Assembly: GCA_000611775.1 (NCBI GenBank)
Contig: KK106984.1
Span: 774,364-838,363, forward strand
Direction: 5' to 3'
DNA: 64,000 nt
Source: Umbilicaria muhlenbergii
Taxonomy: Eukaryota > Ascomycota > Lecanoromycetes > Umbilicariales > Umbilicariaceae
Below, piece after piece: positions 1 through 64,000 of the stretch (positions within the stretch are counted from its first letter, which is position 1; each line of letters begins with the position of its first letter). Below the pieces are notes generated by a model. It had not been told where the DNA came from, ran no database searches, and was given only the letters and a program-made list of their open reading frames with translations. Position numbers and translations under genes: made by a program.

Positions 1-1150
1 TTTCAGATTGTGTGATGTAGTGATGATGAATGTTCATCAACAATTTAGCAAGTTAGCTCTGAGTTAGTTTTTAGCACTTTGAGCGCTCTGAGCTTCTGAT
101 CTCATGTCTCAGCTAACAGCCGCTCTTAGCATCCCCTGAGCGCTTTGAGCTCAACCTTAAATCTTGAGCGGAACATCAAAATTTTGTGATAAAAAAACAG
201 ATATTAAAACAATTGTTTAAACAAGTACACACACAGTGTTATAATAACAGTAAAACTTATAATAAGTAAACTTTTGCTAAAATTCACTTTTCTGCAATAA
301 AAAATCATGATTTGTTGAGTCTGAAAGCACTGTATAAGTGTTGAGTTCTGAATATTTAAAGAACTTCAAGATTTTCATCACTTAAAAATTTACACACTTT
401 AATAACTTTTGCAACTCAACAGATATGAAGAAACTTTCAATGCATAAATTATAAAAAACAGTATTATCTATTAATGTTAAATTAAAAGTTTCTTCATAAC
501 TGCTGTTATTGTTAAATTATATTTAATTCAAGTTTGCAATAGCGAAAAATCTTTCAAAAAAAGTCACATACTTTGAATAACTATTGCGCTTTTATACTTA
601 TAATATAACTTTCAGGTTATAAGTTGTAGAGAATAAGCTGTTGAAGAGTTTTCTTATACAAAGTTTCTTTTTATGTGTTGTTGTTATTGAGTTATTCAAA
701 AAGTCATTAAAAGTCGGTTTATTAATGTTGTGATTTTCATCACTGAAAGTTTAAAATCAATGTAACTTTTTAACAACAACAGTTATAAAAAAACTTTAAG
801 TTATAGAACTGTGTAATAGCTTCTTCTCTACAACTTATAAACTAAAAGCTATATCATAAGTATAAAAGCGCAATAGTTATTCAAAGTGCTAATATATTTA
901 TAATTAGTTAAAAGTTTTTTAATTCATAACTATTGCAAATTAAAACTTATGAAGAAATCTTTAGTTTGTAAAGTGTACAGAATAAAGAGATTTAAAACTT
1001 TTCAATAAAAAGTTTTTTATTATTCATGAAGGTATAATAGTTATTTAAAGTGTAAGATTTGTATGAGCTTATTTACTGCTCAGAGAGTGCTCTGAGCGCA
1101 TAAAGTACTATTAACTAAAACCTTATTTTTGAGCGGGCTGCCAAGTTGCA
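1..1150. repeat. AT-rich foldback repeat region
   Basis: No gene. Positions 571-600 are perfectly complementary to 857-886 (30 bp), and 617-633 to 824-840 (17 bp), with looser pairing between, so 571-886 can form one hairpin of about 315 bp. A second stem pairs 424-437 with 485-498 (14 bp perfect). The outer sequence holds two direct copies of a phrase resembling CCTTA..TTTGAGCGG, near 155-172 and 1,123-1,136, which may mark element ends. It looks like a decayed foldback or MITE-type transposon. The family is not recognised. Confidence 0.6.
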
Positions 1151-3730
1151 GATGTTGTAGATTTGTGATTCTTTCATTTCATGATGTTCACAGAAGTGCT
1201 TCTGTTGAAGTCATTGTTCACAGTTGTTGCCTGCAAGTAAGTTTCAGTTCTGATGCTGAGATGAAGTTTCTTCATGAGTGTAATCAAATCTTCATGAGAG
1301 TTTGAAAACACAGAGTGTTCACAAATCTTCTGCTTCATGACATGATTCAAGCCCTTGAAGAAGATCATTAACTGAATTTAATAATAATCCTTCACCTCAT
1401 TTTTTATTTATGTCAGAAGTTCATCTGACCTGTGAAGATACTCATCATCAAATTCACTGCTCAGCTTGTGACAATTCATTTAATTCATTCATGTGTTATA
1501 CATCTGATTATCATGATCTCTTAAAAAAGACTTTAAAAAGTTCTTCTGACTTTCTCAGATATCTTTCAAGCTCTTTTCTTCATGATATGTGACTTATCAC
1601 TCTGTAATCTTGTAGTTCAGATATCAATCTGACTCTTCAAGGTGAAGCTTCATGAGAAGGTACTTAATTTGATGTACATATTACTGAAAGTGAGGGTAGT
1701 CCTTCATATGATAGAGGTCTTCATCTTTGACTCACTTTTCATAGCAGGTGTGTTTCAAAGTTGAAGATAAATCTGATGTAAATCATCTGTGAGTTTTAAA
1801 CTCAGTCTGCCTAATATGTTCCTTCTCACTCATGAGTTGAATCTTCACAAGTTGAATTTTAATATTCATCATGATGAACTCCTTAAAGAATGTAAGAGTG
1901 ACATGTCATGACTGAGAGTTAAGAATAATAAAATCATCATTAACTGTTGCTTGTGAAGTTTCTGAAGTGATTTATGAAACTGTTGCAGAGGCTGATTAAG
2001 GAGTTCATGAGTTTTCAGTCATTCTTGCTGAACAGCGTCCTTACAATGAATTGAAGCAATAAAACTGTAAGTGTATTATCATGAGGTAATATCTTAATTA
2101 AGGAATTATGAAGCTATGTGACAATAATGACTTAAGCTTATAGTTGATGATTTGCAATAGTATGATATTGTTAATAAGTAGAGAATTATTGTTAAGAAAG
2201 AAAGTGAGACATGCTCTGATCTCATAATATATCCCTTTCAAAGTTAACCTGCTTGAGGAAGATTTCATGAAGCAGTCACCTCAGTGAAGCTGTCTTCATG
2301 AGGTGTTCATTGCTGAATCACACCTCTGTGAGATGTCATCAATGATGTTAACTTCTTTAATCACTTTCATGAAGTGCTGAGAGTGATGTTTATCAGCTGA
2401 GCTCCCTCATGAGGTTAATTCATTAGTGAAAGTTACCTTCACAAGGCTGTGCTGTTGTTAAGTATAATTTTTCTTATTCTGAACTAGCACCTGATGAGTT
2501 CTGTACATCAGATGCTCACAAATCAACATTGTACATGCTGTTCAAAAAAGCAGAAATATTATAAACAAGTAAGTTACACATTTAAAGACACTGAGTAAAC
2601 ACTGATGAGTTTAAATGCCTGTGAAATTCTTTTTTAAGGTAATCAACCTTCATGATTTGTTGATCTGCGCTCATGACCCTGAGCTTAATGATGAAACTTA
2701 TCAAGTGAGTGTTGATGAGCTGATGAAGCATCAGTGTGTGTATGTAAAAGAGGTGAAAGCACACCTGAGGATCATTGAATGACATGATTTACACAAGAAG
2801 TCAACATCAATATTGAATATCTCTCTGTTTATGTTAAAAGAATGATATTGCATTAATAAGATGTTAAAAGGTATTTATGATGTGCTCTGTTATCAGGTAT
2901 TTGCACTGTCACTTCCTCAGCATTCTCTTAAGATATCAATTAACACTCAATTAGAACAGTTTGACCTCTGCAGTAGAACTCATGATTAAATGACAGAATC
3001 ATGTTGATATCCTGATGCTCAATGACATTAAAAAGAATGATGATGAAGTTCTTCTGAACACTCAGAATATTGATGCTGATGATGAAATCAGCAGGCCTGC
3101 AGGTTCTCATGATTAAGTTATTAAGAAAGACCTGTCTCAGCATGTGAAAGACATCATTAAGATGTTGAATCTTACTGCACAGATTCAGGCACTTAAAGAG
3201 GTATCATTCATGATTGAGACTCTTTCAAATTTCATCTCATGACAGCACTGTCAAGCTTTAGTGCAAGTTAAATCTGAAATCATCATCTTGAAGGTGAAGT
3301 ATATACAACATGTGAAAGATGAAAAGAAGAAGATGATTATTCTTCTTAAATTATTAAACAAGAGTGTGATGCAGATTAACCTAACAAGCCTCTTAAATGC
3401 TGACAAAGATGATGATCATGATCTTCACATTGATATTCTCAGTGAGTCAGACATGAAGCTTTAATGAGGTGAAGGAGAATGATGATTAATATGTAAAATA
3501 AATATTCTCAGTCCTTAAGATCATTTGTGATAAATAATTTGTAATGAAATTGCTTCTCTGATGCTTCTCAGTCATCATGATCATGTTTCAGGCCGTAGCT
3601 GCACTCATAAAGTGTGTCATAATAATAAATGTGCTAATTAAGCCTCAATAAAACCTGTAAAACCTCATGAGGAAAATCAGAAAAAAGTGTTTTTACTGCA
3701 GCCTTTTTTTAAACTTTTATTAATGCTTCC
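1151..3730. other. AT-rich transposon-derived sequence, unassigned
   Basis: No host gene is visible. The sequence is AT-rich, almost free of CpG and of CCA/TGG, and rich in TGA/TCA, like the identified retroelements nearby. Short open stretches, for example 3,261-3,464 on the plus strand with a Lys-rich helical character, resemble fragments of a gag-like ORF, but no diagnostic motif could be read. The 3' LTR of the minus-strand gypsy element just downstream should lie here or just to the left; I could not delimit it. Confidence 0.45.
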
Positions 3731-3734
3731 TCTG

Positions 3735-5000
3735 CTGTCCTTCTAAAGAAGCTTCATATGTCAGATGCATTTCATGCACTTCATTCATGTCTCACTCTGA
3801 AATTCACTGATCATACTTTTTTAATCATTTCTTTCATTTTATCTTATATTAAATCTCTTTTTGATATTTTCACTTGTTCAAGATTTCTTTAATCTCATAC
3901 TCCTCTTTATCATCAATCAACTCTGATGATTGCAAAGTCAGTGTAAACTCATCACTGTATCAGTGCTCATACAGCTTTAAGTAAGATACATAAAAGACAT
4001 TGTGAATTCAGTAGTTTGATGATAAGAATAATTAATATGCCTGTTTCCTGATTAAATCCTGTACTTTAAATGATTTAATAAATTTGTGAGACAACTTTCT
4101 GTTTGAGCACTTCTGTCATAAGTTCTTTATGAATAGCATTATCAAGTCTCTCACATTATAAGTCTTGAGTTTATGTTTAACATCATAATATTTGACCTGA
4201 GATTTAATCAGATTTTCTCATCATTGTGACAGTGCTTTCTGTATGTCATGAAATTGTTTCATTTAATTTTTTACTGCAGGTATCTCTTTTTTCCTGAAGT
4301 CATCTTTAACTTCAAATCTCACTTCTGAATGATAAGCATACATGACATAAAAAGAGTTACATCTTATTGATGCCTGCATTCTGTTATTGTAAGTGAATTC
4401 TGTCAAGGGTAAAAGGCTCATTCAGTTATCTTGTTCATTTAAGCAATAACAGTGAAGGTAATGCTTTAAAGTTTGATTTTATTATTCTGTTTATTCATTC
4501 ATCTGTGAGTGAAAGACAGTGCTTAGCCGGCGCTTCATTCTTAAATAGTAGCACATTTTCAATCAGAAAGCACTTGTGAAAACTGATCTTTAATCAGAGA
4601 CAGCCTCTTTCAGTACATTAAATCAACATATTATTTCCTCATAAAACAAGTCAGTCAACTCTGTTGCTGTAATCATTTTCATGATTTGAATATATTAAGT
4701 CATTTTCATATATTAATTTATAATTATTAAGATCACATCATAAACATTATCCTTGCACTTACTTAACAGCAATTCAGTGATAAAATTTATTATGACTTGC
4801 TGTCATGATTCTTCTGACTGAGGCAACGCCTGTAGCTCTTCATAAGAATGATGTTTAAGCACTTTCACTCTTTGACAGATGTCACATGATGCAACATAAT
4901 CTTTAACATCTTGACTCATATCAATTCAATAATATTTGTGATCAATTAATTTAAAAGTTCTTTTTACCTTGAAATGCCCTGTCAAGATATTATCATGATG
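3735..5000 (-). pseudogene. Integrase and chromodomain remnant of gypsy pol
   Basis: The minus strand around 4,920-4,860 translates to a CDICQR-type zinc-binding segment (CxxC followed by QR-K). The integrase core follows near 4,800-4,480, recognisable from ILIII..YxKM, VFTSAF and LSTVFHSQ-like text that matches the DDE core of gypsy integrases. At 3,935-3,735 a segment beginning EEYEIKEIL and continuing with KY..EI..KIK matches the start of a chromodomain, which in chromoviruses steers integration to marked chromatin. Several in-frame stops occupy expected Trp or Arg positions. Not functional. Confidence 0.75.
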
Positions 5001-5599
5001 ATGTTTTAAGATCTCTGCTCTTACTGACTTTTCTTTCAGAATGTATATTTATTCCTTATGAAATAAAAGACCTTCAGAGTTAAACCTTCAAAGACTTTCA
5101 GCTTTAGCCTTGCACTTCATTAATGTACAATCAGTGTTGTGCATCTCTACTACAAATGAATCATCATTTTATAAAGTTTGAATCAAATCCTTCAGAGGTA
5201 AACTCAGGCTTTCATCAGCTGTTTCATGAATGACAAAATCTCTTATCATCACATGTGAAATGAGTTGTTTGCAATTAACAGTTTCAGTGACAGAGTTAAG
5301 CTGTTTCACAGTTACATCATAATTGTCATGAATAAATGTTTTATCATCACTCCTTCAGTATTTTTTCTGAAGTTTAAGGTTTTTAATCTTAATCATTCCC
5401 TCTGCTCTTGTGAGCAACTGCCTCACAATAGAGGCATATCTGAGTGAGAATACATTCACAAGAGTGATTAACTTTCTTTGAAGTGTTGAAAGTAATTTCT
5501 TCATGATCTCACTCACCTCTTCAACATCCCTGTAGTCTGATCACCTTAATGATGCATCAGCAGGATTAGTCTTTTCAGACTGATGCAGAATATTGAAAT

Positions 5600-6880
5600 T
5601 AAAAGCAGTGAACTTCATTGCTCATCATGCTTGCCTGTCATTCAATTCCTTCATGTTCATAAATCCTCATAAATTATTATGATCAGTTAATATCTTTATG
5701 ATATAACAACTGCCTTCAAGGTAGTGTCATCAGTGCTTAAACATCATAATGATGACAAGAAGCTTCTGATTATGAGTTTCATATTAAATCTCTGAAGGAG
5801 ACAGCTTTCTTGATTAAAACATAACTGAATGTCACTTCTCATTATTCAACAGCTAAGACAGGATGTCACTGAGTTTAATGATTAACACATCAGTTTTCAC
5901 CTGTATTCATAACTTTGAGTCAAAGTGAATCAGGATGAGTGTCATCATAAAGACTTTATGAAGATGATTAAACATCATCTTTGCATCACTTGAGAATTTA
6001 AAAAGTTTAAACTTCTTTTCATTCTTGTTATCTTTTATAAGATTTGTCAAGGGTGCTGCAACTTGTGAATAACACATAATGAAGCATCTATAAAAGTTCA
6101 CAAAGCTCAGAAAGACTTGTACTTTCTGAAAAGTTCTTAATACTGATCAGTCCTGTATGATGTTCACTCATCACAGATTCATCATTACGCCTTTAATGAT
6201 GATAATAAACTTTAGAAATTTCATCTTGATAATGAAGAATTCACACTTCTTAAGGTTCACATAAAGTTGAAATCAGTGAAGTCAATTTAATATTTATTTA
6301 ACATGCTCTCAGTGTTCTGCTGATGATCCTGAATATATAAGGATGTCATTTAGATAAATAATGCAAAAGACATTCACAAGCCTTATTAACACTCAGTTGA
6401 TGTAAACTTGAAATATAACTGAAGCATTAATCAATCTGAAAGACATGATCATATACTCAAAGTGACTGTAACATGTGTAGAATATTGTTTTTCACTTGTC
6501 ACTCTTTTTTATACAGATATAATGATAAGTGTTCTTTAAATTTAACTTCATAAATAGCTTAACTTCATTAAGCTGATTCAAGGTTTCACTTATAAGAGGT
6601 AATGAGTGCCTGTTCTTGATGATCACCTTATTCAACCTTTGATAATCAATGCATAAGTGCAGCCCTTTATCTTTTTTTGAAACAAAAAGAATAAGTGCCC
6701 CTGCAGAGCTCATGAAATGATGAATTCAACCTTTTGTTAAAACATCATTCAGGTATTCTCATAACATCTTTAACTCAGTATTGAAGAGGTTATACAAAGG
6801 GTCATAAGATGAGTTTGTGTCATTTAAGTCAATTGCATGATCACTGATCTTGTGAGGTGAAAGGAGGTCAGCATTCTCTG
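5600..6880 (-). pseudogene. Reverse transcriptase and RNase H remnant of gypsy pol
   Basis: The minus strand from about 6,880 reads a pol entry resembling DHAIDL..., then an open stretch at 6,713-6,492 with VSKKD and CIDYQRLNKV (RT fingers/palm), then the catalytic box at 6,356-6,345. That box reads YLND instead of YxDD, so the first catalytic Asp has become Asn by one G-to-A change. The stretch at 6,101-5,907 (NFYRCFI...VAAPLTNL) is the conserved RT-RNase H linker. Broken by stops and not functional. Confidence 0.8.
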
Positions 6881-8640
6881 TTGAGAACACATTCACATAA
6901 TCAGCATACTCCTCAAGTAAAGCTTATGTTATATTAATGCTTTATATGCGCACCTTTGATGCAGCATCATCACTCAGACTGACTTATATCATGACATAAA
7001 CAGCAGAGTGATCTTGAATCTTCTTTATAAATTCATTTAATGACTGTAACTTGATAAACTGCTCCTTAATATTAAAGCATCACGCCTTCAGTCTGCAGTT
7101 AATTCACACATGCTCAGTCTTCAATGCAGAAAGTTCAAGGATAAGAGGTGATCCTGACTTATTTAAAGCATAAAATACATGTTCACATTCATGAGATTGT
7201 CCTCAACTGTCAGTAAGCTGATAATGCACATGATAAGTATTAAAGCAGTAAGCCTTCTGATTATTTAAGAATTAAAATTAAGACAATAAGCTCTTCATAT
7301 GAGTCAATTGATGCTCAATAATGAAGTGTTGTGAAATCACATTGACTTCAGCTTTCATGTTCAATAAGGCTTGCATGAGTATGACATCATCATTGTGAAG
7401 AACTTGTTCATCAACAATTAAACTGAGCTCTGAGATTACTTTTGTTCAGCATTTCAGTGATGTGAAGTCTTCACTGAAGTGTTTTCATTTTTTAATGCTA
7501 AAACAGCTGCAACTGAGGTCTTATTCAGGTTTAAGTTTTTTACAAATTGTGAATAATCAGGAAAATAATATTCCTTCTGATTATAATTTTAATAAGTCAT
7601 GTGTGATAAGTTTTTTATTTCAGAAGTTTTCATTAATTTGCTTTCATGTTTCTTATCTCACTTGCTCTTCATCTTGCTCTCATCAGGCTTATGATTTTTA
7701 TTCTCAGCAAGCTTCAACAGCAGCTCAAGTTTACAACTGAAGGTAACTGTCATATTAAGATTTGCTTTTAATTTCATGATGTCTCTCAAACATAAGTTAT
7801 TCTTCAGGTGTGCAGTCAAGGTAATGATTCTCTTTTAAATTATAAGTAAGTTTTAATAATTCATCAAGGCTGCATGAACCTCAAGCTTCAATTCTGTGAA
7901 GAAGTGAATCCTCATGTGCTCTTCACTGTAAAGAGGTAACTGAGCTTTCAAAGTGCTTAAATAATTATCAAAAGCTTGAACTGATTGATGAAGTAATTAA
8001 ACAACATCATTATACAGCTGAGTGATGTGAAGCTGATGATTCACAGGGTTCTTAATAATGTCAAGCAGGAATTTCATAAAATTATTTCAGATAATGATGA
8101 AATAATCTTTGATTTCATCATCTTGCAGTCACACCTCCTTTGATTCACTTTTTAAATATTGCATGATGTAAATCACCTTATTTTTCTCATGAGGGAAATT
8201 AACTGAGTTAAAATGAAAGGTATTTCTTGCATTTTATATTTAATTCAGGTGCTTCTTCATGTTCTTATCATGATATAACAGCAACTCCTTTGCCTGAATT
8301 CTTGATCATACATTTCATATTGACAGTGTTTCATCAGCGTGATGCTTACTCATTATGAACTCAGTGTTCATTAAGTTGAGGAATCTCTCAGCTGAGGTAT
8401 CAACATGAGTAGCAGGATCTCTGAGTAAGTTGATTTTTAATGTTAAAACTTTCATTCAGAGCTGCTGCAGTTCTTGTTACTTTAAGAGTTTATCTCACTG
8501 TCATCTCACTTATGTGATTTTATCATTAATATTATGCACTGTTTCACCTGAGGATCCTTCACCCTCAAGGTTCACTTCACTGATGTCAGAGGAAATGAGT
8601 GATGATTCATGATTATTTTATTAATTCTTCATCATCATGT

Positions 8641-11100
8641 CTTGTTCTGCTTCAGAAGTTTAATGTAATTGATTTTAAGTTTACATCTTATCTCAGGTCA
8701 TCATTCTTTGAAAGATAAAGTTATTAAAACTGTGAGATTATAACATCCCTTATTAAAAAGGGAAGTATAATTGAGGTTCATGACAGCATGAGATATAAAT
8801 GTATAAAGTTATATGATTTTAACTATATAGAACTAATAACTAAGGAGTGAAAGAAGAAGTGATGAAGTAATGCAGAGTTTTATTGTGTGCATCATCAAGT
8901 CACTTAAGAAGTGCTAATTTAAATGTGTTATTATATCATGACACCTGCCTCTTACTCTTGATCCTCATGACAGTAATTTCAGTGATGTCATCAACACTCT
9001 ACAGGCACTTTATCATCTTGATGCAGGTTAATTACTTCAGATCAACAGCATTAACACATATATTTATGCATTTACTTTAACATACCTGAGAGATATGCTG
9101 CAACAGCAGGAAAACTTCAATTTCATGTCTTAACATGTCAATTTCAGCTGCTGATCCTGCTTTGTGAAGGTGAAGGAATGAAGCAATCTCAATTTTAACA
9201 TTGTCAGTCATGAACAGTTTCATCATGAGATTATGTGAATGTGAAAGCAAATGAAGTTCATGAAGAAAGATCAGTGCATTAAGTATTATAAGAAAACAGC
9301 CTTGATCCTGATCTATCATTACTTACAATAATATCATCAGCACTCAACATAATTCAGTCTTAACTTAATGATCCTGCACATTCAGAGTACAATGATATCA
9401 TTAAGCAACTTCACATTTTTTTTATGTCTGTCATACTCAGTCCTCATGATCAGAAGAAGTATGCAGAACAACTTCATTACTTCTTTTATTCATCAAGCTG
9501 AGGTTGTCTTCAATCTTCACTTCATCACCTTGATAATTATCAACTTCAAGAGCATGCTTAATGATCAGTAATAACATCAACTCTACTTCACTGCTGACTC
9601 AAGAATAAGCATGTGTAGCCTCTCTTTCTTCAGGATATTCAGGCTGTTTTTAAAGATGTTATCAGGTCAATGTCTGCTGTTAACCTCATTATTACAACCT
9701 TTGCTGCAGTTGTGAAGTTAAACATCACTCTCATGACTGATAACCTCTTCAGCAAGAATCAAGTAGAGTCTTTAATTAATTTAAAAGCAGAGTGACTTCT
9801 TTTTTAACATCTTCTCAAAGCTGTTGTTATTGCTGTCTCTCTGAACCCTTGAAGCTGCTTTATCATCCTTAATGCATGATCTGAAATCATCACTCTCACT
9901 GATGCTCAGTCTCAGCTCTCAATTGAGTCAGTCAAGACAAGTGTCAAGTCAGAGGAGTTTCATAATGACAAGAAGTAATTAAACATTCATGTCAGTATTC
10001 ACTACAGAGAGATTATGAAGGAGTATGCTCTCATCAGTAATTATAATGTGCTTATTAAGAAAGATAAACATCAGTATTTATTTGATGTTTTTCTGAAATC
10101 TGAGTACTCTTACTGACTTCTCTTTAACTGATTCAAGAAGATTATTTACAACATTAATCATTTTAACATTGAATACAACCTTCTGAGTTGTGAGAATGTG
10201 TAATAAACAGCTCACTTTCTTCTTCAGAACTTCTTTATCTTCTTTGAGTCAGCATTCATCAAGACTTTTTAAAAGTTGTATGTTAATTATTCTGCTCTCT
10301 TCTCCTCCCTTCTACCTCATTCAGAGCAGTCAAATGAAGACTCAGATGAGCTCTTCATCTCTATTGCTGATGATTGAAATCACACAAACTCTGCTGCTTT
10401 ATCTCACCTTCAGGCAAAGTACTGCTGTGAGGTATTAACATTATTAGTTCACTCTTTAACAATGCAAGATTTCTTCAAGAATGACCTCTGATGAGCTTAT
10501 GAGAATGACTACAACATGTCAGGTATCATGCACTTTGACAGTGATGTAATCCTCTGATGCAAGAAGTTTAACTTTAATGATCAGTAAGTGATTCTTGACT
10601 GTCTCCTTCACTTTAACTCTATTTGTCTTGTTTGAAGTTGACATATTACATAGGATTCTCAAATGCCACTGTACCTTTTAATGCAGCAATTACATTCAGT
10701 ACTATGAGATTATGATAAGTCAGATCAATCATGTCTTTGTTCATGAATTACTCAACTGTCAGTAACTTTTCCTCATCATTATCAAGGTCACTCAAACAGC
10801 AGTAAGCAACCAGATACTGAGGCTGTCAATGCTGAACACTTAAAATGGACAGGAGCTGATTGAGTTATCAGCTGTTATGAGTCAGAAACTTTATATTGTG
10901 CTGATTATACAAGTGAAGGAGGATTTACAGTTTATATTAAACAATATGAATCTTCTTCATGTTGACTGACAGATTCAATTCCTATAGATATTTTATTTAA
11001 TTATAAGTACAAATGTAATGATATACTGATATCTATTTAATATGTAAGGTACCTAAGTACCTAGTAGTGAAACCTGTAGCTATCATATATTTGTTCATAC
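8641..11100. other. AT-rich block, unassigned repeat remnants
   Basis: No host gene is recognised. The base composition and the near absence of CpG and TGG match the retroelement next door. Only short open frames occur (for example 9,077-9,319 minus and 10,190-10,438 plus), without motifs. It probably holds one or more older transposon copies beyond recognition by eye. Confidence 0.4.
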
Positions 11101-11180
11101 TGTTATAAGGCTTTACTGTTATAGGGCTTTACTGTTATAAGGCTTTACTGTTATAAAGCTTTACTGTTATAGAGCTTTAC
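11101..11180. repeat. Tandem repeat, 16-bp unit x 5
   Basis: Five consecutive copies of TGTTATARRGCTTTAC. The array lies at the edge of the AT-rich block, about 560 bp upstream of the ORC1 start codon. The units differ only at the two purine positions, all by A/G changes. Confidence 0.9.
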
Positions 11181-11742
11181 TGTATAATCATATTTATCAT
11201 AATAGGACTGTAATTCAAAGTCTGAATGTTTATTCCTGGAATTACCATTTCATTATCATTATTTGCGGTGAATGTTAACTCTTGTGATTACGTAGTTTTA
11301 TGATCTAACGTCATGATGATATCACGGGTGGCAGTCATGACGTCAACTGGTGAAGTCACGTACCGCCAGTGTTTACTGTTCACTTGAAATTACCGCAACG
11401 GTTCAGACAGTTCAACTAAGCAGTAATAGGTGACTTATAGTCTTATTACAGTACTATTACAGTAATAGGACACCATATACTTCCGCTAAGGTAAGCTCTG
11501 AAAGCGCTTGCATTAGGGCCAAACACGTAATTTAAGATTAAGGTACTTTAGGCAAGGTACCTTACGTGCTTAGCTCCTTGGTATCATGTGTTGCCGCGCT
11601 ACCTTAAGGTACCTTACCTTAGTGAACAAAAGGGCGCGTCGCCCAAAGGTCGCACGAGTAGGTATCGAATTGAAGATACAGTTGCATCTGCCTCGTCATC
11701 TCCGCTTACGGCTAGCTGAGCAACGAAAGTTGCTTCCACAGA
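11181..11742 (+). promoter_or_regulatory. ORC1 upstream region, AT-block border with TAAGGTA motifs
   Basis: Composition changes here from AT-rich to balanced, with CpG reappearing from about 11,270. A perfect CRE-type octamer TGACGTCA lies at 11,338-11,345. Between 11,487 and 11,622 there are several TAAGGTA/TACCTTA motifs, including a palindromic run centred near 11,610. The same motif clusters upstream of other genes in this window. No further gene is seen. Confidence 0.45.
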
Positions 11743-14310
11743 ATGCCCCACAAAACGTCGACTGCTGCTGGTCGCTCCCATAGTGCCAAAGCTGAGCGCG
11801 CCAGGCAATTCCTGTCTGGTGGAGGTGTGAACAGAGAAGATTCTGATGATGAGCTTGGCTTGGAGGACCACCCATGGCAGTGGATATACTCCACTGACAA
11901 CTACCAGGAGTCGCACAATACGACGGTGACCGAGCCGGTACAGGGACCGTTCGGGGGAGAAGGATCACGGCCTCGGCGGCGGAAGGATAATTCCCTTGAG
12001 GCTGTTCACTCCGGGCAGCAGAGAATTGTGGGAGCGTGCATGGGGAATTTCAAATGTATGATCGGCGATTGTGTTTTGTTGAAGGCCGAGGGAACAAATG
12101 AAGCTTGGGTTGGTCTGATTTGCGAATTCTACGAAGAGGAAGAGGGAAGAGATGGGAAAGCAGCAAATTTCATGTGGTTTTCTACAGAGAAAGAGATCCG
12201 GAACAAGCAGAAGAAGAGGACAGACGCGTTACAGGTACGCTGCAAATGCGGATTGACCAATCTTCCACGTGCCGATCTACTGCATAGGGACTAAGACGCT
12301 ACTGGGTAGAACGAGCTCTACATTACACCATCGTGGGATAGAAACCCGCTTGCCTCAATTAACGGCAAAGCCTCGATTGTCTCGCCAAACGTTTTCCATT
12401 CCAAGTATCCTTCCGGCAAGGTTCCCAGGACGTCAAAGGATTATGGCAAGATCTTCATTTGCCGCAGAGGCTGCAACACGCGCACGGCGACCTATACTGA
12501 GGAGTTCACGTGGGAAAATGTATTTCACGGCACTGACGCAGACATAGATGCGCTCATCGAGCGCGTCAAGGCTCAGACCAAGGCTACAAGGAAAAGGCGG
12601 AGGAATGACGCTGAATCGTTCGATCACGCTAGTGACGTACGCTGTGAAAGGAGCCAACAGCAAGCGTGAAGCTGACAACTATCAGGGCCAATTCGAGGAT
12701 GCTGTCGAATCCCCAAAGACTCCGAACAAGAAGAGGAAGCTCTTGGCAGTTTCCACGCCGACCTCGAAGTCTTCCGCCCGTACGCCACAAAAGTTCACCA
12801 CACCAACGCACAAGAGGTAGCTTGCATTCCTCGAAGGCCTATATTGGCATCTCTTCTGACCAATCTTAGAGTCATTCTAAAGAAACCCCTCGAATTCACC
12901 CCTCTCGGTACCAGAATCCTCTCGCCCGGCCACATTGCTTCTTCGCCATTTCAAGTAGCCCGGACCAGGCTCCATGTGTCGTCCGTCCCCACCGCGCTGC
13001 CTTGCCGCGAGCACGAATTCGCCCTGGTTTATTCATACCTCGAAGCCGCCATTTCGGACGGCTCCGGCTCTTGTATTTACATCTCCGGTACCCCGGGGAC
13101 GGGTAAGACCGCGACTGTGCGCGAAGTAGTTGCGCAGCTTAACGCCTCGGTCTTGGCCGACGAACTTGACGACTTCATCTTTGTGGAGATCAATGGGATG
13201 AAAGTCACCGATCCGCATCAGGCATACTCTATGCTATGGGAGGCTCTGCGAGGTGACCGGGTCAGCCCCTCTCACGCGCTGGACTTGCTCGAGCGTGAAT
13301 TTAGTAACCCCAGTCCACGACGTGTGCCGTGTGTAGTGCTGATGGATGAGCTCGATCAACTGGTTACGAAGAATCAAAGTGTCATGTACAATTTTTTCAA
13401 CTGGCCGGGCCTCCGCCATAGTAGGTTGATAGTCTTGGCTGTTGCAAACACGATGGATCTACCCGAGCGCACACTAAGTAACAAGATAAGTAGTCGACTC
13501 GGTAGGCTTCCGTGAAATGTAACCGTCGCTATTTGGTTTGCTGACTCAAGCTTAGGTTTGATGCGTATAACCTTCCCGGGATATACACACGAGCAATTGA
13601 TGAAGATAGTAGAATCACGACTGGAGGGAGTTCTGGGCAACATAGTCGATCCCGATGCGGTCCAATTCGCTAGCAGGAAAGTCGCAGCCATCAGTGGAGA
13701 CGCACGGCGTGCCCTTGATATATGTCGAAGGGCAGTAGAGATTGCCGAATCCGAAACCCTGTCTCGAGAACCTTTGCTTGACACGCCGAGCAAGAAAATC
13801 AAGAATTCCCAAGCAACGCCACGAGGCCTGGAAAAGCGGCTCGGAAAAGTAGCGATAAGCACGATAAAGCAAGCCATCAACGAAGCCACGTCAAGCCCAC
13901 TTCAACAATATTTGAGAAGCCTGCCACTATCATCGAAACTGTTCTTAGCTGCCACCTTGGCGCGATTGCGGAGGATTGGTGTCGGTGAGAGTGGTTTGGG
14001 AGAGGTCATTGAAGAGGCGCAACGGATTGGGCTCATGGCCAACAGTGCTGACGTTCATAAGTCCCTGTTGACGGAGGTTAGTGCGGCGGTCGGTGAAGCA
14101 AGTCCGGCCAAGAAAACCTTGGGTTCGAGAGCGCCACGCATTATCGGCATGGGGATAGCCGTGACGGAGTTGACGGAAGCCGGTATTGTTTCGCTGGAGG
14201 CACGCAAGGGCGAACGTACTGGGAAGATACGCCTCAACATAGGAGAAGAAGACCTCAAGGTGGCTCTTAGGGATGACGATATAGTGGGGACTCTTGGATT
14301 CTCAGCATGA
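11743..14310 (+). CDS. ORC1: Origin recognition complex subunit 1 (ORC1)
   Basis: Five-exon model: 11743-12234, 12310-12636, 12686-12816, 12870-13501, 13556-14310, giving 778 aa. ORC1 is the largest origin recognition complex subunit, an AAA+ ATPase that binds origins and loads MCM with Cdc6. Exons 1 and 2 encode a BAH domain (about residues 75-250; LYITPSWDRNPL and IFICRRGCNTRT are typical) that binds nucleosomes. Exon 3 is a basic, Ser/Thr/Pro-rich linker. Exon 4 has Walker A GTPGTGKT (about 390-397) and Walker B VVLMDELD (about 472-478), then the sensor region ISSRLG; exon 5 completes sensor 2 (ITFPGYTHEQL) and the winged-helix end. The start is the first ATG in frame with the BAH exon. 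It converges on PRP46 with a 151-bp gap. Confidence 0.93.
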
Positions 14311-14461
14311 AAACTCGACGTAAGGGGAGCGATGCCCTTACCCTTGGAGCAGTGCCACCCACCCCGATGCGTACGCCTGTGCAAACACATACGCTACGTC
14401 ATTACTCCAATGCAATATTGGTGGGAGCTCCGTTCAGAACGAGTTTGTAGATGACTTTCAA

Positions 14462-16126
14462 CTAGAACTTTTGACGGCCCAAAGTAGGTTTCCAGTCCAG
14501 TGGATGAGTCTCCGGTGTCGCATTTTCGTCAGCTTTCCATATTTTGACTAGTAATGACCACCACATAAGTCTCTCACGGCATATACGCTTGCGCGGAGTG
14601 GACTCACTAGTCTTATCTGCTTCTCCACAGATCAGACGAAGTCCTGTCCGATCGTAAGTGGAGCTCATGAGGCCAGCCTCCGCGTCCAGCGATCCAGGCT
14701 GTGCCGTCGTATCCAACGATTGGAACCGGTGTCCCGTTTTCCAATCCCAGAAGCTGATGGAACCATTATCGCCTATTGTGATTGAGCATATGAGGATGAA
14801 AGGGCAGCAAGCAGAGTGACATACCTCCGGAGAACAGCACGTTGTCCTCATTGACACTCAGCGTATTTATGATGGCATTTTGGCCGTCAAAGTTCTGCAT
14901 AAAGGCGCCCTCTGGGCACTTCCATTGCTTGATACTCCCCGTGCTGCCGCTAGCAAATGTGAATTCTTTTGGGTGGACTGCCAACGCTCTGACCCCCTTC
15001 TTGTGATGGGTCAGTACCCCCATAGTTTTCCCGGCTGCAAGATCCCAGAGTCTAACGGTCGAGTCCAGTGACGAACTGATCACTTGCGGATCGGCCTCTT
15101 GGCACTTCACATCTGTCACTGTTTGCCGGTGACCGCTCAACACGTGAATATTGCTCCTCGTCCTCATGTCCCAAACCCTTACTACCCCATCTCGTCCTCC
15201 AGTGACCAGCACATCAAGCGTTGGATGCAAAGATAGAGCATATACCCCACTCAGGTGACCGTGGTAATGTCGTATCACTTTGTTTGTCTCCAAATCCCAG
15301 CATTTGACCATTTTGTCCTCCCCGCAGGAGAACAAATAGGGATGCCTCGGCGAAACAGCAAGGCCTCGAACCGTGGAAATGTGGCCGGTAAGGGTCAAGC
15401 GCAAAGAGCCAGAAGCTAGATCCCAGATCTTGATAGTTCGATCTCCAGCGCCGCTTGCAAACCATTGGTTCCCAGGTTCTACTGCCAGGCTTCTTACCCA
15501 ACCCAAATGTCCCGAGATCACCCGCATCAATTTCCAAGGCGCATGCCATTCTGGTTTCGGTTGTTGTGCAGTCTGCTTGCGTACGAGACTTGTCGAGGGA
15601 AGATTTCGCTGCAGGGTGGGACCATTGGCATGCGATCCAGATCCAATAGTACCTGACCGCAGAGTCAATGCGGTCGCTGATCCCGTAACCCCGTTAACGT
15701 CCGATTTAGCCGGTATGCCTTCTATCAACTTCGCAGTCTGTGAGTCAGTAAATCCGTCTTCGTCGGCGTGTGTTTTAGACCGCTTTCGACGTGCCGCTGC
15801 GGACGCAGCAGCACCCGCTTGCTTTGCTGCTAGAGCTAGTGGGAGCTCGCGTAAGTCTTCGTACTCGCATCGAATGCGTGATATCAGTCCCAGCCGAAGG
15901 TCTGTGGTTTGTTCGATAGGTTGTTGTAAAGAGGCTTCCCTTGAAGAGAATGATGCGAGGGTAGAAGGTGTAGCATAATCAGCGGCGAAAAGATCCCGGG
16001 TGCGTTTCGCGGAGTCTTGTACGAGTATCTGGTGTGGAGGTAAGTTTCCAGAAGCTCTCACGACTGGTTAAAATGACCTACCTTGCTCGATGTCGGCACT
16101 TCCATGCTGGGAGCTGTGACTGCCAT
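14462..16126 (-). CDS. PRP46: Pre-mRNA splicing factor Prp46/PLRG1 (WD40)
   Basis: Minus-strand exons: 16126-16082, 16028-14825, 14772-14608, 14547-14462, giving 499 aa. Prp46 (Cwf1, PRL1) is a core subunit of the Prp19-associated complex in the activated spliceosome. An N-terminal region ([11 protein letters not shown] near residue 20) is followed by an Ala/Lys-rich linker, then seven WD40 repeats from about residue 180, beginning [19 protein letters not shown]. The C-terminal ending ([14 protein letters not shown]) is typical of the family. The first exon is only 15 codons; without it the conserved N-terminus would lack a Met. The 59-60-nt terminal intron restores DKTIKIW. It is divergent from NAS6, with a shared 369-bp promoter region. 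Confidence 0.93.
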
Positions 16127-16495
16127 TGTCGAGTTTTTTGGCTTGATAAAAGACTTGGAGTCCGCCTTTTCTCTGCTTGGCGTTATGTATCGACTTTGCA
16201 TATGAAGTTGCGGGCAGCAAGGGTAGGTGGGAGCTCCGTTCTGTGCTTAACGCGCGATTACCCGCATCTATTCAGTGATAGTCTGGTCGCTTCCATGCGT
16301 TATTATTCAAGTGATCGATACTTTGCTTGCTTCATGTCGTTCTCTTGTGAGCCTCATGAGCTTAAATTTCGAGCGCGGCTTGTTCCGCTCCGCATCCGAA
16401 ACTCCTTCCTTTGCCTTCGATATGATCAACAGCTGTCATGCTCTATTATTGACCTCCAGATTCTACCGACTAGACCCGCTCCAAGTCGCTACGTA
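16127..16495. promoter_or_regulatory. Bidirectional intergenic region PRP46/NAS6
   Basis: 369 bp between two divergent start codons. No TATA box or other clear element stands out. It must carry both promoters. Confidence 0.4.
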
Positions 16496-17555
16496 ATGGA
16501 GCCGGAGAACACATCCCGCTTTGCCATCCATGAAGCAGCTCGGGAGGGAAGAAGTAATTCAGCTGTTTGGCCCCACTCCGAAGATGCTATAAGGCTGACT
16601 CCGGATTGCATAGCAAGTGCTGTTGAATCTTATCTCAATGTAAGTGTGACATTTTGCATGATAACAGGTCCGAAATTGACGGACACACTGCAAAGGCCAA
16701 TTCACGACTAGCCACCAAGCGCGACGACGACGATCGACTACCTGTCCACTGGGCCGTCTCGTACAATCAACTCGATACAGTCAAGTTGCTCGCGTCGCTG
16801 AAATCCTTCGATCCGGACGTCCAAGTACGTCGCTCGTATGGGCCCTGTTGCTCACACACCTTAGTGTTTATGCTCACTCATGTTGTAGGATGGATCCGGT
16901 TGGACGCCTCTGATGATGGCGGCAAGCCTAAAGGAGGGAGATGAGCTTGTGGATCTACTACTCAGCAAGGGCGCCGACGTCAACTATAAGAGTTAGTCCG
17001 TAGGAGAACGATCTTTCGAATCCTATTTTCAAACTAACGAATTTACGCTTTAGATTTTAGTGGACAGGTAGGGATTTGTTGGAGGAACGGCTTTTGCAGA
17101 AATCTAATCTCCTAAGTAGACAGCATTGCATTTTAGTTGTTCTAAACAAAACCTCGAGGTTGCCCGGAAGCTGATCGCTCACAAGGCATCAGCACGTGTG
17201 AAGGATAAACGGAGCCAGTTGGCTTTGCATAGAGCTGCGGCCATAGGATCAGTGCCGCTGGTGAAGCTGTTGTTGGACAACAAGAGCCCGTTGGATGCCA
17301 CAGATATCTCCGGATATACGGCACTGCATCATGCGATCGCAGAAGGCCACGGAGACACTGCAATATTCATCATGAAAGCGGGAGCTGAGACAGATAAGAG
17401 AGATGTCGATGGAAAGTTGGCGATTGATTTAGCTCCCGATACCAAGGTAGTTGATGCCCCGTATCTTCAGTCATGACCTGCACATTGACAAGCTCCCATA
17501 GATTCACAAATTCATACTGCAAAGCGCTGAGCGTGAAGGGATCGACGTGGCATAA
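16496..17555 (+). CDS. NAS6: Proteasome assembly chaperone Nas6 (gankyrin/PSMD10)
   Basis: Seven-exon model: 16496-16553, 16614-16639, 16696-16824, 16889-16991, 17054-17067, 17120-17446, 17502-17555, giving 236 aa, the usual length for Nas6/gankyrin. It is an ankyrin-repeat chaperone that binds the Rpt3 C-domain and helps assemble the 19S regulatory particle. Diagnostic stretches are DDDDRLPVHWAVSY, GSGWTPLMMAAS, TALHFSCSKQNLEVARKLI, ALHRAAAIG and GYTALHHAIAEGH, covering about seven ankyrin repeats. Exon 5 is 14 nt long and is required to restore NFSGQTALHF. The final exon supplies KFILQSAEREGI. Convergent with the TMF-type gene, gap 117 bp. Confidence 0.92.
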
Positions 17556-17672
17556 GCTAGCTCGGACAATCCCAGTCATGAAGTGTTTCGCGGTTCTCTG
17601 CAAGTCTTATATGACTCGTACATTTCATCAGGTCGCTGTTCGAACCACTTTCATGGCATGGGTGTTTGAGTC

Positions 17673-20472
17673 TCATTGCATGGTGCTGTCTATAAGCTCT
17701 CGGTATATTTTCTTGACGTCGGCAACATCAGCTTTGAGCTCCTCGACCAGCTCACTTTTCTCGCCAAGCATTTCCAGGGTAGTCTGATATCTCTCATTTA
17801 GTTGAGCGATCTCTGTCTCAAGTGCCCTGGATCTCTCATCCAAAGCTCTCTTCTCCTCAACTTCGCGCATAAGAGAGACTACTTGTTGTCGAGCCTCGTC
17901 CCGCTGCGTAGATAAGCGACTAAGCTCATCCTTAGATGCTGCCTTCTCGCTTTCTAATCTTCTCACTGCGGCACTCATACGTTCGACCAATTGGACAGAA
18001 GGACCTGCTGCGGCAGTGGACACGGATATCATATCGTTGATGGTGCGCTCAGGTGTCACAGGAGTTCCCACCCCGTCAAAGAAGTCTTCGTGTTGTTCTG
18101 TATGAATGGAAGGCGTCTCAAGTGCGCCGGCATTGAGAGCCATTAGAGAATCATTCCTATATGGGGAGGCAAAGCCCGCAGACCGTAGGGGCTGTCCAGA
18201 CGCTCGCCGACTCTGGGGCCGGTCCGGTGTTGGCATTGCAGTATCCGCGAAACTCGGTTGACGTGGAGCACGGCGACTGGGAGGACTTGTAAATTCCGTT
18301 ACGTTCCCTTTTCTATGTGACAAGACGGGCGACTCAGCGTGGAATTGACGGTAGAGACCCTCAGGCATTGGCATCGTTTCATCATGGAGCTTAATTTTTT
18401 CGACCTCTAAACGCTGTGCTAGACGAGCGTCGCAAGCTTCTCGCTCGGCGAGCAGCTCTGCCCTGGTATTTGTGAGCTCCGCCTCTACCTTCGTTAGCTT
18501 TTGATTGGTAAGACCAAGTCGGCCGTTTTGCTCGGAGGATTCTTGCTCCGTCCATTGTAGCTTTCCAGACATTCTCTCGAGCTCTTCCTCGAGGCGTCTT
18601 GACCTAATATTCTGCAGCACGTCAGTATTGAGATCTGCGCGACCTCCACCCCAAGCATCGTTACCTACTGTTTCTCTACTCTTCCGCCGTGCCTCTGATT
18701 CCCTTCTGGTAATCTCGTCTCTTTCCTTCTCTAGACCTGCGACTCTGGCAAGCAGCGACGCTTCTATGCCTTGCCAATTTTCGCTCGCAAACGCGTATTG
18801 ATTTTGGAGCGTTTCGACTTGACGAAGGAGTTTGGCTTGTGCGTCGCCAGTACTTCCTGTGGACACCTCCTCCGCGCGAGCTCGCAAGGCCTCCATCCTA
18901 CTCTCGAGTACCTCCACGAATATTTAGACTTGTGACCATAACATGGACTCAAAATACAACTTACTGCCTGCTCGCCCCGCATCTCCATTTCTGCCACTTT
19001 AGCACGCTCCCTTTCTCGCTCCAATTTCTCTTTCAAGTCTCGGACCTCAGCCTGGTGACGCTCATCACTAAGTTCCAGCTCTATCTTTGCCTTTGATGCA
19101 TGATCTTGCAATGCAGCCGTGAGTGTCCTCTCGGCCTTGAGAGAATCTGCCTGTGCTCGTTGGTGCGCCGCCTCGACCATGGCTGTGGCTTCGGAAATCC
19201 GACTGTGCAAATGCTCGATTGTCGATATATTATGGCCATGCTCAAGTCTAAGAGATTCAAGTTCTTGCTCTATTGCAGGAAGACTCCTAAGCTTCTCAAT
19301 TGCACGCGCTTCAGCAGCTTCTGCACGCTTGCCATTCTCTTGCAATTCGCGAGCCGATCTCTCGAACCTCTCTAACTTCTTCGTGGCTTCGGCTAGCTTT
19401 CTTTCATCCTCTATCGATTTGGTCCGCAATTTCTTGATGGTATTAAGATGTCTCAGCTCCGTCTGCGATAATTTCTCACCTTCTTCCATGAGTAGCGCAA
19501 TCTTCTCCTCTTTTGCCGCAAGCCTTTGATCCATACTACCCAAAACAGCTTCTGATGCAGCCTTCCTAGCAGTGTCCGCGGCTTCCTTAGCCAAATAGTG
19601 TAATTTAGATTGAAGAGCATCGATGCGTTCGAGATAAAGATGAGTCTCCTCCTGGCGTCGAAGTTCAGACGTCTCATAATCTGACCGCATCTGGGTCATC
19701 GTGTCCTCATATTGCCGTTGAGTCTTAGGTACCGTGCCCGCATCGCCCAGAGCCGAACCAACAGCGTCCATGTGGGTGATACTTCGGTCCAAATCAAAGG
19801 AAGAAGGTTTTGAGATCGAACCGTGTGAATCCATTGACTGCCTGACTGAGTTGTCCTGGCTGATTACAGGTGGCGAAGAAATGGTTGCGGATGCCTCCAT
19901 TTCAGGCTGCGGCTCCGGTTCACTGTCCGATCTAACTTCCCCATGGTCGAGCTTTCTAAGATCAACTGACTGTAATACTCCTTCCTGCGGAAACTCGGCC
20001 AAAGAAGTCCCCCCTCTCTCAGCCCCTATATCCAGACTTGCTCTCGGGCTTCCCACTCCATTTGTGGGGCTAGCTGTCCGCGATGGAAGGCTCGAAGATG
20101 GCACCGAGTTGTCATTTGTCCTCGTACCAGTGCGATTGATTATTGCCTTTGCCAATCGCTCCTGTAGACGGTCGTTATTCTTGCTGCTCGAATGAGACCG
20201 AGCGAGGCCTATTGATGCATCAGTATGCTAGCAATAGCCGACAGAGCAAAAGCCATACCCTCTTGATGTACCTTCGTAGCCGCAGGAATCTTTGAGGATT
20301 CCTTCTTGGCCGGTAGCTCCGGTCTCTTACTATCTTTGCCTATGGTATCCTCATCTGCCAATATAGTGTCCAATCTCGACTCCACGCCCGCCACGGCTTG
20401 TTGTAGGAAAGAACCCCATCTCGAGGATGATTTGGTCGACGAAGGCGACGATGCCATGCTCTGGTCTGACAT
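17673..20472 (-). CDS. SGM1: TMF/Sgm1-type Golgi coiled-coil protein
   Basis: Minus-strand exons: 20472-20259, 20208-18965, 18911-17673, giving 898 aa. The N-terminus has the signature WGSFLQQAVAGVESRLDTIL (about residues 19-38) found in fungal TMF (TATA element modulatory factor) homologues. A Ser/Pro-rich segment follows, then long coiled coils rich in Glu, Lys, Arg and Leu (about 170-480 and 490-620). The last ~110 residues match the TMF TATA-binding-type domain (ALETEIAQLNERYQTTLEML). In yeast and animals such proteins sit on the Golgi and bind Rab6/Ypt6; the same role is inferred here. The 50-nt first intron is phase 1 and joins HQEG to LARSHSSSK. Confidence 0.87.
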
Positions 20473-20935
20473 TCAAGCGCAGAAGTCTCCACGCGTTGGA
20501 AGGTCTACCCGCTTTCTTTCGGCGGACTGGCATGATCCCTTGGTGCTAACTTTGCTGATCGGTCATGACTGACGGTTGACCTTGCCGCGTGAGAGCGGCG
20601 GTAAACTAACTTGATGTCTGCGATTTGATTGACAGGACACGGTATTATACTCTGTGGATGATCAGTATGGCCAAACAGCACCATCAGCTTCTCAGAGACG
20701 GCCAATCGGCCATCTTGCTCGCCCAGGGAACTACAGTAAGGTAAGGTGATTTGTGAGATGAAGATTCGAAAACTCCCGGTGCCACGGTGTTTGATGATAC
20801 GGTAAGGGACGGTAAGATACGGTAAGGTATGGTAACCTCACTTTATGTAGGGATTGTCTATTCCACCAACGGCTAAAATAAATAACATACATATTAATAA
20901 TCGATTATTAAGCCCCCTTTCTAGTAGTAAACAAC
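20473..20935 (-). promoter_or_regulatory. Upstream region of the TMF-type gene with TAAGG repeats
   Basis: No gene. At 20,735-20,748 and 20,796-20,837 lie at least six tandem-like copies of ACGGTAAG/GGTAAGGTA, about 265-365 bp upstream of the TMF-type start. From about 20,870 the sequence becomes AT-rich, with TTAATAATCGATTATTAA (18-bp perfect palindrome) near 20,893-20,910. Confidence 0.45.
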
Positions 20936-21478
20936 AATGCTAACGCGCCGCAGGCTTCCTACACATTTCCCCCATACTCGCCGCTACCGCCGCCCTTGCC
21001 CTCGCCGTCGCCGTCGCCTCAAACTGACCATGTCCGCCCTCCACCACTACCCCCCCAACATAGGGGAGGTTCGTCAACGCCTTTCTGCCTTGACGAGGCT
21101 GTCGTCCTCACAGCCGCCGATTTCGAGGCCTATTGGCCACACGTCAACAACATCTGGAGCACGACGTCGACCGTGCGCTTCGAGGAGGGGCGGAGAACGG
21201 AGTACTTCTGTTACCGCTTGAAAGAGGCCACTGCCAACCTCCCGGAGCAAGCCAAGGACGCGCTCTTTGCGCGCTGGATTACTCAGCTGGGCAAGGCCAC
21301 AGGGCCTATCCGGAAGCAGGGCTTGGAGGAGGCGCTGGGAGAGCTTCCAGACATACCCTGGAAATGGGTGGAAGCGACGGACTCCCAGCTGCGTGCAGAG
21401 GGGGCTACGGAGTCCCAATTGGTGGACCGGAGGCGGGAATTGGTGCAGAGCGACGACGACAGCGAGCTCGAGGGGTAG
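20936..21478 (+). CDS. Hypothetical protein, unknown family (possibly partial)
   Basis: I do not recognise this protein. A frame open through about 20,930-21,478 reads a Pro/Ser-rich N-terminal stretch, then a compact-looking region with AADFEAYWPHVNNIW, RTEYFCYRL, KDALFARWI and an acidic end SDDDSELEG before TAG. No ATG starts the frame cleanly: it stays open upstream past 20,936 and a splice acceptor-like TTCTAG lies near 20,925, so the true start may be in an upstream exon. It is GC-rich and Pro-rich, unlike the RIP-mutated blocks, and sits beside an inverted-repeat segment, so it could be part of a recent mobile element. Confidence 0.4.
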   Translation, partial: NANAPQASYTFPPYSPLPPPLPSPSPSPQTDHVRPPPLPPQHRGGSSTPFCLDEAVVLTAADFEAYWPHVNNIWSTTSTVRFEEGRRTEYFCYRLKEATANLPEQAKDALFARWITQLGKATGPIRKQGLEEALGELPDIPWKWVEATDSQLRAEGATESQLVDRRRELVQSDDDSELEG

Positions 21479-21625
21479 AGGGGCGGGGGAGGAGGGTGGC
21501 GGCGAGGGGGGCTGACAGCAGCATGACGCCAGGCATTTGGGAGGTTTAGCAACTTCTATGTAGTGTAGTGCTAGCCATATATAGAATAGCAACCAATGGG
21601 GTGTAATAACGAAAATTCAGTCTTG

Positions 21626-21676
21626 CTAGTACTACATAGCTCGAATGTAGGCTGCATTCGAGCTATGTAGTACTAG
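21626..21676. repeat. Perfect 22-bp inverted repeat with 7-nt loop
   Basis: Arm 21,626-21,647 (CTAGTACTACATAGC...) is exactly complementary to 21,655-21,676 across the spacer TAGGCTG. A perfect hairpin of this length in otherwise unrelated sequence is unlikely by chance. It could be a terminator-like or recombination structure, or the fused ends of two insertions. Confidence 0.9.
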
Positions 21677-21818
21677 GTAGGCTCAATCAGGCAATTCTGA
21701 ATAGAATTTACTCCACTACGGAGTCATTCGGGAACCCAATTCAACGTCGGTTGAAGATCTCGATTAGTAGCTATGGATATAGACTAGAATACACATGAAT
21801 TGAACGATTTAGAGCAAT

Positions 21819-22187
21819 ATGACCACGAATTGGAGGCTTCCCAGTGTGAAAAGCCTCCTGTTTGCAGGCCAGCGTCTTTCTTCAGAGGCTATGAAGCGTC
21901 TGGAGAGAAGCTCCCAGGCCACTCAAGGCCTCCTCAGGGGTACGGTAGTACCGGGAGACTTACAACGAATGCAGGACGCCTGCTCCAACCCTCAAGCACT
22001 TCCTGGACCCCCCTCCGACCCATTCGCCGCTCTTTCAGCCACTCCGCCGCCTTCCTCCCAGGCTCCGCCGCCTTCCTCCCAGGCTCCGCTAAGCTCCGAG
22101 CAGTCTCTGAAGATCAGGCTTCCTTTCTCCAGCCAGCGAGTTGACCTGGGAGAGGAGGATTTGGACGAACTTATTGAAATCATATGA
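21819..22187 (+). CDS. Hypothetical 122-aa ORF in the inverted-repeat segment
   Basis: Family not recognised. It contains a basic helical N-terminal half (KSLLFAGQRLSSEAMKRLE), a PPSSQAPPPSSQAP repeat (two 9-residue copies) and an acidic end DLGEEDLDELIEII. It could be the C-terminal exon of the unknown protein at 20,936-21,478, with the hairpin between them intronic, or a separate or non-coding frame. Coding status is unproven. Confidence 0.3.
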   Translation: MTTNWRLPSVKSLLFAGQRLSSEAMKRLERSSQATQGLLRGTVVPGDLQRMQDACSNPQALPGPPSDPFAALSATPPPSSQAPPPSSQAPLSSEQSLKIRLPFSSQRVDLGEEDLDELIEII

Positions 22188-22312
22188 CTCCAAAAAGGGG
22201 GGGTATTGGATATAGAGTTTGATAATACCATATCAGGCTTAGGGCCGGAAAATCTATTATTCCGAGCCACTACGTACGTAGCACTACACTACACGGAACT
22301 GCTAAACCTCCC

Positions 22313-22794
22313 AATTAAACTACTGTATTTACCATATATTTGCTATTTATTACTGTTTACCATATAATTACTACTTATGGAATGGCAGTCACGCGTTCCT
22401 CACATGTTCAGCTTAATAAGCTGCTTAATAAGCTGTAATGTATTTTTTATTAGGGTTTGCCTCAGACACTCAGACCCCCCTGCCTCAGCTATAACTAGCC
22501 GTGCACTAATGCCCTTTGGGATTAGCTACAAATGCTGACTGTGTGCATTTTCCGGGGAGGGTCTGAGGGCGTAATCTTAAAAACGTCCATGAAAATGCTT
22601 CACGTTGGTATAATCATGCTTAAATGAAATCACTTCACGTCAAATCCTCCACCTGTCACCCGCCAATGACGTCAAAGCATCAACAACAATGATATAATTA
22701 TATACTTATACGTGCAATTGACTATATATTGCTCACTCTATCAGATCCAGGTGTCAGATTTTAAATTGCACATGCTGTTGTTGAGTTATTGCTT
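22313..22794. other. Intergenic/repeat border, no gene seen
   Basis: AT-rich, with a tandem AGCTGCTTAATA doublet near 22,410-22,435 and a CRE-type octamer TGACGTCA at 22,667-22,674. The phrase TTTGCCTCAGACACTCAGAC near 22,457-22,478 recurs inverted, with small differences, at about 38,537-38,560 on the far side of the retroelement block. No coding sequence recognised. Confidence 0.4.
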
Positions 22795-22799
22795 GTGAG

Positions 22800-23092
22800 T
22801 GTCAGGGCCACCATATATAATAGTATGACAGTATGACAGTATGACAGTATGACAGTATGTCACTATAGCTCATCTATATAATGACTTAATGAGTAGCGCC
22901 TTGACATCAAGTGAAAACTCTTCACAAGGAGGTTCAGAAACCTGCTTTCTTAATGATCAGTTTTCTCATCAAATAAAAGATCTATTATCTATTACTTTCA
23001 TACATGATTATATTGCTTAGATACTCTGTTCTATAATTGTATAATGACTACAATGTTAATTCTGTCATACTCATCATAACCTGCCTCTTACA
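22800..23092 (+). repeat. Left LTR (293 bp) of outer gypsy element
   Basis: Begins TGTCAGGG and ends CTCTTACA. It has the same length as the right LTR and high similarity from AATGAGTAG through the end. It contains a 10-bp tandem repeat (AGTATGACAG-type, about four copies at 22,822-22,860). The duplication GTGAG lies immediately to its left. Confidence 0.93.
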
Positions 23093-24045
23093 TACTGATC
23101 ATTCTGCACTCACCGGGTGAACAGCCACATCAGAGCAATATCATGATGACATTAACACTTCAATCTCATCAGGTCAGTAAAGCAGTTAATAATTAAGTCA
23201 CAGCAGGCCTGTCAATGAGCAGGTTTACACTGTCAGCAGTTAATACTTCCTCTGAGAACAACATTAATGATGATAACATCAATACAGACCGCTTTAATGA
23301 CAACATAAAAGATGTTGAAGTGATTACTGCTCATAATCAGTGAGCTCTTGAGCTTCAGAGAGCACAAATCTGACATGCTCAACAAGAGATTAAATATGAC
23401 AATAATCAAAAAAAGCTCAACAAACTTAACTTACATTTATGACAAGGGTCTCAGATTATGATGAATTCAGAAAATGCAAGCCTTAATCTTGAAGTATGAT
23501 GTTAAGTTATAACAAACATCACTTCACCTTCTTTTCATCATTTTATTAAGTCATGATCACCTCATCTGTATGCAGGTGACATTAAATGTGATAAACAGAA
23601 GCTGCAAGACTACTTAAATGAAATTAATTAAAATAAAAAGATAATGCTGAAGCAGTTCTTTACTGAGTTGAACTTTATCCTCTGATCAGTCACCTTTCTA
23701 GAGAAGATCACATTAAGTGATTGATACAAGAAAAAGAAATGACATGACTCTGCTTAAATAACTTATAAGAGTTACCTTAAAGTGCTTGAGAAGAACTTAT
23801 CATCAAGTGAGGACATTAATGAGTGAAACATCATTATCTTCAATGCAGCTGAATCATGCAGCAATGACATCATTACATCTTGACATGATAAGCTGTCAGA
23901 CTTATACTGCTTTCTATCAGATACACACAAAGAGATCAGTGAAATACTCATTTAAAATCATTAAAGATCAAGGCTTCCTCATCATGTCTTGACAGAATTA
24001 TGATGTTGAGATTAAAAGCAGATGATGACATAATCAGTGAGTGAA

Positions 24046-24173
24046 TATTACAGTACTATCACAGTCTTACCAGGCTATAGTTGTTCTGCATGACGCTAGT
24101 GAGCATATATGCCACGCCACCCTTCTAGATACTTAGACAAGACTTATTACAATATATATTTTTTATTCTAACA
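24046..24173 (+). repeat. Left 128-bp LTR of the BIR element
   Basis: Aligns over its full length, without gaps, to 25,541-25,668. The differences are transitions, most of them the left copy having lost C or G. Ends TTCTAACA. Confidence 0.93.
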
Positions 24174-24438
24174 AATAGTAGCAACATCAGTTTAGAGATC
24201 TATGTTCAGTCTTCATACTGAATAGGCATAATACGCCATCAGCAGCACTTCATTGTGTATGTCATCAGCAGCGCTTCATTGCGTATGATCAGTCCTCCGT
24301 GGTAGTACCAGTCAATAACACCTACTATGAAGACACCAGTCTCTAGATGTCAGTCTCTAGACATCAGCCTCTAGCAACACCTAGCCAGCCAGCTAGCAGC
24401 CCTGTGAGAACGCCACTGAAATATCAAGTCAAAATGGA

Positions 24439-25389
24439 ATGTTCTACGCCTCAAAACTGCCGCCTACGAAGCAGTCAACACACTCATTGAAAAAACAGCA
24501 TCAACATCTTCACTCCGTCATGACCTCCTACAGCAGTTGACTCAGAACCTTTCAGCTCACCTCTTGGCCTCATTCTTCACTCACTCCACAGCCAGAGGAT
24601 CTTGCTGCAGTTGGATTTTCCTACGCCGGTACTGAGAAATATCCTGATATGATACAATGTACTAGGTGTCAAATCAGGCTTGAAAAATGAGAGCCAGAAG
24701 ACAATGCATTTATGGAGCATATCAGACGCTCACTCAAGTGCACTCAACACCTTGTCTCTACATCAGCTGCCTTCTCCGCCTCAGCTGTGTCTGCATCAGC
24801 TGCCTTCACCCTAGCTGTCTCTACATCAGCTGCCTCCGCTCCAGCTGTCTCCGCACCTGCTGCCTCCGCCGCACCAGCTGTCTCCGCCCCAGCTGTCTCC
24901 GCACCAGCTGCCGCCTCCACCGCATCAGCTGTCTCCGCCCCAGCTGCCTCCTCCACATCAGCTGTCTCCGCACCTGCTGCCTCCGCCGCATCAGCTGCCT
25001 CCGCCCTGACTGCCTCTGCTCTGCCTGCATCACCCCTGGTTCTACCACTGTCAGCTGCCTCCACACCAGCTGCCTCCGACAAAGTTGCCTCTGCTTTGGA
25101 AAAAGCAGTCACAAAGACCGCCTCCGCTGCATCAGCTGCCTTCACTGCCTCAGCTGCCTTCACCTCAGCTGCCTACCTCCTGACCACCTCCGCCTCAGCT
25201 GCCTCCGCCGCACTGACTGCCTCCGCCTCAGCTGCCTCCGCCGCGCCAGCTGCTTATCCCCTGACCACCTTCACCTCCGCTGCCTCCGCCTCTGCTACAC
25301 CTACCACTAGCGCTGCGCTAGCGAACGCCACCATATTTCATGCGCTCAAAAGGCATGAATTCAGCCCCAAATTGAGCACATCTAGTTGA
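24439..25389 (+). pseudogene. BIR-domain protein with Ala/Ser/Pro-rich tail (two in-frame TGA)
   Basis: A frame from ATG 24,439 to TGA 25,387-25,389 (316 codons) is interrupted only by TGA at 24,538-24,540 and 24,688-24,690. Residues from 24,544 to about 24,750 form a BIR (baculovirus IAP repeat) zinc domain: RTFQLTSWPH, then PEDLAAVGFSYAG, CTRC (first two zinc ligands) and EH with C seven residues after the His (the other two). The second TGA replaces the conserved Trp after the CxxC, so TGG-to-TGA mutation explains it. The tail to 25,389 is about 200 residues of Ala/Ser/Pro/Thr repeats. BIR proteins act in apoptosis inhibition or, in fungi (Bir1), in chromosome passenger complexes; the function here is unknown. 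Confidence 0.82.
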
Positions 25390-25540
25390 AGCTTTCACTC
25401 AGTCAAATTTCAAGTGATTTTCAAGCAATTTTCAGCCACTTTTGATCCTCAACAAGGCATAGGTTAGAAGTGACCACAAAAAGGCTGTTATGTATGTATG
25501 TGTGTTGAGGGCGCCGCCTTTTCTGTCTTTTGTGGGCAAT

Positions 25541-25668
25541 TGTTATGGTACTACCACAGCCTTACCGGGCTATAGTTGTTCCGCATGGCGCTAGTGAGCA
25601 TATATGCCACGCCACCCTTCTAGATACTTAGACAAGACTTATTACAACATACATTTTTTATTCTAACA
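25541..25668 (+). repeat. Right 128-bp LTR of the BIR element
   Basis: Less mutated copy with canonical TG...CA ends. It retains CpG and CCA/TGG sites that the left copy has lost, so the two LTRs record which bases were mutated. Confidence 0.93.
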
Positions 25669-26739
25669 GTGAAATCTTCATGCAGCTTGATGCTATCATC
25701 AATAATGAATCATTTCAAAGCCGCACTGAAGGCAAAAAGGAGCATCAATACATAACAGATAACTCTGAAAAAACTATAATACATATGTTGTACTACAACA
25801 AGAGCTGAGATTATGATAAGACTGAAATTATCACTGAAGACCTCACACTTCATGATTAATCTTTCAGTCATGACAAGGGAGGATCTCACTGAGGAGGCAA
25901 GCATGATCAATTGAAGAATATTAACTCAAATCATCTTTCAGTTGCTGAGAAAACCATGATGACAATCACTCATAAAGTCATAAAGTCATGTAAGAAAGGG
26001 GATCATGTACTGATGAATGAGATAACTGCATGAAAAGCTGCAAACCTCTGCATCAAGTGTGAAGTCACGGGTCACTGAATCAATGAGTGTTAAACAGGAT
26101 GATCAACAGCAGTCATCACTGCAATTAATGCTGATTAATGACTTATGATTAACCTTCAGCTTGCCTCATTACCTATCACTGATGAGATGTCATCACTAAT
26201 AACAGAGCAGCTAGAGGTGAACTTTTTAATTATAATAAAAGATGAGCTGACTCATAGATCAACTTATTAATATATCATTAATAATGACAGTTAAGGCAAT
26301 ACAATCACATGAAACATTGTTGATGAGCTGTCTCTACATATGAAGTGATATGAAGCTCAAGGTAACACATGAGGTAATATAATGAACTTATCAGAGTTTA
26401 TCATACTGTTGATTATCACATATGACAGTGATGATCAGTCTTATTATTATAATCACTGCTTTTACATCAGTTTAAATGACACATCAGTACTCTTTATCCT
26501 TAGATTATCATTTTTAGTCAACACAAACCTCAATCATGATTACAAAATTAGAAGATTCTTATAAAGAAAAAAAACATATTAAAGCACAACAGATATTCAC
26601 AGTTAATGAAAGAAAAGTATTAAAAGATGTTCTACACTTGAGTAATCTCTTCATTACAGAACACTTCATAAGCTTGACAGATTTAATAATTGATATAAAA
26701 GCTCTGCAAATGAATTTCATACATTATGACAAAAAGTAT

Positions 26740-28700
26740 GATAATGTTTATGACATCTTATCATCTGAGTATCATGACTTCATGAATATTTTTCAAGTGA
26801 TGAAGACATAATCTCTGTTAAAGAGAGATTCTCATGATTATGTCATTGACTTAAAATCAAGGCAGTAATCCTCATTTGAGAAGTTATACTCAATGTTTTC
26901 AGTTGAGCTCAACACATTAAAAGTGTACCTCAATAATGCTGTTAAAGCAAGTATCATTCATAAGTTGATATCATCTGCAGCATCACCTGTTATGTTTATA
27001 CTTAAATCAGACAGAAGCTTATGATTAATCATTAATTATAAACACCTTAATGATATCATCATCAAAAACTGTTATTCACTGTCATTGATATCAGACATGC
27101 TTGATCATCTTCAGAGAACAAGAAGATTTATGAAGCTGAACTGCAAAAATGCATATAACTGAATACACATTAAAAGTGATGATGAATGAAAGACTGCATT
27201 CTGAACACAGTTCAGATTGTTTAAATATCTCATTATGTTTTTCAATCTTATCAATACTCCTGTTATGTTTTAAGCCTTCATGAACAAGGTGTTTAATGAG
27301 TTTCTTAATGTCATCTGCATGATTTATCTAGATGACATCTTGATCTTCAGCAAAGATGAGTTTAAGCATGAAGAGCATGTATAACAAGTTTTTACTGCAC
27401 TCTGAGATCATGATCTTTACCTTAAGATTAATAAGTACTCATTCAACACCTCAGAGGTTAACTTCCTTGACTTTAAAATCAACACTGAAGGCATATTCAT
27501 GAACTCTGAGAGGATATGTGCTGTCAAGGAATAATTATCTTCAGAGAATGTTCATTAATTACAGGTTTTTTTAAACTTTGTCAACTTCTTTTAAAGGTTT
27601 ATTAAGAATTATTCATGAATCATAGCACTTCTTATGAAACTTCTGAAAATGAGAAAAAATAAAAAGAAGACTGAGATATCACTAAAATTATAATAATTAT
27701 GATAAATGAATGTTGTAGATGTCATATCTCCTTCATATTCACTTTCAAAAGCTACAATGAAAGTGTTTAAGGCCTTAAAAGAAGCCTTCATGAGCACTTC
27801 TTTATTATGATATTTTGATGAGAACAAGTTTATGCAAGTTGAAATGAACACTTCTGCATTCATCATTAATGAAATATTAACTCAGCGCTTTAAGATCAAT
27901 GAGCAATTTCATTGATTATTAATTGCATACTACAGTAGAAAGCTACTAAATGCAGAGACATGATATAATACAAGTGAACAAGAACTTCTTATTATCATGA
28001 AGATAATGCATCATTAACATCATTACTGCTGAGGCGTCAGACACTCAATTGTCATATTAACTGATCATGCAAACCTGATCTGATTTATGATCATCTTAAA
28101 TCTCATGAGAAGGCAGCTCAAATGAGTTGAAAAGCTCACTGAGTATGACTTCAATATCATGTACTGAGAAGGCAAAAAGAACTCTGCTGACAGTTTATCA
28201 AGAAGACTTGATTATGAACTGCTGAAGACTGCAACAACCTCAACTGCTGCTGAAATAATGTGACAGTCCTTTCACTTAAGAAGTGAGGATTATAAATCAG
28301 TGCAGAAGTGATTATACACACTTGATGTGATGACACTGCAGTCAAGACAATCAGTATGACAGAAGTTACAACAAAAGAATATCATATCTACTGTAATAAA
28401 TATTATCAATACAATGAATACCAAAGATGATGATCTCATCAGAACATCAGTAATGTGAAATTTATTAATTCAAGAAGAAGCAAGCTGTAATGAACTGCAA
28501 TCACAGCATCAAGTACAACTGCTATAATAAACAAGCATCATACATATGAAAGGCATAACTACAGATGTCAGTATGAAAGGCATAACTACAGATATCAGTA
28601 CAGAAAATAACATAATTATGAATATTAATATGAAACATGTCATTGACAGTGTCACTCAAGCATGTTTAAAGCAGTAACAGTGACACTTATCTGTTCAAGA
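26740..28700 (+). pseudogene. RT and RNase H remnant of outer gypsy element
   Basis: From 26,740 the frame reads EYHDFMNIF and then YVIDLK (pol entry), palm motif INYKHLNDI near 27,035 and the intact catalytic box YLDD at 27,325-27,336 followed by ILIFS. RNase H text follows from about 27,770 (KEAFMSTSLL, YSRKLLNAE, VILTDHANL, NSADSLSRR near 28,190). The remnant stops at 28,713, where the inner element inserted, and the integrase half resumes beyond 34,936. Numerous TGA and TAA stops. Confidence 0.82.
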
Positions 28701-28713
28701 AGCAAGTCATGAC

Positions 28714-28920
28714 TGTTATGACATGATCAACTGACACTGACAGATATTGAACTACCTGATGTTAAATTAAATTGAGACTAGTGTGTCTTGACACTCTGAC
28801 ATTTATGTCATGACTGCACTCACAAGACTGCTTCCTTCTTTGTACTTTTTTAAGTTCAAATAACTCACCTCTTGCAATAGTTCTAGGCCTGCTTATGAAG
28901 TGAAATAATTAACTGTAACA
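28714..28920 (+). repeat. Left 207-bp LTR of inner gypsy element
   Basis: Same length as the right LTR. The distal 110 bp are nearly identical between copies and the proximal 95 bp differ by transitions. TG...CA ends intact. Confidence 0.93.
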
Positions 28921-29759
28921 TTAGAAAAGTACCTACACTCTTTTCAACCTCTGAAGGTGACAGAATATCAGCTGAGACAAACATGTATATTAATGAGAAA
29001 ATTCTTCCTCAACATCATCAAATGTCTCAACTTATAATTTACTGAGTGATCAGGAGGTTTCTAGAACATCTTAAATTCATTAATTAATTATCAACAATCA
29101 ATTCTCAAGTCCTGTAAGAAGTAAGCAATGAATGATTAAGAAATACTCTGTCACAGTGACAGGTAACTGTGAGAAGCAGTTACAATAAATAAAAAGTTCT
29201 GCAACATGTAAACACTCTTGAAGATCTATTTGTAGGTACAGACAACTACAGTAAAAGCAGTTGAAAGAGCAAGGTTCTGAACTAAATAATCTCAACATTA
29301 AGAGTAGGTGTCTGAAGCACTGAAGAAATCATGATTAAATCACATTAAAAGAGAGAGATCTCTCCTTAATCTGAAAGATTATTCTTGACTGAAGGACAGC
29401 CAGATGATCATGAGAGATTAAAAATAATAAACATCATGAAGATGAACTCTTGAGGTGAGGTAATCTCTGAAAATTTACAGTGATAAGCAGCACATGATTC
29501 AGAGAACATCTGTCATTTAATATTGAAGGCGCTAAATCAGAGAGATTCATACAAGGCACAAATACAGGATTTAAAAGAACAGAATAATTAAAAAGACTCT
29601 TAAATAAAAAAGTTAACAACTGAGAAACAAGAATTGAAACAGAATGTGTTGAAGTTAACCTGACAACTTAATAATCCTGAAGCAGAGCAGTCAAGAGAAG
29701 GCACATTTAAATTAAACATGAGTGACACAATGAAGAAGTGTTCAGTGAAGTTTTCAGAT

Positions 29760-30535
29760 TCATTAATTTTGAATGATGATCTTAAGCTCATGTTTCAGGT
29801 ATGAGATGATCAGATGAAGAGCAAGTTATTAATCAATGATGATTAATTCAATCAGTCAGATCAAGATGAAGCTGAACATGTCAGAGTGATTTACATCAAG
29901 ATGTGAATTAACAGCAAGGTCACTGAACACCTTTATTCATGATTAAAGACTCAGTCAGGAAGAGAGATTTATGTTGAGAAGATTATTTAATATTTGAAGA
30001 ACATCTTTAAGGATTCAGATCATCACTTGAAGACATGAAAGCAACTGAAGAAGTTCAAGATGTCTTATCTTGAGAACTTTAACATGTTTCAGTCAGAGTT
30101 TTTATGACTGATGAACTCAGTGAAGATGTCAACAGATCAGTGAAAAGAGAAAATTCATGACAAGTTATATGACTCACTTTGAGTTCAAATGAAAATTTAT
30201 GTCATTGATGAGGACATGTTATTTGACACTTACTGTAAAAAGGCTCAACAGTTCATGAGAGATCTTGTCAAAGCAGATGAAAAAATCAAGAAATGAAAAA
30301 ATTAATGAAAGTTGCAGAGGAAGCAGTCAACTTTTAAATTTAAAAAGAAGACAATCATCACAATCACTGCTGTTGTATGAGAAATAATTAAGTTAATATT
30401 AACTGATGTAACTTATTACATCTGCAATAAGAAAGAACACCTGGTGAGGAATTATTCTGATAAGTTAAAGAAAGCTGAGGCAAAGGCTGTAAACTCTGAT
30501 CATTCAGATTCAGAAAATAAGCTACTTTAAATGAA
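29760..30535 (+). pseudogene. Gag remnant of inner gypsy element
   Basis: The frame reads a helical capsid-like region (HLKT..KQLKKFKMSYLENF) and a Lys-rich stretch. A degenerate CCHC knuckle follows at about 30,420-30,455 (C-NKKE-H-LVRN-Y; the last Cys has become Tyr by G-to-A). Stops are mainly TGA and TAA. Confidence 0.7.
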
Positions 30536-30599
30536 GTTTTCACCTTAAAGTCAACAGAAGGAGCAAAGATAAACAAGATGAAAATATTAAACATTTTAA

Positions 30600-30960
30600 A
30601 GAAGTCATCATTGATCTGAGATTATTAACTTGCAGTCAACAGCTTAATCATAAGAGTAGCAGCTCTGCTAAACACTGATGCTGCTGAAGAGGCTTTCATT
30701 CATAAGAAGCACTTTAAATTTGTGAAAAAACATCTGCAGCTATACATCAGGACAGCACAAAGATTAATTCTTTTAACAAAATATAATAATCAAAATGCTG
30801 AAGTGATCTTCAGAGCATTTACAGCAAATTTAATGATTAACAGAAGATGAATCTCTACTCATTTCTTATTTTGTGACATCAGCAGGCATGATGTTCTGAT
30901 TGAGAGAAAATGATTTGAGAAGATTAAGGTATTAATTGATTACTTTAATTAAAAGCTGAT
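30600..30960 (+). pseudogene. Aspartic protease remnant of inner gypsy element
   Basis: Reads AALLNTDAAEEAFI around 30,662-30,700. The family active site is D-T/S-G followed by A; here it is N-T-D (30,671-30,679), both changes being G-to-A. The enzyme would be dead even without the stops. Confidence 0.7.
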
Positions 30961-31599
30961 TTGGCCTGAGGAGGCTCAATATCAGGCAAGCAAGAACTTA
31001 ATAATATTAAAATAAGAATTACAGTTATCAGAAGTCAAATTAGAACATTAAGTAAATACTGAATGACATGATAATCTGCATGAGGCAGCAACACTGACTC
31101 AGATCTTAAGAAGAGCAGAAAGAAATGAAATCATAATGACATTTAACAAAGCTGACCCTGAGGATACTGAACATTCAACAAGGTTAAATGAGTGAAAGAA
31201 AAGATTTATTAAATCACTTAAAAAGTCAGTCCTGCAGCTATGAGCATAATCAAAGACATGAAGAGCTCAGCAGCAGATCAACATCAATGAGATGAAAAAA
31301 CAACTGAATGAAAAGAAAGATTCAATGAATCACATGAATAATTCAATGAATAAAAGTCAAAGTTCATTGAACATAAAGAAATCAAAGGATCATAAACTTT
31401 CTTTTTATCAAGAAGTGAATATTATACTTCTGAAAGCAAAAAACTTTCTATACAATGTTAGAAGGAAAGAGGTGATTATTAATGTCATTAACATTCATGA
31501 GGTTGATTACTTGATAAAGAACTGAAGAAACCCCTGTCTGCTGTTGCAGAATGAAACAGAGTTGAATTAAAGAATAAAGAAAAAATTACCTCATCAGTA

Positions 31600-33000
31600 T
31601 TAAAAGTTTGTGAAGGTTTTCAGCAAGACAGCATCAGATCAGCTGTCTTTACACAAGGAAAAAGTGAATCATGATATCATCTTGAAAGATGAAAACAACC
31701 TGACCTCAAGCTTTTTGTACAGCATGTCACTGAAGCAGTTAAAGTTAATCAAGGCTTACCTTGAAGATCATCTGAAAAAGAATTTCATAATCCTTAATGA
31801 TGCTTCTTACATATCATCAGTTCTCTTTGCAAAGAAACCTGAAGAGGGGTGAGGTTTTTGTGTTGATTACTGAAAGCTCAATGCAATCATTAAGAAGGAT
31901 AAGTACCCCTTGCCTTTAATTGAAGAGACTTTAACATGACTGATTAAAGTAAAGGTTTTTATCAAGCTGAATGTTAAACAGATGTTCTACTGAATACAAA
32001 TGAAGAAGTCTGTCAAAGATTTAATCATCTTTCAGATGAGATATAAATTCTACAAATACAAGATTTTATCTTTCAGCCTTTGCAACAAACCTGCCTTCTT
32101 TCAGAGGTATATCAACAACATCTTATTCAATCATCTGAATGATTTCTGCATGACTTATATGAATGATATTTTGATCTACTCAGAGGATTCATTGAAACAT
32201 GACACTCAAGTTAAAAAGGTGCTTCAACACCTTAAGAAAGCAAGCCTACAAGTGAACATAAAAAAGAGTGAGTTTAATGTTCAATTTATCAAGTTTCTGA
32301 GCTTCATCATCAGCACTGAAGATATTATAATGAACTCAGACAAAGTTTCTGTCATCAAGGATTGATTGTTATTAAAATTAATTAAGAAAATTCAGTTCTT
32401 CCTGAGATTCTGCAACTTCTATCATTACTCATTGAAAAAATGAGGTTGAGTTGTACACTTGTTGACAAAGCTGACTGCAAAAAGGGCCTGACACCTCTTA
32501 AAAGAGCTGAAAATTCAAGCTTTTGAGAAGGCAAAAGAGCTGATGTTATCAGATGCTGTCTGAGCTCACTACTCACCTTATTTGAAAACTTGAATGAAGA
32601 CAGACGTCAGCAGTGAAGTTGTTACAGAAGTACTCACTCAGCAACAGAAAGATGACAAGTGAAAACTTGTAATTTACTTCTCAAAGACAATGTCACCTGA
32701 GGAAATGTGATATGAGATTCATGACAGAGAGATGTTAACAGTTGTTAAAGCTCTTCAAGAATGATGTAACATGCTATTAAGCTTACAAGCAGCCTCTTTT
32801 GTCACAATTACAGATCATCATGCTTTAGAGTATTTTATCATCAAGTGATTATTTAATTCATGACAAGCTAAATGAGCTGATATTGTGACAGACTACAACT
32901 TTAAGATTATTTATCACTCAAGAACAATCAATGTTGTTGCTGATGCCTTGACAAGAAAACATGATGAGTTGATCACTCAGAAAGAAAAGAACATCACTGC
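31600..33000 (+). pseudogene. RT and RNase H remnant of inner gypsy element
   Basis: Open stretches at 31,610-31,852 (SLKQLKLIKAYLEDHLKKNFI, SSVLFAKKPEEG) and 32,000-32,365 carry RT palm and thumb sequence. The catalytic box at 32,156-32,167 reads YMND, with the first Asp changed to Asn. RNase H text follows (VIYFSKTMSPEE near 32,670; TITDHHALEYFI near 32,810; ADALTRKHDEL near 32,940). In-frame TGA breaks occur at expected Trp or Arg positions. Confidence 0.82.
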
Positions 33001-33049
33001 ATGAACACAGTTATTTCTGAATTTTAATTGCATAATAATCACAATAGGT

Positions 33050-34330
33050 GAGGGTTCAATGAATATTGAAAGTGATTCACTGAATAAGATTGAACAGATG
33101 AAAATTTTTTATCAGCTGATGAATCAGATTCTGCAAGTCAATCACTCTCATGAATCACTGAATCAGTATCATCAGATGACAAGAAAGAAGAAATGAGGTT
33201 AAAAGCTTTAAGATAATCTTCTTACATGATTTGAGAAGCTCATGATGCTGAATGTTGACACTTTGCAGACTCATTTGATTAATGAAGCTCATTCAACGCC
33301 AGTGATAATGCATTCAAGCAAGATTAAGATGACAAAGCTGTTGTCAGTTCAGTATTACTGATCAGGTCTGTCAAATGACTGTTCAGTTTTTGTTTCAAAC
33401 TGCTGAACATGTCATTGAATGCATGTACTCTGAGACAAGACCTCAGGCCTACTTCACTTTTTATCAATTAAAGATAAGTGCTGACAGCATGTCTCATTCA
33501 ACTTTAAATTCTTCTCATAAGACAAGAAAGGCTTTGACAACATATTTGTCATTATTAATTATGTTAAAAAAAGGGCCTTCTCACTGTCATGTCAGAAGAC
33601 AGTTATGACAGCTCAAGTTGTGCAATTATATTATGAGTACATCTGAAGAATCTATGAAACACCTGAGACAGCAATGTCAGACTGAGGGCCTCAGTTCATC
33701 TCAGCATTCACAGATGAACTCTGCAAGCTTATAAAGATAAAGCAAAAGCTTTCAACAGCATATCACTCACAGACAGATGAAAGCACTGAGGTATTAAATT
33801 AATACATCAATCAACAGCTTCACCTCTTCATGAATCACTTTCAAGACAACTGATCAGACCTTTTATCAGTAATGAATTTCACTCAAGCAGTTCTCATTCA
33901 TGAGTTCACAGGCATGTTATCTTATGAGTTAAAGCTGAGACAGACCCCTCATCTACATTTTTATTAAAAAGAGTGAATGCAATCCTTGAACACTGTAAGG
34001 GAGCAACTGACAAGAGAAGAAGCTCAGACCTTCATTATCAAAGCTCATGACATGATTAAATGAGCAAAGGAAAACCTGAAACAGGCTTAAAATAAAATGA
34101 CAGATCAAGCAAATAAGCACTGAAGGAAACTGAACTTCTTCATTAAAGACTGAGTCTATGTTACTCAAAAGGGTTGAACCACTGAAAGACTTAACTTAAA
34201 GTTGAATCATCAAGTGACAGGCCTTTATCAGATCCTCAGCATGAAAAGTCACTTTTATGTTCTGAAGTTATTTGAACACATGAAGATGAACAACATCTTT
34301 CATGCTGATCATTTAAGGAAAGTGATGAAT
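33050..34330 (+). pseudogene. Integrase remnant of inner gypsy element
   Basis: The core is recognised from GPQFISAF, KLSTAYHSQTDESTE and AVLIHEFTGMLSYEL around 33,680-33,930, the usual DDE-integrase landmarks (catalytic Asp before GPQF and Glu after QTD). The C-terminal part reads VTGLYQILSMKSHFYVLKL near 34,215-34,270. Interrupted by stops. Confidence 0.78.
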
Positions 34331-34724
34331 GATTTAATGCTGAATTAAATTCAGGACCTGAAGCTGCTGACTGAAGTTAATGATCAGTCTGAGTACACAG
34401 TGAAAAAATTTTAACAAGTCAGATTCACAACAACATCCTGTAATATCAAGTGACTTGAGAGGGATATGATTCAGACTCAGAATGATACAACACTGTTGAC
34501 TTTATAAGATCACCTCAAAAGGTAAAAGATTATCATAATGCTTATCTGAACAGAGCGGGGTCATCAAGGAGGCTACAAGTTTAATTAAATGCTTACAAGT
34601 CAGGCAAAGAGCTGAACTTGATGAATGAAGACAACATGACAGTCAATAGAAGATTCAAGAGGCAGTTAAGATGAAAGATTTAAAATGAAAATTGAGGACA
34701 GTCCTTCTGTCTGAAGAGGAGTGA

Positions 34725-34931
34725 TGTTATGACATGATCAATTAACACTGATGAATATTGAATTACCTGATGTTAAATTGAATTAAAATTAGTGTGTCTT
34801 GACACCTTGACATTTATGTCATGACTGCACTCACAAGACTGCTTCCTTCTTTGTACTTTTTTAAGTTCAAATAACTCACCTCTTGCAACAGTTTTAAGCC
34901 TGCTTATAAAGTGAAATAGTTAGCTGTAACA
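34725..34931 (+). repeat. Right 207-bp LTR of inner gypsy element
   Basis: Begins TGTTATGACATGATC and ends AGCTGTAACA, followed by the ATGAC duplication at 34,932-34,936. Confidence 0.93.
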
Positions 34932-35299
34932 ATGACAATATGAATTAATTAATTACAGATGAGGTTAGATATGCAGAGCCTCAACATCATTCAACTGAGA
35001 ATAATTCAGCAAGCTCTGCAGTTATAAATATTAAAGATACAGTCAACAATGATTTTATTAACCTCTGATTCAATGAAGGTGCTTCTGTTGACACTGTTAA
35101 AGCACTTCAACTCATGTCTACTCACACATCAATTAATGATGAGATAACAGCTTATACAAGGATGTCTATTAAACAACTTAAACATATTATTCATATTAAA
35201 CAGTTTAATGATGGTTCAGTATGATGAGTATGACAGGAATTAACTACCCTTATTGAGGATAAAAACAACTTGATTGAGCTTAATACAGAGGCAACACCT

Positions 35300-35385
35300 A
35301 ATATGAAGGTAATCATGACAACACTTAATACAAAGGCAATCATGACAACACTTAATACAAAGGCAATCATGATGATGTTTAACAT
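35300..35385. repeat. Tandem repeat, ~27-bp unit x ~3
   Basis: Units resemble AAGGCAATCATGACAACACT plus TTAATAC; the third copy is divergent. It lies in the outer gypsy pol remnant just beyond the inner element, in a region that should encode the RNase H-integrase junction. Confidence 0.75.
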
Positions 35386-35659
35386 GAAAGCAATTACAGA
35401 AATGCTTGACATAATAACAATTACAAAAACACCTGAGAGGGTTATAGCAGTAATCATGATAATAATACAGGCAAGATGATAAAAAATTAATGATATTGTA
35501 TATTATAATGATAAGATTTATGTTCTGCAGAACTCTGCCCTTCACAAAGTGATGATTAACTGATTTCATGATGATGTCTTCACAAGTCACTTCAGCAAAG
35601 CAAGAACAGTTGAGTTGATGTGATGAAGTTATAACTGATCAAGTGCAGTTCAGGATGTA

Positions 35660-36850
35660 TGATGTTATTATCATGATTGCATTAAATGTTAAAAAGTTAA
35701 GCCTTCACATCACAAATTATTTAAGTTATTAAACTCATTACTTGTCTCACCTGAGCCGTGACATACAGTAATCATGAACTTTATTATGAACCTGCCTCTG
35801 AGCAGCACATACAAAAGTACAACATGAAATTTAATTCTTATCATAATTAATAAATTGATCAAAATGGCTCATTATATTTTAATACAGAAGACAATATCAG
35901 TTGCTGACTTCATTGAGGTATTTATTCAGGACATAATTAAGCATCATGACATGTCAAAAGTTTTAATCACAGACAGAGATAAATTGTTTACATCAGAGCA
36001 ATGAATCAGCTTCTGCTTTCACATGCAGTATCATCATAATATGTCAACAGCTTTTCACCTGCAAACTGATGATTAAACAGAGAGGCAGAATCAGTCCCTG
36101 AAGATGTATTTATGCATATTCATTGATGAGCAGTAAGAGAACTGAGTGAAACTTTTACCCTGCACTGAGTTTTCATATAACAACTTCATACATGCTGCTA
36201 CAGAAAAGAGCCCCTTTCAGCTTAATTTAAAATGAGACCCTCAGATGAACTTAAGTAAGCTGTTTATACAGCATTCACATGAACAAATAAGACCTTATGC
36301 AGATGCACAGCAGCTTCAAGATTAAATTACAACAACTCAAAAGCAGCTATGACAGGTTAATAAAACATATGCAAATTATTACAATCAGCACTGAATGAAG
36401 ATAACATTCAAAGAAGGTGATTTAATACTGATTAATGAAAAGAATGTGTCAATGAACAAGCAGATGAAGAAACTGCATTAAAAAAAACTCAACTCATTTA
36501 AAGTATGATGTGTGATAAGTTAATCCTCATATGAACTCAACCTCTCAGAGGATCAAAATATTTATAACATGTTCAACATCACTTTATTGAAGTCATTTCA
36601 AGACACATGTCATGTGTTTCCTGCATTGACAGGAAAAGACCTACTACTTAATTAAGATGATGAGTGAGAAGTTGAGGCAATTGTGAATAATCACATTCAT
36701 GACAGCAGGCTTCAATACCTCATCAAATAAAAGCTGACAAATCAGGTGTGAGATGACACATGAGAGTCAACACACTTCATCTGCAATGCAAAGACAAAAA
36801 TGTGAAAGTTTCATGCTGACAATTTTGATAAACTGAAATTCAGGTGAGCT
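35660..36850 (+). pseudogene. Integrase and chromodomain remnant of outer gypsy element
   Basis: Integrase core text: LILIIINKLIKMAHYI near 35,840, VLITDRDKLFTSE near 35,970 and MSTAFHLQTDD near 36,045. Downstream a chromodomain is readable at about 36,655-36,850: DDE-stop-EVEAIVNNHIHDSRLQYLIK, where the stop codons (TGA, TAA) fall exactly on the conserved Trp positions of the domain. This half is separated from its RT by the inner insertion. Confidence 0.82.
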
Positions 36851-37106
36851 GTACAACATGACTCTTCAAGATTGATTAAGAAGCTGTCACAAAAGTCATG
36901 AGTCTTAAAAATTAAAAACTTTATCAGTTTTGTTAACCTGATCTCTTATGATAAAGCTTGTTTCCTATGACAAGAATATGACAGAGGCTACAACAATTAT
37001 GTTATCTTTTATGAGAGACATCATGAGTGAACTGAAACATCAACAGTTCAGAATTTACATGCTTAAGAAGCAAGCTGTGATGAATATATTAATATAATGA
37101 ATAAAC

Positions 37107-37481
37107 ATGAGTATGACAAAAGTACAACAATTACTACAACATTTTGTCATATTAAACAAAAATGAAAGGGGAGTAAGAAAGGCAGACTTACACTTAAACA
37201 GTTCTGAACATGCTGAACAATCTGAACAGCTTAAACAGAATTTAATTAATGTCATAAGAACACTCTTTTCTGATTTTCCTCAAGAGACTTTACAGGTTTT
37301 ATTAAGATCTTGCAGGACATTAAACATGCTGAATAATTTAAATAATTTAAATAATCTGAATGATTCTGAACATGCTGAACAATCTGAACAGCTTGAACAG
37401 AATTTAATTAATATAATAAGAACACTTTTTCCTGATATTCCTCAAGAGGTTTTACAGATTTTATTAAGATCTTATAAGTGA
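37107..37481 (+). CDS. Intact 124-aa ORF with a duplicated ~40-residue module
   Basis: Family not recognised. This uninterrupted ORF lies between the chromodomain and the right LTR of the outer gypsy element, where everything else is riddled with stops. Two copies of a module read SEHAEQSEQLKQNLINVIRT.. (from about 37,200) and SEHAEQSEQLEQNLINIIRT.. (from about 37,365), each ending QxLLRSxx, joined by NNLNNLNNLND. The predicted product is acidic-helical with leucine-rich ends and no Trp. Lack of Trp codons would protect it from the TGG-to-TGA stops seen elsewhere, so intactness does not prove expression. Confidence 0.4.
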   Translation: MSMTKVQQLLQHFVILNKNERGVRKADLHLNSSEHAEQSEQLKQNLINVIRTLFSDFPQETLQVLLRSCRTLNMLNNLNNLNNLNDSEHAEQSEQLEQNLINIIRTLFPDIPQEVLQILLRSYK

Positions 37482-37620
37482 TTTACAGCAAGGGCCTGAT
37501 GCAGTTTCACACATTCACTTTACATGATCAATCACTTATCATACTATCATGATGATGTCTATGATGATGGATTTGAAATCAATTGACATCAGGGATGACG
37601 TCATGAGAAGAAGAATGCTG

Positions 37621-37913
37621 TATCAGAGTTATCATATATAATAATATAACAGTACAACAGTATGACAGTACAACAATATATCATTATAACTCACTTATAT
37701 GATGACTTAATGAGTAGTGCCTTGACATCAAGTGAAAACTCTTCACAAGGAGGTTCAGAAACCTGCTTTCTTAATGATCAGTTTCCTCATTAAATAGAAG
37801 ACCTATTATCTATTACTTTTATACATGATTATATTGCTTAGATATCTCATTCTATAATTGTACAATAATTACAATGTTAATCTTGTTGTACCTGTCATAA
37901 CCTGTCTTTTACA
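37621..37913 (+). repeat. Right LTR (293 bp) of outer gypsy element
   Basis: Begins TATCAGAG (TG mutated to TA) and ends CTTTTACA, followed by GTGAG at 37,914-37,918. The 10-bp U3 repeats are degenerate here. Confidence 0.93.
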
Positions 37914-38098
37914 GTGAGAAAAGATGTCCTTGATTTTGTTGAAAAACCTTGACTCAGCATCTTCAAAACTAGATGATCACACTCTTTCAAAATTACTTGA
38001 ATACTTCATCATTTAAACTCATTGATAGCAGCCTTCAGACTGAGTTATATAAAAATCCCTAACACTGAATCTTCTGTGTGATGAAAATGTAGAGATTT

Positions 38099-38271
38099 TG
38101 CATAACTTCTGCATAGTGATGTGCATAACTTCTGCATAGTGATGTGCATAACATGCACAAAACTTGCGCGCGCAGAAAACAGCAGAGAAAACAGCAGAGA
38201 AAACAGCAGAGAAAACAGCAGAGAAAACAGCAGCAAAAACAGCAGAAAAGACAGCAGAAAAGGCAGCAGAA
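38099..38271. repeat. Two adjacent tandem repeats (23 bp x ~2; 12 bp x ~8)
   Basis: TGCATAACTTCTGCATAGTG-type 23-bp units repeat twice from about 38,099. From about 38,172 a 12-bp unit GCAGAGAAAACA repeats about eight times, later copies diverging. They lie at the right edge of the AT-rich block. Confidence 0.85.
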
Positions 38272-38752
38272 CAGTGACAGAAAATAAGTGTAAAAAGATA
38301 GGTTCTCAACGTGTGAGAAGTTTGTTTATCTTTTTGATTACTAGATAGAAAACAAGTATTTCTCAGATGTACACAGCAGAAATATCTGAGCATTGCACTA
38401 AACTTAAATTACATGTCTGGAAGTGATTTCAACCTGTAATTATCAATAACGCGCTCAGACTCTATGGAGAAAAGCTATCCGATCAGGTTAGCTCCATGGT
38501 TTTGCCATGGTGGCGCGCGCTAGCAAGCCTTTTCGGAATGGGTCTGAGTTAACTGAGGCAAATTAGGGTGTTGGTGGAATAGACACACCCCTTTATGTAC
38601 AAGGCGCGAGAGCAAAACCTCTCAGAAGTCAAGCTCCACTAAGACAAACAGCGTCATATTTTGTTTCCATTTTCATTGCTACCCATGTTCTGGTTGACTT
38701 CACAGAAGATACATAGTACAAGCACATCAGTCCTTAAGGGTACAGTGTCTCA
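38272..38752 (+). promoter_or_regulatory. AT-block edge and NIT2 upstream region
   Basis: Composition becomes balanced from about 38,440. The stretch 38,490-38,525 carries GCCATGG doublets and GCGCGCGC. No gene seen before the NIT2 start at 38,753. Confidence 0.4.
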
Positions 38753-39917
38753 ATGGCTATCGCCGTGAGTAAACACTCAGCACCTGTTTCATCTCCTGTC
38801 TCATCTCTCCGCGTCTGTTACACATGTGACTAAGAGTGAATTCGTACAAGGCCGTCGGTCAACTATGCTCCACAGCAGACATGTCACACAACCTTCAGCA
38901 ATGCCAACTGCTGGTGAAGAAGGCTGTTGCGGCAGGCGCCAAAGTCCGTCCCCGGCACCGACCAGCGCTTGCCCCCTCTCCAATCATTGACTCAACCAGA
39001 ATTCGTAGGCTTTATTCCTTCCAGAGGCCAGCGACTACATTGCATCATCGCCCGCAGAGACCGTGGCTCTTGCGAGATCAGTAGAAGACAGCGAATTTGT
39101 CAGAGGTCTCCAGCATGAGGCCCAATCAGCAAAGCTTCCAATCAACGTCGGCATACATGAACGCACTGAAGAAGGTGAGAAGGTGAAAAACACACTTATC
39201 TGGATTGATGAAAAAGGGGACATCCTCCAGAGGTATCATAAAATCCATCTATTCGACGTGGACATAAAGGGAGGCCCCGTCTTGAAGGAAAGCAGGTATG
39301 ATCAACAACTCCTTGGACACCGCCAATAAGCTGATCCGTAGTTGAGGAGTGTGGAGAAAGGTAGCAATATTTTGCCACCCTTTGAGAGCGTTGTTGGTCG
39401 CGTCGGCCTTACTATTTGTTTCGACGTGAGTGAAAGCGCAAAGCATGCAGATAGACTGGTTGTGGTTATGGACAATGACTCGGCCAACAGTTGCGGTTCC
39501 CCGAGATCAGTCTAGCGTTGAAGCGGCAAAACTGTCAGCTCATGACATACCCATCTGCTTTTACGGTTCCAACAGGGCAAGCGCATTGGGAGGTCCTCCT
39601 GAGAGCTCGTGCTATTGAAACCCAGGCCTACGTCGTCGCAGCGGCACAAGTAGGCGCGCACAATGAAAAGCGGATCAGCTACGGCCATTCAATGATTGTG
39701 TCACCGTGGGGAGAAATACTCGCCGAGCTGGGTGGGGGAGGGCGGGAGGCGGAAATCGCCACGGCCAACATCGATTTGGATTTACTTGACAAGGTCAGGA
39801 GAGAAATGCCCTTGTTACGCAGAACGTAAGTTGCCGACCGTCCCCATCTGCCTCGACAGCAGAGCGTTCTATTGAATTTGGCTGACTTGCTCTAGCGACA
39901 TATACTCAGAGATTTAG
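38753..39917 (+). CDS. NIT2: Nit2-type carbon-nitrogen hydrolase (deaminated glutathione amidase)
   Basis: Six-exon model: 38753-38764, 38851-38943, 39009-39295, 39347-39425, 39491-39825, 39896-39917, giving 275 aa. It belongs to the nitrilase superfamily with the Glu-Lys-Cys triad visible: E41 in FLPEASDY, K113 in [11 protein letters not shown] and C155 in LTICFDLRFPE. The N-terminus ([15 protein letters not shown]) and overall text fit yeast Nit2 and mammalian Nit1 best; these hydrolyse deaminated glutathione as metabolite repair. Exon 1 encodes only MAIA, and the second donor is GTCCGT. The last exon supplies DIYSEI. An omega-amidase role is the main alternative. Confidence 0.9.
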
Positions 39918-40755
39918 ACCTGGTGCGAAGATTGGTATTAAACAGCGAGATAGCAACGGCAATACGAATAGATAGAGACATGTGCTTGACGGGTTTCGAG
40001 TGCGGATATGTCAGGGATAGGACAAAGCGGTAATATCTTCTAGGCTTCAACGGAAGGCCTAACTAGGGATAGAAATCAGTCTTGACCAACTTGCAGCGCA
40101 AAAAATCAACTTTTGGCTAAGACTAGAAGATGATTATGGAGTGAATGGGCTGAAGCTTCTCCAATTGAGCTTGAGGAGCCCTTGCACTTTCAAAGGATGC
40201 CTATGTGGAAGGGTGTACTCGTAGAAGGTTGGAACAGTGGATAGAATCTATATACTATTATGAGAAGAGCAAAAAGGGTCCAGCGATGTACGGGAGTGTA
40301 TGTAGGCAATTGGATGAGAATGAGCCTTGGCGGTGTACTTAGGTGATTGACTGAGAACGATCTTTCCTTTCTACAAAGGGGCACTCAAGATTGCGTCTAC
40401 AGAGTTCTGAAGCAGGCCGGAGGCTGAAAGTCGTAGGCCCTGAGGAACTCTCAGTACCCACAGTTTAATGACATGATGTGTTCATTGCGAAGAGAGGGTT
40501 CCGGCGGTCTTCTCAGGATATCATAGAATTTCATGTGACCCTTCTGAGCAATACGCGCATAGAAGGTGCCTGTCGAAGTGGCAGTACTAGTAGTAGAATG
40601 TATGCGTGGTATGCCCCATGGTGGGGCAGCGAGAAAACAGCACGGAAAATGCACCGACGTCAGATGGTACTACTGAAACAGAGTGACCATCTTACTCTCC
40701 AACCATCATAACTGGCCCCAAACCAGTTCGACCTTCTGACCTCGACCTCGCAATC
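39918..40755. other. Intergenic region NIT2-OPI3
   Basis: About 840 bp with NIT2 3' sequence and the OPI3 promoter. No conserved coding frame recognised; short overlapping ORFs on both strands look accidental. Confidence 0.4.
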
Positions 40756-41729
40756 ATGCCGAAGAACTTGGGCCAGAACCAAGGCTTGGTCGACTTGGAC
40801 CAGAAGTCTCTCGCCGGTGTGTGGCGTTCTGTCGAAGCCGGGCCTGTCTGTCTGTTCCTCGACCTTTGGAGCTGATGCCATTCCGCAGTCTCTGCTCTCT
40901 CCATCGCATTCAATCCCATTTTCTGGAAGTAAGACTCTCTCTGGTGTACCTGCAGTCCCGATTTCTAACCTTTCGTGCAGTACTGTCGCGCGACAAGGTA
41001 CGACATGATCCCTTGCCATACCGTGCGGTGCCATGCCCGGCCCTTTACGCTTCCTCGACCTGACAACAATGACTCCCAGAATATCACAACAAAATTCTCA
41101 CCAAGCTTTTCAATGGCAACTCGAGGCTCGCCTGCTACGCGCTGGCCGTGACAATCTTCCTAATGGGTATCTTCCGGGATGCGCTGTCTGGGCCCCTCCC
41201 CCGCGTTGCCGTCGCCGAGTTACGCTCCTTCTTCCCTCGCGCAGCACGCTAATCATCTTCTCAGCTACGAGCGAGCCCTGCGTGCGCAGCCGTCCCACCC
41301 TCTGCTCCAGAGCGCCGCGTCGAATTACATCGCCTACGCACTGATTGCCAGTGGCAATGTCCTCGTGCTGAGTAGCATGTGGGCACTGGGAATAACGGGC
41401 ACGTACTTGGGCGATTACTTCGGCATCTTGATGGACCACGTAGTCGAGTCGTTCCCCTTCAACGTCACGGGCGCGCCGATGTATTACGGGTCGACCATGT
41501 CGTTCTTAGGCACGGCCATCCTGTACGGGAAGCCAGCAGGGATCTTGCTAACCGCCGAGGTGCTGGTGGTGTATTTAATTGCGTTGAGCTACGAGGAGTA
41601 AGAACATCCCCCTAACTCATGGCTAGCGAATGTGCATACTCACGAGGCTACTAAAACAACAGCCTTTTCACCGCCGAAATCTATGCGAAACGAGACAGGG
41701 CGCAGAGGGCTGGGAAAAAGGCGGCTTGA
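40756..41729 (+). CDS. OPI3: Phosphatidyl-N-methylethanolamine N-methyltransferase Opi3
   Basis: Six-exon model: 40756-40816, 40889-40928, 40981-40997, 41080-41185, 41265-41597, 41663-41729, giving 207 aa (yeast Opi3 is about the same). It catalyses the last two methylations from phosphatidylethanolamine to phosphatidylcholine in the ER membrane using S-adenosylmethionine. Landmarks: SIAFNPIFWNTVARQEYHNK, LACYALAVTIFLMGIFRD (membrane helix), SSMWALGITGTYLGDYFGIL, MYYGSTMSFLGTA and a basic C-terminus. The third exon is only 17 nt and is needed to give WNTVARQEYHNK. It converges on RXT2 with a 313-bp gap. Confidence 0.92.
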
Positions 41730-42042
41730 AGGGCAAGAGTGTCTTGTAACATGGTAGAGTCCGGTGGCACGCGCATGAAAACAGTAGAATACTGCAGATT
41801 CAACATCCACAGCGCCGCTGGATTGGCCATGTGCGGCTGGTCCGCATGGTGATCGATGCATTCCATGGTAGATGTAGTTAAGATTCGTCGTTGTAACAAC
41901 TACCCAAGTCTCGGTAGCAACATATTTGATAGGTTCGCGACGCCATTTTCCAAAGAGCCACCAAATATGACGCCAGATTGGGTATCCTGCAGGGTATATT
42001 TCAAATCGTATCCCCTTGCCGTGCCATCATACTACGCCATGC

Positions 42043-43815
42043 TCACGCTCTTCTGCCACGTGTTTTCTTGCCTTGATAACCGGCATCATCATCGTCATCT
42101 TCGCCACCTTTTTTCAGATCCTCTTCCAACCCCCATTCTTCCTTGTCGTACCAATCCTCCCCGTCGCTGGCGTCACCCACGTGCCCTTCGGCCTTGCACC
42201 ATTTCAGAACCGTCTTTCTCATCCGGTCCGCTTTGAGGAGCCCTTCGTAGAGCCGCTCCGCTCCCCGACAAACTTCTTCTTGCTTTTGTGCATAGGACAT
42301 GAGCACTCGGCGCGTCTCCTCGGCTTCGGCGGGAGGGAGTCCAAATTCTCGGTCTGGGCGGGCTGAAGAAGGCACAAGGTAGAGTGGGTGTATAAACGGA
42401 GGCATCGAGGGCGCTAGAGAGGGCGATCGTGTATGAGAGGGTGTGGCATTGTCCGATACCGCTTGGGCTCGTGCCCGAGTTGTCATCCGATGAGGGGCCG
42501 ACTGAAGCTCATCGTCCTCTTCATTGATTGTTTCAGGCTGCGCGTCTCCATTATCACCAACCTTGGGATTGTCAAAATCTGAATTTGAGCGAGCTATAAC
42601 AGCTGGTGCTGGTGTTTCAATAGCACCCAACTGTGGCGTAGCGCTGCCCGTGGGGTGCCTGGGTATTATAGGACTGCCGTACAGATCATTGCCAACCCCT
42701 CCAGGGCTTGTCGACGCTGCGTTGTCGATAACAAAGGGATGGTTGCAGAGGATTTGCTTGTGGTTTTCTTCTTGAGTATTCGACTCATTTGCGGTCTGGA
42801 AATCGACGCTGTCGTGAATGCCGGCTAGAGGTTCAGGCACTCTGACGACGGCCTTGCCATCGATTGCGTTTTCCATTTCCGCATTGAGTTGGTGGTGCTC
42901 TCTGTTGATGGCGGTATGGACTGTTTCACCAGTAGTCCTAGCATCAGGTAGAACCAGTGCTGTGGGCTGCCTGCCATCTATCGTGCCAATCGGTTGATAG
43001 ACCTGGCTTGGCTCTATCTGGTCTGAAGGCTTCTCTGGCACATCAATGATGTCGCAGGCGTGCGCTAGGGTTGGCTCGTTCCCATTGACAAGTGCTTGGT
43101 GTGGTCCATACACTGGCGTGCCGTTGTAGACGGGGGCAGGGCCAAACAGGGCGATGTCAGACTCCGATTGCAGCGCCTCACAAGGAATCCAGATCTCGTC
43201 CCCCCGAAATTTTGTTAACAAGTGCTTCAAATTCCACAAATTCCTCCTCTCTCGATGGACCATATCACCTGCCTGCTTAGCCATCTCTGTCAGAGTCTTT
43301 GAAAGGTACGGGGCGGATAGTGACGGATGGTTGGGTAGATCAGCGGCCGCAGTCAATGGTGCAAGAAGGTCTGATGTATTGCGTGTTAGCAGATAAGCTG
43401 TGTGATACCACAAAAGCTGCTTGCTCACGTTCAAGCTTGACTTCACCATATGGATTGTCTTCTCCAGCAGCAGCGTCTGCTTGTTCGTCCACATCATCAT
43501 CGTCAAGTTCGTCTCCGTCTTCATCGAATCGCCTTGGGTTCCGGCTAATTATATATCGGTGGTGCCCAGCATGTTCGATTCTCTGGTTGTCGGAGCCGAT
43601 GTGAGCTCAGATATTCGGTGTGTACCGGCCGCGAAACCAATGTAAGACAGACTCACCCTCTTATATACCTTTGGACCACTGGGAAGATCTAATTGTCCCT
43701 CACGGACGTATTGCGCCTTGCGTTTGAGTTTATTGCCGCGATTGCTGGGTTTGGTAATAGAATCATCCGAATCAGACGCTGTGGGTGGAGTAGCGGTCAG
43801 CATGTGCAGTGCCAT
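42043..43815 (-). CDS. RXT2: Rpd3L histone deacetylase complex subunit Rxt2
   Basis: Minus-strand exons: 43815-43657, 43582-43429, 43370-42043, giving 546 aa. Rxt2 is a subunit of the large Rpd3/Sin3 deacetylase complex. The N-terminal RXT2 domain spans about residues 25-175: HAGHHRYIISRNPRRFDEDGDEL, an acidic stretch, ENPYGEVKLEHLLAPLT, HPSLSAPYLSKTLTEMAKQA and NLWNLKHLLTKFRGDEIWIPC (shown here in parts). The middle is low complexity. The C-terminus has a conserved helical block (EAEETRRVLMSYAQKQEEV) and acidic/basic tail. The intron-1 acceptor at AACCAG was chosen because it restores RIEHAGHHRY. An upstream in-frame ATG at 43,827 is an alternative start. Confidence 0.86.
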
Positions 43816-46800
43816 GGGGAGCCACACAACGTAGATACGAACAGTATTGATTCCTTGTGATAGCCTTTTTCATACCAGCTATCGTCTCGGCGATGAGGAC
43901 TGCCTGAGTTGCCATTACGAGTATCCGTAGAGGTAGTCAATGAGGGGTGCAGAATCTATATTTCTATGACCGAGCTACTTCGTATGATCGATCCAAGTCT
44001 TAGCTGTTCGACGTCCCGAATGGAGTGACTATTGGAACTGAGGCATTCGAGAAGGAAAAGCAGTTGGGCGAGATGAGAGGGAGCCTCAAACTTATGCCTT
44101 GCAGAAGGTCGAGATAAGTCTCACAACAGACGCATGGCCAATCTTGACAGGCCTTTGTTGAGGTGTTGCGACATATGAAGCTCTGCAAGAGTGCTATGAG
44201 TCGGAGTTAAGAGGCATTGTAGAGCGGATTGGCGGGTGCGGGCATTCACTGCGCGCCCAAAGCGCAGGCGCAGGCGCAGGCGCAGGCGCAAGCGTATGAT
44301 TCGAGCTCGGCATGTGCCGAGAGCCAATTATCAAATTGCCCGAACGTAAGGCCGAGGAGGCTCCTCTGGGGTTGTTACCTTGAATAACAAAGTGTCTCAT
44401 CCTGTACCTCTCCCTTGACTCCTCCTTCTCACATCTGGACCTGCTGTCGGCAAGGTAAGCGCATGTGACGAGTCGAGCTTGATTAAGGGACCTTGTTATG
44501 TTCAAAATCTACCCACTTCACGTCAAAAGGGGCGAGTCCGGTTCGAGACCACCTCATGCTTTGGGTTCCAAGTGTAGTCAAAACAGCTTGTGTCTACGTC
44601 GTACGTCGCGCTCTTTTGTACTTCTTTTTCCTGTCACGTCTAGTCTCTCGAGCTCCCTGTTATTACTCCGGGGCACCCTTCATTACAGCATCTACGAGCA
44701 TATGACGTCTTCAGTACGCGTGCACTTGAGTCCTTTGATGATTGCGGCTCGTCGTATACATGGACAAGATGATCTTCGAACAAATGCAATGATACTCATT
44801 TGCAACAATTGATAACTTCCCAACTTCATTGTGGCTCTGTTTCATAAAGCACCTATAAATGTCTCGGCCAGAAAGTGCTCTGCTCTAAGAGCTAACACAA
44901 TCGCTGCCTCTGTGGTTACCATCACTACTCGCCTTTCTTCCTTAGGGTCCCCGAAGGTTCAGTCCATGGAAATATGGAGTCCAATGAGCAAACGCAAAAG
45001 CTTCAGGCCGACGGCAGTGATTGGGCAAACAGTATTTGGTGACCGGATGGTTGCACAAAGAAACGTTTTTGGTTTGGCGCGAGGTCGCATTCCTCGCTTC
45101 ACTCACCCCCTTTTCCCTACCAGATTACTACCAGGCGTGCCAGGCTCCTTTAGACCGTTAGCAGTCCCAGACGAAGCTCTTGTAGTCACGATTGTAAGAC
45201 AGCAAGGCAACGCAAAAAGAGCTGACAGTGTAATTATAAGCTGCTGTGGTGCAAACGATGAAGATGACACAAATGAATAAATGATCGAACCGGTTGCGTC
45301 ACTTCTTACCGGATTGGCCTAATTGGAACCAGTCCGGTATGAGGAAAGTGACTTGGAGTGCTGAGCCTGTCAGGGTGTTTGTAAGGCCTACATATCTTAT
45401 CCTCTACTACCTGTGAAAGCTCTCCCGTAGTAACCTATTGGATAAATCTCGAAGAGGCGACACAAACCGCGTGGGTGCCAAGCCAAACCACTGGGTCCGC
45501 TATATATGTCCGTGAGGAGCTGGGTTTCAATTGGTGGCGCTGCGGCAGCGGCATGAGCAGTGTAGCCTCCAGTGACGGCTCACTGCATCTTCGCAAGCGC
45601 GTTGGCGCCTTCAGATCATCGCCGGATGCAGAAGCGAGGAATGTGCCAGCCACGACCACGATCGCGAACTGGCCGCCGAGGCCGTGCAACTGAGCTTCGG
45701 GCAGTATTCGTAGATGTACAGAGTCTGAGCTTGGGAGGTAAAGTATGTACAACATGCTGCCATGATCTGCGAAGGTGACACGACCTGCTGCAGCCACACT
45801 CGTTTGCGATCCACCGTAGGTCTGTCGGTAAGACAGATAGTAAATTAGCGCCATGCTATCCAGAGCAAGCTTTCGGAGAGGCTAAAAGTTACCACGCTGT
45901 AATTCAAACGATGCTAGTCCTATAGCCCTCTTTACCGCTGAGTCCGATGGATCTCAAGGTTACCCTGATGTAGGCATCGAGTGAGACTTTGCCAGAACCG
46001 GATGTGCTCTGATACACCTCGTAGAATTGGGCCGACAATAGTGGCTATGAAGTTTGCAAGCCTGTGCGAGACGAACCCGGCAAAAGTGCCCGATGCGGGC
46101 AGGGCGGGCTCCTCAGCGTGGCCTCACAGGATATCCAAATACATATCGAGTCAAATGGCAAATGAGCGGAAGAGAAGAAGAATTACACAAAGAGATGCTG
46201 AGCCTTGTTGTCCAATCTCTCTTCCCAACAATCCGGTCGAGATCATTCAACAAAGGACATCATAGCCGGTTCAGGACCTGCGCTGACATGACAAGCATTG
46301 ATCACGGGCACTGCTCGGATGTCTGAAGCTGCTTGCTTCTGAAGAGTCCGGAAACGGTATAGGTGGGCCAAGTGCCGTCTGCAGCACACGGGTATGCGCA
46401 AGAGGTTCATCTCATACCCTCCGGCTATTCCCAATTACTTCCCAGACAAATGACAAACCATATTCTTCGTCCTTCCAGACAACACGGAGCTGGCATAGGA
46501 GTTTAGAGTTCGGACGAACTGGTGGAGATCGATTACCGTTGGTTCTCATAGAAGCCTTCCAGAAACTATCAACAATGGTCAACTGTGAACAGATCTGAAC
46601 CCAAGCAGATCGTACTTGCTTGTCCGGAGAGAACCTCCCTGTCTCTACCCCTTACGCCAAAGTTTGAAAGACAGCCCTTCCAGGACGCAGGCATCACAGC
46701 CTATATCGACGCAGAACTTGAGCGACAGCAAACGACTGCCACATGAGACAAGCTCGCTCAACTCGTCGACGAAAACTGCCATCGTTATCGACTGCTTGGC

Positions 46801-47002
46801 CCACCTCACACCCATTCTACCCAGCACAAGCTCAGCAAGTCATATCGTCACATTCCTTATCACCGCTCGCAAGCCTTCACCTTTGCAACCATCGAGTAAG
46901 GTCTGATCGTACCATCCGAGCTTCTTACCCCTTCTCGTCGGAAAAGAACCGTCCTGCTCAAAAAGTGACTTCCCTGTTATCTTGGAACACTAGCCTTCAG
47001 CC
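43816..47002. other. 3.2-kb region between RXT2 and the HMG-box gene
   Basis: Holds the divergent upstream regions of RXT2 and the HMG gene. A hexanucleotide array (GGCGCA x about 5) lies at 44,262-44,295. ORFs of 150 codons (44,831-45,280, plus) and 139 codons (45,435-45,854, minus) have no recognisable domain. The size of the gap allows a long 5' leader for the HMG gene, as is known for fungal mating regulators (inference), or a non-coding RNA. No conserved gene seen. Confidence 0.4.
44831..45280 (+). CDS. Doubtful ORF, hypothetical 149 aa
   Basis: An open frame with no domain, signal peptide or low-complexity pattern I can place. It ends in an acidic tail (GANDEDDTNE). It may be a chance ORF in the leader or promoter region of the HMG-box gene; reported only because it is the longest frame in a 3.2-kb gap. 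Confidence 0.15.
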   Translation: MALFHKAPINVSARKCSALRANTIAASVVTITTRLSSLGSPKVQSMEIWSPMSKRKSFRPTAVIGQTVFGDRMVAQRNVFGLARGRIPRFTHPLFPTRLLPGVPGSFRPLAVPDEALVVTIVRQQGNAKRADSVIISCCGANDEDDTNE

Positions 47003-48777
47003 ATGTCAATCACAGCTATGGTGAAGCAACGCCCTCCGTCGCCGGCGCCATCTAATGGGGGAGAGCTGCAGTACGGGCTGCACCACTTGGTGCAACACAA
47101 CGCCGCAACACATCATCAGCCACAACAGTATACCTTCGATGATGCCGGATACGCCCAGTCGGGTACGACCGCACCCTATGACTCACCTGCCTCTGGCCAC
47201 TTGATGGCAGACCAATACGGTAGAGTCCTCTACCGCGGCGCGTATGGCGAATCGAACGACGTAGGGTTGGGTATCCAATACGTATGTGACTGATTTTTGA
47301 GACTTGTTGTTGGGAACCTGTGGTGTATTAACAATATGCTTAGAGCGGATATGAAAGCCCGATGTATTACCAAAACAACAACAATGGATATTACGGTGCC
47401 ACTCCAGAACAGCACAATGTGGGTTCATGATGGAAAGCGATAATGTTTGCGAGCTAATAGTTGCTGGGGTAGTACTACCCTCATGGCTACCATGTTAACA
47501 CTCCCCCCACACCTACCGCTTCCGACCAAAGTAGTGGAGGAGGAGGGAGAAAAACTCGAAGTGGTCATCCCATAGCGCCGAACGGATCGTCACAAACCTC
47601 GAAAGCCGGCAGCCTGGATAAAGCTCGTGCATCTGGTTCCCCAAGAGTAAAGAAATCGGCGAAACATGCGAAGAGTGACAAGGCCAAGGTCCCGAAGATC
47701 AATGCTCCGCTTAGCGAGCTCACCAAAGACTTCGAACATATTCCCATCCGGAATATGGAAGAGTGGGTGAATAGGCCAGCAGAGGTCAGATTGAAAGAAG
47801 TTGAGAAAAGGAAAGGATATGTGACTCGGCCCATGAACTCTTTTATGCTCTACCGGTCGGCATATGCGGAGAGGACGAAGCTGTGGTGCCTTCAAAATAA
47901 CCATCAGATCGTGTCATCGGTCTCCGGTGAAAGCTGGCCTTTGGAGCCTCCAAAGATTAGGGAGCAGTACAACGAATACGCGCGAGTGGAGAGGGACAAC
48001 CACCAAAAGGCGCATCCTGGGTATAAATTCTCTCCAAGCAAAGCACAGGGGCTCAACAGGAAGCGCAAGGGAGTCTCTGAAGGGGTGGATGAAGAAGAAC
48101 CGAGCGATCTTGACGACCAAGATTTTGATTGGAGACCATCCGCAGAGAAAAGGTTGAAGGCGAAGCAGGTTAGGAGAATAGGCCGAGATGCAGGGTACCC
48201 GGCAAATAGTGCACCGCAAGACCTACTGGGAATGATGCCGTTAGAGCCAAATACGAACATGAACAGGTCATCATATCAGGCAACAAACCCAGGGAAGCCA
48301 CTCCCAACCGCTATGGCAAGCCAGGACCTATATGGCCAATACCTACAAACTACAATCCATCCAAACATCAACGGCCATAACATTGAAGACGTACGATTTC
48401 GGAAAACAGATACCCCAAGTATGAATTATGGACTTGCGCAACCTATAATCGGGCTTCCTGGTGCCCACCATTACGAGCTGTTGGATCATCATTCAAACCA
48501 CGACGGTGCACCGACGTTGAGAGAACCCCAAGTAGATCCCCAGTTATTGGCGTATGACGACGATTGTCTGGGGCCATCCAACGGCTTGGTGTCGATCCAG
48601 CAATATAAAGATTATGACCAAGACAGTCTGTTTGGAAATGGCTCACAGCAACTCGAATATCAGGAAGCGCCGACGTACAATGCTGTTATGGACCCGTGGC
48701 AAATAGAAGGCGAGGCCGGCCATGTTGACGCTGCCGACGAATTTGATAGATGGATGGAAGAGAACAACAATAGGTGA
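47003..48777 (+). CDS. FMF1: HMG-box transcription factor, FMF-1/Ste11 type
   Basis: Three-exon model: 47003-47281, 47344-47418, 47473-48777, giving 552 aa. A single HMG box lies at about residues 235-310 (RPMNSFMLYRSAYAERT, NNHQIVSSVSGESWPLEPP, HPGYKFSPSK). This spacing and the VSSVSGESWP text match the fungal fmf-1/PaHMG5 family, relatives of fission-yeast Ste11 that control mating-type genes and fertility. The N-terminus is rich in Gln, His, Asn and Tyr. A Lys-rich linker precedes the box and an acidic segment follows. Intron 2 (54 nt, GTGGGT...GGGGTAG) was chosen because it joins EQHN to YYPHGYHVNTPP. It is not a MAT-locus gene by context. Confidence 0.85.
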
Positions 48778-49954
48778 ACAGCAAAGAAAGAACGACCCTG
48801 GGCGTCTGCATTTTGGAGAACAGTGAGAATGCATGCGATCAGCTGCAAAGGTACTGGGGCCCCTTGCTCTGTTTAGATGATTGGCAAGGCGCTGGTGGTG
48901 TTTCAATCGACAGCGGGAATGGGAAAGCGTGATCACGAATAGATTGGCGTTTTTGGTATTGGTGCCTCGCGGTGTAAGCAAGGTTTGATTGTCAAATACC
49001 GGATAGGAATACCCATAGAGTTGGCTGGTTGTTTCTTCGATGGCGTTCATGTTACGGAGTGCAATCGCCCATTTCGACGATCAATAGGTAGCCTCTGGTA
49101 AGACCGGGACTTAATTTTCTAAGTACTTTGTATAATGATAGTCCAGCCCGAAGGGTTAGCATGATGATGAACAAGGAAGCGTTTGTGCTGTGACCATTTC
49201 CAAGCCGAAGAAAGGTCTACGTGAGACAGCGGAGGAGCTCGTAAGCTGCTCTATTGTGGCACTGTCAAGGTGTTCGGACAACTCTCTCGGCGTGAGAAAG
49301 TCATCCCAACAAGAAATCCGTCAAGTTGAGGGAGCTCAAGTTATTGTAGTAGACACGGTCCTCGTCCATCCTGTATTTGAAGAGCGTGTAAGCAACGCAT
49401 AGCCGCATCAGCAGCCGCGGGCCGGCTGACATGTCTGGGGCTTTTTGGTTGTACAACCAATGCTACAGGATCACAATGGCTGCACTCACCCGGTCAAGGT
49501 ATCACGTTGTTGTCTGGCATGGCAGAACAATGAATCATTCTTCTTTCCAGAACAAGTACCAAAGCTGGAGGTAATCTGCTCTTCAGACCGACATCGCCCA
49601 TGGACCAGATCTGCTTTGTGCAGCGCCTGACAGGGAGGACAAGAAGTGCCGTAGGGTCTTCTCGATCAGAGAATATGCTCTGGCTAAGAGAGTCTCTTAT
49701 GGAAGTCTAGGCAGAAGTTGAGGTTCAACATGGACTGTTTGCTTATCGGCGCTAAGGTAAGATGAGGCAACACTCCTAAGGTACATAAGGTAGCCCCGGC
49801 CACTCGCTATGGCACCTTGGCGCGTCCACTCTTCTCAAGTCTTCCGCGTCCTCTTCATCCTCGTCCACAATTAACTTGCGTTGATGACCTTGCGCATTTC
49901 TACCTCCGTGCCAATGTAGTGCTGTGCTGCTGTAGGGAAAGCCCCATCTATCTC
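48778..49954. other. Intergenic region HMG gene-PSF1
   Basis: No gene recognised. Positions 49,752-49,795 carry three TAAGGTA-type motifs about 160 bp upstream of the PSF1 start, like those upstream of ORC1 and the TMF-type gene. Confidence 0.4.
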
Positions 49955-50729
49955 ATGTACGGTGAGTCGGGCTACAAGCTGGTGGGTAACCCTGTAGGCG
50001 CCCTACCAACATCCTCTCGTACTGACCGGAAGACAATTGGCAGGTCCAACATGCGAAAAGGACACAAGGGTTACAACACCTACCACCCTATCAGACAGAG
50101 ATTGTCCGTGCAGTCGTCCGCGAAGTCCGAGATTTAGACAAAGACGTGGCCAACATCTTAGCCCGGTTTCAAGGGCCCTTCAACCCTTCAGCAGAACCCG
50201 CAACGGCATGTAACGTGCTTGTCAACCATCTATGTATACGACGCAACAAGCGGTGTCTACTTGCTTACCATCGAGTCCGTTCAGAGAAGTTGGAGGAGAT
50301 GTGCTGGAACGGCGGCGATGTGATCGACCAGGCACAGCAGCAGAACCAAGTGACTCGGAACGGGAACGGGGATGGGCCCAGCCTGGGTTCAGAGGCGGGC
50401 AACCAAAGCTCGTTGAGCCCCGAGGAAGAGGAATATGTCAGGCAGTACGGAGATATGCTTGCGGCTTACAAGGGGCAATGGACGGACATTGATCTAACCG
50501 GCAGCCTGGAACCACCAAGAGATCTTTTCATTGATGTGCGCGTATTGAAGGATGCCGGGGAGATCCAAACGGAATACGGGTGTGTTGAGCATGGCACTTC
50601 TCTATCCTCGATCCACTGACACAGGTGTGTGGCAGAGCGATCACCTTGACGAAGAATAGCCAATTCTATGTCAGGCAGGGAGATGTCGAGCGTCTCATAG
50701 CGCAGGGTTATCTGCAGAAACTCGACTAG
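49955..50729 (+). CDS. PSF1: GINS complex subunit Psf1
   Basis: Three-exon model: 49955-49981, 50044-50579, 50636-50729, giving 218 aa. Psf1 is one of four GINS subunits that join Cdc45 and MCM in the replicative helicase. Landmarks: MYGESGYKL from the short first exon, LPPYQTEIVRAVVREVRDLDKDV, NHLCIRRNKRCLLAYHR, EEYVRQYGDMLAAYKGQW and LEPPRDLFIDVRVL, then the C-terminal B-domain ITLTKNSQFYVRQGDVERLI. A Gln/Asn/Gly-rich insertion (about residues 103-130) separates the halves. All splice phases agree (0, then 2). Confidence 0.93.
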
Positions 50730-51580
50730 GACTTGATACGACGCAACACCTCGTGGGACCTTCGATCCGCCCGATCGCTCCACCGAGCTTCAGTGACCTC
50801 TATTTGGGACATAGCAACTCGTGATGACTCCCTCCCCACTTTTCGGGAGCCACAGCGACGTCTGATGGGCCAACTCTCCGCTCTGCGTTCTGGTTGCATG
50901 CGGGGGAGAAACCTGCCTGGGGCATGTGTAGCCACGACGGCAGAGATCAATTATCCCATCACCTCCAACATTTCGTCTGGTAATAGTGTCTTGCCGTGCT
51001 TGCCTGGGTGTCACTCGGCAAGACCAATGTGCGGGGCCCTGCATTGCCGCAGTCCTGTATGTCGTGCTCGGCAGGGTTGCGCGAAGGATCATCGGTGGGG
51101 AAGAACAGAAACAAATCGTTGTGGTCCGTGGATGTTAAATAACGGCCTTGTTGCTACCTTTGGATATATCGTAGCTAACTCTGTCGCAACATGACGTGCC
51201 CTGGGATCGATGATGGGCACCACAGGGTAGGAGGAGCTGTTTACCGTGGAGCCATCACTGTACTTTCAACGCCTATCGTTTAGCATACATATTTCAGAGA
51301 TAAATAGTCGACCAGTTATACTCTGTTGTACATTGCAAAACCATTGCAGGGTCATTACTGTATTGTAGGTCCTCCGGCATGTGCTGCAAAGGAAGCCTCG
51401 GGCCGTTCTTCACGAGGCACAAGTGCGACGTGCCGTAGTCGGAGAGGACAGATTGACTCCGGAGTAGGCTCCTTAGGCCTCGTGCTCCCCAGTTCCCCTC
51501 GCTCCCGCAACCCTGTCTTTTCTGCCTTCAGGTTTTGGCTTTTGGCTTTTGGCTTTTTGCCTTTACGCACTACGGTATGC

Positions 51581-51611
<31 letters not shown>

Positions 51612-52053
51612 TTCACTTTTTCCTTCTTCCAAGTTCCAACCCCTAGCCGGATCGGGCCGAGCATATGTCAGATACTAAGGTACTATGCAAAAATCAATGG
51701 TAGCAGCGGATCAGAACCCAGAATCACGGGCTTGTGCTAATAGGCGAAGCTCTATCAGTCGGCAGATGGCCAATGGCAGATGGCCAATCGCGGATGGCCA
51801 TGGCACCATTCAAGGCTTCAAGAATCTCTTTGGCCTGTTTCCACCCCCATGAACTCTTTTTCGACTGTACATACTCCTGTCCTGCTTCTCACGAGAAGGG
51901 CGCTCTTCCTGTAAAGTGTTCTGGGGCCCTGCTCATCCTGCAAATCGCGTCTTTTCTTGCCATTCGCCACTTATGATGCGCTGGTGAGTTCCTTCTCTCT
52001 CTGCGGGGCCAGCTGCGGCGTTGACAAACCGCACATAGCCCATAGGAGAGAGC
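50730..52053. other. Intergenic region PSF1-VSB1-like gene
   Basis: No gene recognised. At 51,531-51,565 TTTTGGC repeats and at 51,582-51,620 TTTTCCA repeats form a T-rich stretch. Near 51,762-51,800 ATGGCCAATGGCAG-like doublets occur. It presumably includes the promoter of the downstream transporter. Confidence 0.4.
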
Positions 52054-55000
52054 ATGGCAGCATCATCGCCTGCGAGACACAGGAGCGCGTCCCGACTTTC
52101 AAGGCTACTCCCGCAATCCCAGACCCCCCCAAACCAGAGCACAAGTGATGCTGAGGCATCCTCGATTGGGATTCCAGCACACGTCGAGGATCGTCCTTAT
52201 GGCGTGCAGTTTCCCCGGCATGAATCTTCTCCATCCGCCATGTCGTACTCTTCGTGGACAAGCCAGAAGACACCGGCAAGGTCTTACTATCAACGCTCAT
52301 TCCAAGGCTCGCTTGGTGAGACAAAGCTTGCTGCCAGAACATACACCTTCCTCAAAGCGCTGACAGAAACCAGCTGCAGCGGACGCGGCTCACAACGCTT
52401 CTCAGTGCGTACGCGAGGAGACTGCTGAACTAGCAACGTGGGCATTGTCGGACGCGGCCTCCGTACTCAGTGGCACTTCTCCTGCCCGACAACATACCTC
52501 CTCATCTACACCGACGACCACGGCCACGAACCATGACTCATACCATGGCGCGAACTTGGATCCGGAGGTTTTCACAGGCCGTGAGTCGAATGATTCATCC
52601 CACCCAGGTGCTATACAGGAGGGTTCCGAACCGGCTTCTCCAGGAAGTACCAGAGCCTCTCAAAAATCGCCAGTCACGTCTGTTCTTACTGAGATGATAC
52701 GCGCCTCTCCATCTACGGAAGACGAAACTGGTGTAACCAAGGGGAACAATAGTCAGATCGGAAGCCTGCCAGTAGAAATACAAGACGACGAGGGTACATT
52801 TCAAGCTGGCGAACGAACACCGTTGATTCAGAAGGCATCAGCGTCGGATTTAGGGCATTGCGTACTATCTACGAGGACATACGAGCTTGAAAGCCAGAAG
52901 AGCCATCATAGGACGGCAGTCTCTAGGGTCCGTGAAGCGCTGAGATGGCCAAAAGAACAAGCATTCGTTGTTGTAGGAAGGGTAATAAACCCAAAGACAT
53001 GGGACAAGAAATCGATCTGGGAGCAAGGGGTACTTCAACCTGCTCGTTATGTACCTGCTGTTATCCTAGGTTTGCTCCTTAACATCCTCGATGCCTTATC
53101 CTACGGTACACCAGGCGCGGTAGCCCTTCTTTCAGAGTGACGCCAGCTAACATGGTACAGGCATGATTTTGTTCCCCTTGGGTCAGCCAATCTTCGAAAG
53201 CCTCGGTACCGATGGGATTTCCCTGTTTTATGTTAGTTGTATAGTGTCTCAACTTGTGTACTCTCTTGGCGGAAGTGTCTTCAGAGGTGGGGTTGGTTCC
53301 GAAATGGTGGGCTTTCTCATACCATGAACTTTTTCAATAATAACTCTTCGCTGACATGGAAGAAGATTGAAGTCGTGCCTTTCTTCCATAAGATGGCCTT
53401 TACGATCATCGGTCGGGTCGGCGAGAACAATGCGAAGGCCGTACTTGCAACAACAATACTGTCTTATTCGATGAGCGCTGTTCTGACCGGTCTGGTGTTT
53501 TTCATCATGGGATCCTGTAAGATCGGTTTCTTGATTGGCTTCTTCCCTCGACACATTTTAATCGGCTGCATTGGTGGTGTTGGGTGGTTCCTGGTGGCCA
53601 CAGGATTGGAGGTTTCGGCCAAGCTTGATGGTAATCTTGAGTATACGTTGGCGACTTTGAAAAGTTTAGTGAAGCTTGACACGCTTTTCCTTTGGCTGAT
53701 ACCCCTGCTTCTTGCGATTGTGCTTTTGACCATTCAGCGTTGGACCAAACACCCGCTGCTGTTTCCGACCTACTTCTTTGCAATACCCGCAGTCTTTTAC
53801 TTCTTTGTAGCAGCGATACCGGACCTAAGCGTGGGCCAGCTCAGGGACCAAGGTTGGATATTCGCTGCCCCAGAAGCCGGAGTCCCGTTCTATCACTTTT
53901 ATGAGCTTTACGGTACATGCACAGGGCCCGCATAATCCCTGAAACAAGCTAACTAGTTCTTTCTAGATTTTAAAGCTGTTGATTGGAAGGCGCTCGGGGC
54001 CACGGTTCCCGCAATGTTCGCGTTGACCTTCTTTGGCATACTTCATGTTCCGATCAACGTTCCGGCTTTAGGTCTCAGCGTGGGAGAGGACCATGTTGAC
54101 GTCGACCGCGAGCTCAGGGCCCATGGCTACTCGAATGCTCTATCGGGACTTTGCGGGAGTATACAAGTAAGGCAGGCATCTGACCTAGCTGTTCGTAGAG
54201 AGCCAGCTATCTCATGGGCATGCTGATTATGAAGTCAGAACTACCTCGTTTACTCAAACAGCTTGCTGTTCATACGAAGTGGGGGCGACAGCCGCGTTGC
54301 TGGGTGTATGCTAGCCATTAGTACCTTTGGGATTCTTGTTACTGGCCCTGTGATCGTTGGCTACATTCCAATTATGGTTGTAGGAGCTCTCATATTCACG
54401 CTCGGGATTGATCTCATGCGAGAGGCTCTTGTCGATCCATGGGGAAAATTACATCGCCTAGAATACCTCACTGTTTGTCTCACCCTTGAGACAAGCCTCA
54501 ATTTAAAACTGACACGCGGCAGATCCTAATCATTGTGGTCACCATGGGCGCATACGATTTCGTGGTGGGAATCCTCGTAGGTATTGTTCTTGCATGTGTC
54601 AGCTACGTTCTGCAGACATCGCAGGTATCCGCTATCAGGGGCACGTTGTCTGGTAATGTTGCAAGCTCAACCGTCCGACGCCATCCAATTCAGCACCGCT
54701 TCTTAGAGGACGTCGGCCAGCAGATTTATGTCATCAAGCTCGCGGGCTACCTATTTTTCGGCACCATTGTAGGCGTCGAAAACCGGATACGGGCTCTGCT
54801 CGACGGCACAATCCCTGGTCAGCCAATCCGCTTCCTCGTCCTTGATGTAGCCAATGTCCATGGGGTGGACTTTTCCGCAGCGGAAGCGTTTAGTCGGATC
54901 AATAGGGTGCTGAACAGGAAGAATGTCGAACTCATCATGTGTGGCATTACGGTAGTCAGTGAGGTCGGTAGGAGCTTGTCGAACGTGGGCTTTTTCGACG

Positions 55001-55835
55001 CCGACGGGGTCCAGCTGTTCGAGGACCTCAACTCAGCGCTGGAATACTGTGAGAATGAGCTTCTCAAGGCTTTCTATCAGCAAAGCGATGCTCTGGCGCA
55101 TAATGGTGCCGTATCTCAGCACTTAGGCGAGTACCACTGTCTTAATCATTATTCGTCTGATAATCAAGCCCTTGTTAATCGGTCAGTAGATGTGCGCAAG
55201 CACGCATCGAATTCGTTGTCTCAGGAGACCATGTTCAGCTCTCCGCGAAGGCTTCAACTGCGGGAGGTGGCCAATGCAACACTTCATGATGAGAATGTGG
55301 TGCCGCCCACCAAGTGGCAACAGCATGAGCAGCCACTATCACTCATCTTGCAGACATTCTCAAATCTCTCGGCTAAGGACGAGGACTTCTGGTTTCGAAT
55401 CGCCCCATTCTTCAAACGCAAGGAGTACAGCGGCGGCACTGTCCTCTACAACCGTGGCGACCCCTCCGTTGGCTTTTACCTCCTCGAAGTTGGCATCCTC
55501 AAAGCGGAATACATTTTGCCGCAAGGCCAATTCTCGGAGCTGATTGTCGCGGGCACGACGTGTGGGGAGCTCCCTTTCTTCTCAGGCACGAATCGGACCG
55601 CGACGACGACGGCGGAGCGGCACTGCGTTGCGTGGATGCTGAACCGTGAGAAGTGGGAAGATTTGCAGAGGAACCAGCCGGACATCGCCCAGGAGCTGTT
55701 GAAGATTAGCTTGAAGCTGACAAGCGAAAGGATGGATGCTGTTACCAAGTAAGTGGGATGGGCATGCGTGCATCTCGCCACATACGGGCAGCTTGCTAAC
55801 CGTCCATTAGGTACATCTTGATGACAAGTGGGTAA
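52054..55835 (+). CDS. VSB1: SulP/SLC26-family transporter with STAS and cNMP domains (VSB1-like)
   Basis: Eight-exon model: 52054-52315, 52374-53105, 53161-53306, 53366-53912, 53967-54166, 54239-54472, 54523-55748, 55811-55835, giving 1,123 aa. A Ser/Thr/Pro-rich cytosolic N-terminus (about 270 residues) precedes SulP membrane helices ([60 protein letters not shown]). A STAS domain follows (about 765-870; [20 protein letters not shown]), then a cyclic-nucleotide-binding-like fold (about 1,010-1,100; [29 protein letters not shown]). The same architecture occurs in yeast YGR125W/Vsb1, a vacuolar-membrane protein needed to store arginine. Vacuolar location and basic amino acid role are inferred. 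The last exon adds only eight codons. True sulfate permeases lack the cNMP part. Confidence 0.88.
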
Positions 55836-57100
55836 GGATGTGGTGGCCGGTGGTAGTGTGCAAGACTGGAAACGAACTTCGAGCTTGGCCTTGACAGGAT
55901 TGCGTATTTTGTGAGATGGATGGTTCGCATGCTCTATCCCGCCTCCGCCATAAAGGGGCGTAGCATGGTATGAGATGGAATCAGAGTCCACGTGCCACCA
56001 TTTGACGGACGCACCATGGTCGGAAAAGGTCTCGGAGAATAGGCCAGGCAACACTTGTGATGATGAGATGATGCCGAAGGCATTTGTGACGGAGCACACG
56101 CCGAGAGTGGTGGATGGAAAAGAAAGTACGAGTAGACTATCATAGTTGTCTTGAGAAGCCTCGCAATCACGTACCACACAAGCCTTAGAAACAGGGGCCC
56201 TTCAGGCGCTGCTTTACGCCGGGTGCCAGTTGGCAGAGTGCATGGGCCCCGCGACAACTCATCGACAAGCACAAGAGATGGCGTGTAAACGCTTTAGGAA
56301 TCATGGATCCGTATCACCCCTCACCATGGCAAACCCGCCGACAAGCACTGCCGCTTGTTCTGCGCCTGCGCCTGCGCCTGCGCCACGCCACCGAAATCGG
56401 TCGAGCCAAAGGTACAAGTGGTGGAAGGCAGGCCCGCAATTGAGTGCCCGTTCATCTCTCTCTTCCGTGCTTTAATTTAACCCTACCGTCGAGTGCTGCA
56501 ATGGAGGCATGACTGCGTGGCAAGCTGGAGCACTTGGTGACTGCTGGCACGGCGGTACAGAACCAGTCTACACGGATGGGATCACGACAAGACACTATTC
56601 CTCACTGAGCAAGACGAAGCAAGCAGGTTTAGGAGATGTATGTTTTTAGTATTTTTGCCGTACAATGAGTGAAAGAAAAAGTACGCCAACAAGCACGAAC
56701 GCAGGGCGTTGATGTAGGACACACAGAGAGCCACGAGTCAATCCCTGTTGTAAGGGAGACGTCAGAACCGGCCATGCGGAAACCAACCGTGAAGGTGGTA
56801 AGCAACGCAACGCCATCGAAGACCCCAACCACACAAGCCCTAAACCTATGGTGGAGCAAACAACGTGTAGCCCTTCGCGTAGCTCACATCCCTTGTGAGG
56901 GGCAACAACAACAGCAACAAAGAGAGAGGAAACGATATGTAAAACACTTTTCTTCCGTGGATCCCCGGCCGGTACCGCCATTACCTTACTCGAGGAATAG
57001 GTTATGTTTACCGGCCTTCCAATGTGGTCCGGGCCGATTAGGACCCAACCCCCATACACAAATCGTGATTGTATAAAGACCTCTGCTTCAGTCAAATCCG
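55836..57100. other. Intergenic region between convergent VSB1-like gene and CPC1
   Basis: About 1.27 kb holding both 3' ends. A GCGCCT hexamer array at about 56,361-56,384 is the reverse complement of the array at 44,262-44,295. A CAACAACAACAGCAACAA stretch lies near 56,905. No gene recognised. Confidence 0.4.
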
Positions 57101-58633
57101 TCAAGCTTGATCGCCATTCCCGCGCGCAAGCGCTCGCGCTCTCCAGCGTGCAGTCTCGCCTTCCAAGCGTGCGTTCTCCGTCTGCAAGTGTACATTCACG
57201 TTCGTCAACTCCAGGACTTGTCCCTCCAGCTCCTCGAGCAGCTTAGTTTTCTTCTCCCGCGATTTGCGTGCTGCCGCGGTGTTTCGAGCACGCTTCACCG
57301 ACACCAAGTCGTTCGGGTCCCCAGGATGAACAGGCGGCAGTGGCTTGGATCTCTTCCTTGAGTTGACGCCGGCGATGGAAGAATAGCGACCTTGAGAAGA
57401 GCTGCGCCCCGAAAAAGGTGACTGGCTTGATGTGGATGGATTTCGAGCCATGGCTGGAGCGACCGCACTTTTTGGATTCAAGTCTTCCGTACCCGGTGAG
57501 GGAAGTACATCACTCACGCCGAGAGAGCTGTTTTCCGGGAAAAGAGAGAAGTCGAAGTTCTCTCCGATTTCCTCTTGACCGTAACTTGGAGAGGTGTCGG
57601 TGCTGTTGGTGAAAAATGGTGACTCCCACGGAGAACAGCCAGGTGTTGACAAATTGGTTAGTGTGGCCGATGGCGGCGCCGACATACTATCCAGTAGAAG
57701 CTCCTGTGGGGATACGGTCAAAGGCTCTGAAGTATGCCCCGAAGCGTCCAGGTTTTCGAAGCTTGAAGAGTCGTAGGGGAGTTCTTGATATTGCGTGTCG
57801 TCATGCGTATCATTGATAAAATCACTGAAATTAGGCATCTCGCTGATTTGATCTGTCACGAGGCATTGGATCAGTTTTTGTGATTTAGTACGAGTGAATT
57901 GATCTTTGGAGCTACCTTCGGAATTGCCGGAGGTGAACATATTTTCGAGTATCTGCTGCTGATGTACGTTTCCGGTGCTAACACTGTGGAAAAGTGGAAC
58001 TGGGGGACGCGTGCTTGACGACTGTTGCTGCTGAAGTGCCGATGATGAAGATGGTGCAGAGGAGGCGTAGAAGTGACCGATAGGACTAAACCGTTGAGGG
58101 GACGTAGGCGAATTCGTGGGCCCTGTACCTTGGATGATGTTCCTCACTCGTGGGTTCTGTACGGAAGACACAGAATGATGTTGACTCGTGAAGGAACGTC
58201 GATGTGGTTGATGCTGCTGACCACGGTGGGTCGATCCAAGGAAAAAATTAGGGGCTGTACGAGACGTCGCCGGCGGCAGCTCGGCTTGTGGACGAGCTGG
58301 ACGAGTGGCCTTTGACGACGGGTACAGCACAAAGTCTGCCTGCGTGAGTTGTCCGAAATCCGGGTGTGTATTTAGCGAATGAAGCCGCTGTGATGGGGGT
58401 TGGGGAAGCCATGTCTGGTGGTTATCCGTGGTGGACGACGGGGAGTCCTGTGGAGGAATGGTTGCTGTTAGGCGAGAACTGAAGCTGCGTGAAGCGGAGC
58501 TGTCGTTCAGAATGTCCTTGGAAGGAGACTCTGAAGGAGAGGGCTGGGGTTGAGTGGAGTTGGTAACGGGGCAGTACTGGGAAGATATCTTGTCTGATGG
58601 CGACGAGGTTGGAAGTTGGGGAGTTGCAAACAA
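57101..58633 (-). CDS. CPC1: Cross-pathway control bZIP factor CPC1 (Gcn4 type)
   Basis: One frame is open for 510 aa. The C-terminal bZIP (about residues 455-505: KRARNTAAARKSREKK and a heptad LEELEGQVLELTNVN) is the Gcn4/CpcA type, which binds TGACTCA and activates amino-acid biosynthesis under starvation. Upstream activation-region text fits CPC1 (FYASSAPSSSSALQ, RPPVPLFHSVS, PELLLDSMSAPPSATLT-like, WESPFF). A 63-nt stretch (57,915-57,853) has good donor GTAGCT, ACTAAAT and acceptor GACAG and can be spliced without changing frame. An internal ATG at 57,838 would give 245 aa. Family members are controlled by upstream ORFs, so the true start is uncertain. Confidence 0.82.
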   Translation of the reverse strand: MFATPQLPTSSPSDKISSQYCPVTNSTQPQPSPSESPSKDILNDSSASRSFSSRLTATIPPQDSPSSTTDNHQTWLPQPPSQRLHSLNTHPDFGQLTQADFVLYPSSKATRPARPQAELPPATSRTAPNFFLGSTHRGQQHQPHRRSFTSQHHSVSSVQNPRVRNIIQGTGPTNSPTSPQRFSPIGHFYASSAPSSSSALQQQQSSSTRPPVPLFHSVSTGNVHQQQILENMFTSGNSEGSSKDQFTRTKSQKLIQCLVTDQISEMPNFSDFINDTHDDTQYQELPYDSSSFENLDASGHTSEPLTVSPQELLLDSMSAPPSATLTNLSTPGCSPWESPFFTNSTDTSPSYGQEEIGENFDFSLFPENSSLGVSDVLPSPGTEDLNPKSAVAPAMARNPSTSSQSPFSGRSSSQGRYSSIAGVNSRKRSKPLPPVHPGDPNDLVSVKRARNTAAARKSREKKTKLLEELEGQVLELTNVNVHLQTENARLEGETARWRARALARGNGDQA

Positions 58634-60605
58634 CTAGAAGGCAGCCATTCTAATCATGGATGTCTTCTAGGTGTATTGGTGTTGTATTTGTATGTCGAGG
58701 TGGAGTGGAGAAGAAGGAGAAAAAGCAGAAGGCAGGCAACAGCGGGCAGGCAGGCCTTAATAGAAATCCGTCGCGGGAACTGGGGGTGCGCGGCTTGGCG
58801 AGAGTCAAGGCTCCAGACGCGAGCGACGTCGAGCTAAGACGAACCGGGGGCTAGCTTGGGGTCGAATGAGTCACAGTCGATGCAGGCGGCAGGGGGGGGC
58901 CCTGGTCGGTGCATTGTGAATGGCGCATCTTCCCTTCCTTCATCGCTGGATTTATAATCTCAGCTTGGCACCGCGGGCGCGGCCTTTGGCTGTCCCAAGG
59001 CAGAAGAAGAGGAATCTCAGGCGCCCTTTCTGGCCTGAAGAATCGCCGTGGATCTGGATGGTGCGCCTGACCTTTGTGCAGCAACGAGGAGATGTGATTG
59101 GTTGTCCAGCCAGAGATCACGCCACCGAAACAAAGCGAAACGAAAGATACACATCTCGCTACGCAATTACAAGTTACATGTACACGGAGTAGTGTGGACA
59201 CTCTCAGTGCTTTCCTAGCCCAAGCAAGTGAAGCGAGAGCCAATTCATTCGGGAGTCATGAACCGCCGGGACGGAGCCCGCCAAGAAAGCAAGTCGAGAG
59301 GCTCCCCGTATTGCTTTGAACCACGAATACGAACACGAACATGAACATGAACATGAACATGAACATGAACATGAACATGACCATGGACGTGGACGTGGAC
59401 GTGGACGTGAATGCGGATGTGGACGCGGACACAGTGTTGCTGCTTGGCTGCTTGGCTGGTCGTCCAAAGAACTGAGCATGAAACATTGAAAGCTATTTAC
59501 TAGTACCGGGATCATACCATATTCTCTGACCGCCATTTGCACGTGGGACGGTGGACCTGCTTGCTTGCTCGGACCATGCACCTTCCCATCAGCGTCTAGC
59601 GGGCGGTAATGGCGGATGACACAGGCTGCTCCGGACTACGTACATTGGCATTTGCAGAATCATCCGTGTGATGTGGGAACGAACGATCTCAAGCAGTGAA
59701 ATGCGACTGGCCAGTCATCTTACCTGACCGACTACTTGCCCAAGGTATGATTGCATGCCTACCACTCCGCCGTCGGGGGCTCCGACGTCCTCAGCCATGC
59801 CGCGCACCCATTGAGTTTCAGTGCAGTATGACTCAACGCTAAGGGAAGGTGTTCATGCATTGCCCGCCAGTCCCAGCGTCGGAATAAGCGGCAGGGGAAC
59901 TAAGGTGAGGTAAGGCGAGGCAAGTGTGGTATAGAAGTCTGGAAGGGCAACATGACGTTGAATATCATTGACAATTCCCACTCCAAGCATCTCTCTCCAT
60001 CGCTTTCGCTGCTGATTCGGCCTGAGTGGCCCCTCGCCCGAATCCGCCAATCACCTTGACCCTGCACCGGCCGCCTGCCAGAGAAGACTAAAGCATGCAC
60101 GCAAAGAACATATGGTACTTGCACTAAGTAAGAGAGTCTAGAGTGAGTGCTTGCTGCCCTAGCCGTCCCCTATGCGATGCCGCCTGCGCCCTCCACATCG
60201 TGCATATGGGTATCCCAGCATTTGCTTCTACTCCTACCGGTGCATGCTCATCAACAGCATGCTCGTTGTGTATGCGCTTCGGAGAGTGAATATACCACAG
60301 TGGTTGATTAGATATTACAGCTGTACTTCTTGTTATTGTTATTATTATTGCCCTAGTGGCCGAGTGCATATCCCCAATAAGGGATGAGCACGGGGTATCA
60401 GAAAGATTGGGGGGTATTGAACAAGAAGAAAATCGAGCAGAGTGGTATCAGTCTTGTACGCGTAAGAGATCAGAAAGAACAGAACGAACAGGGTACAGGA
60501 AAACGACTTATGCCAAGCCACTGGGTATGTGAATGGGGGAAACGGGTGCTGTCCGTCAGAAGTATACCCGGCGGGCGTGCACTGACGGTGCAACGGATTC
60601 GTCAA
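58634..60605. other. CPC1 upstream region and 3' flank of the PH-domain gene
   Basis: About 2 kb without a recognisable gene. A hexanucleotide array at about 59,329-59,432 runs from GAACAT units into GGACGT units. TAAGGTGAGGTAAGGCGAGG lies near 59,900. A long CPC1 leader with short upstream ORFs would lie here, as in cpc-1/GCN4 of other fungi (family knowledge); I could not assign specific upstream ORFs. Confidence 0.4.
59329..59432. repeat. Hexanucleotide array (GAACAT)n-(GGACGT)n
   Basis: About eight GAACAT-type units pass directly into about eight GGACGT/GGATGT-type units. Simple-sequence DNA upstream of CPC1. Confidence 0.9.
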
Positions 60606-62909
60606 TCAGGCGCTCGCCTCCACAGCTGTCTGGTGGTTGTTGGTCACCGCACTCGGCACGGCGTCGCCGACAGGTTTGCTCGTGGTCTCGGCGCTCGTCA
60701 AGTTGCCGGTGATTTGAGGCTCTGCGCTTACGTCTGTACTAGTCGAGGCCTCACCGGCTTCGCTGACCGTGGCAGGGTTGCCATTCGTGATGTTGCTAGG
60801 CCTCTTCGCACCTTGCGCAGCGCGGCTTGGCCTACGGAAAAGACCACCAAGCTTTCCCACCTTCTTGCCCTCCCCATCGGTCACCTCTGAATCTGAGGTG
60901 GCTTCGGCTCTCCTCTCTTTCTTGCTTCCTAGGGTCCCGAAGAACGACGAGCGGCGCCTCTCCTTGGGCAGCTCAGGGGTGGCAGACGTGGCGGCCGGGA
61001 ACGTGGCCATATTTGAAGGCTCTGCGCTTTCAACAGCTGCAGATGAAGGGGCTGGCGCATCGTTACCGGGGGCCGTGGGGGTACCGTGCGCTAGGACTGG
61101 CTGTTCAACCTGCTTCTCGGCCTTTTCTTCTGTCTTCAGCTCTTTCTTCTCCTAGGGCATATAAGTCGCTGACTTTAGAACAGTAGGATAGCATATGATC
61201 ATTGACTTACGCTATGCTGGGCTTCTTTTTGCTTCATGAAACCAAAGATACCACCTTTCGACGTTGGAGACGATTTTTGTACCGGGGTATCCATAGCCAC
61301 GGGAGCCGTAGTGGTATCGAGCATCTCAGGTATGGACTGCTGCGACGGCTCAGCCGCTTGGACGGAGGAAGTGTTCGCAGGTTCAGTAAACTGGGTTGCG
61401 GGTGCGGAGGCCGATGTCGGTTCTGTGTCCTTGAGCGGGGGTGTTGGGCCAACTTCTTTCTCGCTGCGCTCGAGGGTGGGGCTGCCTGTGTCCTTTTTGT
61501 TGAAGAAGCCGCCGAAGAGCGAATTTCTCTTGTTCGGCTTCGGAGCGTTCTCACGGTTCACCGTGTTCAATGACTCCACCCCAGATTCGGCCAACGTCGG
61601 CTGAGCTGGCTCATCAGCGGCCACAACAGTTGTGGAACCTTCCGCCGGCACCACAGGTGCGCCCACAACGCGCTCAGCAACTGCAACGGCGTCAAGAGGC
61701 GCAGGCTCAGCCGAGCCATTGAGGTTACCATGCTTCTCCTCTTTAGCCTCTTTTTGCATCTCCTTCTCCTCGGCCTTTTCTTCTTGCTTGATCGCTTTCT
61801 TCTCGTCGTGCTCTTCCTTCTTGCCCAACAAACTTCCAAAAATGCTAGCTCGCTTCCGAGACTGGGATCGGCTCTTGCTTTTAGCTCTCGTGTTTGCCGC
61901 CTCTGTAGAAGATTCGGCATTGGCAACGGCATCACCGCTTGGGGTACCATCGTGAACATTGCCATCCGTAAGGCCCGCAAGCACAGGCTTGGATGATGGG
62001 GTGGCAGCGGTAGCAGCAGGAACCGCAGCTACTGCAGTAGGTTTACCTGAGAATTCATGAGCAAAGTGATTGATTATGGAAGTGCTCGGAGAGGCTCGTA
62101 GGTAATGGACGGTAAGACAAAACTTTCCCTCAGTTTGTCTTACGTCAATCATTACCTACAACGTCCCTCCAGAAAACAAAGACTAACGTACCGAGATTCT
62201 CCAAATGATTCTTGTAACCGGCACTTCCGACAATTTCTTCCCGGGAAGTTTTCGCGTCAGCTGCCTTACTCTCAATGGCCGCGAACCAAGTGTCTCGCTC
62301 AGCCTTCGTGAGAGCTTGGAAGGAGTGCTTGTGGCCGTGGAGCCTGAAGGAGAATTCAGCGAACCCGTCTTTTGATAAGTCGGTGGCCTCGCCCTGGAAA
62401 GAGGATTAGGTCAAAATTGCAGGATGTTGTTACGCGACCATGATGCCTACCAAGTTCAATATGCCAGCAGGTTGTACCTTGTCTTCGATGCGCTTGGCGA
62501 AAAACAGTAAGCCTTTTCCGGTTTGAGCAGCATAAGCGGCGTTGTGATGCGCGAGCTCGGGTTTTTCTGCACGAAGGTAGCCCGCGAGATGCTGTGGCTG
62601 AACAGCTTCGTCACTGAGCCAGAAGAATTTCTTGGAGAAGCGAAAACTCTTGACAAGACCAGGCGCTTTGTATCCCAAATGACCCTCGTGAACAGTTGGA
62701 GCTTCGACGCCGGGCACGCTGTCTGCAGCCATGTGGTCTTGCGGGACCGCATCAGTAGCGGCAATCTCTGGCCGGCTCTCTGCTGTCAAGGCGTCCGTTC
62801 CAGTCGGGCGGATAGGATCCGTGGTAGCCTCAGCGGCTATGGTCGTCGGCTCGATGGCAGCAGGATCGATGACCGTAGCGGTCGTTACGGGCTCATGAAT
62901 GGTAGACAT
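60606..62909 (-). CDS. MEU6: PH-domain protein, Meu6 type
   Basis: Minus-strand exons: 62909-62451, 62393-62192, 62046-61211, 61151-60606, giving 680 aa. A PH-like domain spans about residues 85-215: LVKSFRFSKKFFWLSDEAVQ, GYLRAEKPELAH, GKGLLFFAKR, FSFRLHGHKHSFQAL. It resembles the fungal family named after fission-yeast meu6; a membrane phosphoinositide role is inferred only from the domain. The remainder is low complexity with a repeated motif in which a basic SR(K/R)-rich run is followed by (A/N)S(I/L)FG.(L/F).(G/N)KK: KRASIFGSLLGKK, KRNSLFGGFFNKK, KGGIFGFMKQK, RRSSFFGTLGSKK, KLGGLFRRPSR. Start chosen at MSTIHEPV; an in-frame ATG at 62,942 is an alternative. Confidence 0.85.
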
Positions 62910-64000
62910 GATGATACGACGCGTCCGGGTGTCTGTCAACAAAACAGAGAACGCCTAGATTGGCAGATCAGAGGACGAGCAATCAAGGACACAGGAAAGG
63001 AGTATGAAAACAAGAAAGTAAAGCTCGAGATGTCAGAGGTGAAGAAGTGGTTTGAAGAAGGGAGACGGGAGAAAAAGAGGATGGGAGGGAAAAAAGGGTG
63101 GAAAATAAGGGAGAAGACACACTAGCGTGCTGCAAGGAGACCAAGGACGGGAGGCTGAATGCAATTTGGTCGGCCAGCCACTAGCACTCGCTTGAGCAAT
63201 CTCGATCCGCCTGAGGAGCCTTGATCTTTGTGGCTGCCAGGCTGAGGGAGGACCTGAGGTAAGGTGGTAAGGTAGTGGACTCGTACGAGTAAGGAGCAAG
63301 GTACGGAAGTAGGCGCCAAATGAAACAAGCCGCGCCTGGCGATATCAATTTAACCGTCAATGCGACGGGTAACGTGTTGCCTTATACTCTTGAGTCTTAC
63401 TATCCCCGAGACGCGTATATCACCTTAACCGTCGGCATCTACGCCGGTGTGGTGAATCTGACATGATGTGATTCGTGAAGGAGACTGACGATAAAAATGG
63501 GGGCATCCATTGGATATCACCTGTCACATGCGAAACCACGGTCGCATGACCCGACCGCTGTTAATCTGAAGCGTCTGATTTGTCTCACACACCAACTGCC
63601 TACCTACTTGCGTGCATGAGAAGGCAGGCAGTTTCCGCCATTTACGACGTCGCTGCCAGCCCTCCAGCCTTTGCCTTTGCCATTTCCGTGGCCTTTTATG
63701 ATCAATATAACTTACCTGAAGCCTTTTGGAAGATGGAGGAGAATAGAAAGAGCGTACTGTGAACTCTGAGTAATCCGTGCGGACCGCTCACCTACCTGAC
63801 CTCACGGGTACACAAACCTTGTGTGTGGTTTCTTCCAGCCTCTGAGAAGGCTTGAGGTTACGGTGCAAGACTGCAGACACTACTGCCTCCTCCCCGGGGA
63901 TTCGTTGTTACTCCTGGAGTTGCGGCTGGCATCGTCGTCGCCAAGGCACAGTGTTCCTGGCGACAAAGTCGCAATCTCAAGCCCCTCTCGGACCCTTGGC
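62910..64000 (-). promoter_or_regulatory. Upstream region of the PH-domain gene
   Basis: About 1.1 kb without a recognisable gene. A purine-rich tract covers 63,030-63,120. TAAGGT motifs cluster at 63,256-63,306 (GAGGTAAGGTGGTAAGGTAG), about 350 bp upstream of the start. The window ends before another gene is evident. Confidence 0.4.

Follow-up and report, generated by a model that had tools for sequence, protein, structure and literature searches.

A small LTR element carrying a BIR domain segment in the genome of Umbilicaria muhlenbergii

The stretch of Umbilicaria muhlenbergii DNA analysed here (hereafter the window) is 64,000 nucleotides long (assembly GCA_000611775.1, contig KK106984.1, positions 774,364 to 838,363 of the forward strand). 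AT-rich stretches, mostly of 30-34% GC, alternate in it with balanced ones (approximately 47-55%). In an AT-rich stretch, within a 2-kb bin of 47.5% GC, lies an LTR element of 1,623 bp (24046-25668), with an interior of 1,367 bp between the LTRs (Table 1). As the initial annotation had proposed from the letters alone, its direct terminal repeats are of equal length, 128 bp, and the 5-bp sequence GTGAA stands on both sides. The two LTRs align without gaps and are identical at 118 of 128 positions, the differences being ten transitions and no transversion. The right LTR has ends of the TG..CA type, and the left one has TA in place of TG. A conserved TGGTAGCAACACC-like site adjoins the left LTR and is a candidate primer binding site; the corresponding region reads ATTGGTAGCAACACCGG in the sister copies L011 and L013 of the family described below. 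Upstream of the right LTR, GTGGGCAAT, GTGAGCAAT or GTGAGTAAT was found in all eight copies examined, none of these being a classical polypurine tract.

Table 1. Features of the LTR element, in window coordinates.
Feature	Position	Strand	Basis or remark
Target site duplication GTGAA, left copy	24041-24045	.	Read from sequence
Left LTR, 128 bp, TATTA...TAACA	24046-24173	+	Pairwise comparison, genome search
Probable primer binding site region, AATAGTAGCAACATC	24174-24198	+	Compared with sister copies
5' leader	24174-24498	+	Common to gag-protease and short-module members over most or all of its length, approximately 74-91% identity
BIR cassette, starting at ATG 24520	24520-24752	+	Restricted to the three BIR copies
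In-frame TGA	24538-24540	+	Seen in all three BIR copies
BIR domain PF00653	24541-24744	+	Zinc ligand codons at 24658 (C), 24667 (C), 24718 (H) and 24739 (C)
In-frame TGA within the BIR, between CxxC and H	24688-24690	+	Seen in all three BIR copies
Ala/Ser/Pro-rich tail, diverged tandem repeats (15/33-bp units)	24753-25389	+	In frame with the BIR
3' stretch preceding the right LTR	25390-25540	+	Common to L009 and short-module members; gag-protease members share pieces only
Right LTR, 128 bp, TGTTA...TAACA	25541-25668	+	Pairwise comparison, genome search
Target site duplication GTGAA, right copy	25669-25673	.	Read from sequence

The BIR domain, first placed at 24,544-24,750, was confirmed with PF00653 (E 5.4e-14, 52.9 bits against a cut-off of 22.9, profile positions 2-67 of 70, scored with X at stop codons), and its four ligand codons could be located. 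It scored 55.8 bits in a six-frame search of the genome for the family, and its best relatives among solved structures are survivins (E 3e-8). The proposal of a single open reading frame holding the complete ligand set followed by the tail stands only in part: two in-frame TGA codons interrupt it, and the uninterrupted frame (24712-25389, 225 aa) starts after the second of them and contains the H, the last C and the tail. Gag and pol, reported as missing, are indeed found neither in the translations nor by searching the element with gag, protease, RT and integrase query pieces.

A search of the genome (34.8 Mb, 7 contigs) with the left LTR yielded at least 28 places. Of these, 19 assemble into nine complete elements and the remaining nine are single LTRs or halves; two extra remnants, L046 and L047, were recovered with longer queries. 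Each of the nine complete elements is flanked by a perfect 5-bp target duplication, and all nine duplications are different: GTGAA in the window, CTCAT in L009, and TTTAC, CTTAA, CTGTG, ATATC, CAAGC, GATGT and GTGTA in the others. They were read by eye, and eight of them (all except that of L016) were rechecked by a script supplied with those letters. The number of LTR places and the regularity of the duplications exceed what chance would give. At its right end L016 carries an extra partial LTR in tandem (5473-5657), placed before the target duplication, and so has three LTR pieces.

The LTRs and the 5' leader are common to all nine complete elements, but their cores differ. The core is a BIR in the window copy and in L009 (C1:4882154), and a gag-protease segment in L010, L012, L015 and L016, which are 3.1-3.3 kb long. 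In L011, L013 and L014 the gag-protease slot is occupied by a module of 67 residues (MDITREDTRD...), and L014 reaches 4.8 kb, with additional sequence beyond this short module. The initial description of a gag-less mini-element thus holds for the window copy and has to be qualified for its sisters, which have gag-protease in the same slot. Within the gag-protease core, one stretch of L012 (X at the stop) gave two protease-like matches under the Pfam cut-offs, to PF13650 at E 1.8e-4 and to RVP_2 at E 1.6e-3, and queries for RT and integrase found no match in the four gag-protease sisters. The short module of L011 occurs at three places in the genome, all inside the LTR family; it gave no host gene in the genome, no Pfam match, and a best E of 0.75 among solved structures. 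The LTRs of L011 are one transversion apart, so that this copy is probably a young insertion. The Ala/Ser/Pro tail and the 3' stretch of the window element are well conserved with the short-module copies, whereas gag-protease copies match piecemeal, for the tail in short stretches only.

Using the cassette as a DNA query on the whole genome, only three places were found, each adjoining a family LTR. The six-frame BIR search led to six places: three adjoining an LTR, two exons of the host Bir1 gene, and a weak one. The weak place, C4:4235843, was rejected as a further BIR, as it scored 20 bits, under the PF00653 cut-off, and no BIR is recognisable there by eye. The arrangement LTR-BIR-LTR therefore does recur with different target duplications, in two complete copies (GTGAA and CTCAT) and an incomplete one. 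That these duplications differ argues against the two complete copies having arisen by segmental duplication. The initial annotation had named as support many BIR copies, some of them with an intact frame; there are three, against 28 LTR places, and none has an uninterrupted BIR reading frame. The third copy, L022 (C3:2606820), retains its right LTR, and its likeness to the window element begins at ATG 24520. Its left half was assigned by position and by a four-of-five flank match only: L021, consisting of a left LTR and leader, and the right LTR of L022 span approximately 14 kb and are flanked by TAATT and TGATT, respectively. Given this spacing and the near-matching flanks, L021 and L022 may be a single element interrupted by later insertions. 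All four zinc ligands (CxxC, H, C) are kept in the three BIR copies, as are both in-frame TGA codons, and additional stops are present in L009 and L022. Since both TGA codons are found in all three copies, their common ancestor may already have been interrupted.

No pol-bearing element with the family's own LTR was identified in the genome. A larger element, L042, has a gag homologous to the one in the gag-protease sisters (E 2e-14), and L040 and L045 show this homology too. L042 (C1, locus start 10598700; element 374-7207) has LTRs approximately 6.5 kb apart and the same primer-site sequence as the family. It contains an integrase zinc domain (PF17921, E 1.6e-10), preceded by an RT-like piece whose match (E 6.7e-4) is under the cut-off. 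The Ty3 affiliation of the window element, itself devoid of pol, is drawn from this resemblance between the gag of its sisters and that of L042. Taken with the pol traces of L042, the homology makes Ty3-type proteins acting in trans the likely source of mobility, and L042 a possible helper lineage. A pattern search of the genome for the primer site, with up to two mismatches, returned 18 sites, versus 7 for a control pattern. Among six sites examined outside the family, three had paired LTRs and only L042 was spaced like a full element. Because the primer site also lies beside several other LTR-like sequences, it singles out no one partner. Two of the elements with the same primer site, L040 and L041, are short, with LTRs of approximately 140-150 bp starting TGTTACGG or TGTTATGA; L040 contains a gag-like frame, and the interior of L041 is shorter. 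At another locus (L023 and L024, about C2:4794815-4803893), two family LTRs on the same strand are separated by approximately 9 kb and flanked by TTCAT and TTCAC. A gag match is present in L023 (E 1e-15). RT and integrase queries taken from L042, to which the search was confined, found no match in L023/L024, which might be a longer or nested family member.

The host Bir1 gene lies on C1 at 440 kb and has two BIRs, a long C-terminal part and introns, so that the BIR locus in the window is not the ancestral host gene. As spliced here, the host protein is 93% identical to a Lasallia pustulata protein, in an alignment covering 97% of the query region of 210 residues, and the splice sites agree with the Lasallia protein. 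Introns are located before LARAGF of BIR1 and around BIR2, and the cassette is unbroken at those points. This intronless state, where host exons are split, counts in favour of capture of the BIR segment. The window BIR is 32% identical to host BIR1 (over 68 residues), 31% to host BIR2, and 39% (over 61) to a stretch of survivin (PDB 1m4m); by tblastn, the match to host BIR1 is 38% over 47 residues (E 7.6e-7). Compared with 121 BIR1 domains (the host and the best 120 of 339 matches to host Bir1), mean identity was 33% and the maximum 38%; for the 121 corresponding BIR2 domains the values were 31% and 34%. Identities of 31-32% rule out that the cassette was copied recently from host Bir1. At this distance, either the capture would be old or the donor would be a gene other than host Bir1. 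In an unrooted tree (40 sequences, 69 columns), the BIRs of the element copies group together with support 100, on a long branch placed between BIR1 with survivin and BIR2. A protein search with the window BIR region, covering proteins of approximately 174-555 residues, with which the mutated copies share few words, gave no closer donor candidate. Neither did a profile built from the three BIR copies and one lichen Bir1 row disclose a closer source among its 14 matches; ten of these were examined and resemble Bir1 fragments, none with an Ala/Ser/Pro tail. They were probably attracted by the lichen Bir1 row in the profile.

Most changes in the family are of one type. Taking as reference the sites where L011 and L013 agree, and with direction assumed, 128 of 177 changes in six copies, L009, L010, L012, L014 and L015 among them, are C-to-T or G-to-A (80 and 48, with 49 others). 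This share is lowest in L014 (15/26). By context, the 80 C-to-T changes comprise 43 CpC, 16 CpG, 12 CpT and 9 CpA, as raw counts uncorrected for context frequency or shared ancestry. In two AT-rich parts of the window (1-10000 and 26001-38000), observed to expected ratios are 0.03-0.08 for CpG, 0.44-0.49 for CpC and 1.5 for CpA, versus 0.88-0.95, 0.93-0.94 and 1.04-1.13 in two balanced parts. TpA is not raised (0.64-0.65 in the AT-rich parts versus 0.70-0.73 in the balanced ones). At RT places, stops are mostly TGA, as judged by eye (150 scored of 877 candidates). The decay resembles RIP, but in an unusual sequence context, CpG and CpC being depleted and CpA spared; the papers on RIP or lichens that were considered make no mention of CpG, nor, in the part of them examined for it, of CpC.

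Over the 237 bp compared, the window copy and L009 differ by 17 transitions (6, 5 and 6 at codon positions 1, 2 and 3) and by no transversion, so that the pair was nearly alike before the transitions. Window and L022 differ by ten transversions, six of them at third codon positions (binomial 0.077), with no indel in 237 bp; their transitions, 10, 16 and 11 at positions 1, 2 and 3, show no excess at the third position. The third-position transversions and the lack of indels are a weak sign that the BIR may once have been in use, and past use of the protein is possible.

That the element was formerly mobile and gene-capturing we regard as real. The best explanation, which we hold with good confidence, is a non-autonomous, Ty3-related mini LTR retrotransposon, moved in trans, in which an intronless BIR segment was captured in the slot of gag-protease. 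Family members have in common the LTRs, the leader and the 3' end adjoining the right LTR, and differ in the core; in one lineage, an intronless, survivin-type BIR segment occupies the place of gag-protease. The most likely way of acquiring the segment would be a template switch, in the course of reverse transcription, to a cellular mRNA. The chimera retained LTRs, primer site and 3' end, and could thereby have been packaged, copied and integrated by the proteins of other elements. It inserted at least twice, as two different perfect target duplications attest, and probably three times. The copies were later altered mainly by C-to-T and G-to-A changes, presumably through a RIP-like process. 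Gene capture followed by retrotransposition, as the initial annotation had suggested, is thus the best reading of the co-occurrence of BIR and LTRs. Points against the explanation include that the gag-protease copies share the tail and the 3' part only in part, and that the donor gene was not found.

The same configuration could arise if two solo LTRs or fragments happened to flank an unrelated host BIR pseudogene. The BIR copies are indeed broken like a pseudogene, but the 5-bp duplication outside both LTRs is perfect, the leader and the 3' stretch are continuous with those of sister elements, and the complete unit recurs at a second site with a different duplication. Solo LTRs beside a resident gene are therefore rejected, given that a second complete copy exists and that its sister elements have the same leader, and we leave this reading almost no room. 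It is also conceivable, if improbable, that the BIR is an old native part of a gag-like polyprotein in some element lineage, and that gag-protease members lost it. The distance to host Bir1 and the separate clade on its long branch would fit such an origin, and the tail after the BIR shows short resemblances to the stretch following the protease in gag-protease copies. However, a BIR match was found in none of the four gag-protease copies, none of the three short-module copies, and not in L042.

Compatible with the preferred explanation of a captured segment is a donor in another organism, such as a lichen-associated animal, another fungus or a virus. The survivin stretch is slightly nearer to the window BIR than host BIR1 or any of the 121 fungal BIR1 domains. 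Yet some 70 residues are too few to resolve the question, the unrooted tree keeps the element clade between BIR1 with survivin and BIR2, and a scan of viral contigs for relatives of the element BIR produced three pattern matches, none of them confirmed. We consider a foreign donor possible, with the chances clearly against it. As to function, the BIR protein is best read as a passenger, or as having at most a former function, an intact copy being absent among the three, and nothing found here supports the suggested influence on cell death or on chromosome passengers. Survivin-type BIRs bind the histone H3 tail. Fused to a gag-like tail, such a BIR might once have anchored the element's particle, or the DNA of that particle, to mitotic chromatin, in parallel to the chromodomain found in integrases of chromoviruses; we give this speculation very little credence.

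Capture of gene fragments by TRIM elements is known in plants (PMC4717578). TRIM search criteria in the part of that paper considered here are the lack of retrotransposon proteins, an internal part under 2 kb and LTRs under 500 bp, and the window element, with an interior of 1,367 bp, LTRs of 128 bp and no gag or pol match, falls within them. The same source gives, as background, a total size under 1,000 bp, which its own gene-carrying TRIMs (1,172-1,449 bp) exceed; at 1,623 bp the window element is over this size, and we therefore call it TRIM-like rather than a TRIM. Both have short LTRs, 5-bp duplications and an exon-only, intronless cargo, mostly present in more than one copy after capture (PMC4717578). 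In contrast, plant TRIM cargoes are more than 70% identical to known host genes (PMC4717578), whereas for the window element no donor was found; what it carries is a single coherent domain that, two stops aside, continues in frame into the element tail, and its host is a fungus. Bs1 of maize is likewise an LTR element with cellular coding segments, but from three host genes instead of one domain, and in a different host (PMC13317346).

The four 3.1-3.3 kb sisters, with gag and unmatched by RT and integrase queries, are like the TR-GAG elements of plants; unlike these, they also hold a protease-like segment, and the short sisters carry a BIR or another module instead. With Bir1 and survivin the window BIR shares sequence likeness and all four zinc ligands, but it is a single, mobile BIR with a repetitive Ala/Ser/Pro tail, whereas a pair of BIRs and a long C-terminal part make up host Bir1. 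An LTR element containing a BIR is not described in the portions considered of a literature that excluded preprints and most subscription journals. Within that literature, gene capture by mini LTR elements in plants is known, and for a BIR cargo no precedent in print was found.

The element documents gene capture by LTR elements in a fungal host, the cargo being a coherent domain related to cell division. A family with exchangeable cores (gag-protease, BIR or short module) between a common leader and a common 3' end makes the route of capture testable across relatives. It also calls for caution with BIR matches in fungal genomes, which may be transposon cargo instead of Bir1.
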